Made by a program: the position numbers and the translations under genes | NCBI GenBank assembly: GCA_023374045.1 | Contig: CM041780.1 | Span: 89,121,627 to 89,185,626 of the forward strand | Length of the DNA: 64,000 nucleotides | Direction of reading: 5' to 3' | DNA from: Limonium bicolor | Taxonomy: Eukaryota > Streptophyta > Magnoliopsida > Caryophyllales > Plumbaginaceae | Shown: positions 1-64,000 of the stretch, piece by piece | Layout: each line of letters opens with the position of its first letter | How positions within the stretch are numbered: position 1 is the first letter of the stretch | Notes under the pieces: model-generated | What the model was told of the DNA's origin: nothing | What the model saw: only the letters and a program-made list of their open reading frames with translations | Database searches by the model: none

Positions 1-2127
1 ATATAGTGAAAACCGAAAATTAAGGGGTTTATTTGTAATTTATAAAAGTTGGTATAATGAGATTGTAATTTACAGAAATTAAGGTGGACGTTTGGAAATT
101 AAAAAGGTAGTGAGGATGATTAATAATTACAAAGGTTAATGTGGGTAATTAGTGAATAAAAAAGTTATAATGTTATTTGGCAATTTATAGAAGTTAATAT
201 AATTGTTACAATTTCCGAAATTAATATGGTATGTAGTAAATTATAAAGTATATGGTTGTTTGGAAAATTGTAAAAGCTAATGGGTTCCAATTATGATTAC
301 CGGAAATTATTTGTGGTTATCTAGTAATTTATAAAGTTGTTGGGTATAAAAAAAAAATAAATACCGAAATAATAAGGTTGGTTTTGTAATTTAATAAGGA
401 AGGAAGTAAAACTAGGTAATATAATGTATTATGGTATATTATGGAGTATAATATAAAGTTTATAAAATAATTGTGGTTATAATAAAAATGACCAAGGGAT
501 ATAATATAAAGGATAATGGAAACAATTATGAGTATATAATTAAGAAAGTAGAAATATACTACAAGGTGAAAATTCATGATCACATGTGAATATCACATAA
601 AATAACGAACTGTTGAACTACGTAGAACCATGGATAAATAACAGGGGGGAACTAAAGAACATACGGAGTTAGTATACTACGTAAATAAACTCTACAGTGA
701 CAGTACTGTAATATTTAATGAATAGTTATATTAATATTACCCGGTATTGCATGTTTAAATAACATCGTACGGGAAGGAACTACTGAACAGGAACTTGTCA
801 AGCTAGCAGTTACTTGGTGAACGGTATGTTAATTGTGTGGTCTGAATGTCCTAAGGATTGTCCTAAGATCCAGACATTATGTGATAATTGTTTAAGAGCG
901 ATATCTGTGATTTTGTGTGTATAATATTGTATACTGTATTGCTCAACATTGTTGCGTTGTATGTTTACGCGAACGTCTTATGACTGGAAGTTTATACATC
1001 TAAACTGGAACAAGACTAACTGACCTTTAGATATTATTGGGCCTAACTGATGGTCAATATTATAGTCGTAACTCAAGGATTGGTTATTATGTCACTAACA
1101 AAAAGGGCTAACATATAAAGAGAAGAATCCAGACTGTTCCGACATTTTGGTTGCGCATTGTGATCACTACGAGAGACTTCAATGGAGAGTCACTCAAGGA
1201 AATCCATCAGCCACATTCGGGGATGGCGGAGGGCACTGCCGTTGGTGCACAGGTTCGACCGGATCGGTCAATTAACCAGGGCCATAGGGTCAACTGGTAA
1301 CAGTTCCAATGGAACACAGGGGACTACTGTCCATTAATAAGTTATTAAGGGTTGTCTTGACATGACGCCTGAGGTGGAAATTAATTGGAAAAGGTTAAAT
1401 GATTGGTTTAAAAGATAAGGGTCAGGTGACCAACTAACAAGTACAGTTTAATACGCGTATCTTGTTTGGTTATTGTTATGGTTTATTGATATGTGATTAT
1501 TGGTTATTGCTGTGAATTATTGACGTGCAATTATTGGTTATTGCTATGGATTATTGATGTGTGGTTATTGGTGTTGTGAACTGTTGTACACTGGTGTTTA
1601 CAGGTGGATTGTTACGTGATTGTTAAATGTTTACAGTTATTACTGTTATTATTGTAAACCGGTATTTCATGTAAAGAACCTAATATCAAGATGACTAAAA
1701 CGACTTAAGGAGTCCAAATGATTTAAGACTACATTTAGCATACCAGCATTTCGATTGCTGAGCCCTTCAATGGGCCAAACATTCTAGGTTATTGAAGAAG
1801 ACTCAAGCCGGAGTGCGGGACACGGGGGTAGCAGTTGTGTTTTCAACAAACACTTTTGGTTTTATTTTGTATGGTATTAAGAAGGTTGTTGTATTCAGTT
1901 AGTTGCTCATTTAGTTGGATTGGGTTGTAATAATTAGAGTGCTTAGTATCTGTTCATCACAGCGTGAGGGATTGTATTGTTGGAAAGAGTAAGGATGCCT
2001 TGTTGCTCACAAGGGCGAGTAACGGCGTGTAACACCAAGGTAGATAGTTTTATTTTCCGCTGCGAATTGTTATTTATTATGCTATGACTTGCGACATTAT
2101 TACAGGTTTAGGACTAGGGGTGTTACA
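1..2127 (+). repeat. 5' LTR of element A (3' portion only)
   Basis: This matches 15660-17776 along its whole length with scattered substitutions and small gaps; a hand count over the last 390 bases gives about five substitutions or gaps. It ends in GGGGTGTTACA, six bases before the primer-binding site. The block TTTTCCGCTGCGA near its end is shared with the LTRs of B and C. Roughly 3.5 kb of this LTR must lie upstream of the window, judging by the 3' copy. No open reading frame of note is present. Confidence 0.9.
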
Positions 2128-2133
2128 AAAAAG

Positions 2134-2161
2134 TGGTATCAGAGCGGAGTACCGCTCTGAT
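2134..2161 (+). other. Primer-binding site of A with overlapping hairpin
   Basis: TGGTATCAGAGC (2134-2145) is the standard plant PBS complementary to the 3' end of initiator methionine tRNA. Its last eight bases form the 5' arm of a perfect 10-bp stem (2138-2147 with 2152-2161) around an AGTA loop. The 3' arm therefore resembles the primer tRNA end itself. The same structure with compensatory changes occurs in B and C. Confidence 0.9.
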
Positions 2162-2342
2162 GAAAGATACTGAGTCAAGAATATGAGCATAGGATATTTG
2201 GGAATACGGGGAAACGTCTGCGAGGATTCGTGACCTAGAAAAATCTAGGAATATCTTATTGCTGTTGATTAACTTTCTGATATATTTGTGATTGTGTATG
2301 TAAACGGTGTAGCAACCGAGTAGTAATAATAATATACTATAG

Positions 2343-3353
2343 ATGTCAACAAGAGAAAGACCATGTGGAGGCAGTAGTGGACGCAGTGGCGAGACACCGG
2401 CGGATGTTCCAGCAGTACCAGGCCTAGCAGCGGCCATGGAAACTTTCGCGCAGCAGCTAGGAGCTCAATTTACGGGAGCCATACCCCACCCGCCGCGGCC
2501 CAGGGAAACCAACTGGTTGAAGAGCGTTGCAGACGTGAGAGTACCAACTTATTCAGGGGAACCGGACCCCGCCGCACTGGAGAAGTTCATTGCAGAGCAC
2601 CAGAAGGCGTTCAAGGCTGTCAGAGTACTAGAAGACCAATAGGTCGACATCGCCGCATACAACCTGAAGGACGCAGCTAACGTTTGGTGGCGGTCTGTGG
2701 AGGGCCACCGTAGAGCTACACCGGACTTTGGATGGACAGCGTTTATAGAAGTGTTGCGGGAGAAATTCTACCCCGAACACCTAAAGCAGAGAAAAAGGCA
2801 GGAGATCAAGACCTTAATCCAAGGGAGTCAAACAGTTGACCAGTACTACGCACGGATCACCAGTTTGTTGGACTATATACCAGGAGTCGACTACTCCGAC
2901 GTAGAAAGAAAGAAGAGAAAGAGTACTGAAGGAGATGATGGTGGAGCAACCTCTGGCGGTTACTACAAGAAGGGGAAGAAATTCTTTGAAAATAAGAAGG
3001 GGCGGAAGGATTTCCATGGACAGAAGACGAAGGAGCAGGTCCCTCGTCTGACCGGCCCAGCTATTGATACTCAGCCACTAAGAACAACACCACCTAAAGG
3101 CAATAAGCCAACCCGACATCACTATTACTGTAAACGCTGTGGAAATGATCACCCAAGCGTAGATTGCGCAGGAAGGAAGGTGGAGTGCCGCTATTGCAAA
3201 AAGGAAGGTCACAGGGAGTATGAATGTTTTTCCAATCCAGGAGCCGAGTATACAAGGGAGCTAGAGGTTCACAGAGGACACCGACTAATGAGGCGGGCGG
3301 ACCAAGAGGAGGCCAGGCACCGCAGAACAACACCTATACTAGAGGACCGGTAG
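2343..3353 (+). pseudogene. gag of element A, one nonsense codon and an internal deletion
   Basis: Gag is the capsid/nucleocapsid precursor that packages element RNA in virus-like particles. The frame opens at ATG 2343 and is broken once by TAG at 2640-2642; the same frame then runs on to 3353. Before and after the stop are the usual retrotransposon Gag landmarks: NWLKSVADVR, a tryptophan pair near WWRSV, and the DFGW...FYPEH stretch. Two zinc knuckles follow, CX2CX3HX4C then CX2CX4HX4C, at about 3128-3235. Compared with B and C about 50 codons are missing after GVDYSD, including the position of intron 1, and intron 2 is absent (PPKG runs straight into the first knuckle). A GTAAG donor at 3465 marks the intron 3 position. 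Confidence 0.85.
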
Positions 3354-3593
3354 GACAGCCATCCTCATCCGGGAGTCAGAAGGGAAAGGAAATAGTTTCA
3401 TGAAGAAATACCCTGTACACAGTGGGAACTTCAGGCGCTGAGGCTAGCGCTCAGCGTGAAACCGGTAAGCCTAGAACTTAAACCTAATGCATGATGCATG
3501 AATGTGTGTTTACATTTATCAGTCGATGAGACTTGTATGTGTTAGTAAGTATCAAATTTAGAGAGACCTAACTTAGGTAACCTCTCACCTAAT

Positions 3594-4045
3594 GGGATAC
3601 TTCGATATTTATTTTCCTTACCTATGAGACCGAGATCACCTGAGCCTATGAGCGAAGGTCGGGAATATCCAGAGGCATAATGCCAAGTACTTTGACCCGA
3701 CATGATCTTACTCAAAACAATATTTAATTATGGGTGAACAAATAACTATTATAAATGAATGTAGAACTTGGGGATAAGCCTTGGAGGATTTTATATCCAG
3801 GATATGAGGGTGGATCAAAACTTAAATTATATATGATGAGTATGGGTAAGAATTGGGATACCAGTTATATCCTTCTCCATACGAGATGATGCTGAGTTTT
3901 ATACGGTGATAAGAAGAGGATGGATGGTACGAACAAGATTATTTTAAAGTCAGGAGACACGTTAATATTTGATAGAGAATCCAGATTAGTGTACCATAGG
4001 ATTAAGAGTATTAAAAGTATTAAACCGAGATTAACCTTGGGATAC
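3594..4045 (+). pseudogene. AlkB-like dioxygenase remnant of element A, catalytic centre deleted
   Basis: Broken frames match the AlkB exon of element B in order: FDIYFPYL at about 3602, CQVL-PDMILL near 3680, GGFYIQ near 3783, then GGSKLKLYMMSMGKNW, DDAEF at about 3887, KIILKSGDTLIF, and SRLVYHRIKSI near 3982. The segment between the NW and DDAEF blocks, which in B and C carries the HxD iron ligands and the sheet around them, is gone, and stops interrupt the rest. The acceptor AG expected at about 3593 reads ATG. This copy cannot be an enzyme, but it shows that the AlkB module was ancestral to A as well. Confidence 0.75.
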
Positions 4046-6802
4046 AGTGTGTGAGGTAGTAAAGTGAGGAAAAGTAAGTTAATTTTTGCTTGGACCGCCG
4101 AAGGGCGATATTAACTGTCCAAACTTACAGTAACTACAAATTATGACCTGCCTAAATAACGAGCAGATGTCATGAAAAAGAATGCATTAATTAATATAAA
4201 ATACTTAAGACTACATAAATTGTCAAAAGAGTTCACGTAAAGAGAAAACACTGAAATTTTATGGGATACCCAGGCACCGAGCTTACCGCTCAGTGCGAGA
4301 CTGGAAAATCTTAAAAATCCTTTATTAACTATGAGAGAAGATAAAGCGAAACCTTGAAATATGACAATAGAGAAACAAATCTCAAAATATATAACTAAAA
4401 CATCCAACAGGGATAAGCACGGGTTTTAAATACCGAGTAAATACCAAGGGTCGCAACTAGTATCAACATAGTAACAATTCTGGACTCTTAATTAATAAAG
4501 GGGAGAAAACAAACTTTGAATATATATTTTCTAAAGTTGGGAGAACTACCTAATTAGCAAAACCAAATGCTACATATATACACATAATCTGGAGGTTGTA
4601 AACCTAAAACATTGAGGAACATTAACACATTTCAGAGGGCTAAGTATCATTAAATATACCTACCCTATTTTGAGACACATGTCCTACACTATCCTTATGA
4701 TTCTATACGAGTATATGTCTTCTATGACAACTCAATTTATTAATGCGAATAAAGAGCGCAAGAAACCAAATAAGGTTAACACCATATGTAATGTAAATTT
4801 AATATAAACATGGTAAAAAATACCTCTCATTGACACTTACAATGAAGGTAGTACAAGTTATGTTAAGAGTTTGGATTAATACATACACTAAAAGTGAGTA
4901 GAAGTTATATTTAAAAGTAGGAAAGCATACCCCTTGACTTGTAACAAGTATCCTATACGTAAACCTTCCTAACTTTATATACAATCTCTAAGAATTTTAG
5001 ACCCTCTATTTATTACACCTAATCATCATATTTTTGGAATCCATTGAGCTTGTGGTTAACCAAGTTTCTAAAAGATAGAAACAAACAATAAGCATTGATT
5101 GTCCAGTTACCAAACCGTAGGATTTAAACAGGAAACCCTTAGTTTGAGGTGGTACTAATATTAAGAGATACATAACCTTGGCTGAACATATGGTTCACCT
5201 GATTTATGGAGTTAGATAGAATAAGAAAAAGCCAAGCTTAAAGGAGGAGGAAATAATACTTTATGGAGTTGTAATTGTAATCGAGCTATAAAAACTTCTC
5301 TTGGAGGTCTAACTGTGACTTTCTTTGTTCCATGTAATGATAACCAAAGTATAGGCAATAATCAAGCCCTGGTGAGTTAAATATTAGATGAGCCTTTTAA
5401 GAGAAGAGAGTATTCAAAGGTATCCAAGTCCATAACTGAATGTATTATTTGCATGATGGATTTAAGAGTTAAAATGATTGATGAATATAATTGTTAGACA
5501 GTATGAGCCTAGATGTTTTAATAAGAATTTACCTTTTGTGCCAAGAGGAAAAAAAACTGGCTTCCCCACTTGATGATTTGATCAAAGGAACTTAGTTCCG
5601 GGGATTAAGGAATACACTAGATTCAAGTATAGGTTATAACAGTTATTGGGATAGTTGTATAACAGCCAAGGAAAAATGTACAGGTAGTAATCACCACGTC
5701 ACAAAATTCGATAAGATAAAATCTGGAAAATGATAATTATGTGGTTGTTTGAATTTTGACGTGGGAGGTTGAGCTTGATCCTGGTCAGATCAGGGGAAAA
5801 CCAAACACAAAATGGTGTGGAAGGATGGTTCAACACTGATGCTGACCCCGTCAAGGTTGGATGATTCCTGAGACTCCTTACAAGTGGTCACAAACATTTC
5901 TGTGATACGTAAGAAATTATTCTTAAATCTAACATAATATTTGACTAATAAGTATAGGAGATGTAGAAGGTGTAAATTAAGAGTTAGGTTGTCCAAGTTA
6001 CCCTGAAGAGATTAAATAGATAAAACAACTCCGCATATATCAGAAAAATAATCAATTGTGAGAAAAATACTAACTGTTACTATTCCAAGAACCATATTAA
6101 TAAATTAAATATGAGATCAAAAGACAATTACCTAGAATAGAAGTATCCTCAAGCTACCTTCTAGGTTATGGCTAAATTGCCATTTGGAAGGAAAGATCGA
6201 CTTCCATGTCTTTCTTTATGAATTCAAACCAAATATATTAAATGGGAACCTAAAGAGTAGAAACATTATACTAATACTCACATGAGTTGATTCAAACCGT
6301 AAAAAAAACAGGTTCAATTGAGAGAAAACTGTACCTTGTTAGAAACCTTAAACAGGAACCCTACTGTGGTATAACTGATGAACAGACGATAGAAATCGTG
6401 AATGTACTACCACCTACTGTGGTATACCAACAAATCTTTCTATATTATACATAAGATGCATGGCTCGACCATAGCTTATACTTTACATTGAAAATGAAAA
6501 CTGAATATGGTGACAGTAAAAACTCAAATATCAGAATCACAAAAGGATGACCTATAGGTCAAAGAGAGAGATTTTAAGTATGCCCCAATATTAATACAAA
6601 CCCGAACGCCAACAATTACAACTACAAGAGGCGATTAAGGGAAGTGAATTACACACAATAATTTAAACAAGTCATGAGATAATATTGACAACGTACAGAA
6701 TGGTAGATCACCTTCCCATACATACGAGATTCAATATAAAAGCATACTAATGCACTATGGAACATATCAGAGAATGCATAGATTCTTAGGGGTTATACTC
6801 CG
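4046..6802 (+). pseudogene. Decayed pol region of element A (protease, RT, RNase H, most of integrase)
   Basis: No frame longer than about 90 codons survives. Short matches in the right order support a pol origin: near 5548-5585 a garbled version of the [15 protein letters not shown] stretch of reverse transcriptase, and near 6150-6175 FLVM followed by PFG, matching the VMPFGL motif. The aspartate motifs, RNase H motifs and integrase zinc finger could not be found by eye. The decay is much deeper than the divergence of the flanking LTRs. Confidence 0.6.
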
Positions 6803-7306
6803 GAAACAGACAGAAGTCATACGAATATCCGTAGGAGAGACTTCGAGTTCGCAATAGGCGATCGAGTCTTCCTTAGAGTTTCACCTATGAAAGAAAATTT
6901 TAAGATTTGGACAGAAGGGCAAGCTTAGCCGAAGTATGTAGGACCGTACCTTATTGCGGAGCGAGTGGGCCCATTAGATTACAGGTTAGATTTACCTGTT
7001 GAGCAAGGGAGAGTGCACAATGTGTTTCACACTTCACAACTAAAGTAGTATGTGCCTCACCCGTCACATATCTTAGAGCCTGAGACACTCGAGCTAGATC
7101 CTACACTTAGATATAAGGAGACCCCAGTTCACATTTTAGGCCCTAAGACTAGGGAGACCAGGAACAAGACTATTAGAATGGTCAAGGTTCTGTGGTCAAA
7201 CAACGATATTGAGGAGGCGACGTGGGAGTTAGAGGACTCCATGCGAGACAAGTATACGTCACTTTTTCTTCTAGTTTGTGTATACTTGTGGGGTACGTGG
7301 GCGTAA
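6803..7306 (+). pseudogene. Integrase C-terminus and chromodomain of element A
   Basis: The frame shows DFEFAIGDRVFLRVSPMK, a frameshift near 6900, then PKYVGPYLIAERVGP and VHNVFHTSQLK, a TAG at 7049-7051, and an open stretch 7052-7306. The last part has the aromatic-cage surroundings of a chromovirus chromodomain: VKVLWSNNDIEEATWELED and RDKYTSLF. The chromodomain binds modified histone tails and directs integration toward heterochromatin in this group. Its frame is open while the polymerase upstream is unreadable. Confidence 0.8.
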
Positions 7307-7310
7307 CCCT

Positions 7311-7326
7311 TTTTAAGGGGGGTAGA
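7311..7326 (+). other. First polypurine tract of A, just after pol
   Basis: TTTTAAGGGGGGTAGA follows the pol stop directly. An almost identical tract lies next to the 3' LTR at 7873-7888. The same doubling is present in B and C. Confidence 0.7.
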
Positions 7327-7872
7327 GCTCCACATGCAACTTGCATATCTGCAGTCTATACTGGTTTTGTATTGTTGTGTGTTTGATTGTTGCGCATGTG
7401 TGCAATTGGTTGGATGGTTATGGTTATTGTTGTGTCTTATGTGACACTTGAATAAGTTATGGTTGTGTTCTATGTAACACTTGGATGTTTATGGAAGCAC
7501 TTAATTACCTTACAGTATATTCATTCCTACAATCACACAAGAGATTCACTGCCAAAGGTTTACGCCTCTACACTCTGTAGGACTGAGGATTTGGTATTGC
7601 ACTTGTGCAGTGATGACCGAGTGAGATAGCTAGGAAGTTGGAACACGTATTGTTTTACAGTATTTATCAAGTACTTATGCTATAATTACATTGATTATCA
7701 TGAGTAAGGTTACGTACATGAACAAGTTGCATAGACTTGGATAGCAGATGGAACGTAGAAGTGTCAATATAGTATGGACACCCAAAACTGATAAGTATAC
7801 AAGGAATAGATAATGAGGAACCTGATTCCATAGGATGAACAAGTATAAGTTATGACTTCGGGACGAAGTCCT

Positions 7873-7888
7873 TTTAAGGGGGGTAGAA
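7873..7888 (+). other. 3' polypurine tract of A
   Basis: TTTTAAGGGGGGTAGAA abuts the TGAAATACCCC start of the 3' LTR, the position expected for the plus-strand primer of reverse transcription. Confidence 0.85.
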
Positions 7889-8474
7889 TGAAATACCCCT
7901 AACATTTAAATAATTAAATATAAGTAAATAAATATTATTTGAGGAATTATAAATATTATTTGGGGAATTATAAATATTATTTGGGGGATTATGAAACCCT
8001 AAGAAAGCATATAAACACTTAGGCGTTAAAACGCACCTAAACTCCTTAAGGTCAAAAACGTGCGCTAAAGCCCGACTGAAGCTAAACAAGTTATATAAGT
8101 TATAAAGCTCATATGAAGTGGAACAAGGATCATTTAATGACCTTTAAAACACAAGTCCTCAGTTAGAACTGAGTAAAAATACAATATGCCCGGGAGTTCC
8201 CTTAAGGGCCCCTTAAAGCCCGAAAGTCCCGGAAATACCTTATTAAATAAAGTAAAGCATTACACTTCGTTCTAAATACACTATAACACTTCCTCGAGAT
8301 AAATTCTCAATTAAAGGCAAAGTTCTCGGAAGTTCCGGTGTGGGCCATAAGGGGGAATGCCCAGGAGAGAGTGCCGAGGTGGCATGAACTCCATATAAAA
8401 TTCTTAGAGTCCCTAAAATCATTACTCAACATTCTAAAGATAATTCTCAAGCTACTCCTCAAAAAAAGCAAAGT
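7889..8474 (+). repeat. 3' LTR of element A, first part
   Basis: It begins TGAAATACCCC after the polypurine tract and is cut at 8474 by solo LTR S1. The last five bases (AAAGT, 8470-8474) are the target duplication of S1 and recur at 12764-12768. A 26-bp unit containing TAAATATTATTTGGGG is tandemly repeated about three times at 7920-7990. Confidence 0.85.
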
Positions 8475-8894
8475 TGTAACACCTACCATTAATGCTGTGC
8501 TTACCGTCCAATCTCCTTACACATATTGATACACGCAGGGATACATATTTCCATAATGTGGGTGACAATGCCGTTAGTCACCCCTGTGACTAACAAGGCT
8601 ACTGCTACTACATACAGCATCGGTGATGGACCGGAATCCCGAGTATTACATAACTACAAACACATACTCCATTTACCAAATAAGTACTGCAATCTTCATT
8701 CCATACAATACTCCATGTACAATACAATTTAATTCACATCCGAGTCTACTAGGACTCCATACAAGTATATAACCTCTTCCAAACTCATACATTCTCCATT
8801 GGAGACGACTTACTACCATTCCTCACAACTACTTACTTCTAGATACAAGGTTGTGCCGCCGGTCTTATTGAAACACATCCGCTTCGGGTACCTG

Positions 8895-8985
8895 CACACT
8901 AAAAACGTTCCCCCTAGGGGGTCAGCTTTCGCTGCGCATGATAACCGCTACCCCGCGTACTAGTGAGGGTAGCGACCACTTGGTC
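8895..8985 (-). other. Three-hairpin module in S1
   Basis: Read on the minus strand there are three consecutive stems: CGCTACCC pairing with GGGGTAGCG around a CTAGTA-containing loop, CAGC with GCTG, and CCCCC with GGGGG. A T-run and TGCAGGT follow. The same arrangement appears in S2, E, both LTRs of B, both LTRs of C, and D. Confidence 0.7.
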
Positions 8986-10153
8986 AAATACATGCAGTTC
9001 ATTTTCATTCAAACATACATGCATACATGCTCTTATACACAATATTACAATACATTACGCAAGACATACGCACATACATACACTTCATTACATACAAGAA
9101 GTACAACATAACCCATCCAATACATACTTACCTTTTTCCGAAGTACACATACACATTCCATACACAATATACAATACTTGTTAGCTTCATTGGTCCACCC
9201 AGGTTAATCGGGTGGAGATTACTCTTTTACTCGTTACTTCATACATACGCATACATACTCATACTCATACTCATACATACTTACTTACTCTTACTCTTAC
9301 TCATGTTAAGTCATCGGGACCTCCGGCCCTAGGGACTACTCCGTCCCACCTCCGGGATTTACTTGACTCACAAATCCGGGATGCTACCCATTTAAGGGAT
9401 TTGGGCCGCGGACCAGTTTAAGAGTCAGGAATTGCAGCCAACCTCTTGTGACTCCGCATCCTCACGCGTGGCCGAAGCTATATCGGACTTCTACTCATTC
9501 CAGTTTACTCACTTAAGTTAGGAGTTAGGTAGTTAGGAATTAGCAGAAGTCATTCATACAAGCCACATACACAATTACTATGCTCAATACCCATTTATAC
9601 AAAATACAATACAATACTTAAGTACAATACAAGATTCGAATACAATTCATCATCATTCATATATCTCATGAATTATACAAACTATTGTTCAAGACAAATG
9701 CCAAGAACAATGTAAACAAACACGAGTAAGTGCAATATAATCTGATTCATGCATTTATCTTATTAGGTGATCAAATAAGCACACAAATCGGGGTAACCAG
9801 ATTAGGATACAGGTCATGAAGAAATCTTACCTTTCACCGTTGACTTTGGAACTCACCGACTCCCTTCGGTGTTCAACTAGTCAAATCCTATGACATACAT
9901 ACAATTGGGTGGTTAATTATCCATAACTAACCTTACTCATTACTTCCCTTACTGTTTCCCAGTTTATACTTACTACCCCATTGTTATTCAAATACATTTA
10001 CTTAAGTTACTTACTTAAAATTATTTTCTAAACTTGTTCATGGCCTTAATGACCTTTAAACATCATCAATCATGTCTTAATTAACTTATAATATCATTAC
10101 CCATCATTACCCATCCTTACCCAAGCTTAAAAATACATTATGGGTAGTTTTTG

Positions 10154-10482
10154 TGTTGGTCCGGGTTGGTGTCCGGGTTTACAAACCCGGACCAACTCGC
10201 TGGAACAACATACAGGTGAAAATTAGGTGTGGTCCGGGTTTAGGGCTGGGTTTACAAACCCAGACCATACATTGTTATTCCTCTCGGGTGAAAAATTTGG
10301 GTGGTCCGGGTTTGGGGATTGGTTTGCAAACCCGACCATTCCTTTGCAAATCTCTCGGGTGTATTTTGGGGTGGTCCGGGTTAGTGTCTTGGTTTGTAAA
10401 CCCGGACCATCCCTTTGTAAAACTTTCTGTCGAGTTTTCATGCTAGTCCGGGTTTGTGTGCTGGTTTGCAAACCCGGACTAG
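10154..10482. repeat. Hairpin-repeat array in S1, five units
   Basis: There are five units about 65-80 bp apart, each an inverted repeat of the form GGTCCGGGTTT ... AAACCCGGACC. The bases flanking the core also pair, and differ from unit to unit; the last unit has CTAGTCCGGG pairing with CCCGGACTAG, a double compensatory change. Linkers often contain CTCTCGGGTG. Frames that cross the array are by-products of the repeat. Confidence 0.85.
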
Positions 10483-12768
10483 TTACAGTATTGCAACATA
10501 TATAAGTTTTTGAGCTTGTTTTAATTCCAAACTTCTACCAATCTCTTCCCTAATATTTCTACATATAATCTAGCATGTTTTAACTTTGTTTAAGCATTTT
10601 AAACTAGCCCAAACCACTCTATAAACTCCTTTGTCAATATCTGTTCACTTACAGATTTTTCCACTGTTATTCTCTTCTCTGTTACAGTTTTCTCCTTCCA
10701 CAATGCTATAGATTTTTCCTTAAATCTTTACCATTCAATACTCCCTCTACTAATGCTACTCCTAACATCCTCAATGCATTGCCTCAATCCTAGCTCCATC
10801 CCATTACTTAACTCCTCTTCTAAATCTGTTACAAAGTACTAAACTACTCACTTAAACTCTCCAGATACACTTAGTCACCACATAGGTTATCCCTTCCTCC
10901 TCCTCATCCAAGTCCTTCAATTTCCATAAAAATTTGGGCATAGGTTCTCCTATATTTCTAACATTTCCCACATACATTTTCAGCTCACACATTCATTCCA
11001 ATTCCCCAAATCAAGTCACACATCATTCCACACAATATACCACAATATTTTTCCTGCACATACATACTCATTACCCAATGTTTTCCCAAGCTTTTAATCA
11101 TCCTTTAAAAGTTCCAAAACAGCTACATTACCTTACTCATCATACTTCAACATACCTACTACTCATAACCTCATTCATTGCTCATTTCACCTGTTTGTAA
11201 TCAGCATCAATATACCAAACTCTCCAACACAATACTACCCATTATCACTCAATAATTTCATGCACATTCCCATTTCTTTCCTTAAGGTTTATACATGTTT
11301 TGGGATCAACTTTTGAAGCTTTAAAACATTTAAGTTCTCTTACCCATTTCACTACTACTCATTATCATTATACATCGCACATTTAAACTACTAAAAACTG
11401 TTACATAAAACATTTACAAGACTCCACAAAAGAGTGCAATTTACTTTGTTCTTTACTAGCTTCTCCTTTCTTCTTCTTTCTTTCTTCCTTCTTTCTTTCT
11501 TTTCCTTCCCACCGGTTTTGTAGATTAAATTCTCTAACACTACAACCCATACACACCACCATTCAATACAAAACTAACCCCTAACCATCTATGAAGCTTA
11601 AGGTATATTCTAGGGTTTAGGAAATCGCATTACCTTGCAAGGGTGCAAATGAAGCTTGGAGTGGTTCAAGAACAAGATTTCCAACTCCTTCAACAAGCCA
11701 AATCGGCTAGAGTGCAAAGAAACCAAACAAGGTTTTAGCTTCATTTTCGTTTTGCCCATGAGGCTGAAAAACAAAGGAGTTTCAAGAAGATTTTAACCTT
11801 AAAATGACAAGGAGGAAGAACCAGGGAACAGGTTTCTTCGTGTATTTCTAATGGTGGTCTTGAAACTCCAATGCTCCATACCCATGTAGAAATTGTTGTT
11901 TTTTTCGATTTTTGAAAAGATAGGAATGTAGCTCTTGATGAGAGGATTCCAATGTACAATTATGTAATTTTTTGGAGGAGATTTGAGGTAGTAACAAGAG
12001 GAGAGAAGTGGTGTTTTTGTTTGGGTTTGTTTCATTCCTCCATGGCTGTCGCTGGAGAAGGAAGAAAGAAATAGAGAGTGAGGGGGAAGGGGCTGCTACG
12101 TGAGTGAAGAAATGAGAGGATAGGAGAGAAGAGTGTGAGTGGTAAAGTAATATATGTTACTTTTTGCTTTGAAATGCTTTTGTCTTTTGTGAATAAAAAA
12201 GAGAATAGAGAGTGTGTGAGAGAGAGAGAGCAAATCGTGACACACACAGCCCATGTGGGTTTTAGAATTCTATTTACAATATTGGACACATAAGTTTTGG
12301 TTATTTATGTTTCTACCCCACAACTTCCCGTTTTGACAGTTTTTACTAATTGCTCGTTTTATGATTTTATTGGTTCTAAAGCTTCACTAATATTTATTAA
12401 TGATTATTTACCAAAATTGTTACGAGTCTATTTGACCCCTTAAAGACACGTTTCCCCGGTTACCTCGAAAAACACGTTTTAAGGTTCTATTAGCGTTTTA
12501 ATTCATTATTTGGATCCGTTTTCTTCGGGAGTTGTTCCCATATATTATTTAGGTCTTATTAAACCTTTGGAATCCATATAATACGCTAACCGGTCTCATA
12601 CCTCCTATGGTTATTTTAACGATTATTTAGCGTTTTTCGCTTTTTAAGCGTTTCTTTTTCTTTTTGGATTTATTCTCCTTACCAATATTAATTAGGTACC
12701 ATTAGGCCCTTAAATACGTATTAGATTAATTTTAATCCTTATGTTTAAGTTCGGGGTATTTCAAAAGT

Positions 12769-15700
12769 ACCCGGGGGAATTTCTTAACGCTCCTTTTTGC
12801 CCCGGGACTGTCCCGTTAGCCGAAAATTGAGTTACAGTTTATAACCCCATATAACTCAATGTAACCACTTAACATATTATTATTGACTATAAAAATGTCA
12901 ATAAACACTTGGAACTCATAGCGACTAATTATTTTTCAGAAAATCCTTAAAGCACAAAAACGCACCTTTGGGTGTCACAAAAATGCGTTTTACGCAATTG
13001 CCTTGAAGTTTTTGAGGAGCCATGAGTTGATAATATTAAAAGGTGATAAATTGAAAATCTAAATCAATTAATTCCAGTGCTAAAATCATAGCACAACCAG
13101 GGGCTATTTTTGAGTCAAAAGGTACCTAAAATCAGCATTTTTACCTTAAAACTTTCACCTTTTACCATAATAAAAATGTACCAATTAAATGTGGGAACCT
13201 ATTACACATATTAGTATGGTCTTAGTACAATATAATGTAACAAAAATCAAATGAAAAATCAATCCCATTTAACCTCTATACCATGCGCCATTTAAGGTGT
13301 ATATTGGCTAGATTTTTACAAAAATGTTGTCTTATGCTAACGTGACTCATCCAGCATGTGTTACATGATAAAGTATCAAATAAATACTGTCAATTGAACC
13401 TTCACCCACTGTGTAACCTGCAAGGGATAAGCAAGGAAGATTAGTATATGACAAGAATGAAATTAAAAAAATGCTAAAAGTGAAGCTAGATTACAATAAT
13501 GTAAAGGTGGTGACTAGATAAGCAAACAACCATGTGCTGTCCTATGGGCTGGAGATTTCTATACAGAAAGGAGGGAGTTATTGCCTACAATAATCAAAAG
13601 AAACACTACCTAACAATGCATTATCCTTTGTCAAATAACAAACAAAAATCAATTGTCTTATATGACATGTGTGCCCGATTTTGTCAAAGAAAGGAGTCTT
13701 GTTTACCTTATTAAAAATCAAGCTAGATTATCTACAAACATAGCCATGTTCCTATGTTATTAATTGTCAAAAGTCAAATGCCATACTAACCATTACATTA
13801 CCGTAAGTGCTAGAGGGAATCAAGGGAGAAACAACACTTAAATTGCTAAATTATTACCTTGGTCACCTTGTCTTGTCTTCTAGTTTCAAGTGGCCAACAA
13901 AGCTCCATTATTTCCCTTGTAATCAACCAATTTCTTGCAATCAATTAAGGGGCTTTCTTGAGCCAATCAATCAAGTAATTAACAAAGAAAAGCTAGACAA
14001 TTATTGGCATTAAACTATCAAAAGAAATTGATTCATTCAATTGCCTTCTTCTAATACCAACGTGAGCTTCATTCTTCATTGCCTTCCATGGCCGAATGGT
14101 AAGCTCCCCCTCATTCTCTTTTCTTCTTCATTGACATTAATTCCTTAGAGCTTCAAAGCTCCATTAATGGTGTTCTAAGCTCTAACACCATTTCTATGTA
14201 ATTTCCTAGTTAAATCTACTAAGTCTTGAAGCAAGAATCATCCTAGGAATTCTTAAAATTTTTGCCAAGGTTAGATGCTCCAAAGGAGGTTCCTAGATTC
14301 AACAACAACACAAGGAACAACAAGATCAAGTTAAGGTATATTTTTATGTTGAAAAATCCTAAGTAATTATCTAAATCATTTTCAAAAATTTAAGAGCTTC
14401 TAAATCTATATTCTCTTCATTATTTCATGAAGGAAACTTGGATCTACAATCATCACAAGGTGTATCAAAAATACCTTGATAAATTCCTAAGGTAAACTCT
14501 TGTAAAATTTACTCCAAATCTTATTTATAAGTTTTGTTAGAAGTCTAACAAATGGATCTCCTAAATATATATGGTGGCCGAATTCTCTTCATCAAAATAG
14601 CATTTGGAGAGCTTGGGATTCAAGGAGAAAATCAAGTACAAGAATTGTCTTGATTTAAGGAGTAAGTATATATATTAAGGTTCATTAAGTTTAAGCTTGA
14701 TTTAAGCTTCAAACTTTGGTATAAAAAAAATTTATACATAACCTCTAAATAATTAAGGAACCAAAATACTATGGGAATAATGTTAAGAAAATAATTTATA
14801 ACATATAAGGTAGATTATTACCTTAAGGTATAATTATGTGTCACAAAATTAATTAAGATACATATATATATGTAAACCGAAATACCTAAGAGTTATTTGT
14901 TCTATTTTGAGATTATAATCATTCTAAGTCATTAGCATAATTTTTAGAAGTGTTATATGGCTTATACATTTATATGTATTTATTATAAGGTTTAAATCAA
15001 GTTTTAAAACCATATGGTAAAATAAAATCAGGCCGAGAATGATATGGGTTTATTTGGGTGATTTTCGAAATATATAAGAATATTAACTTATATTATAAAT
15101 TTTTGGAATATTAAAAATAGCTACAAGTATTTAAATGGCTAGTTTATAAAGTTATGTGGCTAAAATGTAAATTTTGAAAAGTTTAGAGTACAAAGAATAA
15201 AAACCGAGAACAAAGGGGTTTGTTTGGTATATTTACATTATAATATAAATAGGAATTAATATTATGAATTTTGGTGAATTTAAATAAGTGTTTAAGTGTT
15301 AAAATAAATTTAATAAAGTTTTGGGGCTATTTTGTAATTATTGGAAAATATAGTGTACGACTGAGAGTTACTTATGATTTTATGGGTTTATTAAAGTATT
15401 AATTATGAAATTAAGTCTTGGCCAAAGTGTTGACCAAAAACTTTGGGTTAAAATGATTTATGACATAAAATATTAAGTTTATAAAAGTCTTGGGGTGAAT
15501 ATGTAATTTATGGAAGATTCTATATAAAACCGAATTAGTTTGGGGCGAAATCATAATTTAAGAAAATATATGGGATACTTCGGTTATTTAAAAGAAATAA
15601 AATATTTAAACTATAGTTTATAAGTTAATATGTAACTTATATAAAGTTTGGGGTTTAAAAGTGAATAAAGGAAAATATAAGTGAAACTGAAAATTAAGGG

Positions 15701-17776
15701 GTTTATTTGTAATTTATAAAAGTTGGTATAATGAGATTGTAATTTACAGAAATTAAGGTGGACGTTTGGTAAATTAAAAAGGGTGTGGATGATTAATAAT
15801 TACAAAGGTTAATGTGGGTAATTAGTGAATAATGCAAGTTATAAGGTTATTTGGCAATTTATAGAAGTTAATATAATTGTTTACAATTTCCAAAAATTAA
15901 TATGGGTATTTAGTAATTATAAAATATGGTTGTTTGGAAAATTGTAAAAGCTAATGGGTTCAAATTATGATTACCAGAAATTATATGTGGTTATCTAGTA
16001 ATTTATAAAGTTGTTGGGTATAAAAAAATAAATATACCAATAATAAGGTTGGTTTTGTAATTTAATAAGGAAGGAAGTAAAACTAGGTAGTATAATGTAT
16101 TATGGTATATTATGGAGTATAATATAAAGTTTATAAAATAATTGTGTTATAATAAAAATGACCAAGGATATAATATAAAGGATAAGTGGAAACAATTATG
16201 AGTATATAATTAAGAAAGTAGAAATATACTACAAGGTGAAAATTCATGATCACATGTGAATATCACATAAAATAACGAACTGTTGAACTACGTAGAACCA
16301 TGGATAAATAACAGGGGGAACTAAAGAACATACGGAGTTAGTATACTACGTAAATAAACTCTACAGTGACAGTACTGTAATATTTAATGAATAGTTATAT
16401 TAATATTACCCGGTATTGCATGTTTAAATAACAGCTTACGGGAAGGAACTACTGAACAGGAACTTGTCAAGCTAGCAGTTACATGGTGAACGCTATGTTA
16501 ATTGTGTGGTCTGAATGTCCTAAGGATTGTCCTAAGGTCCAGCCATTATGTGATAATTGTTTAAGAGCGATATCTGTGATTTTGTGTGTATAATATTGTA
16601 TACTGTATTGCTCAACATTGTTGCGTTGTATGTTTACGCGAACGTCTTATGACTGTAAGTTTATACATCTAAACTGGAACAAGACTAACTGACCTTTAGA
16701 TATTATTGGGCCTAACTGATGGTCAATATTATAGTCGTAACTCAAGGATTGGTTATTATGTCACTGACAAAAAGGGCTAACATATAAAGAGAGGAATCCA
16801 GACTGTTCCGACATTCTGGTTGCGCATTATGATCACTACGAGAGACTTCATGGAGAGTCACTCAAGGAAATCCATCAGCCACATTGGGATGGCGGAGGGC
16901 ACTGCCGTTGGTGCACAGGTTCGACCGGATCGGTCAATTAACCAGGGCCATAGGGTCAACTGGTAACAGTTCCAATGGAACACAGGGACTACTGTCCATT
17001 AATAAGTTTAAGGGTTGTCTTGCATGACGCCTGAGGTGAAAATTAATTGGAAAAGGTTAAATGATTGGTTTAAAAGATAAGGGCCAGGTGGCCAACTAAC
17101 AAGTACAGTTTAATACGCGTATCTTGTTTGGTTATTGTTATGGTTTATTGATATGTGATTATTGGTTATTGCTGTGAATTATTGACATGCAATTATTGGT
17201 TATTGCTATGGATTATTGATGTGTGGTTATTGGTGTTGTGAACTGTTGTACACTGGTGTTTACAGGTGGATTGTATGTGATTGTTAAATGTTTACAGTTA
17301 TTACTTGTAAACCGGTATTTCATGTAAAGAACCTAATATCAAGATGACTAAAACGACTTAAGGAGTCCAAATGATTTAAGACATTTAGCATACCAGCATT
17401 TCGATTGCTGAGCCCTTCAATGGGCCAAACATTCCAGGTTATTGAAGAGACTCAAGCCGGAGTGCGGGACACGGGGGTAGCAGTTGTGTTTTCAACAAAT
17501 ACTTTTGGTTTTATTTTGTATGGTATTAAGAAGGTTGTTGTATTCAGTTAGTTGCTCATTTAGTTGGATTGGGTTGTAATAATTAGAGTGCTCAGTATCT
17601 GTTCATCACAGCGTGAGGGATTGTATTGTTGGAAAGAGTAAGGATGCCTTGTTGCTCACAAGGGCGAGTAACGGCGTGTATCACCAAGGTAGATAGTTTT
17701 ATTTTCCGCTGCGAATTGTTATTTATTATGCTATGACTTGCGACATTATTACAGGTTTAGGACTAGGGGTGTTACA
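12769..17776 (+). repeat. 3' LTR of element A, second part
   Basis: This continues the LTR after the S1 duplication (AAAGT at 12764-12768). The distal part, from about 15660, is the copy of 1-2127. The unmatched part (12769-15660) is AT-rich and has no credible gene. Several AAGGTA-type donor-like sites lie at 14090-14670. Counting both parts without S1, the LTR of A is about 5.6 kb long. Confidence 0.85.
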
Positions 17777-17781
17777 ACAAT

Positions 17782-19354
17782 ATAAAGTACAAAACAAATT
17801 CCAAATAGATTACCCTAACCCCCCCCCCCCAAACACCCTAAAACCCACCATAGGAAAGCTAAAAACGTCGAAGACATTTTTTGGGTTTGTAGTAGTGGGT
17901 TTAGGTTTAAAATACACCATACAACAATAATAATACACTATAAAACAATAATGATTTTTTTATCGGTTCCGAAGTTTGTAATCGAATTCACCACTTATTA
18001 CTTAATGAATCATAATATTAAATTAATAATCATATTATCATTTTAGTGTATCATCATATACATGTAAAATAAATTTTTTAAAAAATTGTCAAAACATATC
18101 CATGATTGGTCTTGTTTTGAAGAGCTTGAATTTAGGTGAACAATGATATAATTTTTTTTTCATTTTGGACGTATATATTAAAAGTTACAACCATTTAAAG
18201 TTAATATAGTAAAAAAACACTTCAGCCAGTAAAACAGTCCAGTCAATAGCTAACTAGGATTGCCAAATCTTGTCTGTAGGATCTGTGACGTGCGGAAGTT
18301 TCAATCTTCCTCGCCTAGATGTAGCCAACGTGGCTACAAACACCTGTAGCCAAGATTTTGCGTAAGATAAATAAAGAGTAATACTGAAATGCACCATTCT
18401 CAACACCCCTTGTTCGGGATATGGAGCAACCTGATAATTGATATCATGAGTCCACCTTGAATATGAGCCAACAAGTCCACTGCCTAAAATCAACATATCC
18501 CCGCAACTAAATATCTGATACTGATATGGTAATCTTAGTCAATGGGTCGGGTTGATATCAACTCTAATCCAATCCATTTAAAATATCATCATCCCAACTC
18601 AACCCAAAAATGGATGAGTCAAAAAATCATGAACCTAATCCAATCCATTTAAAATTTTTCAACCCTAACCTAACCCATCTAACCCATTTTTTAAGTCTAC
18701 AATAATTTAGATGGATTAGGAGTAGAAATTAATGTAGAAATCCAAAAACATCTAGCGCTAGCCGACACACTAATTAGGATGGAACAAAAGGAAGAGAAGT
18801 AATCTTACTTGATCATTTTTTATCGACCCAACTTTAAACAAATTCCATGTTATGCCAAAAATCTAGAGTAGTGCACAAATTTCCCATGAATAGAAAACAT
18901 CTATAACTCATACTTTCCATAAGCTTATTTTTATCAATCCTAATCCTAGAGTTTTATCTCTGCTGGGGAGGAATCCTATCTAGATCTTTACATGATCATA
19001 GTGCCCTTAATAAAAAGGAAACATAAATGAAAACCTTCATTATGCATTAGAGAATTACACTAAAGGCAAATCTTCTAAAGTTAGAAATAATTTATGAACT
19101 GAGTGCTCAAAGCCTCAAACTATGACTGACAATATTAAGATAATTACACCCGTTTAAACTGAGTGCTCATGTCTGAGAAAGGTACAATCACAATCAGTTA
19201 ATCGTTACCAACAATTGAGAAACTTTTATGCAGTACGATATTCACATTGCTGGCTTTAGAATTCACTGAGAGGTCTATCATCAAGATCCTACTTATAAAA
19301 AATGTATATCACATACTTTTATTTAGCCTTCTAGAAAATCTAAACATACCAGTT
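17782..19354. other. Unassigned flank between elements A and B
   Basis: AT-rich sequence without LTR similarity. It holds a run of cytosines (17818-17830) and a degenerate direct repeat of AATCCAATCCATTTAAAAT near 18570-18660. One minus-strand frame (18254-18511) is described separately. I see no other gene. Confidence 0.5.
18254..18511 (-). other. Unrecognised open frame, possible exon or old protein fragment
   Basis: The frame is open about 15 codons upstream of its first ATG (18496) and ends at TAG 18254-18256, about 95 codons in all. Its composition is protein-like (GDMLILGSGLVGSYSRW, then NYQVAPYPEQG, then LPHVTDPTDKIWQS), unlike the low-complexity frames around it. I do not recognise the family and could not tie it to a transposon. 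It may equally be chance. Confidence 0.2.
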
Positions 19355-19384
19355 GTGTTCAATGTAGAAATTTGTCTCTGGAAT

Positions 19385-19583
19385 GGACCGACCCAGAGGG
19401 TTTGGGTCGGTTGGTTTAACTCTGGGTCGGACTGATGGTTTTCAAAAGACGGAAAAATTTCTAAGATGGACCGACCCATAAGGTTGGGTCGGTCGTGGGT
19501 CGGTCTAAGGGAATTGTTCGAACCAGAAAATTTCTGGGACGGACCGACCCAGGGGTTGGGTCTGTCGGTGGGTCGGTCGACCC
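19385..19583. repeat. Hairpin-repeat array in the B 5' LTR
   Basis: There are three units built on GGACCGACCCA ... TGGGTCGGTC, with extra copies of the TGGGTCGG arm. The 3' LTR copy has about two further units, so the truncation of this LTR falls within the array. Confidence 0.8.
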
Positions 19584-20640
19584 TTAACACTTAAAAAAAA
19601 GAAAAAAAAGGAAAAAAAAGAGATGCTTAATGGTATTAATGGTACACCATTAAGGGGGCAATGATGATTGGAAACCTAGAGACCTAGGGGATTAAGTAAG
19701 GAAATGACTTTAATGTTTAAAACTAAGTTTGTAAGGTTAAGTATAAAACTTAAGAAGTGTTAGATGGGGATCATTATGGGTTAAGTAAGTTAATAAGTTA
19801 GGTAATGTCTAGATAATTAATAACCTAAGTTTGATGAATTCTAGGACTTGAAAGGTTGGAACCCAGAGGAGATTAGACAAGGGGACAATCGACGGTGAAC
19901 GGTACAATCTTTCTTGTGACCTGCTTGCTAACGAGGTGTCCCTCAGCTTGTGTGCTATCTGTTTATTTGCTATGACTAAGACAAGATAAAGCATGCAACT
20001 GGTTATACTTGTTCTAGTTGTGAATGTGTTTTCCTTACACTAACCCACGAGACTTGAGATTGTTACTAACTAAGTTTAGTACTTATTGAGTTAAGAAAAG
20101 GAGTTAAGTATTGGTATCTGTTGGTTAATACCCGTTAAGGTTTAACTTACACATAGTTTGTAAGATTTTCACTAACTGAAACTTAAGGGGGGAGTGAGGA
20201 ACCCGGGACTGACTCCGGTCATGCATGCTAAGGAAAGGGGGTCGGTATCTGAATCAGATCCGTCCTTTGCTTAAGGACTTGTCTTCGGACTTGTTGCCTA
20301 GGGTCGGTTACCGGCTCAGCTACACTGGACCCCCGTCCAAGGTAAGGTGGCATTAAGATGGTGCAGTAGGATCACCTAAATCCTAAGTTTAAGGTAAGAT
20401 ACAACCATTTCCATTCTAGAAACGGTTTGTATACTGAGATTAAGATAAGGATAAGACTGAGGTAAGTTAAGGTGAACTGAGGTTAAGTGGAATCAGGTCT
20501 AAGGAGGTGGTTACTAACCCGCTTGGTAAGGGAACGCTTGAGTCGTTCATTTGTGTGTGAACTATGTATGTTCATCTGTGGATGGTTGTTTATTGCACTT
20601 CATATTATGATTGTGTATCTAATCAATTTCCATGTTATCG

Positions 20641-20737
20641 ACAATTAGTCGTCGTAGCCCCGTTAGCTTGGGGGCCATGAGAGGGCGTACCAGCATTCGT
20701 GCTGACCCCCTTTGGGGGCTGTTTTTACACTTGCAGG
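20641..20737 (+). other. Three-hairpin module in the B 5' LTR
   Basis: Stem I is GCCCC with GGGGGC, stem II is CAGC(ATTCGT)GCTG, and stem III is CCCCC(TTT)GGGGG. A T-run and TTGCAGGTAAG follow, which looks like a splice acceptor. The arrangement matches the other seven LTR copies. Confidence 0.7.
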
Positions 20738-21091
20738 TAAGAGGCCCATGAAGTCACACCACGAGAGTAGGAGCGGTTAGACTTAGGATGGGTTACTTAT
20801 TTTTGAGCACGGGTTGCGCATGTGCGCCTGTCTGTTTATATTTAAACTGATGTAAGTTTGTGCCTATGACTTAGATACTTAAACTCGGTTGGTTGGTGGT
20901 ATTTTGGTTGGTGGTATTTTGGTCGGTTGTGTATTTTTGGATAAGTGTTGTAAATCGGTAAGGTTCGGTATATTCTAATGATCAGACCGTGGCAAGGTCC
21001 CGGTGTTTGTTATATCCGCTGCGACGTTTGTGATTAAGTTGTTAAGTTTTGCGATATCCACGAATGGCTTTGGACGGGGTGTTACGAAAAG

Positions 21092-21119
21092 TGGTATCAG
21101 AGCGTAGTTACGCTCTGGT
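21092..21119 (+). other. Primer-binding site of B with overlapping hairpin
   Basis: TGGTATCAGAGC lies at 21092-21103, six bases after the LTR. Bases 21096-21105 pair with 21110-21119 (10 bp, one G-T pair) around AGTT. The closing pair is T-A here, versus G-C in A and A-T in C. Confidence 0.9.
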
Positions 21120-21957
21120 CTTGAAATACCGGACATAAGTAACCACCGAGTTAGGTTATGAGTTAAGACATAAGTAATGGGTTAAGGGTGTGAGAAGTTT
21201 AAGTGAGTAGAGTCAGATGACCACTATTAAGTGTGGATCGTCTTTACCGTCTACGGACGTTATAAATTTGTTAACCGAAACAGTGGTGGATACGAATCTA
21301 ATGTGAGTTGTGATTGTTCAGATGTCAGGAAGGAGAGGCCGAGGCCGTGGTAGAGGCGATGATGCTTCAGAGATACCGGGAGGGCAGACGATCGCAGAGA
21401 TCGTAGCTGCCGCTTTAGGGCACATGGGCTATCAGCCTGGTGTAGGTGCACCACCTCCACCGCCACAGCCCCAGGAACCGAATTGGGTGAAGAGTCTGGC
21501 CGACCTTCGACCCGCACACTTTAAGGGGGAGACAGATCCCACTAAGCTTGAGGCGTGCATCTCCGAGCTGGAGACCGCCTTCGAGACCCTTGACGTCCTT
21601 GCTGGGATCAAGGTGCGTCTAGCTGCGTTCTACCTGAAGGGGGCAGCAGGCGATTGGTGGAAGCTGGTGAGGGCCGAGCATGTGGCCAATCCAGACTTCG
21701 GCTGGGACCAGTACACAGTATTGCTACGAGCAAAGTACTATCCCGCCCTTGTCCAGACGAAGAAGCGCCTACAGTTGGATGCGCTCAAGCAGACAGACAA
21801 GATGACGGTAGACGAGTATTACTCGGAGTTTACCGCCTTGCTTCGTCTTCTGCCAGGTCTAGGATATTCAGACCAGATACTGGTGGACCGCTTCTATGGC
21901 GGGCTTAGCCATCGACTCCTCTACGGCATGGGGCCGACGAGCTATACTACCTTGCAG

Positions 21958-22043
21958 GTAATGAGAATGGATGAGATAAGAGTAAGTAAATGAGTAAAAT
22001 TTAGACTGTGGGAAATAAGAGAAACTAATACTTTGGAAAGCAG
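21958..22043 (+). other. gag intron 1 of element B (86 bp)
   Basis: CAG|GTAATG to AAAGCAG|GAG, with ACTAATA upstream of the acceptor as a branch site. Removal joins TTLQ to ECYHAAAKVEIT in frame. The homologous junction in C has the same exon ends but a different intron sequence. Confidence 0.75.
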
Positions 22044-22291
22044 GAGTGCTATCATGCCGCTGCTAAGGTTGAGATAACCGTCCAGCTGAGGGACGAGGAC
22101 AATGCTAAGAGAAAGAACGCCGGGAAGAGCACCGAGCATCAAGGGCAAGGAGGGTACAAGAAACAGAAGTACCAGCCTCAAGCCCAGAAAGGTCAGAACC
22201 AAAAAGGAAGGAAAGGAGAAGGCTCCAGAAGAGCCACTGAAGTTGACATATGCATATGCAGCTAAGCCCCTGCGCTCAAGGGCGCTAAAGG

Positions 22292-22371
22292 GTAAAGAAG
22301 TTAATATAGAGTGAGTTAAGAGACAATTAACAACCGTTTAAGATATGAGTACTAACATTGTGAATGATTAG
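22292..22371 (+). other. gag intron 2 of element B (80 bp)
   Basis: AAAGG|GTAAAG to GATTAG|GAT, phase 1, with a perfect TACTAAC branch site at 22350-22356. Removal joins the basic linker to the zinc-knuckle exon. Confidence 0.75.
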
Positions 22372-22713
22372 GATCTGAGACTGATAAGGGAGCCGGTGGT
22401 AGCTACCAGTGACGCTACATCTGTCAGTGGTGTCACAAGGACCACCTTGGGCTCGATTGTAAGGGAAAACAAGGTTGAGTGCAACTACTGTGGGGTGTAC
22501 GGGCACCGAGCATACGAGTGCTTCCGGAACCCCGCTAGCAGAGCCTTTAGGCTCGAGATGAGGGGCAAGGGCAAGACTGATCAGGGAGCTGGATCTGACA
22601 GTCAGAAGAGAGTGCAGCAAGCTGCAGACAAGAACCCACGGGTAGCCCAGAAGTCGGACCCACACTACACATGGTGGACCGGGACGATGAGCCTGAACCC
22701 TCATCGAGACCAG

Positions 22714-22845
22714 GTACTGCTAAAACCGTTAAGTGATATAATTACCTGCTTACCGCATTATCATGCATGTTTGGTGAATAATTGAGTTAAGTGAGAATAA
22801 GATAAGATTAGAACTTAAGTGAGATATGACCTATTACCACCTTAG
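22714..22845 (+). other. Intron 3 of element B, between the Gag zinc knuckles and AlkB (132 bp)
   Basis: CCAG|GTACTG to CACCTTAG|GAAAC, phase 1. Splicing gives an unbroken Gag-AlkB frame (RPG joined to NFNICYP). Retention brings a stop a few codons into the intron. C has an intron at the same codon and phase. Confidence 0.75.
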
Positions 22846-23585
22846 GAAACTTCAATATTTGCTATCCAATGCCTTCAACACCTAACCCGGAATACACCAA
22901 CATCGAAACCCGAGACTTTCCAACCGGACAATGTCAGGTCATCCGCCCAGGTATGATATTATTAAGGGGATACCTGACACCCGAAGCACAGATAGCCATC
23001 ATCAGGAGATGCAGTCAACTAGGATTGGGACCGGGAGGTTTTTATACATCGGAGTACCCAGGAGGAGCAAGAATGAAGTTAAAGATGATGAGCTTAGGCA
23101 AGGATTGGAATCCATATGCCAAGACTTACCAAACCGTGAGGACACAAGATGGAGTCTCACCACCAGGCATACCCGAAGAGTTCCATCCGGTAAATACACA
23201 AGTCATGGAAATCGCTCAGCAGTTGGAAGCTGAACCGATTCCAGACATACAAGTAGACATTTGCATGGTAAACTTCTACGAGAAAGACGGGCGACTCGGA
23301 CTACACCAGGATAAGGACGAGACAACGGGGTCTCTCGAAAGAGGGATACCCGTAGTGTCTTGGTCCATTGGGGATGATGCAGAATTTTTATACGGCGAGC
23401 AGAAGCGTGCGGACCGTGCAAATAAGTTAGTACTTAAGTCTAGAGATGTATTAATTATGGGAGGAAAATCGAGAATGTTGTATCATGGGATTAAGAGAAT
23501 TAAGCTGAATACAACACCGTCAGCAGTGATTAATGCGACGCATATGAAACCAGGACGGTTAAACCTAATCTTTAGACAATATTAG
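22846..23585 (+). CDS. AlkB-type 2-oxoglutarate/Fe(II) dioxygenase exon of element B, intact
   Basis: AlkB enzymes use Fe(II), oxygen and 2-oxoglutarate to remove alkyl groups, mainly methyl, from nucleic-acid bases, releasing formaldehyde. The exon is open throughout (2 + 738 bases including the stop). Numbering from the internal ATG at 22869 (238 residues), the iron ligands are H146 and D148 (GLHQDKDE) and H206 (YHGI). The 2-oxoglutarate and nucleotide-lid signature near the end reads R230-L-N232-L-I-F-R236, RxNxTxR with T replaced by I. An N-terminal GGFY and a KMMSLGKDW block resemble the ALKBH1 branch as I know it. It sits between Gag and Pol and joins Gag in frame by removal of intron 3; it could also be translated from the internal ATG. 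No signal peptide or membrane segment is visible. The substrate is not shown by the sequence. Confidence 0.85.
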
Positions 23586-23726
23586 CCATGTAACGTTTTT
23601 AGTATGAAATAAGGAATGAGTTGTAAGCAGGAAGCACATGTTGTAAACAGGATGGTTATGAATAAAATAACAGTGTTGTTCATATTAATTATTACGACTC
23701 TTGTTATACCATCATTACTCATGAAG

Positions 23727-26700
23727 CTTGTGAAACACAATTAGGTTATGGACTCGGTACGGAAGGTGCGCTAAGCATACTTACAGAGGTACAGGCTGGC
23801 GCAAGCGGCACTATCCTCACCGCACCTTTCCGATTAATGGGATTGAGGCATCGTTCTCTACGACTCAGGGGCCTCGCATACCTTTATCTCGGCATCTTTT
23901 GTGAGAAGGTTGGGGCTAGACGCTGCAGACGCTGACGAGCTACCCGACTTCACGTTACGCTCCCGTCTAAGAGAAGATTCGTTGCACTCGCTACTACCGA
24001 GGAGCCATCGTCAAGATTAAGGGAGAAGATTTTCCAGTTAGTTTCATCGAGTTCAAAGAGTTGGGATTTGATGTTATTTTCGGGATGAATTGGTTGGAGC
24101 GGCACAAGGGACGTATCCTCTGCGCCGAGCATCAACTGTTGCTCAGGAGTCCATCTAGGGTAACAATATCATACCGCCAGAGGCCCAGGGAGCCTTCGAC
24201 TAAGATCATCACCGCCATGGCAATGTACAAAGAATTGAGGAGGAAGGAGGAAGTGTACCTCTGCTATGTCTAGGACATAGAGAGAGACCCCGAGTTCGAC
24301 CCCGACTTACCGGTAGTGTCGGAGTTCCCCGATCTCTTTCCACGGGAACTGCCCGGCATGCCACCCACTCGGGAGGTAGAGTTCACCATCGAGCTGCTAC
24401 CTGGTACCGGACCGATAGCCAAGGCACCATACCGCATGGCTCCGGTAGAGATGAATGAGTTAAAAGAGTAGTTAAAGGATTTGATAGACAGAGGATTCAT
24501 CAGACCAAGTGTATCACCATGGGGAGCGCCAGTTCTCTTCGTGAAGAAGAAGGATGGTAGTCTCCGCCTCTGCATCGACTATAGAGAGTTAAATGTAGTG
24601 ACAGTGAAGAATAAGTACCCACTACTCGAAATCGAAGACTGAACACGAGGAACACTTAAGGAGAGTATTGGAGATATTGAGGGAGAACCAGCTATATGCT
24701 AAGTTCTCCAAGTGTGAGTTTTGGCTTGACCAGGTCTCTTTCCTGGGTCATGTCATCTCAGATGCTGGGATCTCGGTGGATCCAGCAAAAATTGATGCCG
24801 TGCGTACCTGGCCAAGACCGAAGACGGTTACTGACATTCGGAGCTTCCTCGGCTTGGCAGGTTACTACCGGCGGTTTGTTAGAGATTTCAGCAAGGTCGC
24901 GAAACCGATGACCAGTCTAATGAAGAAAGATGCACCGTTCTTGTGGATGGCTGACTGTGAGAGATCATTCCAGAGTTTGAAAGACTCCCTGACCACTGCA
25001 CCGGTTCTGACCATTCCAGACGGTACGAAGGGCTTTGAGGTTTACTGTGATGCATCCGGCAGAGGGCTGGGTTGCGTGCTCATGCAACATGGCAAGGTGG
25101 TGGCATATGCCTCACGCCAGTTGAAGAAACATGAGGAGAACTACCCCACACATGATCTAGAGCTAGGAGCTGTAGTCTTCGCTTTGAAGATATGGCGCCA
25201 TTACTTATACGGGTTAGTGTGACGATCAACACCGATCACAAGAGCTTGAAATACATATTCACTCAGAAGGAGTTGAATCTCAGACAAAGGAGATGGTTAG
25301 AGTTTCTGAAAGACTATGACATCGACCTCCAATACAAAGAAGGGAAGGCCAATGTTGTAGCAGACGCCTTGAGCCGTCGAGCACACTCACTCCATTCGCT
25401 AGTCTCTTTCTCCAGCTTGGTTGATGAGGTGCGAGAGGCTCAGAGAGTAGATGAGTATATGAGAGAGGTCAGACAGAAGCTGACAGATGGTAACTTTGAG
25501 AGTCAGAAATATGACTTCAGACTTCATGACGATGATCTGATCAGACTTAAGGGCCGATTATGCATACCACGGGGCAACATAGATCTGAAAGACCGTATAC
25601 TTAGAGAATCACACTGTTCTTCAGTTTCCATCCATCCGGGAGCCTCTAAGATGTATAAAGACATGAAGAGATACTTCTGGTGGTCGGGAATGAAGACAAA
25701 TGTTACTGAGTTCGTCTTGAGGTGTCTCACATGCCAGAAGGTAAAATTCGAGCACCGACGACCGGGCGGAATGGTACAGTCGATGCCAGTTCCGGAGTGG
25801 AAGTTCCATGATATCTCCATGGACTTTGTAGTTGGACTCCCACCTGCTAGGGGAGGTCTCAACATGATATGGGTAGTGGTGGATCGCCTTACCAAAGTAG
25901 CCCGATTCATAGCGATGAAGGATACTTGGAAGGTCACCAAATTAGCTGAGTTATTTGAGAAAGAAATCATGAGACATCACGGGATACCAAAGACCATAGT
26001 GTCAGATAGAGATGCCAGATTCCTTTCGAGGTACTGGAGAGCTACTAGAGAAGCGTTGGGTACAGAACTGAAGCTGAGTACCGGTTCCATCCTCAGACAG
26101 ATGGTCAGACTGAGCGTACGATTCAGACACTCGAGGACATGCTGAGGGCATGTGCCTTAGACTTCCAGGGCAGTTGGATTGACAAATTACATCTGATCGA
26201 GTTTTCATACAACAACAACTATCACCTTCGATCAAGATGGCACCTTTTCAAGCGTTGTACGGTAGACCATGTCGTACACCACTCTGCTGGGATGAGTCGA
26301 GTGAGACAATCATTATAGGACCAGAATATTTAGAACAAGTTAAGGCTGAAGTTCAGCAAATCAGGGAGAATATGAAAGCTGCTCAAGATAGGCAGAAGTC
26401 GTATGCTGATGTTCGACGACGAGACCTGGAGTTCACAGTGGGCGACCGGGTATTTCTGCGAGTATCACCGATGAAGGGTGTGTTTAGATTCGGGCAGAAG
26501 GGCAAGATGAGCCCTAAATTTGTTGGTCCTTATGAGATTACGGAGCGGGTGGGCCCGGTTGCTTACAGGTTGAATTTACCAGCTGAACTGGGTAAAGTGC
26601 ATGATGTTTCTCATGTTTCACAGCTAAAGAAATACATGCACCACCCCTCCCATGTGTTAGAACCTGCAACGTTGACGTTGGAACCGAATATGAGATCTGT

Positions 26701-26860
26701 GGAGACTCCTCAGAGGATCTTGGACAGTAAGACTAGGGACACTTGCCATAAGTCAGTGCGACTGGTGAAGGTTCTCTGGTCTAACCAAGATGTCGAAGAG
26801 GCCACATGGGAATTAGAGGATAAGATGAGGGCGAAGTACCCTTATTTGTTTACCGACTAG
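23727..26860 (+). pseudogene. pol of element B: protease, broken RT, RNase H, integrase, chromodomain
   Basis: Aspartic protease: DSGASHTF at about 23857. Next comes GFDVIFGMNWLERHKG (about 24065), TAG at 24271 and again at 24469, and the start of reverse transcriptase ([24 protein letters not shown]). About 100 codons are then deleted at about 24625, joining KYPL to the YSK that normally follows FIDDILV, so the catalytic aspartates are lost. After this come the connection and RNase H ([12 protein letters not shown]), a frameshift at about 25212, the H2C2 zinc finger ([11 protein letters not shown]), the integrase core ([19 protein letters not shown]) and shifts at about 26085 and 26222. The end is a clean integrase tail and chromodomain (VKVLWSNQDVEEATWELED), stop at 26860. 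The AlkB exon ends in a stop upstream, so how Pol is reached is unresolved. Confidence 0.85.
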
Positions 26861-26890
26861 ATCGTTGTATAGGGTACGGGGCGTACCCCT

Positions 26891-26906
26891 TTTTAAGGGG
26901 GGTAGA
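26891..26906 (+). other. First polypurine tract of B
   Basis: TTTTAAGGGGGGTAGA lies 30 bases after the pol stop, and with the preceding CCCC it can form a short hairpin. The second tract is at 27129-27144. Confidence 0.7.
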
Positions 26907-27128
26907 GCTTCCTCGCTTTTGAGTTAGGAAACGAACATGTTTGTCATTTGTTTGGTTGTGTAAGATGTGATTTTGTGTAAGTTGCTACACTTTGGTGATA
27001 AGTTTGAGATATGTATAATACTTATGTATTGTATTTGTGATTGACCTTTGAGTCTTGAGACGTGTGAATGAGAATATAAGATGTGAACTTTGGTTAAGTA
27101 CACGTGTGAACTTTGGGGACAAAGTTCT

Positions 27129-27144
27129 TTTAAGGGGGGTAGAC
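27129..27144 (+). other. 3' polypurine tract of B
   Basis: TTTTAAGGGGGGTAGAC directly precedes the TGAAATACCCC start of the 3' LTR. Confidence 0.85.
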
Positions 27145-29560
27145 TGAAATACCCCAAACTTAGATATGGTGTTTAAGTGATAAAATAAGATATAAGGAGG
27201 CTAAATAATGCCTTAGAAACATTAGGGAACAATTTAAATCAAAGAAAACATAAGGAAACACCAAAAGAGCAGTTAAGCAAAACGTGCTCTAAGCTTGGAG
27301 AGACTTGGGTGAGCACCCAAATATCATGCTAAGACCTTAGTAATATCCTAATGGTCATTTTAAACCAATTACCAAAGAAAAAAAAGCTCAAAAACAAGTT
27401 AAAACACAAATTGTGCCTTAAGGACTCTTAAAGCACATTTTTGAAAAATTGTCTTAGAAAAGGGTTTTAAGTGGCTAAATGCCCATGATTACTCCTTAAT
27501 TAACTTGTGTACTAATTAGTATCACATTAGGAAGTCTAAATCAATGGGAAATCAAAAATTTCACAATTATGTGCACTAGTTTGTGAATAGTAATCAAATA
27601 GTGCCTAGTTTAGTCTTTAGTCAATTAAGTTTAGTTAGTTGGTCAAACAAGACCATGACTAGCTTAATTAAAGGGGGTGGCCTGTTTTTAAGGTGATGAT
27701 TCACCACATGATCAAATAAGAAAAGAAATAAGAGATAAAGTAAGAGTTACTATTTGCTTTTAACATAAATATCCCACCTTTACTTACCTCTCTCCTCACC
27801 TCTTCATTATCTTCTCTCACCACCGATTTCTCTTGCTCTCTCCCTTCTCCATTCACGTAGAAGACACCCCCATGCTAGCTCCTTCTTCACTTGCTTGCCA
27901 AACACACATCTTAGCTCCAAAATCAAAACTAAACACATATTCTTCTTAATTAGCTCAAGCTCCTTCTTCCTATCTTTTCAAAACTTCAAGAGCTTTGATT
28001 TGGTGCCAAGCCAAACCGCCATTAGAGGAGGAAACTCAAGCTTGGAGACTCCATTAGCTTGTCCATTCTCTTAAGGTAAAGAATATGTAAGAAAATCTAG
28101 GTTCCCACCATTTTTCTCCATAACCGAAAATCTATACTCGTGGGGCTTCATGTTTATGCCTTGCTCTAGCTGTTTTCTATTCTCCAAGGGATAGAGGAGG
28201 TTCTACTTGCTTCATATCCAAGCTTATTCTAAGACTCCAAGGTAAAACAATCAATTTAATACCATAAAGCACATTTTTAACCTAGGGTTTGTTCCTTAAG
28301 GTTAATGTATTATCTAGTACTCATTAGAGTCATTGGATATTGGTTAGAACATTGGCAAGGAGAGTTTAAGTGGTGAGCAGATTGTTCAAAGGAAAAGGCT
28401 AAGGGAAAGTTGTGAAGCTTGTAAAAGAGCAAGGTAAATGTCTTACCTTAAGGTGTTTTAATGCATTAAGGGATGGGTTTGAATAGGTGATAAGCTTAGC
28501 TTAGAGTTTACATTAGAAAAGGGCAATAAAACCTAGGAAAAACAATGATTATACTTGTGAACTTGTGACTAAGGAGCAAATGAGAAAATGAGATAGTTTA
28601 AGAATGTCAAGGTGAATTATAAGAGAACTTATATTGCAATGGGAGCCTTGTTGTGTGTATTTGCAGGTCAAAGGCTATATATATTGAGGAAATTTAGTGT
28701 TTAAGATTTGTGCATTTAAGGGCCTAAGAGCCAAGCAATTTAAGTTTATGCACTATATTGTGATGTAGTGTAGTTTGGTGTATGATGTGTGCTAAGGAGG
28801 TTTGATGAGAGTTTGAATGTAGACAGCTATTTAATGGTGAAAAACTAAATTTTTTGGTGTAGCAATATACTAGAGAACCCATGGCAAAATTTAGTGAAGA
28901 ACCTAAGTGTTTAAGATGTGTTAAGGAGATTTTATGACTAAGGAAGTACTAGGAATTTTAGGAGTTGTTTTGGTTGAAAAGGAATGAGTCTAAGATGTTC
29001 TAGTGAACTAGGATGACTTAGGTATGTCTATGAGGACCTAGGGGTTACAATGGTGAATTTTAGGCACCAAGACCTTGATAAAAGAAGTTAGAAGACTTGT
29101 GCAAGTTTGATGGGAATAAGGTGTAAGACTTTGAAATGGTTTAGGTGAGAACTAGAGTTTAGAATCTAAGGAAGTTTGATAAATGCAATAAGGGTGGAAA
29201 GTAGTGTATATGGAGTGGTCAAGTTCTTAAGGAGGGAGCATTTGGTTAGTGAAAATTCTAGGTGAATTGCATGTTAGAAATGTAGGGAAAATAAGTGCAA
29301 AGTGTTGAAAGTGTTTGTAAAATTGAGTAAAAGGTTGAGAGAATCTTTGGAGGTTGTTTTAATGAGTTTAATGGGTTTAATAAGGTGGGTTTAATGTGCC
29401 AAGGTGGTGTTAGACCTATTAGGACACTTGTGGAAGAGTTTGGAATTGAAAGAACAATTTAAGAGAAAAATCTGTAGTGGACCGACCCAGGGTCCGACCC
29501 AGTTCTGGGTCGGTCGGACCAAGTTAAGCCAGCCAGAATGTCTCTGGATAGGACCGACCC
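27145..29560 (+). repeat. 3' LTR of element B, first part
   Basis: It starts TGAAATACCCC and is cut by element C inside the hairpin array; its last five bases (GACCC, 29556-29560) are the target duplication of C. A TATA-like ATAAATAT lies at 27765-27772, followed by a pyrimidine-rich stretch. Donor-like sites such as CAAGGTAAA lie near 28075, 28242 and 28432, and an acceptor-like TATTTGCAGGT at about 28658-28668. The first kilobase is recognisably related to D and to the LTR of C. No gene is seen in it. Confidence 0.85.
27765..27772 (+). promoter_or_regulatory. Probable TATA box of the B 3' LTR
   Basis: ATAAATAT lies about 620 bp into the LTR, followed within 30 bp by a pyrimidine-rich stretch. 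The two LTRs of C have TATAAATA in the matching context. Confidence 0.5.
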
Positions 29561-29946
29561 TGTAACACCCCTACTACACACTTAACATTAAATGAAATCG
29601 TAGTGGAAAAAAACTAACAATAACTAAACGATTCGGTGCTACAACGCCGTCAACCACCCACATGGTTAACAAGGCAGAATAAATACAAGTGTACCGGTCT
29701 GATGATCAGACTCCTGAGCATTAGGTACTAACATCCACACATATATATACATAACCAACATACTGAGTATTTAATACAACTGTCACTGTATACTGTACAC
29801 ATGATCTCCACTGTCAACTGTAACACGAACAATACCAAAATATAACGCCACGGGAGCACAGGCGCATCCCGGGCCCAACATCCAAAATAATAAAAGTATA
29901 CATAACCTTGATCTACAACCACTCTGCTCTTCCTCGATCCTCATCC

Positions 29947-30048
29947 TGCAGTTAAAAATATGGAGCCCCCAGGGGGTCAGCAACCCTTGGCTGGTATGGT
30001 TAACGCGCAGCCCATCGGCTACCGGGATACGCGCAACTAATTGTCATG
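29947..30048 (-). other. Three-hairpin module in the left LTR of C
   Basis: On the minus strand stem I pairs GCGCG and CCC with GGG and CGCG, stem II is CAGC(CAAGG)GTTGCTG, and stem III is CCCCCTGGGGG. A T-run and CTGCAGGA follow. Stem I differs in sequence from the other subfamilies but keeps pairing. Confidence 0.65.
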
Positions 30049-30921
30049 ATGACATGGCATTCTGTTAACACATAACATATACATATGGCATAGCAATAAT
30101 ATTGCATAGCACAACATCACATACAAAGTGAATGCACTTTCCACAATAACAAACCAAGAAGGTTTAGCAACATAAGAAGCCTAGAGAATGGTTCACTCTC
30201 ATGTTAAGCTTGTTACACACACTCATTACCGTTCTGTTATTCGAACGAGTAACTTAAGTCACAGATGGTTCAGATATTGTGACCCGAACACACCACACAA
30301 ATACATGTTCCCACTAAACCGATCATAAGTAAGAATAGGTAAGCTTTGGAGGAAGCTAGCGGGAGATCGAACGTCAAATGAAGGAGAACAATCTTAACAA
30401 CATAAGAGTCGAATCTGATACAGATATCTACTCTTAAACTTACATGCATGACCGGACAACCGGATTCCTCACTTCCCAGTTAGCACTTGTTAGAAGTTCA
30501 ACAGTGGAACTTAACAAACAATTCACAACAAGTGGTAAGTCACGTTAGACACACAAGGGAAATGAGTCACATCATAACATCACAATAATATGAACAACTG
30601 TAAACTCATTTCATGATTAAGTCTTACAACGTCATAAACACACAGAAAAATAAACAACACACAAGCCGGTGTAAACCGGTAGGCAACAGACTGCAAGAAA
30701 ACCATACCTTGGTCCTTGCTTTGATTGATTTTCACCGTAGGCCACTCCTATACATAGTTGAGAATGTCGGTTAATTAACTTACTTAACTTCAAATTTACT
30801 ATGTGTTTAACATGTTTATATGACATGTTTCAATGCCCAAACTTATCCTTGATTACCTACATTATTCCCCCTAGGGTTAACTACTTAAGCCATACTTTGT
30901 TTGTTTTTTTTTTCCAAGTTT

Positions 30922-31334
30922 AGGTCCGACCGAACTTACCGACCGACCTTACACAAGGTCGGTCCATTCCAGAACCTATTACCGTCAAAATTTTCTACTC
31001 CGGCCGACCTTGTAAGTTCGGTCACATGTTCGGTCAATTCCCGAGAGTTTCTTCCCTTTGAAAATTCAGGCCCGACCGATCTTGGCAAGTCTGGTCACAA
31101 GATCGGTCGATTCCCGAGACTCACTCACGCACAAAAATATAGGCATGACCGAACTTGTAAGTCCAGTCCCAAGTTCGGTCTATTCCAGAGACTCAATCCG
31201 TACTAAAAATCTATGCCCGACCGACCTTGCAAGTCTGGTCCCCAAGGTCGGTCCATTCCAGAAACCATTTCTCGCAGGGTAAACTGGGCTCGACCGATCT
31301 TGGCAAGTCCGGTCGCAAGATCGGTCTGCTCCAG
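30922..31334. repeat. Hairpin-repeat array in the left LTR of C, six units
   Basis: The units are about 70 bp apart with the form GACCGANCTTG ... CAAGNTCGGTC. The N pair is T-A in two units, A-T in one and C-G in others, always matching within a unit. Linkers contain ATTCC(A/C)GAGA. The copy in the right LTR (41345-41748) has the same units with more single-base gaps. Confidence 0.85.
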
Positions 31335-32964
31335 ACCCTTATTTTTCATTGCCCATTTAACTCCAAACTTCACCTCATATATCCTAGTATGTCCTACCCT
31401 TATTTGGGCACTTCAAACACACCTTAAGACCTCCTTAAAATTCCTTAAATCATTCACTAAAATCCTCCTCAAGCATTACACAAACTCTTATAGAAAGGTT
31501 TACACTTATAATGTTTTTCACTAAGTTTCTATGTGGTGTTTCATACCTATAACTTCCACTATTCCCAAATGTTTTCTCACCACTACAACATCATCTCCCA
31601 AGCATCTTTCCTTCCTAACCAACTCCTTGGATATCTCTACAAGCTTATAGCCCCTCCATGCAACACATCACTTCTTCTTATTCACCAACATTGCACAAGT
31701 CCTAAACACAATCTCACCATGATCTTGAAGTGTCCCAAAACATTCTTTTGCATTCTAAATACTCTAGAATAATGCTTAAGTCCCTTTTACACCTTAAAAC
31801 ACCATAATGCATGTTTCTTTCACTAGTTGAACACTTAACCATTCTAAACATTTCCTAACTTACCAAACTCATTTTAGACACTTAGAACTTCTTGTTTACT
31901 ACCTAAATTTTGACATGAACCCTCCTAGAACATTGCTAAGCCAAAACACATTGTTTTCACCATTAGACAATCAAGAACACTAAAATCCATCGAGAACATT
32001 CTTATACACAAAACTTCACTCATTTAGCACTACATCACAATATAGTGCATAATTTAAATTGCTTGGCACTTAGGCCCTTAAATAACATGGCTCTTAGGCC
32101 CTTAAGATGCATAAACCATAAACATTGAATTTCCACAATATATTTGCCTTTGACCTGCAAATACACTCAACAACACATATGCCTTTTACTAGTTCTCCTT
32201 GAGAACATCTTACTAAGTCATTCTCCATTGGCTCCTTAGATCATTTAACAAGCAATATAAGCTCATTTCTCCTAAGACTTTAAACCACATTAGGTTAGCA
32301 CATTTACCTCTTTTCCTCACAACTTCTTCCTTGTTTCCTTGACTAAATCGGCAAGGCTTTTAGCTGCTTGTCAACTTCTAAACATTATACAAATGATAAA
32401 ATGAGTATACAAGCTTTATGCTTCATCTCATTGTAAACCCTAGATTATACATTGTTTTAAAACATTAAGATAGTTGTTTTACCTTGGATACAAAAGAGAG
32501 TTTGGATATGTAGCAAGAGAGGACTCCACCTAGTCCATGAAAGGTTGAAATGAAGCTAGAACAAAGCAAGGTAAGGGCACCATTAGTGGTGATTTTTGGA
32601 CAGCATAAAAACATGAAGGAAGTGTTATTTTTCTTTGAGTTTCCTTACCTAGAAGCAAAGGAGAACAACAATATGTGAAAAAATGAGCTCAAGCTCCTCC
32701 CATGGAGATTCTTCTTGGCACCAAAATGGAGCTCTTGAAATTTTAAAAGGATAGAATTGAAGAGCTTGATGAGAGGAAGAGAATGGTGGTCTTAGAATTT
32801 GATTTGGCAAAGTGAGCAAGGAGATATAAGAGGTCAAAGATGATATTGTGTGTGGTACTATTGCAAACCGTCAATGGAGAGCAAGAAGAAGATAGAAGAG
32901 AGGTTGAAGACGTGGGAAATGAAGAGGGAAATGAGAGAATGAAGATAAGTTTACTTTTAAGAGA

Positions 32965-32972
32965 TATTTATA
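32965..32972 (-). promoter_or_regulatory. Probable TATA box in the left LTR of C
   Basis: The minus strand reads TATAAATA, about 630 bp into the LTR, followed by a pyrimidine-rich stretch. The right LTR has the same at 43355-43362. Confidence 0.6.
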
Positions 32973-33599
32973 TGTTAAAGTAAATAGTAACCTAAGTAGT
33001 CATCTTTTATTTGTTTAACAAACTAACAAGAGTGGTGACTCACCACTAAGAAAACCGGCCCCCTTAATGTTCTTAGGGGTATTTTAGTCTTTTTTTGACC
33101 AATTAAATTACTTACATTGACATATGTTATAAACTTGGTTAATTTGGTTACTATTCACTAAAACAAGGCACATAGATGTGAAATTTTTTATTTCCCATTG
33201 ATATAGACTTCCAAATGTGATACTAAGTAGTACACATATTAATTAAAGAGTAATGATGGACATTTAGCCATTCAAAACTCATTTACAAGACAATTTTTCA
33301 AAAATGTGCTTTAAGACTCCTTAAAGCACATTTTGTGTTTTAACTTGTTTTCAAGCTTGGTTTTCTTTGGTAATTGGTTTAATATATTCATTAATATATA
33401 AGTAAGGTCTTGGTAAGCTCACTAGGTCTTAACCAAGCTTATCCCAAGCTTAGAGCACATTTTAGCCCTAATTGACCTTAAGGTATTTATTTGTGTTTTC
33501 TATGGTTTAAATTGTTTACTATGTTTCTAAGACTCTTTTTAGTCTTAATATACCATATTTTAAATGTTTAAACAACATACTAAGGTTTGGGGTATTTCA

Positions 33600-33616
33600 A
33601 TCTACCCCCCTTAAAA
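33600..33616 (-). other. 3' polypurine tract of C
   Basis: The minus strand reads TTTTAAGGGGGGTAGAT, directly before the TGAAATACCCC of the LTR. Confidence 0.85.
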
Positions 33617-33842
33617 GAACTTTGTCCTCAAAGTTCATACTTCCATATATCCTAAATATTAAAACACGGGAATACATGTAAATAATACTTCCATAACAAC
33701 ATCGACAACATACTTACATAACATCGGACACAAGGTCCATAAACAACATCATACAACATCATTCAGACACACGGTCTGTAACATAACACATAACATAGAC
33801 GATGTATTTAAATTCACGTCGTACACACATAACCGAAACGGC

Positions 33843-33857
33843 TCTACCCCCTTAAAA
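33843..33857 (-). other. First polypurine tract of C, next to the pol stop
   Basis: The minus strand reads TTTTAAGGGGGTAGA about 35 bases after the pol stop, the same doubled arrangement as in A and B. Confidence 0.7.
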
Positions 33858-33891
33858 TAGGGGTACGCCCCGTACCCTATACATACAAATA

Positions 33892-36800
33892 CTAAGAAGT
33901 AAACAATGATGGGTACTTCGCCTTCATCTTATCTTCCAGCTCCCAAGTGGCCTCCTCGCTCCTGGTTAGACCAGAGAACCTTCACCAGTCTCACTGACTT
34001 ATGGCGATGTCTTGAGTCTTAGTATCCAGAATCCGTACCGGAGTCTCCACTGATCGCATGGTCGGCTCTAAGGTTAGCCTTTCAGGCTGAAGCACATGAG
34101 ACGATGAGACATATATTTCTTCAACTGGGACACATGAAATACATCATGTACCTTGCCCAGCTCGGCAGGTAAATCAAGTCTGTAAGCTACCGGGCCGATC
34201 CGCTCCGTCACAACATAAGGCCCCACATATTTTGGGCTCAACTTGCCTTTCTGGCCAAAATGAAATACTCCCTTCATGGGGGATACCTTGAGAAATACCT
34301 GATCACCCACGGCGAACTCCAGGTCACGTCTGCGCACATCCGCGTACAACTTTTGTCTATCCTGAGCTGCCTTCATGTTAGCCCAGATCTGGCGAACTTC
34401 TGCCTGAACTTGTTCCAGATACTCTGGTCCTATAATGACCGTCTCACTCGACTCATCCCAGCATAATGGCGTGCGGCATGGTCTACCGTATAATGCCTGG
34501 AAGGGAGACATCTTGATCGAAGCATGGTAACTGTTGTTGAAACTAAACTCGATCAGATGTAACTTATCAATCCAGCTGGTCTGAAAGTCAAGTGCACATG
34601 CACGTAACATATCCTCAAGTGTCTGGATGGTACGCTCACTCTGACCATCAGTCTGTGGGTGGAACGCCGTACTCAGCTTCAGCTCGGTACCAAGCGCTTC
34701 CCGTGTGGATTTCCAATACCTTGAGAGGAATCTGGTATCCCTGTCAAACACAATTGTTTTCGGTACCCCATGATGTCTTACAATCTCTCTGTCGAAGAGT
34801 TCTGCTAGTTTTGCCACTTTCCAGGTGTCCTTCATCGGTATGAATCGAGCCACCTTGGTCAGTCGGTCAACAACCCCAAATCATATTCAGACCTCCCCTT
34901 GTAGGCGGAAGCCCTACTACGAAGTCCATAGAAATGTCATGGAACTTCCACTCAGGCACTGGCATTGGCTGTACCATACCACCAGGCCGTCGGTGCTCAA
35001 ACTTGACCTTCTGGCAAGTGAGACACCTCAACACATAATCATTTACATCCTTTTTCATTCCCGTCCACCAAAAATACGTTTCATACCCTTGTACATCTTT
35101 GAAGCTCCAGGGTGAATCGAAGTCGTAGAACAATGGGATTCACTCAGTATGCGCTCCTTCAGTTCAGTGCTACTCCTCGGGATACACAGTCGGCCATTCA
35201 GCCTAATCAGGTCATCATCGTGGAGTCGAAAGTCGTACTTCTGACCCTCGAATGTGCCATCAATAAGCTTCTGCCTGGTCTCCAACATATACTGATCCGT
35301 CATCTGAGCACTCCGCACCTCTTCAACCAAGCCAGTATGAGAGACTAGCGAATGGAGAGAGTGTGCTCGGTGACTCAATGCGTCAGCTACCATATTTGCC
35401 TTACCCTCTTTATACTGTAAATTGATGTCGTAGTCATTTAAGAACTCGACCCACCTTCTTTGTCTCATGTTCAACTCCTTCTGAGTGAACAAGTACTTTA
35501 AACTTTTGTGGTCAGAATAAATTGTCACACTTACCCCATATAAATAATGTCGCCATATCTTTAATGCGAAGACAATGGAACCCAGTTCTAAATCGTGGGT
35601 AGGGTAGTTCTCTTCATGCTTCTTTAGCTGTCGGGAGGCGTACGCTACGACCTTCCCGTGTTGCATCAATACACAACCCATACCTCTGCCTGATGCGTTG
35701 CAATAGACCTCAAAACCATCTGGACCGTCTGGTATAGTCAGGACTGGTGCAGATGTCAGAGCATCCTTGAGACTCTAGAAAGAACTCTCCCAGTCGACTG
35801 TCCACTCGAATGGTGCATCCTTCTTCATCAAGGAAGTCATCGGCTTCGAGACACTGGAGAAGTCCTTCACAAACCTCCTATAATATCCTGCCAGACCGAG
35901 GAAGCTCCTGATATCGGTAACTGTCTTCGGCCTAGGCCAGGTGCGCACTGCATCAATCTTTGCCGGATCAACAGCGATCCCGGCCTCAAAAATCACATGA
36001 CCAAGAAAGGATACTTGGTTCAACCAAAATTCACACTTTGAAAACTTAGCATATAACTGATTCCTTTTCAATGTTTGTAACACATTTCTCAGGTGGCTTT
36101 CATGCTCACCTCTCGATTTCGAGTACACAAGAATATCGTCGATGAAGACTACCACTGACTTATCCAACTGATCTTGGAACAAGCGGTTCATTAAGTCCAT
36201 GAACTTTGCTGGTGCATTGGATAAACCAAACGGCATAACCATAAACTCGTAATGTCCATACCTTGTTCTGAATGCTGTCTTCTCAATATCACTGTCACGG
36301 ATGGCAATCTGATGGTATCCGGATCGTAGATCTATCTTGGAGAATACTGATGCTCCCTTCAACTGGTCAAATAAATCATCGATGTGTGGTAAAGGGTAAC
36401 GGTTCTTCACCGTAACTGCATTCAGCTCTCGATAGTCAATACAAAGGCGGAGACTACCGTCCTTCTTCTTCACGAAGAGGACCGGCGCTCCCCATGGTGA
36501 AACGCTAGGGCGGATAAACCCCTTGTCGAGTAGGTCTCTCAGCTGCTCCTTGAGCTCTGTCATCTCTGCTGGAGCCATACGATAGGGCGCCTTCACAATT
36601 GGTCCGGTACCCAAAACCAAATCAATTTCAAACTCAACTTCCCGTGCTGGCGGCATGCCCGACAGTTCCTTAGGAAATACATCAGGAAACTCCGACACTA
36701 CCGGTACATCTGGGCTAAACTCTGAGTCTCTCTCTATGTCCTGGACATAGCAGAGGTATACATCATTCCCTCGTCGTAGTTCACGATACATAGCCATGGC

Positions 36801-37280
36801 GGTGATGATCTGAGTCGAAGGCTCCCTGGGCCTCTGGCGGTAAGATATGGTAACCCCAGACGGACTCCGAAGAAGCAGATGATGCTCGGCACACAGGATT
36901 CTGCCCTTGTACCGCTCCAACCAGTTCATCCCGACAATCACATCAAAACCAAGTCCGTCGAACTCTATCAAGTCGATCGGAAACTCTTCATCTCTGATTC
37001 GAACAACAACATCTCGGTGGTAGCGGGTACACCTGATCCACTCTTTCGACGGGAGAGTGACTAGAAAGTCTGGCATCTCATCACCATCTAACCCCAGCCT
37101 CTTTGCAAAGGATAGCGAAATAAATGTATGTGAGGCTCCGGAGTCGAACAAGATCGAAGCGTCCACGCCATTGACTGGAAAGGTACCGGTGAGGATTGTG
37201 CCGCTCTTGCCGGCTTCTGCCTCATTGCAGACACTCAGTATACCTCCTGTTCCGAGAGCACAGCCTAATTCATTGGCAAA
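33892..37280 (-). pseudogene. pol of element C: protease, RT, RNase H, integrase, chromodomain
   Basis: The frame is open from a TAG at 37281-37283. It reads LGCALGTGG, then protease (DSGASHTF), [16 protein letters not shown], and a full reverse transcriptase with [20 protein letters not shown] and the catalytic FIDD at about 36137-36148. A TAG at 35775-35777 interrupts the connection region. RNase H ([21 protein letters not shown]) continues to a shift at about 35070. The zinc finger ([11 protein letters not shown]) is followed by a shift at about 34865. The integrase core is open (FDRDTRFLSRYW; HPQTDGQSERT), and after another shift near 34090 the chromodomain runs to the stop at 33892. Four lesions in 3.4 kb make it the least damaged pol here. 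Start of translation and the link to Gag are not resolved. Confidence 0.88.
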
Positions 37281-37448
37281 CTAATAAGTATTGGGTAACA
37301 ACACGGTTGATATACTTCAACAATTCCACTTTATTCATTAACACACTCTTCTTACATCATACGTTGGTTTACACTGTTGACATAACTAACACATATATAA
37401 CATCCTTAACATACACTGGCTTAACACATTACATAATTATATAAGGCT

Positions 37449-38181
37449 TTAAAACTGTCTGAAGGTCAAATTCAAACGTCCGGGTTTCATGTGTCTGGCA
37501 TTGATCACTGCCGACGGTGCGGTATTCAGTTTGATCTTCCTGATGCCATGATATAGCATCCTCGACTGCCCACCTATGACTAGCACATCTCCTAATTTCA
37601 ACACTAACTTCTTTGCGAGGTCAGCACGCTTCTGCTCGCCGTATACAAACACTGCGGTGTCACCAATGGACCAAGACACCACGGGTACTCCCTTACTTAG
37701 AGACTCGGGTGACTCGTCCTTATCTTGGTGTAAACCTAATCGTCCACCTTTCTGGTAGAAGTTCACAATGCATAAATCCGCTTTAACACTTGGAATTGAA
37801 TCCGTTTCAACTTGCTGAGCAATTCCCACGGCGTGGTTACGACCGCAAGGAATCCCCAGGTATCATCGGTACAGTTGCTCCATCTTCGGCTCGCACTTCT
37901 TGATATGTCTTGGTGTAAGGATTCCAGTCCTTACCCATGCACATCATCTTCAATTTCATTCTCGATCCACTCGGGTATTCGGGTGTGTAGAATCCTCCGG
38001 GTGTTGCTCCCAGTTCATTGCATCGTCTGACGATGTGGATTTGTGCTTCCGTGTCAGGTATCCATTGAGTATCATACCTGTTGGATGACCTGACATTGCT
38101 CCATTGGAAAGTCGGTGATGTTGATAGTGGTTTCTTCAGGGTTTGGTGTGGGTGGGATTGGATAACAAATATTGAAGGCTC
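37449..38181 (-). pseudogene. AlkB-type dioxygenase exon of element C, N-terminal half frameshifted, catalytic half open
   Basis: This follows intron 3 and begins AFNICYPIPPTPNPE in frame with Gag. At least three small indels occur in the first half (after QCQVIQ, after GYLT, and near 37850). From about 37850 to the stop at 37449 the frame is open and holds every catalytic signature: DLCIVNFY, HxD in GRLGLHQDKDES, the distal histidine in LYHGI, and a textbook RLNLTFRQ ending (RxNxTxR). Identity with the B copy is high across the core. The role proposed is base demethylation on the element's own RNA or cDNA; that is inference. If the indels are assembly errors the enzyme could be whole. Confidence 0.85.
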
Positions 38182-38326
38182 CTTTAAGTTCAGAATTATC
38201 TAATTAGGTAACTTTCACATTATACTTTAATTCCTTACTCACATGGTAGTACACTTAGACTCACTAACACACATGCATGAAATGCGGTATGCAATCACTT
38301 ATTTCACTCAACAGTTTAGGCGGTAC
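38182..38326 (-). other. Intron 3 of element C (145 bp)
   Basis: CCAG|GTACCG to CTTAAAG|GAG, phase 1, at the same codon as in B. Retention gives a stop just after RPGTA; removal fuses the zinc-knuckle exon to AlkB. Confidence 0.7.
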
Positions 38327-38668
38327 CTGGTCTAGTAGAGGGCCCTGGTGCCTCAGACCGGTCCACCACATGCAGGGTGGCCTTGCTAGGTCCCGACCCT
38401 TTCCCCTTTTGGGAATCAGTGTTCCTCTGATCTGGGGGTGGCTGGTTAGCCGTCTTCGGGCCATCAGTGGTCGCTGTGGCCTTACCCTTCCACTGCCCCT
38501 TGGGCTTGTTGACTCTGCTGTTGGGGTTCCGGTAACACTCATAGTCACGGTGACCCCACTTCTCGCAGTAGCGACACTGCACGTCATTTCCTTTGCAGCC
38601 CTTGCCGGGGTGGTCTCCGTTACACCACTTACAGTAGTAGTGGCGCTCCGGTCCAGAACCCGTGCTAG

Positions 38669-38750
38669 CTGCTATCTCAGTACACAATCAATACTTACTT
38701 CATGACTAACAACATACACTTCAACTTGACACACATGATTAAACAATTAC
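38669..38750 (-). other. gag intron 2 of element C (82 bp)
   Basis: CTAAGG|GTAATT to GATAGCAG|CTAGC, phase 1; exon joining reads PPK-ASTGSGPERHYYC. The position and phase match B, while the intron sequence itself is not conserved. Confidence 0.75.
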
Positions 38751-39004
38751 CCTTAGGCGGGTAAGAGCGTAGGGGTTTCGCCGCGTATGCATATGTGAGC
38801 TTCAGTGGCTCCTCAGCTGTGGTGGTTTGGGCTTGGCCCTTGTCACCCTGGTGCTGACTCTTCTGGGGCTGGGAATAAGGCTTCTTATTATTCTTTCCTC
38901 CCCCGTACCCCTGCGGACTCTGGCCCTCGCTCGTGGCCTTGCGCTTGTGCGTTTCCCCGTCAGACGACGGTAATCTCAACCTTAGCAGCAGCATGATAGC
39001 ACTC

Positions 39005-39108
39005 CTGGATTTAGGATGTCAGCCATGCCTCACAAAACATACTCACAAACTCACATTAATACTCACTTATGGATTACACTTATTCACATCACACCGTATT
39101 CTAGTTAC
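39005..39108 (-). other. gag intron 1 of element C (104 bp)
   Basis: TTGCAG|GTAACT to AATCCAG|GAG, phase 0, with CTGAC upstream of the acceptor as a branch site. Exon ends are the same as in B. Confidence 0.75.
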
Positions 39109-39967
39109 CTGCAAGGTAGTATACTCAGCTGGCCCCATCCCATAACGAAGACGGTGGCTGAGACCGTTGTAGAAACGGTTTACCAGCACCCGGTTCGAGT
39201 ATCCCAGGTTCGGTAACAGGTGGATAAGGCCGGTGAAGGCAGTGTAGTAGTCATCGACCGACATCTTATCCCCCTGCCTCAGACTATCCAGCTCCAGGCG
39301 CTTAGCCTCTTGAACATGCACAGGGTAATACATGGCTCGCAGCAGAGCCGTATACTCTCTCCAACCAAACTGAGGATCCGCCATCCAGTCCTCTCTCACA
39401 AGCTTCCACCAACTTTGTGCCGAACCCTTCAGGTAGTTAGCGACAAGACGGCCCTTGGCCCAAGCAGGCACATCCAAGGTCTCGTAGGCGGTCTCCAACT
39501 CGTAGATGTACGCCTCCAGCTTACGTGGGTCGGTCTCCCCATGAAACGACGAGGGTCTCAAGTCTGCCAATGCCTTGACCCAGTTGGTCTCTCGTGGCGG
39601 TGGCGGTAGTGGTTGAACTTCAGGCTGTTGTCCCTGCTGAATTGCAGCTACTAGTTGTGGGACCATCTGGGCTACGGCGGCCGCTACAACATCAGCCATG
39701 ACTTGTGCCATAGGGTTCTCCCCCTGGTTCCCAGTATCACCAATGCCGCGCCCGCGGCCTCGACCTCGTGGTCTACCTGACATCTGAATTCATACGAACA
39801 TTATTAGCATTGTGCTTGCACACTTATCTGTTCTAATGGTTGTAACGTTTCCCGACAATAAGGTATCTCCACACTTGGTTAGTGGTTAACCTTTCCATAA
39901 CTGCTCACTTAGGTAACTGTGGTTAGGTTTCCTAACTCGGTATATTCCTAAGCTTGGTATTCTAGTC

Positions 39968-39995
39968 ATCAGAGCGATACTTCGCTCTGATACCA
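39968..39995 (-). other. Primer-binding site of C with overlapping hairpin
   Basis: The minus strand reads TGGTATCAGAGC (39995-39984), five bases from the LTR. Bases 39968-39977 pair perfectly with 39982-39991 around an AGTA loop. The closing pair is A-T. Confidence 0.9.
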
Positions 39996-40387
39996 CTTTT
40001 TGTAACACCCCTACTACGCACTTAACATTAAATGAAATCGCAGCGGAAAAATAACTAAACAATAACTAAACGATTCGGTGCTACAACGCGGTCAACCACC
40101 CACGTGGTTCACAAGGCAGAATAAATACAAGTGTACCGGTCTGATGATCAGACTCCCGAGCATTAGGTACTAACATCCACACATATATATACATAACCAA
40201 CATACCGAGTATTTAATCCAACTGTCACTGTATACTGTACACATGATCTCCACTGTCAACTGTAACACGAACAGTACCAAAATATAATGCCACGGGAGCA
40301 CAGGCGCATCCCGGGCCCAACATCCAAAATAATCAAAAGTATGACATAACCTTGATCTACAACCACTCTACTTCCTCGATCCTCATC

Positions 40388-40488
40388 CTGCAGTAAAAAA
40401 TATGGAGCCCCCGAGGGGGTCAGCAACCCTTGGCTGGTATGGTTAACGCGAAGCCCATCGGCTACCGGGATACGTGCAACTAATTGTC
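40388..40488 (-). other. Three-hairpin module in the right LTR of C
   Basis: Copy of the module at 29947-30048; stem III reads CCCCCTCGGGGG here, a longer loop with pairing kept. Confidence 0.65.
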
Positions 40489-41344
40489 ATGATGACTTGG
40501 CATTCTTTTAACACATAACATATACATATGGCATAGCACAACATCACATACAAAGTGAATACACTTTCCACAATAACAAACCAAGAAGGTTTAGCAACAT
40601 AAGAAGCCTAGAGAATGGTTCACTCTCATGTTAAGCTTGTTACACACACTCATTACCGTTCTGTTATTCGAACGAGTAACTTAAGTCACAGATGGTTTGG
40701 ATATTGTGACCCGAACACACCACACAAACACATGTTCCCACTAAACCGATCATAAGTCAGAATAGGTAAGCTTTGGAGGAAGCTAGCGGGAGATCGAACG
40801 CCAAATGAAGGAGAACAATCATATCAACATAAGAGTCGAATCTGATACAGATATCTACTCTTAAACTTACATGCATGACCGGACAACCGGATTCCTCACT
40901 TCCCAGTTAGCACTTGTTAGAAGTTCAACAGTGGAACTTAACAAACAATTCACAACAAGTGGTAAGTCACGTTAGACACACACAAGGGAAATGAGTCACA
41001 TCATAACATCACAATAATATAAACAACTGTAAACTCATTTCATGATTAAGTCTTATAACGTCATAAACACACAGAAAAACAAACAACACACAAGCCGGTG
41101 TAAACCGGTAGGCAACAGACTGCAAGAAAACCATACCTTGGTCCTTGCTTGATTGATTTTCACCGTAGGCCACTCCTATACATAGTTGAGAATGTCGGTT
41201 AATTAACTTAACTTCAAATTTACTAAGTGTTTAACATGTTTATATGACATGTTTTAATGCCCAAACTTATCCTTGATTACCTACATTATACCCCCTAGGG
41301 TTAACTACTTAAGCCATACTTTGTTTGTTTTTTTTCCAAGTTTA

Positions 41345-41748
41345 GGTCCGACCGACTTACCGACCGACCTTACACAAGGTCGGTCCATTCCAGAACCCTA
41401 TTACCGTCAAAATTTTCTACTCCGACCGACCTTGTAAGTTCGGTCACAATCGTCTCATTCCCGAGAGTTTCTTCCCTTTGAAAATTCAGGCCCGACCGAT
41501 CTTGGCAAGTCCGGTCGCAAGATCGGTCGATTCCGAGACTCACTCACGTACAAAAATCTAGGCATGACCGAACTTGTAAGTCCGGTCCCAAGTCGGTCTA
41601 TTCCAGAGACTCAATCCGTACTAAAATCCATGCCTGACCGACCTTGCAAGTCCGTCCCCAAGGTCGGTCCATTCCAGAAACCATTTCTCACAGGGTAAAC
41701 TGGGCTCGACCGATCTTGGCAAGTCCGGTCGCAAGATCGGTCTGCTCC
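41345..41748. repeat. Hairpin-repeat array in the right LTR of C
   Basis: Six units homologous to 30922-31334, several with single-base losses in one arm. Confidence 0.8.
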
Positions 41749-43354
41749 AGACCCTTATTTTATTGCCATTTAACTCCAAACTTCACCTCATATATCCTAG
41801 TATGTCCTACCTTATTTGGGCACTTCAAACACACCTTAAGACCTCCTTAAAACTCCTTAAATCATTCACTAAAATCCTCCTCAAGCATTACACAAACTCT
41901 TATAAAAGGTTACACTTATAATGTTTTTCACTAAGTTTCTATGTGGTGTTTCATACCTATAACTTCCACTATTCCAAATGTTTTCTCACCACTACAACAT
42001 CATCTCCCAAGCATCTTTCCTTCCTAACCAACTCCTTGGATATCTCTACAAGCTTATAGCCCCTCCATGCAACACATCACTTCTTCTTATTCACCAACAT
42101 TGCACAAGTCCTAAACACAATCTCACATGATCTTGAAGTGTCCCAAAACATTCTTTTGCATTCTAAATCCTCTAGAATAATGCTTAAGTCCCTTTTACAC
42201 CTTAAAACACCATAATGCATGTTCTTTCACTAGTTGAACACTTAACCATTCTAAACATTTCCTAACTTACCAAACTCATTTTAGACACTTAGAACTTCTT
42301 GTTTACTACCTAAATTTTGACATGAACCCTCCTAGAACATTGCTAAGCCAAAACACATTGTTTTCACCATTAGACAATCTAGAACACTAAAATCCATCGA
42401 GAACATTCTTATACACAAACTTCACTCATTTAGCACTACATCACAATATAGTGCATAATTTAAATTGCTTGGCACTTAGCCCTTAAATAACATGGCTCCT
42501 AGGCCCTTAAGACATAAACCATAACATGAATTTCCACAATATATTGCCTTTGACCTGCAATACACTCAACAACACATATGCCTTTTACTAGTTCTCCTTG
42601 AGCATCTTACTAAGTCATTCTCCATTGGCTCCTTAGATCATTAACAAGCAATAAGCTCATTTCTCCTAAGACTTTAAACCACATTAGGTTAGCACATTTA
42701 CCTCTTTCCTCACAATTCTTCTTCTTGTTTCCTTGACTAAATCGGTAAGGCTTTTAGCTGCTTGTCAACTTCTAAACATTATACAAATGATAAAATGAGT
42801 ATACAAGCTTTATGCTTCATCTCATTGTAAACCCTAGATTATACATTGTTTTAAAACATTAAGATAGTTGTTTTACCTTGGATACAAAAGAGAGTTTGGA
42901 TATATAGCAAGAGAGGACTCCACCTAGTCCATGAAAGGTTGAAATGAAGCTAGAACAAAGCAAGGTAAGGGCACCATTAGTGGTGATTTTTGGACAGCAT
43001 AAAAACATGAAGGAAGTGTTATTTTTCTTTGAGTTTCCTTACCTAGAAGCAAAGGAACAACAATATGTGAAAAAATGAGCTCAAGCTCCTCCCATGGAGA
43101 TTCTTCTTGGCACCAAAATGGAGCTCTTGAATTTTAAAAGGATAGAATTGAAGAGCTTGATGAGAGGAAGAGAATGGTGGTCTTAGAATTTGATTTGGCA
43201 AAGTGAGCAGGAGATATAAGAGGTCAAAGATGATATTGTGTGTGGTACTATTGCAAACCGTCAATGGAGAGCAAGAAGAAGATAGAAGAGAGGTTGAAGA
43301 CGTGGGAAATGAAGAGGGAAATGAGAGAATGAAGATAAGTTTACTTTTAAGAGA

Positions 43355-43362
43355 TATTTATA
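43355..43362 (-). promoter_or_regulatory. Probable TATA box of the 5' LTR of C
   Basis: TATAAATA on the minus strand in the promoter-proximal LTR copy; transcription of C would start shortly downstream and run through about 3.4 kb of LTR before gag. Confidence 0.6.
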
Positions 43363-43989
43363 TGTTAAAGTAAATAGTAACCTAAGTAGTCATCTTTTAT
43401 TTGTTTAACAAACTAACAAGAGTGGTGACTCACCACTAAGAAAACCGTCCCCCTTAATGTTCTTAGGGGTATTTTAGTATTTTTTTGACCAATTAAATTA
43501 CTTACATTGACATATGTTATAAACTTGGTTAATTTGGTTACTATTCACTAAAACAAGGCACATAGATGTGAAATTTTTGATTTCCCATTGATATAGACTT
43601 CCAAATGTGATACTAAGTAGTACACATATTAATTAAAGAGTAATGATGGACATTTAGCCATTCAAAACTCATTTACAAGACAATTTTTCAAAAATGTGCT
43701 TTAAGACTCCTTAAAGCACATTTTGTGTTTTAACTTGTTTTAAAGCTTGGTTTTCTTTGGTAATTGGTTTAATATATTCATTAATATATAAGTAAGGTCT
43801 TGGTAAGCTCACTAGGTCTTAACCAAGCTTATCCCAAGCTTAGAGCATATTTTAGCCCTAATTGACCTTAAGGTATTTATTTGTTTTTTCTATGGTTTAA
43901 ATTGTTTACTAGTGTTTCTAAGACTCTTTTTAGTCTTAATATACCATATTTAAATGTTTAAACAACATACTAAGGTTTGGGGTATTTCA

Positions 43990-45744
43990 GACCCAGAGGG
44001 ATTTGGGTCGGTCGGCTTAGCTTTAGGCCGGTCGGGCAAAAATTCAACATAGAAACTTGTCTCTGGAATGGACCGACCCAGAGGGTTTGGGTCGGTCGGT
44101 TTAACTCTGGGTCGGAATGATGGTTTTCAAAAGATGGAAAAATTTCTGAGATGGACCGACCCATAAGGTTGGGTCGGTCGTGGGTCGGTCTAAGGGAATT
44201 GTTCGAACAAGAAAATTTCTAGGACGGACCGACCCAGGGGTTGGGTCGGTCGACCCTTAACACTTAAAAAAAAGAAAAAAAAGAGATGCTTAATGGTATT
44301 AATGGTACACCATTAAAGGGGCAATGATGATTGGAAACCTAGAGACCTAGGGGATTAAGTAAGGAAAAGACTTTAATGTTTAAAGCTAAGTTTGTAAGGT
44401 TAAGTATAAAACTTAAGAAGTGTTAGATGGGGATCATTATGGGTTAAGTAAGTTAATAAGTTAGGTAATGTGTAGATAATTAATAACCTAAGTTTGACGA
44501 ATTCTAGGACTTGAAAGGTTGGAACCCGGAGGAGATTAGACAAGGGGACAATCGACGGTGAACGGTACAGTCTTTCTTGTGACCTGCTTGCTAACGAGGT
44601 GTCCCTCGGCTTGTGTGCTATCTGTTTATTTGCTATGACTAAGACAAGATAAAGCATGCAACCGGTTATACTTGTTCTCGTTGTGAATGTGTTTTCCTTA
44701 CACTAACTCACGAGACTTGAGACTGTTACTAACTAATTTAGTACTTATTGAGTTAAGAAAAGGAGTTAAGTATTGGTATCTGTTGGTTAATACCCGTTAA
44801 GGTTTAACTAACACATAGTTTGTAAGATTTTCGCTAACTGAAACTTAAGGGGGGAGTGAGGAACCTGGGACTGACTCCGGTCATGCATGCTAAGGAAAGG
44901 GGGTCGGTATCTGAATCAGATCCGTCCTTCACTTAAGGACTTGTCTTCGGACTTGTTGCCTAGGGTCGGGTGCCGGCTCAGCTACACTGGACTCCCGTCC
45001 AAGGTAGGTGGCATTAAGATGGTGCGGTAGGATCACCTAAATGCTAAGTTTAAGGTAAGATACAACCATTTCCATTCTAGAAACGTTTGTATACTGAGAT
45101 TAAGATAAGGATAAGACTAAGGTAAGTTAAGGTGAACTGAGTTAAGTGGAATCAGGTCTAAGGAGGTGGTTACTAACCCGCTTGGTAAGGGAACACTTGA
45201 GTCGTTCATTTGTGTGTGAACTATGTATGTTCATCTGTGGATGTTGTTTATTGCACTTCATATTATGATTGTGTATCTAATCAATTTCCATGCTATCGAC
45301 AATTAGTCATCGTAGCCCCGTTAGCTTGGGGGCCATGAGAGGGCGTACCAGCATTCGTGCTAACCCCCTTTGGGGGCTGTTTTTACACTTGCAGGTAAGA
45401 GGCCCATGAAGTCACACCACGAGAGTAGGAGCGGTTAGACTTAGGATGGGTTACTTATTTTTGAGCACGGGTTGCGCATGTGCGCCTGTCTGTTTATATT
45501 TAAACTGATGTAAGTTTGTGCCTATGACTTAGATACTTAAACTCGGTTGGTTGGTGGTATTTTGGTTGGTGGTATTTTGGTCGGTTGTGTATTTTTGGAT
45601 AAGTGTTGTAAATCGGTAAGGTTCGGTATATTCTAATGATCAGACCGTGGCAAGGTCCCGGTGTTTGTTATATCCGCTGCGACGTTTGTGATTAAGTTGT
45701 TAAGTTTTGCGATATCCACGAATGGCTTTGGATGGGGTGTTACA
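43990..45744 (+). repeat. 3' LTR of element B, second part
   Basis: It resumes after the C target duplication (43990-43994), first with the rest of the hairpin array (to about 44256), then a three-hairpin module (45300-45395) and the GGGGTGTTACA end. It is nearly identical to the 5' copy 19355-21086, so B inserted fairly recently. Confidence 0.88.
45300..45395 (+). other. Three-hairpin module in the B 3' LTR
   Basis: Same as 20641-20737, with one substitution in stem II (GCTA for GCTG). Confidence 0.65.
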
Positions 45745-46081
45745 CTAGCATTATCCAAGGTCAATGAAAACATTTCGTATTTACTCCCCATGAAATAAAT
45801 AATCCATAAATCTTTTCAGCTAATGTTATGCCGGTATGAGGTGAAGGCATATAACAGAAGTTTAAGGTTTTCTTCTATAAAACCAATTCATCATCAACAA
45901 AATGTGCAGCCAAACAAATATAGCCATAACTGGTGACAGAAGTCCAAAAATCTGAAGTAAAACTGATTCTCCCGGGTGCAGGCTTAAGCATACCACTGAT
46001 CCTTTCCTTTTAAGATTTGAATAACCGCATACAATCATTTTTCAAGGCGTTTCTAGTTATAATATGTAGATCTTCACACAG
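45745..46081 (-). pseudogene. hAT-superfamily transposase fragment
   Basis: Minus-strand frames read ERISGMLKPAPGRISFTSDF, WTSVTSYGYICLAAHFVDDE, LNFCYMPSPHTG, LAEKIYGLFISWGV and, after a shift, MFSLTLDNA. These are familiar landmarks of plant hAT (Ac/RICESLEEPER-type) transposases around the catalytic RNase H-like core. At least two stops and one shift are present. The fragment is bounded on both sides by LTR insertions: element B ends at 45744 and LTR E begins at 46082. I could not find its continuation on the far side of either. Confidence 0.75.
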
Positions 46082-48000
46082 TGTAACACCCCTACCGCTA
46101 ATCTCGACATTAATTCATAATCACCTCGTTCATCCTTACAATCACAGCGGACATTTCCAATACAACGGTGGGTGAAACAATACCGTTAGCCACCCACGTG
46201 ACTAACAAGGCCTAACCAATAACAGTACCGGACTGATGGACCGGAATACCCGAGTACTTAAACAAATACAAACTTCATTTCTAAACCGAGTCACATACTA
46301 CAATCCTCAATTCAAATCTATACCGAGTCTATTACATTCCATTGCCGATAACAATTTCGGACTTACTATACAAATAATTACAACTGTAGTCAAATAAAAC
46401 TACCCATGCATAACAGCAGCCCCGTCCTACTCTCGAACGGTAATCATCACCATGTACCTGAAAAATAATGGGTGGGCCCGAAGGGGCACAACACCTTTGC
46501 TGGTATGGTAGTCGTGCAACCCACTACTACCGGGTCACACCCAACTAATTGTCGTCTAAGCACGCGATTGATTTTATTTAACTCCAAACATGAAATGCTG
46601 TAAACACACAACATGCTCGCATTCAACACAAGTATTCAAACATAGGAATACAATCACAAAACTAACACATTAAGTTTGTTAGTTTACATTTTCTTGCTCT
46701 TTAGGCCTTGAGGGTTTCTACCTCACTAATATCTCATCATTCAATAACTTATCCATTCTCTTCGAATAACTTCACTCGTTCTCTTAGATCCATAGACACT
46801 ACAGGTCTCGATCTTACTTTCTCAATTATTCCTCTCTTGAATAATTCTTAAGTCAACACACTTGACCTTCGGGCAGAGACATTCACAATTCTCACCACTG
46901 GGCTTTCGAGCTCTAGTCTTACTTCCCCGGTTTTGACCCTACACCGGGTCTAGCATAGTGGGAAGATTCAACTAGCAACCGGAACTACTCTCTTAGTTCC
47001 CCTTTCTTTCACATACGTCCGAATCTCTCTCAGACTTCTCACATTCCTAGTCACTCCTCTCATTGGAGTCATAACATAATTATGTATATTAGTCTAGAAG
47101 CATCACTCTCGATGTCATCTAATAACTTAGGGAATTTTCTTGAATTCTTGTATTCTCAGATTTAAGGGTTTCCCCAACATTTCGAATACTTATACGTTCA
47201 GGTTGTTTTCTCATACCGGGTCGAATACTCATATAGAAGGTCGACTATCATTAAGAGGGAGTTCTATAGTCCCATACATCTCTCTCACATTCTAGTGAGT
47301 TCATAAGATTGAATTATCGTTGTTCTCGACGAACCATTAGAAGGGAATTTACTAATCCCGTATATCTCTTTTTACTTTTCTTATAAGTTTGTAACGTTGA
47401 ACTACAGTTATTCTCTAGTTGAGATTTCTTAGGTGTTTCTCCACGTTTTAGTTACTTGTGTATCAACTCTTTCTACGAGTCGCTAACCAAATGTCGTTCT
47501 ATTGTGAGTTGATCTACGATATTCAATCAGATCACATACTTAAGCAAGGATGGTTAGCACACACACAACAAGCATTGAGATACATATATCAAATGCGATA
47601 AACATTTTTGTGCTTTTATCTTGTTAGGTCAGCACATAATAACAAGTAGCACACAAGCCGAGTGTAACTCGGTAGGACACAATTTGCAAGAAAACCATAC
47701 CTGTCACCAAGGATTTACTCTAACGTGTCATCTCACGCTCCTCAGGTAATTCCCAAACAACTGGTTACATTACAACGTTTCTATTAACGTTAAAGCAATA
47801 TGGAATCTAAACGACTATCACGCCTGTAATTAACCCCGTTGTCCCGTTGTCTTATCTTTACTCATGTGATCTTAAGGTCTCACTTTCTCACTCAATCTAA
47901 CACTTGTTTATACTCCTAATGACCTTTACATGTCATCATACAAGTCTTAATTATCATATAAAACCATCACCAATCAAATCCCCATCATTTAATGTACGCC
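46082..48000 (-). repeat. Truncated LTR E, related to S1 and S2
   Basis: It starts TGTAACACCCC and follows S2 feature by feature: GTCACCCACGTGACTA, a three-hairpin module (46455-46557), CTCTACGAG-type blocks and the stretch before the hairpin array (matching about 56880-57050). Similarity ends near 48000, just where S2 has its array, and no GGGGTATTTCA end is found. The right boundary is approximate. Confidence 0.75.
46455..46557 (-). other. Three-hairpin module in LTR E
   Basis: On the minus strand GTGTGACCC pairs with GGGTTGCAC, then CAGC(AAAG)GTGTTG, then GCCCC(TT)CGGGCC, followed by a T-run and CAGGT. Stem III is changed on both arms relative to CCCCC/GGGGG, yet still pairs. Confidence 0.6.
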
Positions 48001-48636
48001 ACCTATACTAAAAGAGTGTTATCCCATGTTTCTATTGAGAACTTTTGAATGATAGAGAAACCAACATTGACGATCACCCTCACTCGATGAGTACTTGACG
48101 AGTGTTTGGATCCACCTGTGTTGATGAGTCATCAAAGGCCATGAATGGGTCCAATGACTACTTAGGCCAATACCAGTCTCCTAGGAGTTGTACCCATAAA
48201 AAGAGAAAGTAGTGGGGCCTGAGGTAAAGGGGGAGTTGAAGTTAATAGGTTCAAGGATGACCATAGAGTAATGATAGTGGTAAGGATCCCGAGTATTCTA
48301 CGATTGTATTCAAGCATACTGGATTCAATAAGACAACCAAATTGCCCCACATTCATTACTATAACTTATTGTGAAGCTCAAAAAGGTGAGAAGCGAGCAG
48401 TTGAAACGTAGAAACGGAGATAGGTTGACACTTAGGATGCAACCTAGGGCAATTTTCCTACCAACATGGAAAAGGGTAAGTGATATAGGTGATTCAACGA
48501 AACTAGAGGATTAGCGAAAGCTAACAACAACACTCATTGGACATCAACCTAGGAGTCTCCTACCTAGATTACAAATGCTTAGGGTGACAATATCTAGTGG
48601 GAACCTGATCCAACATTCACCCGATCCATATAAATG
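48001..48636. other. Unassigned flank
   Basis: No gene or clear repeat recognised. Minus-strand frame 48162-48356 has no features of a real protein. Confidence 0.4.
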
Positions 48637-48644
48637 GGTGATAC

Positions 48645-49139
48645 TAGAGCTGATCATTCGGGTGGGCGATCGGGTCAACCATGAACTTTAGGCCCGTTGG
48701 CCTGAAAACTTTGTCCAAGCCCATTTTAAAAAATTCTGAGACGGGCCAAGCTTTATTTATTTTTTACCTTTGCCAGTGCTCAGCCAGCCCAGCCCGGTTT
48801 TATAAATTTCTGTTAAATAATTATTACATTTTTAAAAAATAAAAATATTATCTATAATTTAAATATATAAATAGACAGATATTATATATAATTTAATAAA
48901 TATAAATATATAATTTAAATAAACATTAATTATATTAAATAAATTTATATATATATATATATTATAAATTTCAAAAAATTACATATATCAAAAATATTTT
49001 GGCTTGGCATACTAGCGGGCCTAAAATTTTACCGAAACTGACCTGTTTTTTTGTTCGGGCCTTTTTTTTGTCCAAGCCCGCTCTATTTTTTGAATTAGGC
49101 TTTTTTCAGGCCGGGAAGGATCTACTTTGATCATCTCTA
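48645..49139. mobile_element. Non-autonomous hAT element (MITE-like, 495 bp)
   Basis: Terminal inverted repeats TAGAGCTGATCA and TGATCATCTCTA differ by one base. The 8-bp target duplication is GGTGATAC (48637-48644) versus GGTGAAAC (49140-49147). The inside is AT-rich with G/C-rich subterminal blocks and a TA run at about 48945, and has no coding capacity. An 8-bp duplication and TAGAG-type ends are typical of hAT elements. Confidence 0.8.
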
Positions 49140-49147
49140 GGTGAAAC

Positions 49148-50369
49148 CCTAAAATAAACAGGTGTCAACCCGCTTGTTATCTTTCTCGACATCCACTGGT
49201 TCTACTTCTTCGATGCACACTATCTGTCTTGGTGTCAACCCGCTCAGGCCGTGTATAGGGTACGTCTGTGTAAGACTTTTACATACAAACTCATAGTCTA
49301 ACAAACATACCGAGAAAGTGTTATAATAAAGACACATTTAAAATAAACATTGAATTACATGGATGATTATACCTTGCAGATGTGTCATTTATCGTGCTGG
49401 CGGATGAGGTTGATCCCATGACAGTCATAGGGTCATCCTCTGGTAACAGTTGACCCTATGCAATTGATTTTTTTTGTGTTTTAGATGAAGTTGCATAATG
49501 TAAGTTGACAAACCAAAAACACATGAATTTGTAACAGGTTGCTAAGCTACGCAATATTGAAAACAAAGAACAATATATTAAGCTCAAGAAATTGGTTTAA
49601 AACAGTACATAGATTCATCGGAAGCACAATATATTCCTTTGTAAAAACTCCATCGATTCAAAGGGTTAAAAAAAGAGTGCTGAACCACGCTCAAATATAC
49701 AAAACGGTTTTCAGTAGCACGCTAGAGCATTTAAACTTGCATATACTTAGTTCAGTGCATGTATACCAGTTCTTTAAGCATGTATAACAACAAACATATA
49801 GATTTACATTTCACAACAATGGTTTTTATAAAAAGACAGATTAACAAACGCAGCCAAGTTTTTATTGTTGCATATCCTTGTAAACCACAACCCATCCACC
49901 TGGTTCTCCAGGATTATTTAATAAATGGCTTTATGCCCAATTATAAAAAAAAAATCCTTGTTAACCAAGAGAAAGGAACTTACACTGTGGTGGGAGTACA
50001 TGTTTCATAGTGTATTTAGTGCGAAAAGTGACGAACTGCACATTAAAAGATTGTTTTAGAACAAAATAAGATAAGTAAATAGGAGGAACATAATCAAAGC
50101 AGCGTATATACATACATGAATATAAATGACTAAATAAATACCTACCAGATGGGGGGAGGGAGACAACGAAAAGGAAGGAGAAGAGAGGAGAAAACTTACC
50201 AAGACCGGAAAGAAGGGTTTGCAGTACTCAACTATGGAACCGGCGAAAGTAAAGTGAAGGTTTTTAATATCAGAGATAAAAGATGAAAGGCATGCATGAG
50301 AAGTTGTTTACATGTCCAATCGACAAAGGTTTTATTGATGATTACTAATATCTGTTGAGTATGAAAATT
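49148..50369. other. Unassigned AT-rich region
   Basis: No gene supported. Frames at 49539-50010 are AT-rich and without recognisable domains. Confidence 0.4.
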
Positions 50370-51045
50370 TAATGACCGTCAAAACTGACTTTAGATTACG
50401 ATTCTTTAAAAACTGTAATCTAAGTGTGTAAAGAAAATAAATTTTGATCTCAAGAAAAATACGTCTATACTGAGTTTCAAACTCACGTTAATGGATAATG
50501 ACTCATGATCCCTGACAATTGGGCCATGAGGCTCATCCTTATTCTCTTTGGTTACTTAATGTATATATTAAAGAAATACTTTGTTTTATTAATTTTAATA
50601 ATATATTAGCAGATTTTTTATAATATATAAAAAAATCAAACAATGTGTTTAAATTAATTTTAATTTGTTCATAAACATTTATTTTCATAAATTTATTAAC
50701 CAATTGTTTAGTGTAATCATTTTTCTATTGGGCATGGAGAAATTTATATATATGGACTTTAGCTTACGGTTTATACTTAACCGTAATCTAAAGTCTCGCG
50801 CCATTGAAAACGACATTATTTGACTGTATAGGTGCGCTTGCGGGGGTACGAATGGTCAGTATGATGTCGTCAAGTGCAGCTGCGTGCGCGCCTGTCAACC
50901 GACTTTGAAATACAGTTGTGCATATAACCGTAATTTAAAGTCCTTAAAGAAGAAGTTTGCCATCCTCCGACCATCCAATTAAGTAACGGTTTGGGTTTTG
51001 ACCGTCATTAATTAGGCGTAATTTTAAGACTTTTTTCCACCAGTG
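50370..51045. mobile_element. Possible end of a CACTA-type DNA transposon
   Basis: The right end reads TTTTTTCCACCAGTG; on the minus strand this begins CACTGGTGGAAAA, resembling some plant CACTA terminal repeats. Inside are repeated inverted blocks of CTTTAGATTACG and CGTAATCTAAAG (about 50390, 50758, 50930) and GACCGTC/GACGGTC, as in CACTA subterminal regions. The left end was not found. Confidence 0.35.
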
Positions 51046-51049
51046 ATTT

Positions 51050-51235
51050 TTTAAATAAAATAAAAATATATGAAAAAGTTTCACCCGTTTATCACTCGAC
51101 CCACCCGGTTCACCCGCAGGTGACAGATGGATTGAGTGAAGGGTTGGATTTGGGAGGAGCGGGTGAAATTAGTGACGGATGCGGGGTGACGCTCCACCCG
51201 ACCCGAACTCGACCCATTGTCACCCCTACACATGC
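51050..51235. repeat. G/C-rich repeat ending TTGTCACCCCTACA
   Basis: Rich in ACCCG and CGGGT blocks; on the minus strand it begins TGTAGGGGTGACAA, like some plant hAT MITE ends. No matching second end or duplication was found. Confidence 0.25.
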
Positions 51236-51429
51236 TGGTCAAAAGAACTAGCAGCAAAAAATTGTTGAACCTCCCCAACAACTAAGTGGATAAAGCAAGC
51301 CCGTTGGACACCCTCAGTGAAGCAAGTGGATAGAGTGAGCCAAGGAACAATCTCTAACATCAAAAGCTCAAGAAGAGAACCAAGCCTATTCCAAAAGCTC
51401 TTTTTAACTCTCTCACTTTTTTTTGTAAG

Positions 51430-53238
51430 ATTTCTGCTGTTGACAAACCCAAATGGGTGAAGAAAAGCTTGCTGAATCAAAATCCATTCAAAACAAACTT
51501 GAAAAAGAAGTTGAAACTCTCACCACTACTCTCAAAAAGGTGCAAAAAACTCTCTAAATTTATGTCTGCACCTTTGTGGCCACCTAGTAAAAACAAGGCC
51601 AGCCTTTGTAAAGTTGCCTCCAAACCAATTAAGCTCTCTCGTCGAAAGCTTCAAAGAGAGAGATTCACTGATAAGTTTTGTTGGAACAAGAAGTATGTTC
51701 AACTTCCTCACTTTTAAATATGTGGTTGTTGTGGTTATGATGGCCACACAGACTTGTCTTGCAGAAAACTAAGTCGAGATTTGTATTTAACATTTCTAGA
51801 TTTCTGAAATTGCTCAAGCACGGAATTTTGTTTATTCTTTATTAAGAAAGAGACCCAAGTACGTCTGGGTTCATAAAACTAACCAGTAATTCTCTTGCAG
51901 GCAGAGGACTTGTGAACTGTTACCCCGGTTTTGGATAACGGTTATTCAAGACATGACAGGGGATCTGAATAAGTTCACAGCTCTCTCTAACCATCAAAGG
52001 GGAAGGGTTACTTTTGGAGATAACAAGAAACGTGAAATCTCGGCATTAGCTCTATGGGTAATCCTTCTAAGTCTAAAGTTGATAATGTTAATTTAGTAAC
52101 TGGTGTCCTACATAGTTTGTTAAGTGTCTCTCAAATTTGTGATCTCCCAAACTTGGTTCTGTTTTTGGATAATGACTGCAAAATCTTTGATGTTGTTACT
52201 GGTAACTTGATGACAGTAGGTACGTGTTAATAACTTGTATGAAGTTGATTTGAAAACTCTTCATTCTAGAGGAACTCTGTGCTTGGTTGTGACTGACAAA
52301 AATCAATCCCTGTTGCACTCCCGTCTGGGGCATGTTCATGGAAAACTCTTAAATAACTTTAAAATGAAGAACTTGTTGTAGGACTCCCTGTGATAAACTT
52401 TCAGGATGATTCGTTGTGTGAGGCATGCATAAAAGGTAGGCACACTAAGGCTAGTTTTCATAGCAAAACAAAAATGTCTACCTCAGCGCCTCTTGAAATG
52501 CTGCATATGGATCAATGTGGTCCTATGTGTGTACATATCAAGAGTGGCAAAAGGTATATTCTGGTCATAGTGGATGACTATTCTCGTGGACATGGGTAAT
52601 TTTTCTTCGTACCAAAGATTCAACTTACTCTTAATTTATGTCTCTATTTCAACTATTGGTTAATAAGTTTTCTTGAATGATAAAAACCCTAAGAACAGAT
52701 CAGGGAGTTGAGTTTTGTAACCAGTATTTTGATGAGTTTTGTAGAACGAATGGTATTGAGCACCAGACTTCCTCTGCCAGAACTCCTCAACAAACGGTGT
52801 TATTGAACGTAAGAACCGCACGTTAGTTGAAATGGCGAGGACCATGTTGCTTGAATCATCCTTACCTGGTTCATTTTGGGCAGAGACAGTCAATACGGCT
52901 TGTTTTGTTTTAAATCGAGCCTCAATTCATCCAATTCTTAGAAAGACTCCCTATGAGCTCCTTAAGGCTAGAAACCCCACATAAGTCATCTTCACCGGTT
53001 CGGGTGTCATTGCTTTACACATAATAATGGTAGGACAGTCTGGGTAAATTTGTAGCTAAAAGTGATGACAACTATTTCTGGACTACTCTTCAAGAGCAGA
53101 GCCTATAGAGTGCTTAATATAAGGACTCGGTGTATTGAAGAGAGTCCACATGTCAGATTTGATGAAATTTCTAATGTTGAAGGAAACCAAGACTCTGAAA
53201 ATTTCAGTCCTGGTGATGATCATTAAATCTCCACAGCC
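51430..53238 (+). pseudogene. Ty1/copia element, 5' half: gag, protease, integrase
   Basis: A coiled-coil-like stretch (KLAESKSIQNKLEKEVETL, about 51460) precedes a CX2CX4HX4C zinc knuckle (51721-51762), typical of a Gag C-terminus. A protease remnant at about 51935 has DNG in place of DSG. The GAG-pre-integrase part follows (LLSVSQICD near 52125, HSRLGHVHGKL near 52320). Integrase shows CEACIKGRH at about 52420, GKRYILVIVDDYSR at about 52547, and near 52700 a run ending in ERKNRTLVEMARTMLLESS. Frames are broken many times. The order protease-integrase-reverse transcriptase and the motif wording fit copia, probably the Sirevirus branch. It is cut at 53238 by solo LTR D. Confidence 0.8.
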
Positions 53239-55422
53239 TGAAATACCCCAAACCTAAGTATATTAATTAAACATCAATTTGTGAGGTAATAAGGCTAAAA
53301 CATGCCTTAGAAACATTGGTAGACAATTTAAACCAAAGAAAACACAAGGAAACACCATAAAGTCAAATTAAGCAAAAACATGCCCTAGACTTGGTGTAAG
53401 CTTGATTAGGACCTAAAGGTAATTCTTAGACCTTATTAACATGCTAATGGACATGTTAAATCAATTACCAAATAAAACCAAGCTCAAAAACAAGTTAAAA
53501 CACAAATTGTGCTTTAAGGAGTCTTAAAGCACATTTTTGAAAAATTGTCTTAGAAATGGGTTTTGAGTGGCTAAATGCCCATGATTACACCTTAATCAAC
53601 ATGTGTACTAATTAGTATCACATTAGGAAGCCTAAATCAATGGGAAACCAAAAATTTCACAAATATGTGCACTAATTGTGAATAGTAACCAAATAGTGCC
53701 CAAATTAAGCTTTAGTCAACTTAGCTTAATTAGTTGGTCAACAAAGACCATAAATATCTCATGTAGAAGGAGGGGGCCGCTTTAAGGATGGTGAGTCACC
53801 AAAGTGTGCCAGCCAAGTTAGAAAAGAAGAAGGAAATAAAGAGAAGTACTATTTACTTTTAAAAAGGAAAATATCTTACCTTAGCTACCTCTCTCTCCTT
53901 CTCTTCATTTCCTTCCTTCCCCACTGAATTTTTCTTCATTATCCCAGTGGAAAATCATTCATGCTACAGCCCATACTTCTCCATCTTCATTTGCTCACCA
54001 AATGCTCATTTTAGCTCCAAATAAAAAACTAAGCATAGATTTCTCTTAGTTGGAGCAAGGCCTTCCTTTCTATCTTTTTAAATCCTTCAAAGCTCAAGTT
54101 TGATTCCATGGAGAAACTCCATTGAAGGGGGAAATTTCAGTTTGAAGAGCTCCTTTGCTTCTTCTTGTATTCAAGGTAAGAAAAAACTTGAAAAGTTACC
54201 TTTTCCATCCATTTTTGTCATTACCGAAAATCATCTTCTCATGGAGCTTTGTTTTACTCCTTGAACTAGTTCATTCCAATCTTTAAAGGACTAGGGGAGG
54301 TCCTCCTTGATTCATTACCAAGTTCATCTTGAAACTCCAAGGTAAACATCCATTTTTAATGCCTTAAAACACATTTTAACCTAAGATTGAATTCTATGAG
54401 TTTAGGCATGTTGCTTAATACTCATTAGATTATTTGGATGTGTATTAGAACATTGGAAAGAGAAGTTAAGTCCTTGGATGATTTTCCATCAAGAAAACCA
54501 AAGGAGGAAATTGAGAGAAAAGCTTAAAACGAGGTAAATGTCTTACCTTAAGGTGATTTAATGCATTAAGGGATGGGATTGAGATAAATACCAAATGTAG
54601 CTTGGAGCTTACATTAGGTAATGGGTTATATACCCTAGGAAAAAGAATTTAAACAAGCTTGTGAACTTGTGACTAAGGAGCCAATGGAAATTAGTTAGTA
54701 AGATAAGCTTAAGATGGATTTTAAGATCATTATACCTACTATGAGATTGATGGGTGTAATTGCAGGTTGAAGGCTATTATATGTGGGAAATTCAGTGTTT
54801 AAATTCATGTCATTTAAGGGCCTAAGAGCCATGTCATTTAAGCCTTAGTGCTATGCAATTTAAGATTATTGCACTATATTGAGTTTGCTATGAATGGTTT
54901 GGGTTGGGTGAGAATATGATGAGAAAAGGACTTGATGTGTGTGTTATGATTAGAGAGAAAACTATGCATTTGGGCATGATAATATACTAGAGAGGCTATG
55001 ACGAAATTTGAGTAGAAAACAAAGTGTTTTAGTGGTTGTTGTGAGTTTTTATGACCTAGCTTGTAACACCCCTACCGGTAATCATGCCATAAATCTCCTA
55101 ACCCGTCTCAATTACCAACCATAATGCAGTGGAATTCAAACTACAACCGGGGGTGGTACAATTCCGCTAGTCACCCACGTGACTAGCTAGGCCAAATCCA
55201 AACTCAAATACAACAACAATTACAATATCGGTCTGATGGGTCTTTACCGAGTACACTATACAAATCATACTTCCATTACTTAATCGAATCTAAACCAAAT
55301 ACAACTCCAATCCCATATAATACAATACAACTTCAAATTACGATCTATATCGAGTATCTACAATGCCCAAGTCTTTCCGTGCTTAGCTGTCGGTCTCTTA
55401 CAGTGATCATATTCGCTTCGGG

Positions 55423-55520
55423 TACCTGCACACTAAAACCGTTCCCCCTAGGGGGTCAGCATACGCTGAATATGACTTCCGCATACACCGCGTACTAGCG
55501 AGGGTACACCGACTAATTGG
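55423..55520 (-). other. Three-hairpin module in S2
   Basis: The minus strand has GTGTACCC with a GGTGTATGC arm, CAGC(GTAT)GCTG and CCCCC(TA)GGGGG, then a T-run and TGCAGGTACC. Confidence 0.65.
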
Positions 55521-57080
55521 TCGAGAGCATGCGGTTCATTTTATCACAAACAACATGCATACAACATACATTATATGTACATTCACAATCAAGTTCAACA
55601 TTGAACATAAGCACTAACACACACATCATGGGGGTTAGTTTAATATATTCTTTAATTAGGCTTGAGGGTTTATACCTCACCATGCCTTACTCAATTACTC
55701 ATGTTCTACCCACTCTCTTGGGTACTCTTACTCACAATTTCACAAGATCTACAGTGCCCCACTCAATTCTCAAGTCTCTCAAATCACATCTCAATTCTCG
55801 ATACTCACATACTCAATTCGATACTCAATACTCAATACTCAAGTTCCCATTTCGATACTCAATACTCAAAGGTACGTGTTAAGTCGATCTCACGACCTCC
55901 GGGCAGGGTCATATACAAGACCCACCACCGAGCTCAAATACAAATAGGGCTATACAGTTAGCTCCTCAAATACTCAAATGTCCGGTACACTACCGGGCTA
56001 CTCAATTCCCAAAACTCCACTCTCGGAGTCAATTCACAATCTCAAGATAGCCTAGAAGTATCTCTCTCGATAGCATCTAATGGCTTAGGGAACTCCTCAA
56101 TGTCTGGTATTCTAAGATTTAAGGTTTCAACCAACTTATTGAATACTCTCATGTTCGGGACATTGCTCATGTTGGTCGGTTCCTCTCATTGGGGTTCGAC
56201 TATATTTCTAAGGGGTTTGGTGATCCTTTACCATTCGTTACTTTACTCAAGGTTCGTACTTCGAACAACTTCCCAATCCTCTAGTTAGAGGTTACTCATA
56301 TACTTCCACTAATATTTATATGTGGATTTAGTCATTTCGTTCTCTAACCGTTATCTGGAGGTTGCTACTCCCGTATATATGTTTTCTCACGTTCTAGTGC
56401 GTTCGTAGGTTTAGGTTACCGCGTAAGGGTTCAATAGTTGTAGTGTGTTTCCACCATTTTATTAGTTCGCATTTGGCTCCTTCTACGAGTCTCTACTCAC
56501 ACAAGACTCAACTATGAGTCGCACTACCAAACACAATCACAATCAAGCAATTCATTCCCAACCACTTTTCATGAATTATACAAACTTTAATTAAAGGAAT
56601 ACAATCCAACCACAAACGATCCAATACAAACACAAGAGAGTACACACAATCCGATTCGTGCATTTATCTTGTTAGGTGATCACACAATCAAACAAGCACA
56701 CAAATCGGGGTAACCAAGTTAGGATACAGAGCATGAGGAAGTCATACCTTTCACCGGGGTTATCTTTACCGGGTGTTCCCTCGTTCCTCGGTTCACACAT
56801 GTTCCTCAAGTATTACTCTTGAACCACTATTTACATGTCAAATGGTTCAATTAATATTAAGGTGCTACGGTACGTACATAAATGCTACTCCCGTACTTAC
56901 CCCGTTATCTCAGTTTACTTAGGTGTTCTTAATTCCTTAACTTACTCATTCACTCCCAACACTTGTTTATATTTCTTAGGACATTTACAAGTCACTAAAC
57001 AACTCCCAAACATCATCTAAAACCAATACCATTCAAACCCCCATCTTTTAAACTCTTAAAAACACATTCTGTTGAATTCT

Positions 57081-57345
57081 GGGGGTGGTCCGGGACTTGG
57101 TCCCTATCTATAGTCCCGGACCAATGCATTGTGAAACTCTCGGGTGAAAATAACATGTGGTCCGGGACCTTGTACCTAGGTCAAGTCCCGGACCAAACAA
57201 GGGTTATAACTCTCGGCTACATGTTCATGGGTGGTCCGGGACCTTGTCCATCTCTCAAGTCCCGGACCAAGTGCTGGGAAAACTCTCGGCCTGTTTTTAA
57301 GTGGAGGTCCGGAACTTGGTACATATCCTAAGTCCCGGACCCTGC
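57081..57345. repeat. Hairpin-repeat array in S2, four units
   Basis: The units have the form GGTCCGGGAC(C/T)TTG ... CAAGTCCCGGACC, 65-70 bp apart. They are linked by ACTCTCGGGTG-type spacers shared with S1, although the stem sequence differs from S1. Confidence 0.85.
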
Positions 57346-60191
57346 TTAAACCTGTTACAAGGGTGATTGTTCACCCCCTAATCAACCATTAAACCACCCT
57401 CAAACTTTCCCTAATCTTTCCATAAGTTTTCCACATAATTAAACACCTAAAAACATGCTCTAAACCACTCCAAATCATTGGTTTAATCGACCACCCAACT
57501 GTTGCTCAAATTCATTAAATTCACAATCTCACATTTTGTATTTTTCACTCTTTTGCATTTCTAACTTCTTCTTGCTAGTTTCTACCTCCTACCAATCTCA
57601 CCAAATGCACCAATGACCGTTACACATCACTCCTAGACAATTACAACCTTTAAACCCAAGTACAACTCTCACTTCCATTATTCAAACACTAACTCTTTTC
57701 ATTGTTTTTCCAAAGCATTTCAATACTCCTATGCTACAGATTTTGCCTCTTCCTTTCCCTACCCTTATATCCACTCAAGAGGGGTTAACTAATCCAAATA
57801 GATCCCTGCCAATACTTAGTTCATTCCCTAGGTTGTTCTTACTCATTACAACACCTAGAACACATTATTTCTATAAATTTTTTGCCATAACCTCCCCATA
57901 AATTTAACATCTCCCCATCCATCAACTCTCATCAATTTTTCATTCCTAATCTAGCCACACCCATAAGGGGTCCTACCAGCACACAATATCCATCCAAAAT
58001 TCACCAAATCACAACATTGCTCAAATCTCAAATACAATGGCACTTAGGCCCTTATTTCAACACAATTTCCCAATTCTCTCTCATATCATTCAAACACATT
58101 ACTAACATAAGTTTTTGGTTTCATTATTCAATTTCACCCATCCCAAATCCTAAAGCAATTAAAACAAGTTTAAGGTAGATTTCTTACCTTAATTCACAAG
58201 TTCCTCTTTTGATTCTCCTCTTGTTCCTCATCTTCTCAAAATCGGTCAAGAGGGAATGGAGTTTCCAAACTCCATCCCAACATTCAAGAAACACAAAATA
58301 CATTCAATTAATTATCTAAACCCTTAGGAAATCTTAATTCAATAAAAGGGGCTTAGAGCACAAGTTAGGGTTTACCTTTTTGGGCCTTTTAAGAGAGGTT
58401 CTCACCCTTGAACCAAGAAGGGGATTACTCCACCATTGGAGGGTTGGAATGAAGCTCAAAACCAAGAAGAAAAACAAGGTGTGAGAGAGAGCCAAATATG
58501 TAATTATTTTTGTGATTGGAGCTTGGAGGAAGCTTGGGCAAGGCAAATAAGTTGAGGTAGCCATGGATGGCACCTTGAAATCGCCAGCAAGGGGGAGAGG
58601 GAGTTTCAGTCGGCTGGGAAGGAGGAGAAAGAAGGAGGGAAAGAGAGAAAGAGGAAAAGAAAATAAGGAGGAGAGAGAGGGTACCTTTTTACTTTTCTAC
58701 TTTTTCCCTTTCTCTTCTTTTCTTACTAACTAGCTAGTTGTAAGTGAGTGTGTGAGTGGGCTGTTTTACTAATTAAAAACTGGCCCATATAACTGTTACA
58801 AGCTGGAGCGTTTTTCATTTTTTTTTACAGAAAACGCTCGTTATTTACCCGGTTTAGCGCTATTCACTACCGGGCCTGTTTTCCGGAATTTTCTCGTTTC
58901 TTTAATTTTAATGGTTATTATACTCCCATTAATGTTTATTTATAGTTATTTAATGAACTATAATTTTTACGGGTTCGTTTGACCACTTAAAGTCGCGTTC
59001 TTGGGTTTTCTCAAAAACGTGCGCTAAAGCTTTATTAGCGTTTCTAATTCGTTTTATGGATCTGTTTTCTTCGGGAATTGTTCCCATATATTATTTAGGC
59101 ATTATTAAGCCTTTTTAATTTCATTTAATACCCTTCCTAAGGTTGTATTTCCCCTAGGGTCACTTAACGCTCAATTTAGCGTTTTTCACTTTTTAAGCGT
59201 TTTCTTGTTTCTTTTGGATTTATTCTTTTTACCAAAATTCATTAGGCACTAATAAGCCCTCAATATCATATTAGAGTAATTTAATCACCCTAATTAAGTT
59301 CGGGGTATTTCATAGCTTGTGCTAGGAAGCACTAAAGGAGGTTTTGGTAGAAATAACTTAACTAAAGTGTTCTTGAGGATTAGGAAGACCTAGTGTTTAG
59401 TGGGAAGAGTTTGAGGTTGAATGGGTGGATTAAACACACCATGGTGGAGATATAAGATAGGTACTGGATGGAGCAAAATTTTGTAGGAGAATGTTGTAAA
59501 AATGTTTTGGGAGGTTTAGATGTGAACTAGTGAGTATAACCTTGATGGTAATGAGTGGACTTAGGTTATGGAGGTGAAAACTATAAGAGAATGTAGTAAC
59601 TTGTCAAGGGAATGTTTAGGGATGGATGAGAGTGTATAACCATGTTAATGGTGAGAAAGTTGAGTAAAGAAGATGGAAATGTTTAAAAGGAATTTAGGAT
59701 GGTCATGTTGAAGGAGTAAAGGTGTGTCTAAGGCTAAGTGATTGTGTAGTTGGATGAGGAACAAGGTTAAGGTGCTAAGAGTATGGTTAGTAATGCATAT
59801 ATATGTTCAAGTTAGGAATGATGAGAATAAAGTGTAAAAGAAAGGAAATTATGCATGGAGATGCAATATGACTTTGAGAACTTTGAGTAAAGGAAATAGG
59901 GAATGCATAATGATGCTTGAGGAGTAGTTAAGATGGTTGTGAAGAAACATTTTGGTTAGTTGAGGTCTTAGGCAAAATCTACAAGTTGGAGGTGTAAGGA
60001 ATTAAGTATTAAGTGTTAAGAATATAGTAAGAATTTGAGTAAACGTTTAAGGAGTTTGTTGGATGATTTAAGAGAGGATTAAGGTGCCAAAAGGATGTTA
60101 AAACATGTGGGGAAACATATGGAATGATTAGGAAAAGATTGGGGGTGAATTTGGGATTCAAAATGAGAAGAAAAGCACTTTGAAAAATGGG

Positions 60192-60309
60192 TTCTGTTGT
60201 GGACCGCCCCTAGGGACCGCCCCTGTGGGGAGGTCCAGTTGAATTCTGCAGGGCGATTTGTTTCTGTTGTGGACCACCCCTGGGGACCACCCCAGGGTAG
60301 GGGCGGTCC
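60192..60309. repeat. Hairpin-repeat array in LTR D, two units
   Basis: Two units open with TTCTGTTGTGGACC. Stems are GGACCGCCCC with GGGGAGGTCC, and GGACCACCCC with GGGGCGGTCC. These are different stems again from B, C, S1 and S2, at the comparable place in the LTR. Confidence 0.75.
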
Positions 60310-61480
60310 ATTCTAATAAAAAAAATCAAATTTTAAGGATGATAAAAGGTATTAGTAGTAAGCCATTAAGAGGGTAATGATGATTAGAAAGACAAACATA
60401 TAAGGACTTAAGAGATTAAGTAAGTAAATGATTTAAGTGTTTAAGTTTAATTTTAAGTTTATAAGAACTTTGTGATTAAGGTTAGGGAACATTGGTGGTT
60501 AAGTAAGTTAGGTTGATTGGAAAAGTAATTAACAACCTAAAACTGAATGAATGTTTTAGGACTTGAGTATATGGACTCCGAAGGAGAGTAAGCAACCGAA
60601 CAACTGACGGTGTACGGTATGGTTTTCTTGTAGCCTGCTTGCTAACGAGGTGTCCCTCGGCTTGTGTGCTATTTGTTTATATGTGCCGACTAAACAAGAT
60701 AAAGCATGTAACCGGTTTATTGTATTGTTGTGTGTTGTGTGTAACTAACTCAACTTACCTTTGAGAACTAACTAACAATGTTTAGTAAAGAATTGTGTGA
60801 TAATAAGGGACACTCCCAAATATTGTTTGATTAGTAACCGAAAGAGGTTAACTAACAAACATTGACTTTGAGACATCTACTAACTAGAACTTGGGGGGAG
60901 TGAGGAATCCGGAATGGTACCGGCATGTTTATTGGGGGAGGTCGGTATCCTTATCAGATCCCAACTTCCAAATATGACTTGTCTTCGGACTCGTCACCTA
61001 GAGTCGACATAAAGACTCGGTCACCTCGATTTCTGTTAGAGGTGGGAGGAATTACTGAGATGGTGTGGTGGGATCTACCTAAATCCCAACTAATTCTCAA
61101 AAATATTGTTTATGTAAACCAATGGAGCTGATAACTCATTGGTTAGGGTTACTTTACCCGACAAGATAAACAATGAATTAAGGAGCAACCATTCTAATTA
61201 AAGAACGGTTGTCTCATTTGAGATAAGATTGAGATAAGATACAACCAATTCTAATTAACGAACGGTTGGTATATTGAGACTGAGATAAGGCTTAAGACTG
61301 AGGTAAGATAAGAATGGACTGAGATTAAAAGGAATCATAACTTAAGGAGTTAAAAGATTAACTCACTTTTAATGGAACACTTTTGAGTCTTTCATTGTGT
61401 TTGAACTATGTTTGTTCATATGTGGTTGGATGTTTATTGCACTTCTTATTTATATTGTGTATTTAATCAACTGCATGCTA

Positions 61481-61581
61481 TCGACAAGTAGTCGTCGTAG
61501 CCCCGTTAGCTTGGGGGCTATAAGAGGATCGTACCAGCAAAGGTGCTGACCCCCTCGGGGGCAACTGTTTAAATTTTGCAG
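61481..61581 (+). other. Three-hairpin module in LTR D
   Basis: TAGCCCC pairs with GGGGGCTA, then CAGC(AAAG)GTGCTG, then CCCCC(TC)GGGGG. TTTTGCAGGTG follows. Confidence 0.7.
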
Positions 61582-61954
61582 GTGAATGACAGAAGAAGAC
61601 CGGCCTGAGAGTAGGATAGGGTAGAATTACTTCGGGTTGTTTTCCTTTTGTTATACGAGTTGTGCATGTACACTCGTTTAGTAAATGGTATGAGATGTAG
61701 TATGATGTATTAGGATGTGAGATACTTGTGTTAAGAACATGTAATTGGTTAAGATTTTAGTATACTAATGTTCGGTATATTCGGGTCCATCAGACCGTAG
61801 CTAGATCTTGGAGATTTTAGTATGCCTAGTTACTCACGTGGGTGACTAACGGCGGCAACACCAAATGTTGTAAGAATTCCGCTGCAATGTTAATATAAGT
61901 AAATGGAGATTTATGAGATGAGTATGGCTTTATCAGTTGGGGTGTTACACAGCC

Positions 61955-63440
61955 TATACCAGTGTCCCTATTGCTGATATTCCTCCTCCATAAAACAATG
62001 TTCTTGATGATCCCGATGATGATAATCCTGATGATAATGGATGATATTCCTCCCCACACCAAACGATGCTCTTGCTGATAATGATGATGATAAAACTGAT
62101 GATACTCAATCCCCTCAAACTCCACAGCAAACTCCTGCAAACTCAGTTGCATCTTCCCAACCAAGCCTCACTCCTTCTCACACAACTACTGTCGTGTCCT
62201 CCTCTTCTCAAAATAATCAATCCAGAAGGCCTTGGAAGTACTCCTCCTCTCATCTAAAGGACAACATAATCAGTGACCCATCTCTTGGTATCCAAACTCG
62301 AGGGGATTTCTATCATAGTCCCTGTGCATATAATGCTTTTATCTTCACCATTGAGCCGAAAAATATCAATCAAGCCCTTGCGGATCACGATTGGATAATG
62401 GCTAGGCAAGAAGAATTAAATTCACTAGAAAGGCACTCTGTCTGGCGACTTGTTAAAATTCCACCCAATACTCGTGCCACTGGCACTAAGTGGGTCTTTA
62501 GAAACAAGCTGGATGACTCTGGCAACATCTCCCGCAACAAAGCAAGGCTGGTTGTTCAAGGATACACTCAAGCTGAAGGAATTAATTATGAGAGATTTTG
62601 CACCAGTGGATCGGATTGAGGCCATCAGAATTCGCGTGGCTTACACAACCTTTCGAGGATTTAAACTTTACCAAATGGATGTCAAGGCTGCTTTTCTTCA
62701 TAGATACATGGACAGAGATGTTTATGTCACTCAACCTCTTGGGTTAACCGATCTAATCCATCCGAAGTATGTATACAAGTTGGAGAAGGCTCTCTACGGT
62801 TTCAAGCAGGTTCCTCGTATCTCATATGACCGCCTCTCTTCCTTCCTAATCACTCATAGATTTTCTTGAGATAAGGTGGATCAGAAAATATTTACTCTTG
62901 AAGAAGGCAATGAGCTGCTCATTGTTCGAATAAATGTTTATGATATTATTTATGGCTCCACGAGTCCTCTTCTTTGTGATTACTTTTCCAGTTTAATTAG
63001 CGGTGAACTTGAGATGAGTGCCTTTGGAGAACTAAAGTTCTTCCTCGAACTTTAAGTTGTGCAACAAGACATAGGCACTCACATTCATCAGAGAAATATA
63101 TTCAAGAACTTCTTATCAAGTATAAGATTCAAGATGCTAAACCCCTTGCGACTCTCATGTCTCCAACCAACCATCCCAATATAGATGAAAAAGGGCTCAC
63201 AACAGATGTCTCTCTTTATAAAGAAATGATTGGTTCCCTTCTATATTTAGTAGCTAGTTTCCTTGACATTATGTTTGTTGTCTGTCTCTGTGCAAGGTTC
63301 CAAGCCAATCCAAAGGCATCTCACTTACAGTGTGTCAAACGAATTGATTGTTATCTTAAGAGCACTGAGGACCACTATCTCTGGTATCCCAGTTCTCCTG
63401 ACTTCACTTTAAGTGGGTATAGTGCAAAAGGTTATTTTTG
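61955..63440 (+). pseudogene. Ty1/copia element, 3' half: reverse transcriptase and start of RNase H
   Basis: This continues the element cut by D. The linker region is followed by reverse transcriptase: WIMARQEELNSLERHSVWRL near 62390, GTKWVFRNKLDDSGN, NKARLVVQGYTQAEGINYE, a shift at about 62600, then IEAIRI and YQMDVKAAFLHRYMD at about 62670. The catalytic YVDD block is degraded to VYDIIYGST near 62940. SLYKEMIGSLLYLVASF and the start of RNase H end at about 63440 in an abrupt break. At least four lesions; not functional. Confidence 0.82.
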
Positions 63441-64000
63441 ATATATTAAAAACTACGAAATTAATCCTAGAAATTAATAAATAAAATAAACCTACGGGTT
63501 GCAAAATAATTCCTGGTCATAGCAGTAAAGTAATATGAGCAACCGGGGTATCGAAACAGGGGACTAAGAAAATAAATTTAATCCTAGCAAAGGCTGTAAA
63601 TCGAGGGAAATTGTTGATCAATAAAATAGAAAACAAGCAAAGAGTAACTGATAATAATATAACGAAAGCGGAACTCCGGATTCAGGTGGTTTTTCCTAGT
63701 TAAGTCTTGCAGTTCTATCACCAGTTGATTAGGGAATAGGGTTCGGCAAATTCTAACAAGTTTCTAAATGACTAAATCCTAGCCAATTGGAACTCCACTG
63801 TGTAGAAGGCGATAGATTAAATCATAAACCTATCACTACTAACGTAGAGGGAATAAGCATACGAATTTAAATTGCATCTGAAGGCTAACTCATCAATCAG
63901 ATAAAACTCTCCACAGATTAACAGATTATAATGACCTAGCTATCAATCACGGATCAGATCTTGACAACCTTCGCAAAGCTAAAAAATAAAATAGCAAGTT
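63441..64000. other. Unassigned sequence at the window end
   Basis: Similarity to copia RNase H stops after GYSAKGYF. The rest is AT-rich without an open frame of note; it may be another repeat that continues beyond the window. Confidence 0.4.

What the first reader, a model, noticed from the sequence alone, without database searches (positions are those of the whole stretch)
22846..23585. Retrotransposon-borne AlkB dioxygenase between Gag and Pol
Seen: a 245-codon open exon with HxD (H146, D148), a distal H206 and an RxNxxxR ending sits between the zinc knuckles and the protease of a chromovirus. Known: AlkB-fold enzymes demethylate nucleic acids, and some plant RNA viruses carry an AlkB domain; I do not recall it as a standard part of Ty3/gypsy elements. 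Inference: the element may erase methyl marks or alkyl damage from its own RNA or cDNA, countering host control.
Basis: partly seen in the sequence, partly recalled or inferred. Interest (0 to 1): 0.9.

Follow-up and report, generated by a model that had tools for sequence, protein, structure and literature searches.

The report
Retrotransposon carrying a spliced demethylase exon
An abundant jumping element in a plant genome has captured a plant gene for an enzyme of a kind that removes methyl groups from DNA or RNA, and appears to make it, by alternative splicing, as an extension of its own coat protein.

Summary
Confirmed. Window 22846-23585 encodes a full AlkB dioxygenase domain (PF13532, E 4.6e-41; nearest solved structure rice OsALKBH1) between gag and protease of a Ty3/gypsy element. 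A nested element (B, minus strand) carries a frameshifted copy at 37449-38199 and a third (1-17780) a remnant.

It is no one-off fragment. The 2.9-Gb genome holds 16,663 places with the iron-binding motif. Three families (A, B, C) carry the domain; 20 element-type domains group apart from 25 host proteins, and 19 stop-free copies show omega 0.18.

New here: one splice donor at the end of gag and two acceptors, before AlkB and before protease, match in codon phase in all three families. The genome holds 17 read copies with gag joined exactly to AlkB, and 14 places matching gag joined to protease (4 read), as reverse-transcribed spliced RNA would leave. So the element probably makes Gag-AlkB or Gag-Pol by acceptor choice.

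AlkB in plant Ty3/gypsy elements is already published (Phalaenopsis, 2022), but of another AlkB subfamily, in another lineage, as a separate ORF. Substrate and benefit are untested.

The parts
22846..23585 (+). AlkB exon of element A (ALKBH1-type 2OG-Fe(II) dioxygenase), acceptor to stop codon
   Evidence: PF13532 E 4.6e-41; OsALKBH1 1.9e-69 in PDB sequence search; AlphaFold pLDDT 89.2 and Foldseek 5xoi/5xeg
22714..22845 (+). intron 1 of element A, 132 nt: donor CCAG|GTAC, acceptor TTAG|GA
   Evidence: GT in 19 of 20 and AG in 20 of 20 A loci (stretches printed); exactly missing in 17 read genomic copies of A and B type
22714..23744 (+). alternative long intron of element A (intron 1 + AlkB exon + spacer), 1031 nt, acceptor AATTAG|G before protease
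   Evidence: same phase as AlkB acceptor; 14 gag|protease junction places of A type, 4 read
21307..22713 (+). gag of element A (capsid and zinc knuckle; this copy has frameshifts)
   Evidence: PF03732 7.7e-17, PF19259 1.1e-11, zf-CCHC 0.003 below cut-off
23745..26860 (+). protease, RT, RNase H, integrase, chromodomain-like end of element A (this copy has stops and frameshifts)
   Evidence: translations; Pfam RNaseH, H2C2, SH3_Tf2-1, Chromo 3.7e-4 below cut-off
19358..21085 (+). 3' part of 5' LTR of element A, followed by primer-binding site TGGTATCAGAGC
   Evidence: self-BLAST 96.3% to 44043-45743; ends
27145..29560 (+). first part of 3' LTR of element A, interrupted by element B
   Evidence: TGAAATACCCC start after purine tract; similar to the LTR of B
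43990..45744 (+). second part of 3' LTR of element A
29561..43989 (-). element B, whole insertion with 5-bp target duplication GACCC
   Evidence: LTRs 29561-33599 and 40001-43989, divergence K 0.0196; flanks
37449..38199 (-). AlkB exon of element B, split by a frameshift
   Evidence: PF13532 3.3e-34 and 0.0013 for the two pieces
35775..37280 (-). protease-RT frame of element B, open
   Evidence: RVP_2 1.5e-27, RVT_1 9.9e-36
3630..4015 (+). degraded AlkB remnant in a third element (LTRs 1-2131 and 15675-17780)
   Evidence: tblastn pieces, best E 6.3e-11

Best explanation
A Ty3/gypsy element of chromovirus type captured the catalytic part of a plant ALKBH1-type dioxygenase, probably once, before its families A, B and C diverged, and kept it as an alternative exon between gag and protease. 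Splicing from one donor at the end of gag to the first acceptor makes a Gag-AlkB fusion that ends at the host gene's old stop. Splicing to the second acceptor skips AlkB and makes Gag-Pol. Shown by sequence: the domain, its conservation, the phase-matched sites and both joined forms in the genome. Inferred: Gag carries the enzyme into the virus-like particle, as Gag carries Pol, and there it removes N6-methyl or alkyl groups from the element's RNA or single-stranded cDNA, helping it escape methyl-mark-based silencing or copy damaged templates.
For: Domain and fold. Copy number: 16,663 exact GLHQD(K/R)DE-type motifs, 0 for the reversed pattern; 4,805 unspliced A-type donor sites, reversed pattern 0. 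20 element-type domains lie on one side of a branch from 25 host proteins, support 100/100. Selection: A against B dN/dS 0.07-0.15 in 27 of 27 pairs with saturated dS; codon ML omega 0.181 on 19 stop-free copies. Splice sites: GT in 19 of 20 A loci, both AGs in 20 of 20; B loci GT 28 of 30, AlkB AG 29 of 30, protease AG 28 of 29 located; same phase in B and in C, read by eye. Joined copies: 18 places match gag|AlkB, 17 of 18 confirmed by reading (11 A type, 6 B type), in 12 groups at 96% identity or more, L077 being a 13th; 14 places match A-type gag|protease, 4 of 14 read, 4 of 4 confirmed. Plant ALKBH1 acts on 6mA in ssDNA (PMC8118384, PMC12973404, passages). m6A erasure by AtALKBH9B frees Onsen RNA (PMC12786077, passage).
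Against: No RNA, protein or activity data. No Gag-AlkB or AlkB-Pol protein was seen in the protein database at lengths of about 450-1430 (best 120 of 168 hits seen) or 875-2784 residues (3 of 3 hits). The window's own copies are broken. 35 of the 150 best A-type copies hold stops inside the domain (hand count's table). Several joined copies carry stops or shifts elsewhere. Joined copies are few (tens found, against thousands of unspliced sites). The host's own ALKBH1 gene was not found and is not in the tree, so a second capture is not excluded. B-type gag|protease and all C-type junctions were not searched or not answered. Whether Gag-AlkB enters particles is assumed.
Confidence: 0.6

Rival explanations
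1. Passenger: a host gene piece carried along without function.
For: The window's elements are decayed; 35 of 150 best A-type copies hold stops (hand count).
Against: Element-type domains of three families group together, omega 0.18, catalytic motifs kept in 19 of 19 stop-free copies; splice phase kept. The 19 were chosen for open frames.
Confidence: 0.04
2. AlkB is made as its own protein from an internal start codon, not as a Gag fusion.
For: The orchid precedent has a separate ORF (PMC9289625). Met at residue 37 is nearly invariant in the alignment, and copy A has an ATG at 22869.
Against: The 22869 ATG is kept in 2 of 11 A-type joined copies only. Starting at Met37 would drop the host-like FDIC stretch, which families A, B and C keep in phase with gag. 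Gag|AlkB joined copies exist.
Confidence: 0.2
3. The enzyme acts in trans on host targets: host mRNA, chromosomal 6mA or tRNA, rather than on the element's own nucleic acid.
For: Loss of OsALKBH1 raises genomic 6mA two- to threefold and the protein lies in nucleus and cytoplasm (PMC8118384, passages). The discussion of PMC9289625 proposes cellular RNA as an option.
Against: Fusion to Gag would place it on the element's own RNA or particle; this is inference only.
Confidence: 0.25
4. The joined copies come from reverse-transcriptase template switching or deletion at short repeats, not from splicing.
For: Splice sites share AG|G, a 3-4 nt microhomology. One copy, L077, is a mosaic with the intron kept.
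Against: Precise loss at GT/AG borders for two different acceptors, in two families for gag|AlkB and at least 12 sequence groups, each time in the frame-keeping phase.
Confidence: 0.07

Closest known systems
Phalaenopsis Gypsy_Pa_2799 AlkB elements (PMC9289625, 2022; read: abstract, introduction, methods, results, discussion)
   Same: Plant Ty3/gypsy element with a captured AlkB-fold domain, catalytic residues kept, very high copy number (8.6% of the P. aphrodite assembly in the paper).
   Different: There: ALKBH5/9B/10B type, Tat/Ogre lineage, tRNA-Arg primer site, separate 565-aa ORF2, single gag-pol ORF, m6A demethylase shown in vitro. Here: ALKBH1 type, chromodomain-like integrase end, primer site TGGTATCAGAGC (recalled as that of initiator tRNA-Met), alternative exon in phase with gag, activity untested.
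Plant ALKBH1 / ALKBH1D (OsALKBH1, PDB 5xeg and 5xoi)
   Same: Fold, catalytic residues, C terminus GRLNLTFRQY-stop and FDIC stretch.
   Different: 44-50% identity to the 23 host-type proteins; lacks the host N-terminal region; a shorter linker before the P-I-P-D strand; sits in an element.
Spliced plant LTR elements: Ogre, EVADE, BARE (PMC12786077, PMC6317226, PMC3735527; passages)
   Same: Splicing of the element's RNA decides which polyprotein is made.
   Different: Those splice to join or shorten gag-pol. Here two acceptors choose between Pol and an added enzyme. [quoted passage not shown]
AlkB domains of plant RNA viruses and giant viruses
   Same: An AlkB-fold domain in a virus genome.
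   Different: Structural matches are remote: best viral model E 1.5e-11, 16% identity, against 1.7e-28, 48% for rice ALKBH1.

Membership tests
AlkB dioxygenases, ALKBH1 type | 2OG-FeII_Oxy_2 profile match | tested here: met
   E 4.6e-41, 141.6 bits against cut-off 31.2
AlkB dioxygenases, ALKBH1 type | HxD...H iron ligands and RxNxxxR 2OG site | tested here: met
   HQD, YHG and RLNL present in 19 of 19 stop-free copies
AlkB dioxygenases, ALKBH1 type | nearest fold and nearest relatives are plant ALKBH1 | tested here: met
   5xoi/5xeg top; many of the 120 of 248 hits listed are named ALKBH1C/1D or DNA N(6)-methyladenine demethylase by their sources. Other plant AlkB subfamilies were not put into the tree.
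AlkB dioxygenases, ALKBH1 type | demethylase activity | not testable with these tools
   no assay
Ty3/gypsy chromovirus | domain order gag, PR, RT, RH, INT between LTRs | tested here: met
Ty3/gypsy chromovirus | C-terminal chromodomain on integrase | tested here: inconclusive
   Pfam Chromo E 3.7e-4, below cut-off, in A; the B frame 34074-34880 shows no Chromo hit
Ty3/gypsy chromovirus | RT phylogeny (clade such as Tekay) | not tested
   no reference RT set at hand; assignment to Tekay/Del is only a guess
Phalaenopsis AlkB elements (Gypsy_Pa_2799) | ALKBH5/9B/10B-type domain | tested here: not met
   rice ALKBH1 1.7e-28 against human ALKBH5 (7wkv) 3.8e-8 in the fold search; the 22 PDB sequence hits include ALKBH1 and no ALKBH5. 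The orchid sequence itself was not compared.
Phalaenopsis AlkB elements (Gypsy_Pa_2799) | domain in a separate ORF, gag-pol one open frame | tested here: not met
   gag, AlkB and pol are separated by stops, joined by phase-matched splice sites
Spliced LTR retrotransposon | intron removed from element RNA | tested here: met
   indirect: precisely intron-less genomic copies; no RNA seen

The most novel reading that the evidence does not exclude
A retrotransposon packages its own nucleic-acid demethylase: alternative 3' splice sites set the ratio of Gag-Pol to Gag-AlkB, and the Gag fusion brings an N6-methyladenine eraser into the particle to clean genomic RNA or single-stranded cDNA before integration. 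This is independent of, and of a different AlkB subfamily from, the orchid case, so AlkB capture is a recurrent counter-defence strategy.
Probability: 0.4. Interest if true: 0.9.

Novelty: new variant of a known kind. Interest (0 to 1): 0.74.

Why it matters
Two different plant retrotransposon lineages taking two different AlkB erasers would be strong evidence that methyl marks on transposon nucleic acid restrain transposition. The ALKBH1 type points to DNA (6mA, ssDNA), not only to RNA m6A. The splice choice between Gag-Pol and Gag-AlkB is, as far as the searches named in the report went, an undescribed way to load an accessory enzyme on Gag. The genomic copies make it testable at once by RNA sequencing and by a simple enzyme assay.

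Tried and rejected
Host-gene fragment: rejected by copy number, grouping in the tree and omega. First idea that many B-type copies share one broken AlkB: rejected, one search shows different single-base losses in one run, picked out because the query peptide carried the shifted frame. L077 was removed from the junction count (intron kept). Finding the host's own ALKBH1 gene: not achieved; with a host-type peptide listed 150 places, of which the 12 cut out are element copies of a third family, C. Naming the plant: not achieved. Searching C-type junctions: not completed. B-type gag|protease junctions: not searched.

Limits: the A and B loci are the best matches to the window's copies, so they are not a random sample. 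Codon analyses used only copies without stops. In one search the omega = 1 comparison also held kappa at 2. LTR ages (about 0.75-1 My at 1.3e-8, 1.4-1.8 My at 7e-9) use recalled rates. The junction searches' control was the reversed pattern, not an off-by-one junction. The C-family donor and phases were read by eye.

Full report
What is there. The frame 22830-23585(+) is open for 251 codons and carries a complete 2OG-FeII_Oxy_2 domain (E 4.6e-41). The best PDB sequence match is 5xeg (1.9e-69), then E. coli AlkB (1.3e-21). PMC8118384 (passages) names 5XEG as rice ALKBH1. An AlphaFold model built on 28 sequences has pLDDT 89.2 and pTM 0.88. Its best fold matches are 5xoi and 5xeg, both titled 'The structure of OsALKBH1', E 1.7e-28 and 9.8e-28. 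Viral AlkB models are far weaker, best 1.5e-11.

The elements. Element A (+) has gag from 21307, AlkB 22846-23585, protease to a chromodomain-like end at 26860, a primer-binding site TGGTATCAGAGC after its 5' LTR, and a 3' LTR from 27145. That LTR is split by element B (-), 29561-43989, with target duplication GACCC. LTR divergence is K 0.0196 for B, 0.0221 for the part of A measured and 0.0252 for the part of the third element D measured. A remnant of the domain also lies in D at 3630-4015. The chromodomain is a sub-threshold Pfam hit, so 'chromovirus' is likely but not settled, and no RT tree was made.

Copy number. The window lies in an unnamed 2.92-Gb assembly. A search with the A protein scored 150 of 53,253 first-look candidates, all 150 matching; 115 of those 150 rows list no stop (hand count of the table). 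A search with the B piece scored 150 of 41,486, all 150 matching. A host-type peptide scored 150 of 37,467; the 12 loci cut out belong to a third family, C, 55-58% identical to A in the nine with a single full-length match, with a gag hit in 11 of 12 and a protease hit in 11 of 12. An exact degenerate pattern for GLHQD(K/R)DE counts 16,663 places, against 0 for the reversed pattern. If each marks an element of about 14 kb this would be near 8% of the genome; that figure is inference.

Origin and selection. In a maximum-likelihood tree of 45 domains, the 20 element-type sequences (A, B, C and database proteins P0001-P0004) are one side of a branch from 25 named plant host proteins, support 100/100. 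The tree is unrooted and lacks the host's own gene. P0001-P0003 come from contigs of 26.6, 26.6 and 10.0 kb and P0004 from a 1.2-kb contig, source organisms not given; that they are element-borne is inferred from the tree only. NG86 between intact A and B copies gives dN/dS 0.07-0.15 in 27 of 27 pairs, with saturated dS; within A it is 0.11-0.21 in 29 of 36 pairs, the other seven, all with dS under 0.08, ranging from 0.14 to 0.83. A codon model on 19 stop-free A, B and C copies gives omega 0.181, lnL -4511.2, against -4770.7 with omega fixed at 1 and kappa at 2.

The splice switch. Gag, AlkB and protease lie in separate stretches with stops between. At the end of gag is CCAG|GTAC (22713|22714). 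Before AlkB is TTAG|GA (22845|22846); before protease AATTAG|G (23744|23745). The donor leaves one base of a codon and both acceptors supply two, so gag reads on either into AlkB (..SRPG NFNICYP) or into protease (..SRPG YGLGTEGAL). GT is present in 19 of 20 A loci and AG in 20 of 20 at both acceptors; in B loci the numbers are 28 of 30, 29 of 30 and 28 of 29 located. Family C has a different donor context (G|GTAAGC, seen in 8 of the 9 loci aligned; the ninth, L056, lacks that gag end) and other acceptor contexts, but the same phases, read by eye. In five of the six C loci with a protease hit, two AGs fit the phase, so the exact protease acceptor there is open.

Genomic footprints of splicing. 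A 32-base pattern joining gag to AlkB at the predicted sites finds 18 places with up to 3 mismatches, reversed control 0. Reading all 18, 17 have the gag exon joined precisely to the AlkB exon in the frame-keeping phase, 11 of A and 6 of B type; one (L077) keeps the intron. Several of the 17 carry stops or shifts elsewhere; in L066 and L079 the AlkB part stays open to its stop. They fall into 12 groups at 96% identity or more, L077 being a 13th. The A-type pattern joining gag to protease finds 14 places, control 0; the 4 of 14 that were fetched all show the precise join in the frame-keeping phase, one (L082) with a frameshift a few codons later and one (L083) with a stop further upstream in gag. 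Ordinary copies do not share a repeat at the two borders beyond AG|G, so simple repeat-mediated loss is a poor explanation. Unspliced A-type donor sites number 4,805, control 0: spliced RNA is copied back rarely, as expected if the unspliced RNA is the genome.

How it may work. Shown: an ALKBH1-type domain, kept under selection, reachable from gag by splicing. Inferred: Gag-AlkB is made, co-assembles with Gag, and acts on RNA or ssDNA in the particle. Plant ALKBH1 orthologs are reported to remove 6mA, particularly from single-stranded DNA (PMC12973404, PMC8118384; passages). m6A on retrotransposon RNA is reported to hold Onsen RNA in stress granules until AtALKBH9B erases it, and to promote heterochromatin at retrotransposons (PMC12786077 and PMC12973404; passages). 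Either mark, or alkylation damage, could be the target; I cannot choose between RNA and DNA.

What is known. PMC9289625 (sections read: abstract to discussion) reports AlkB domains in Phalaenopsis Tat/Ogre-type elements, of ALKBH5 type, in a separate ORF, with m6A demethylase activity in vitro, and found none in the other plants of its 121-genome screen. Two later papers (PMC11963269, PMC12786077; passages only) cite that case, and the passages seen name no other. I found no report of an ALKBH1-type domain in an LTR element, a chromovirus with AlkB, or a Gag-AlkB splice form in the listings of searches, which are capped lists from a library that lacks most subscription papers. No Gag-AlkB or Pol-AlkB protein appeared in the hits listed by the protein searches (120 of 248, 120 of 168, 3 of 3).

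Noticed in passing
window 1-17780: A third LTR element (D) of the same kind, with gag at 2643-3353, an AlkB remnant, pol scraps and a long non-coding stretch before its 3' LTR.
   Followed up: partly
window 53235-54842 and 60284-61629: Further LTR pieces of the same element kind, 65-78% similar, apparently one LTR split by about 5 kb of other sequence.
   Followed up: no
L077: A mosaic copy: intron kept, but its last bases read like the gag exon end before AlkB, suggesting template switching between spliced and unspliced RNA.
   Followed up: partly
L021-L050, AlkB near codon 117: A run GTCGTTAACC that lost single bases in many separate B-type copies; selection by the query explains the enrichment.
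   Followed up: yes
window 62038-63441: Frames that look like a degraded Ty1/copia pol (by eye, no profile search).
   Followed up: no
G000:C1 near 7.39-7.42 Mb, 1.43-1.46 Mb and 497.44-497.47 Mb: Runs of four copies spaced about 10 kb apart, as if whole elements were tandemly repeated sharing LTRs.
   Followed up: no
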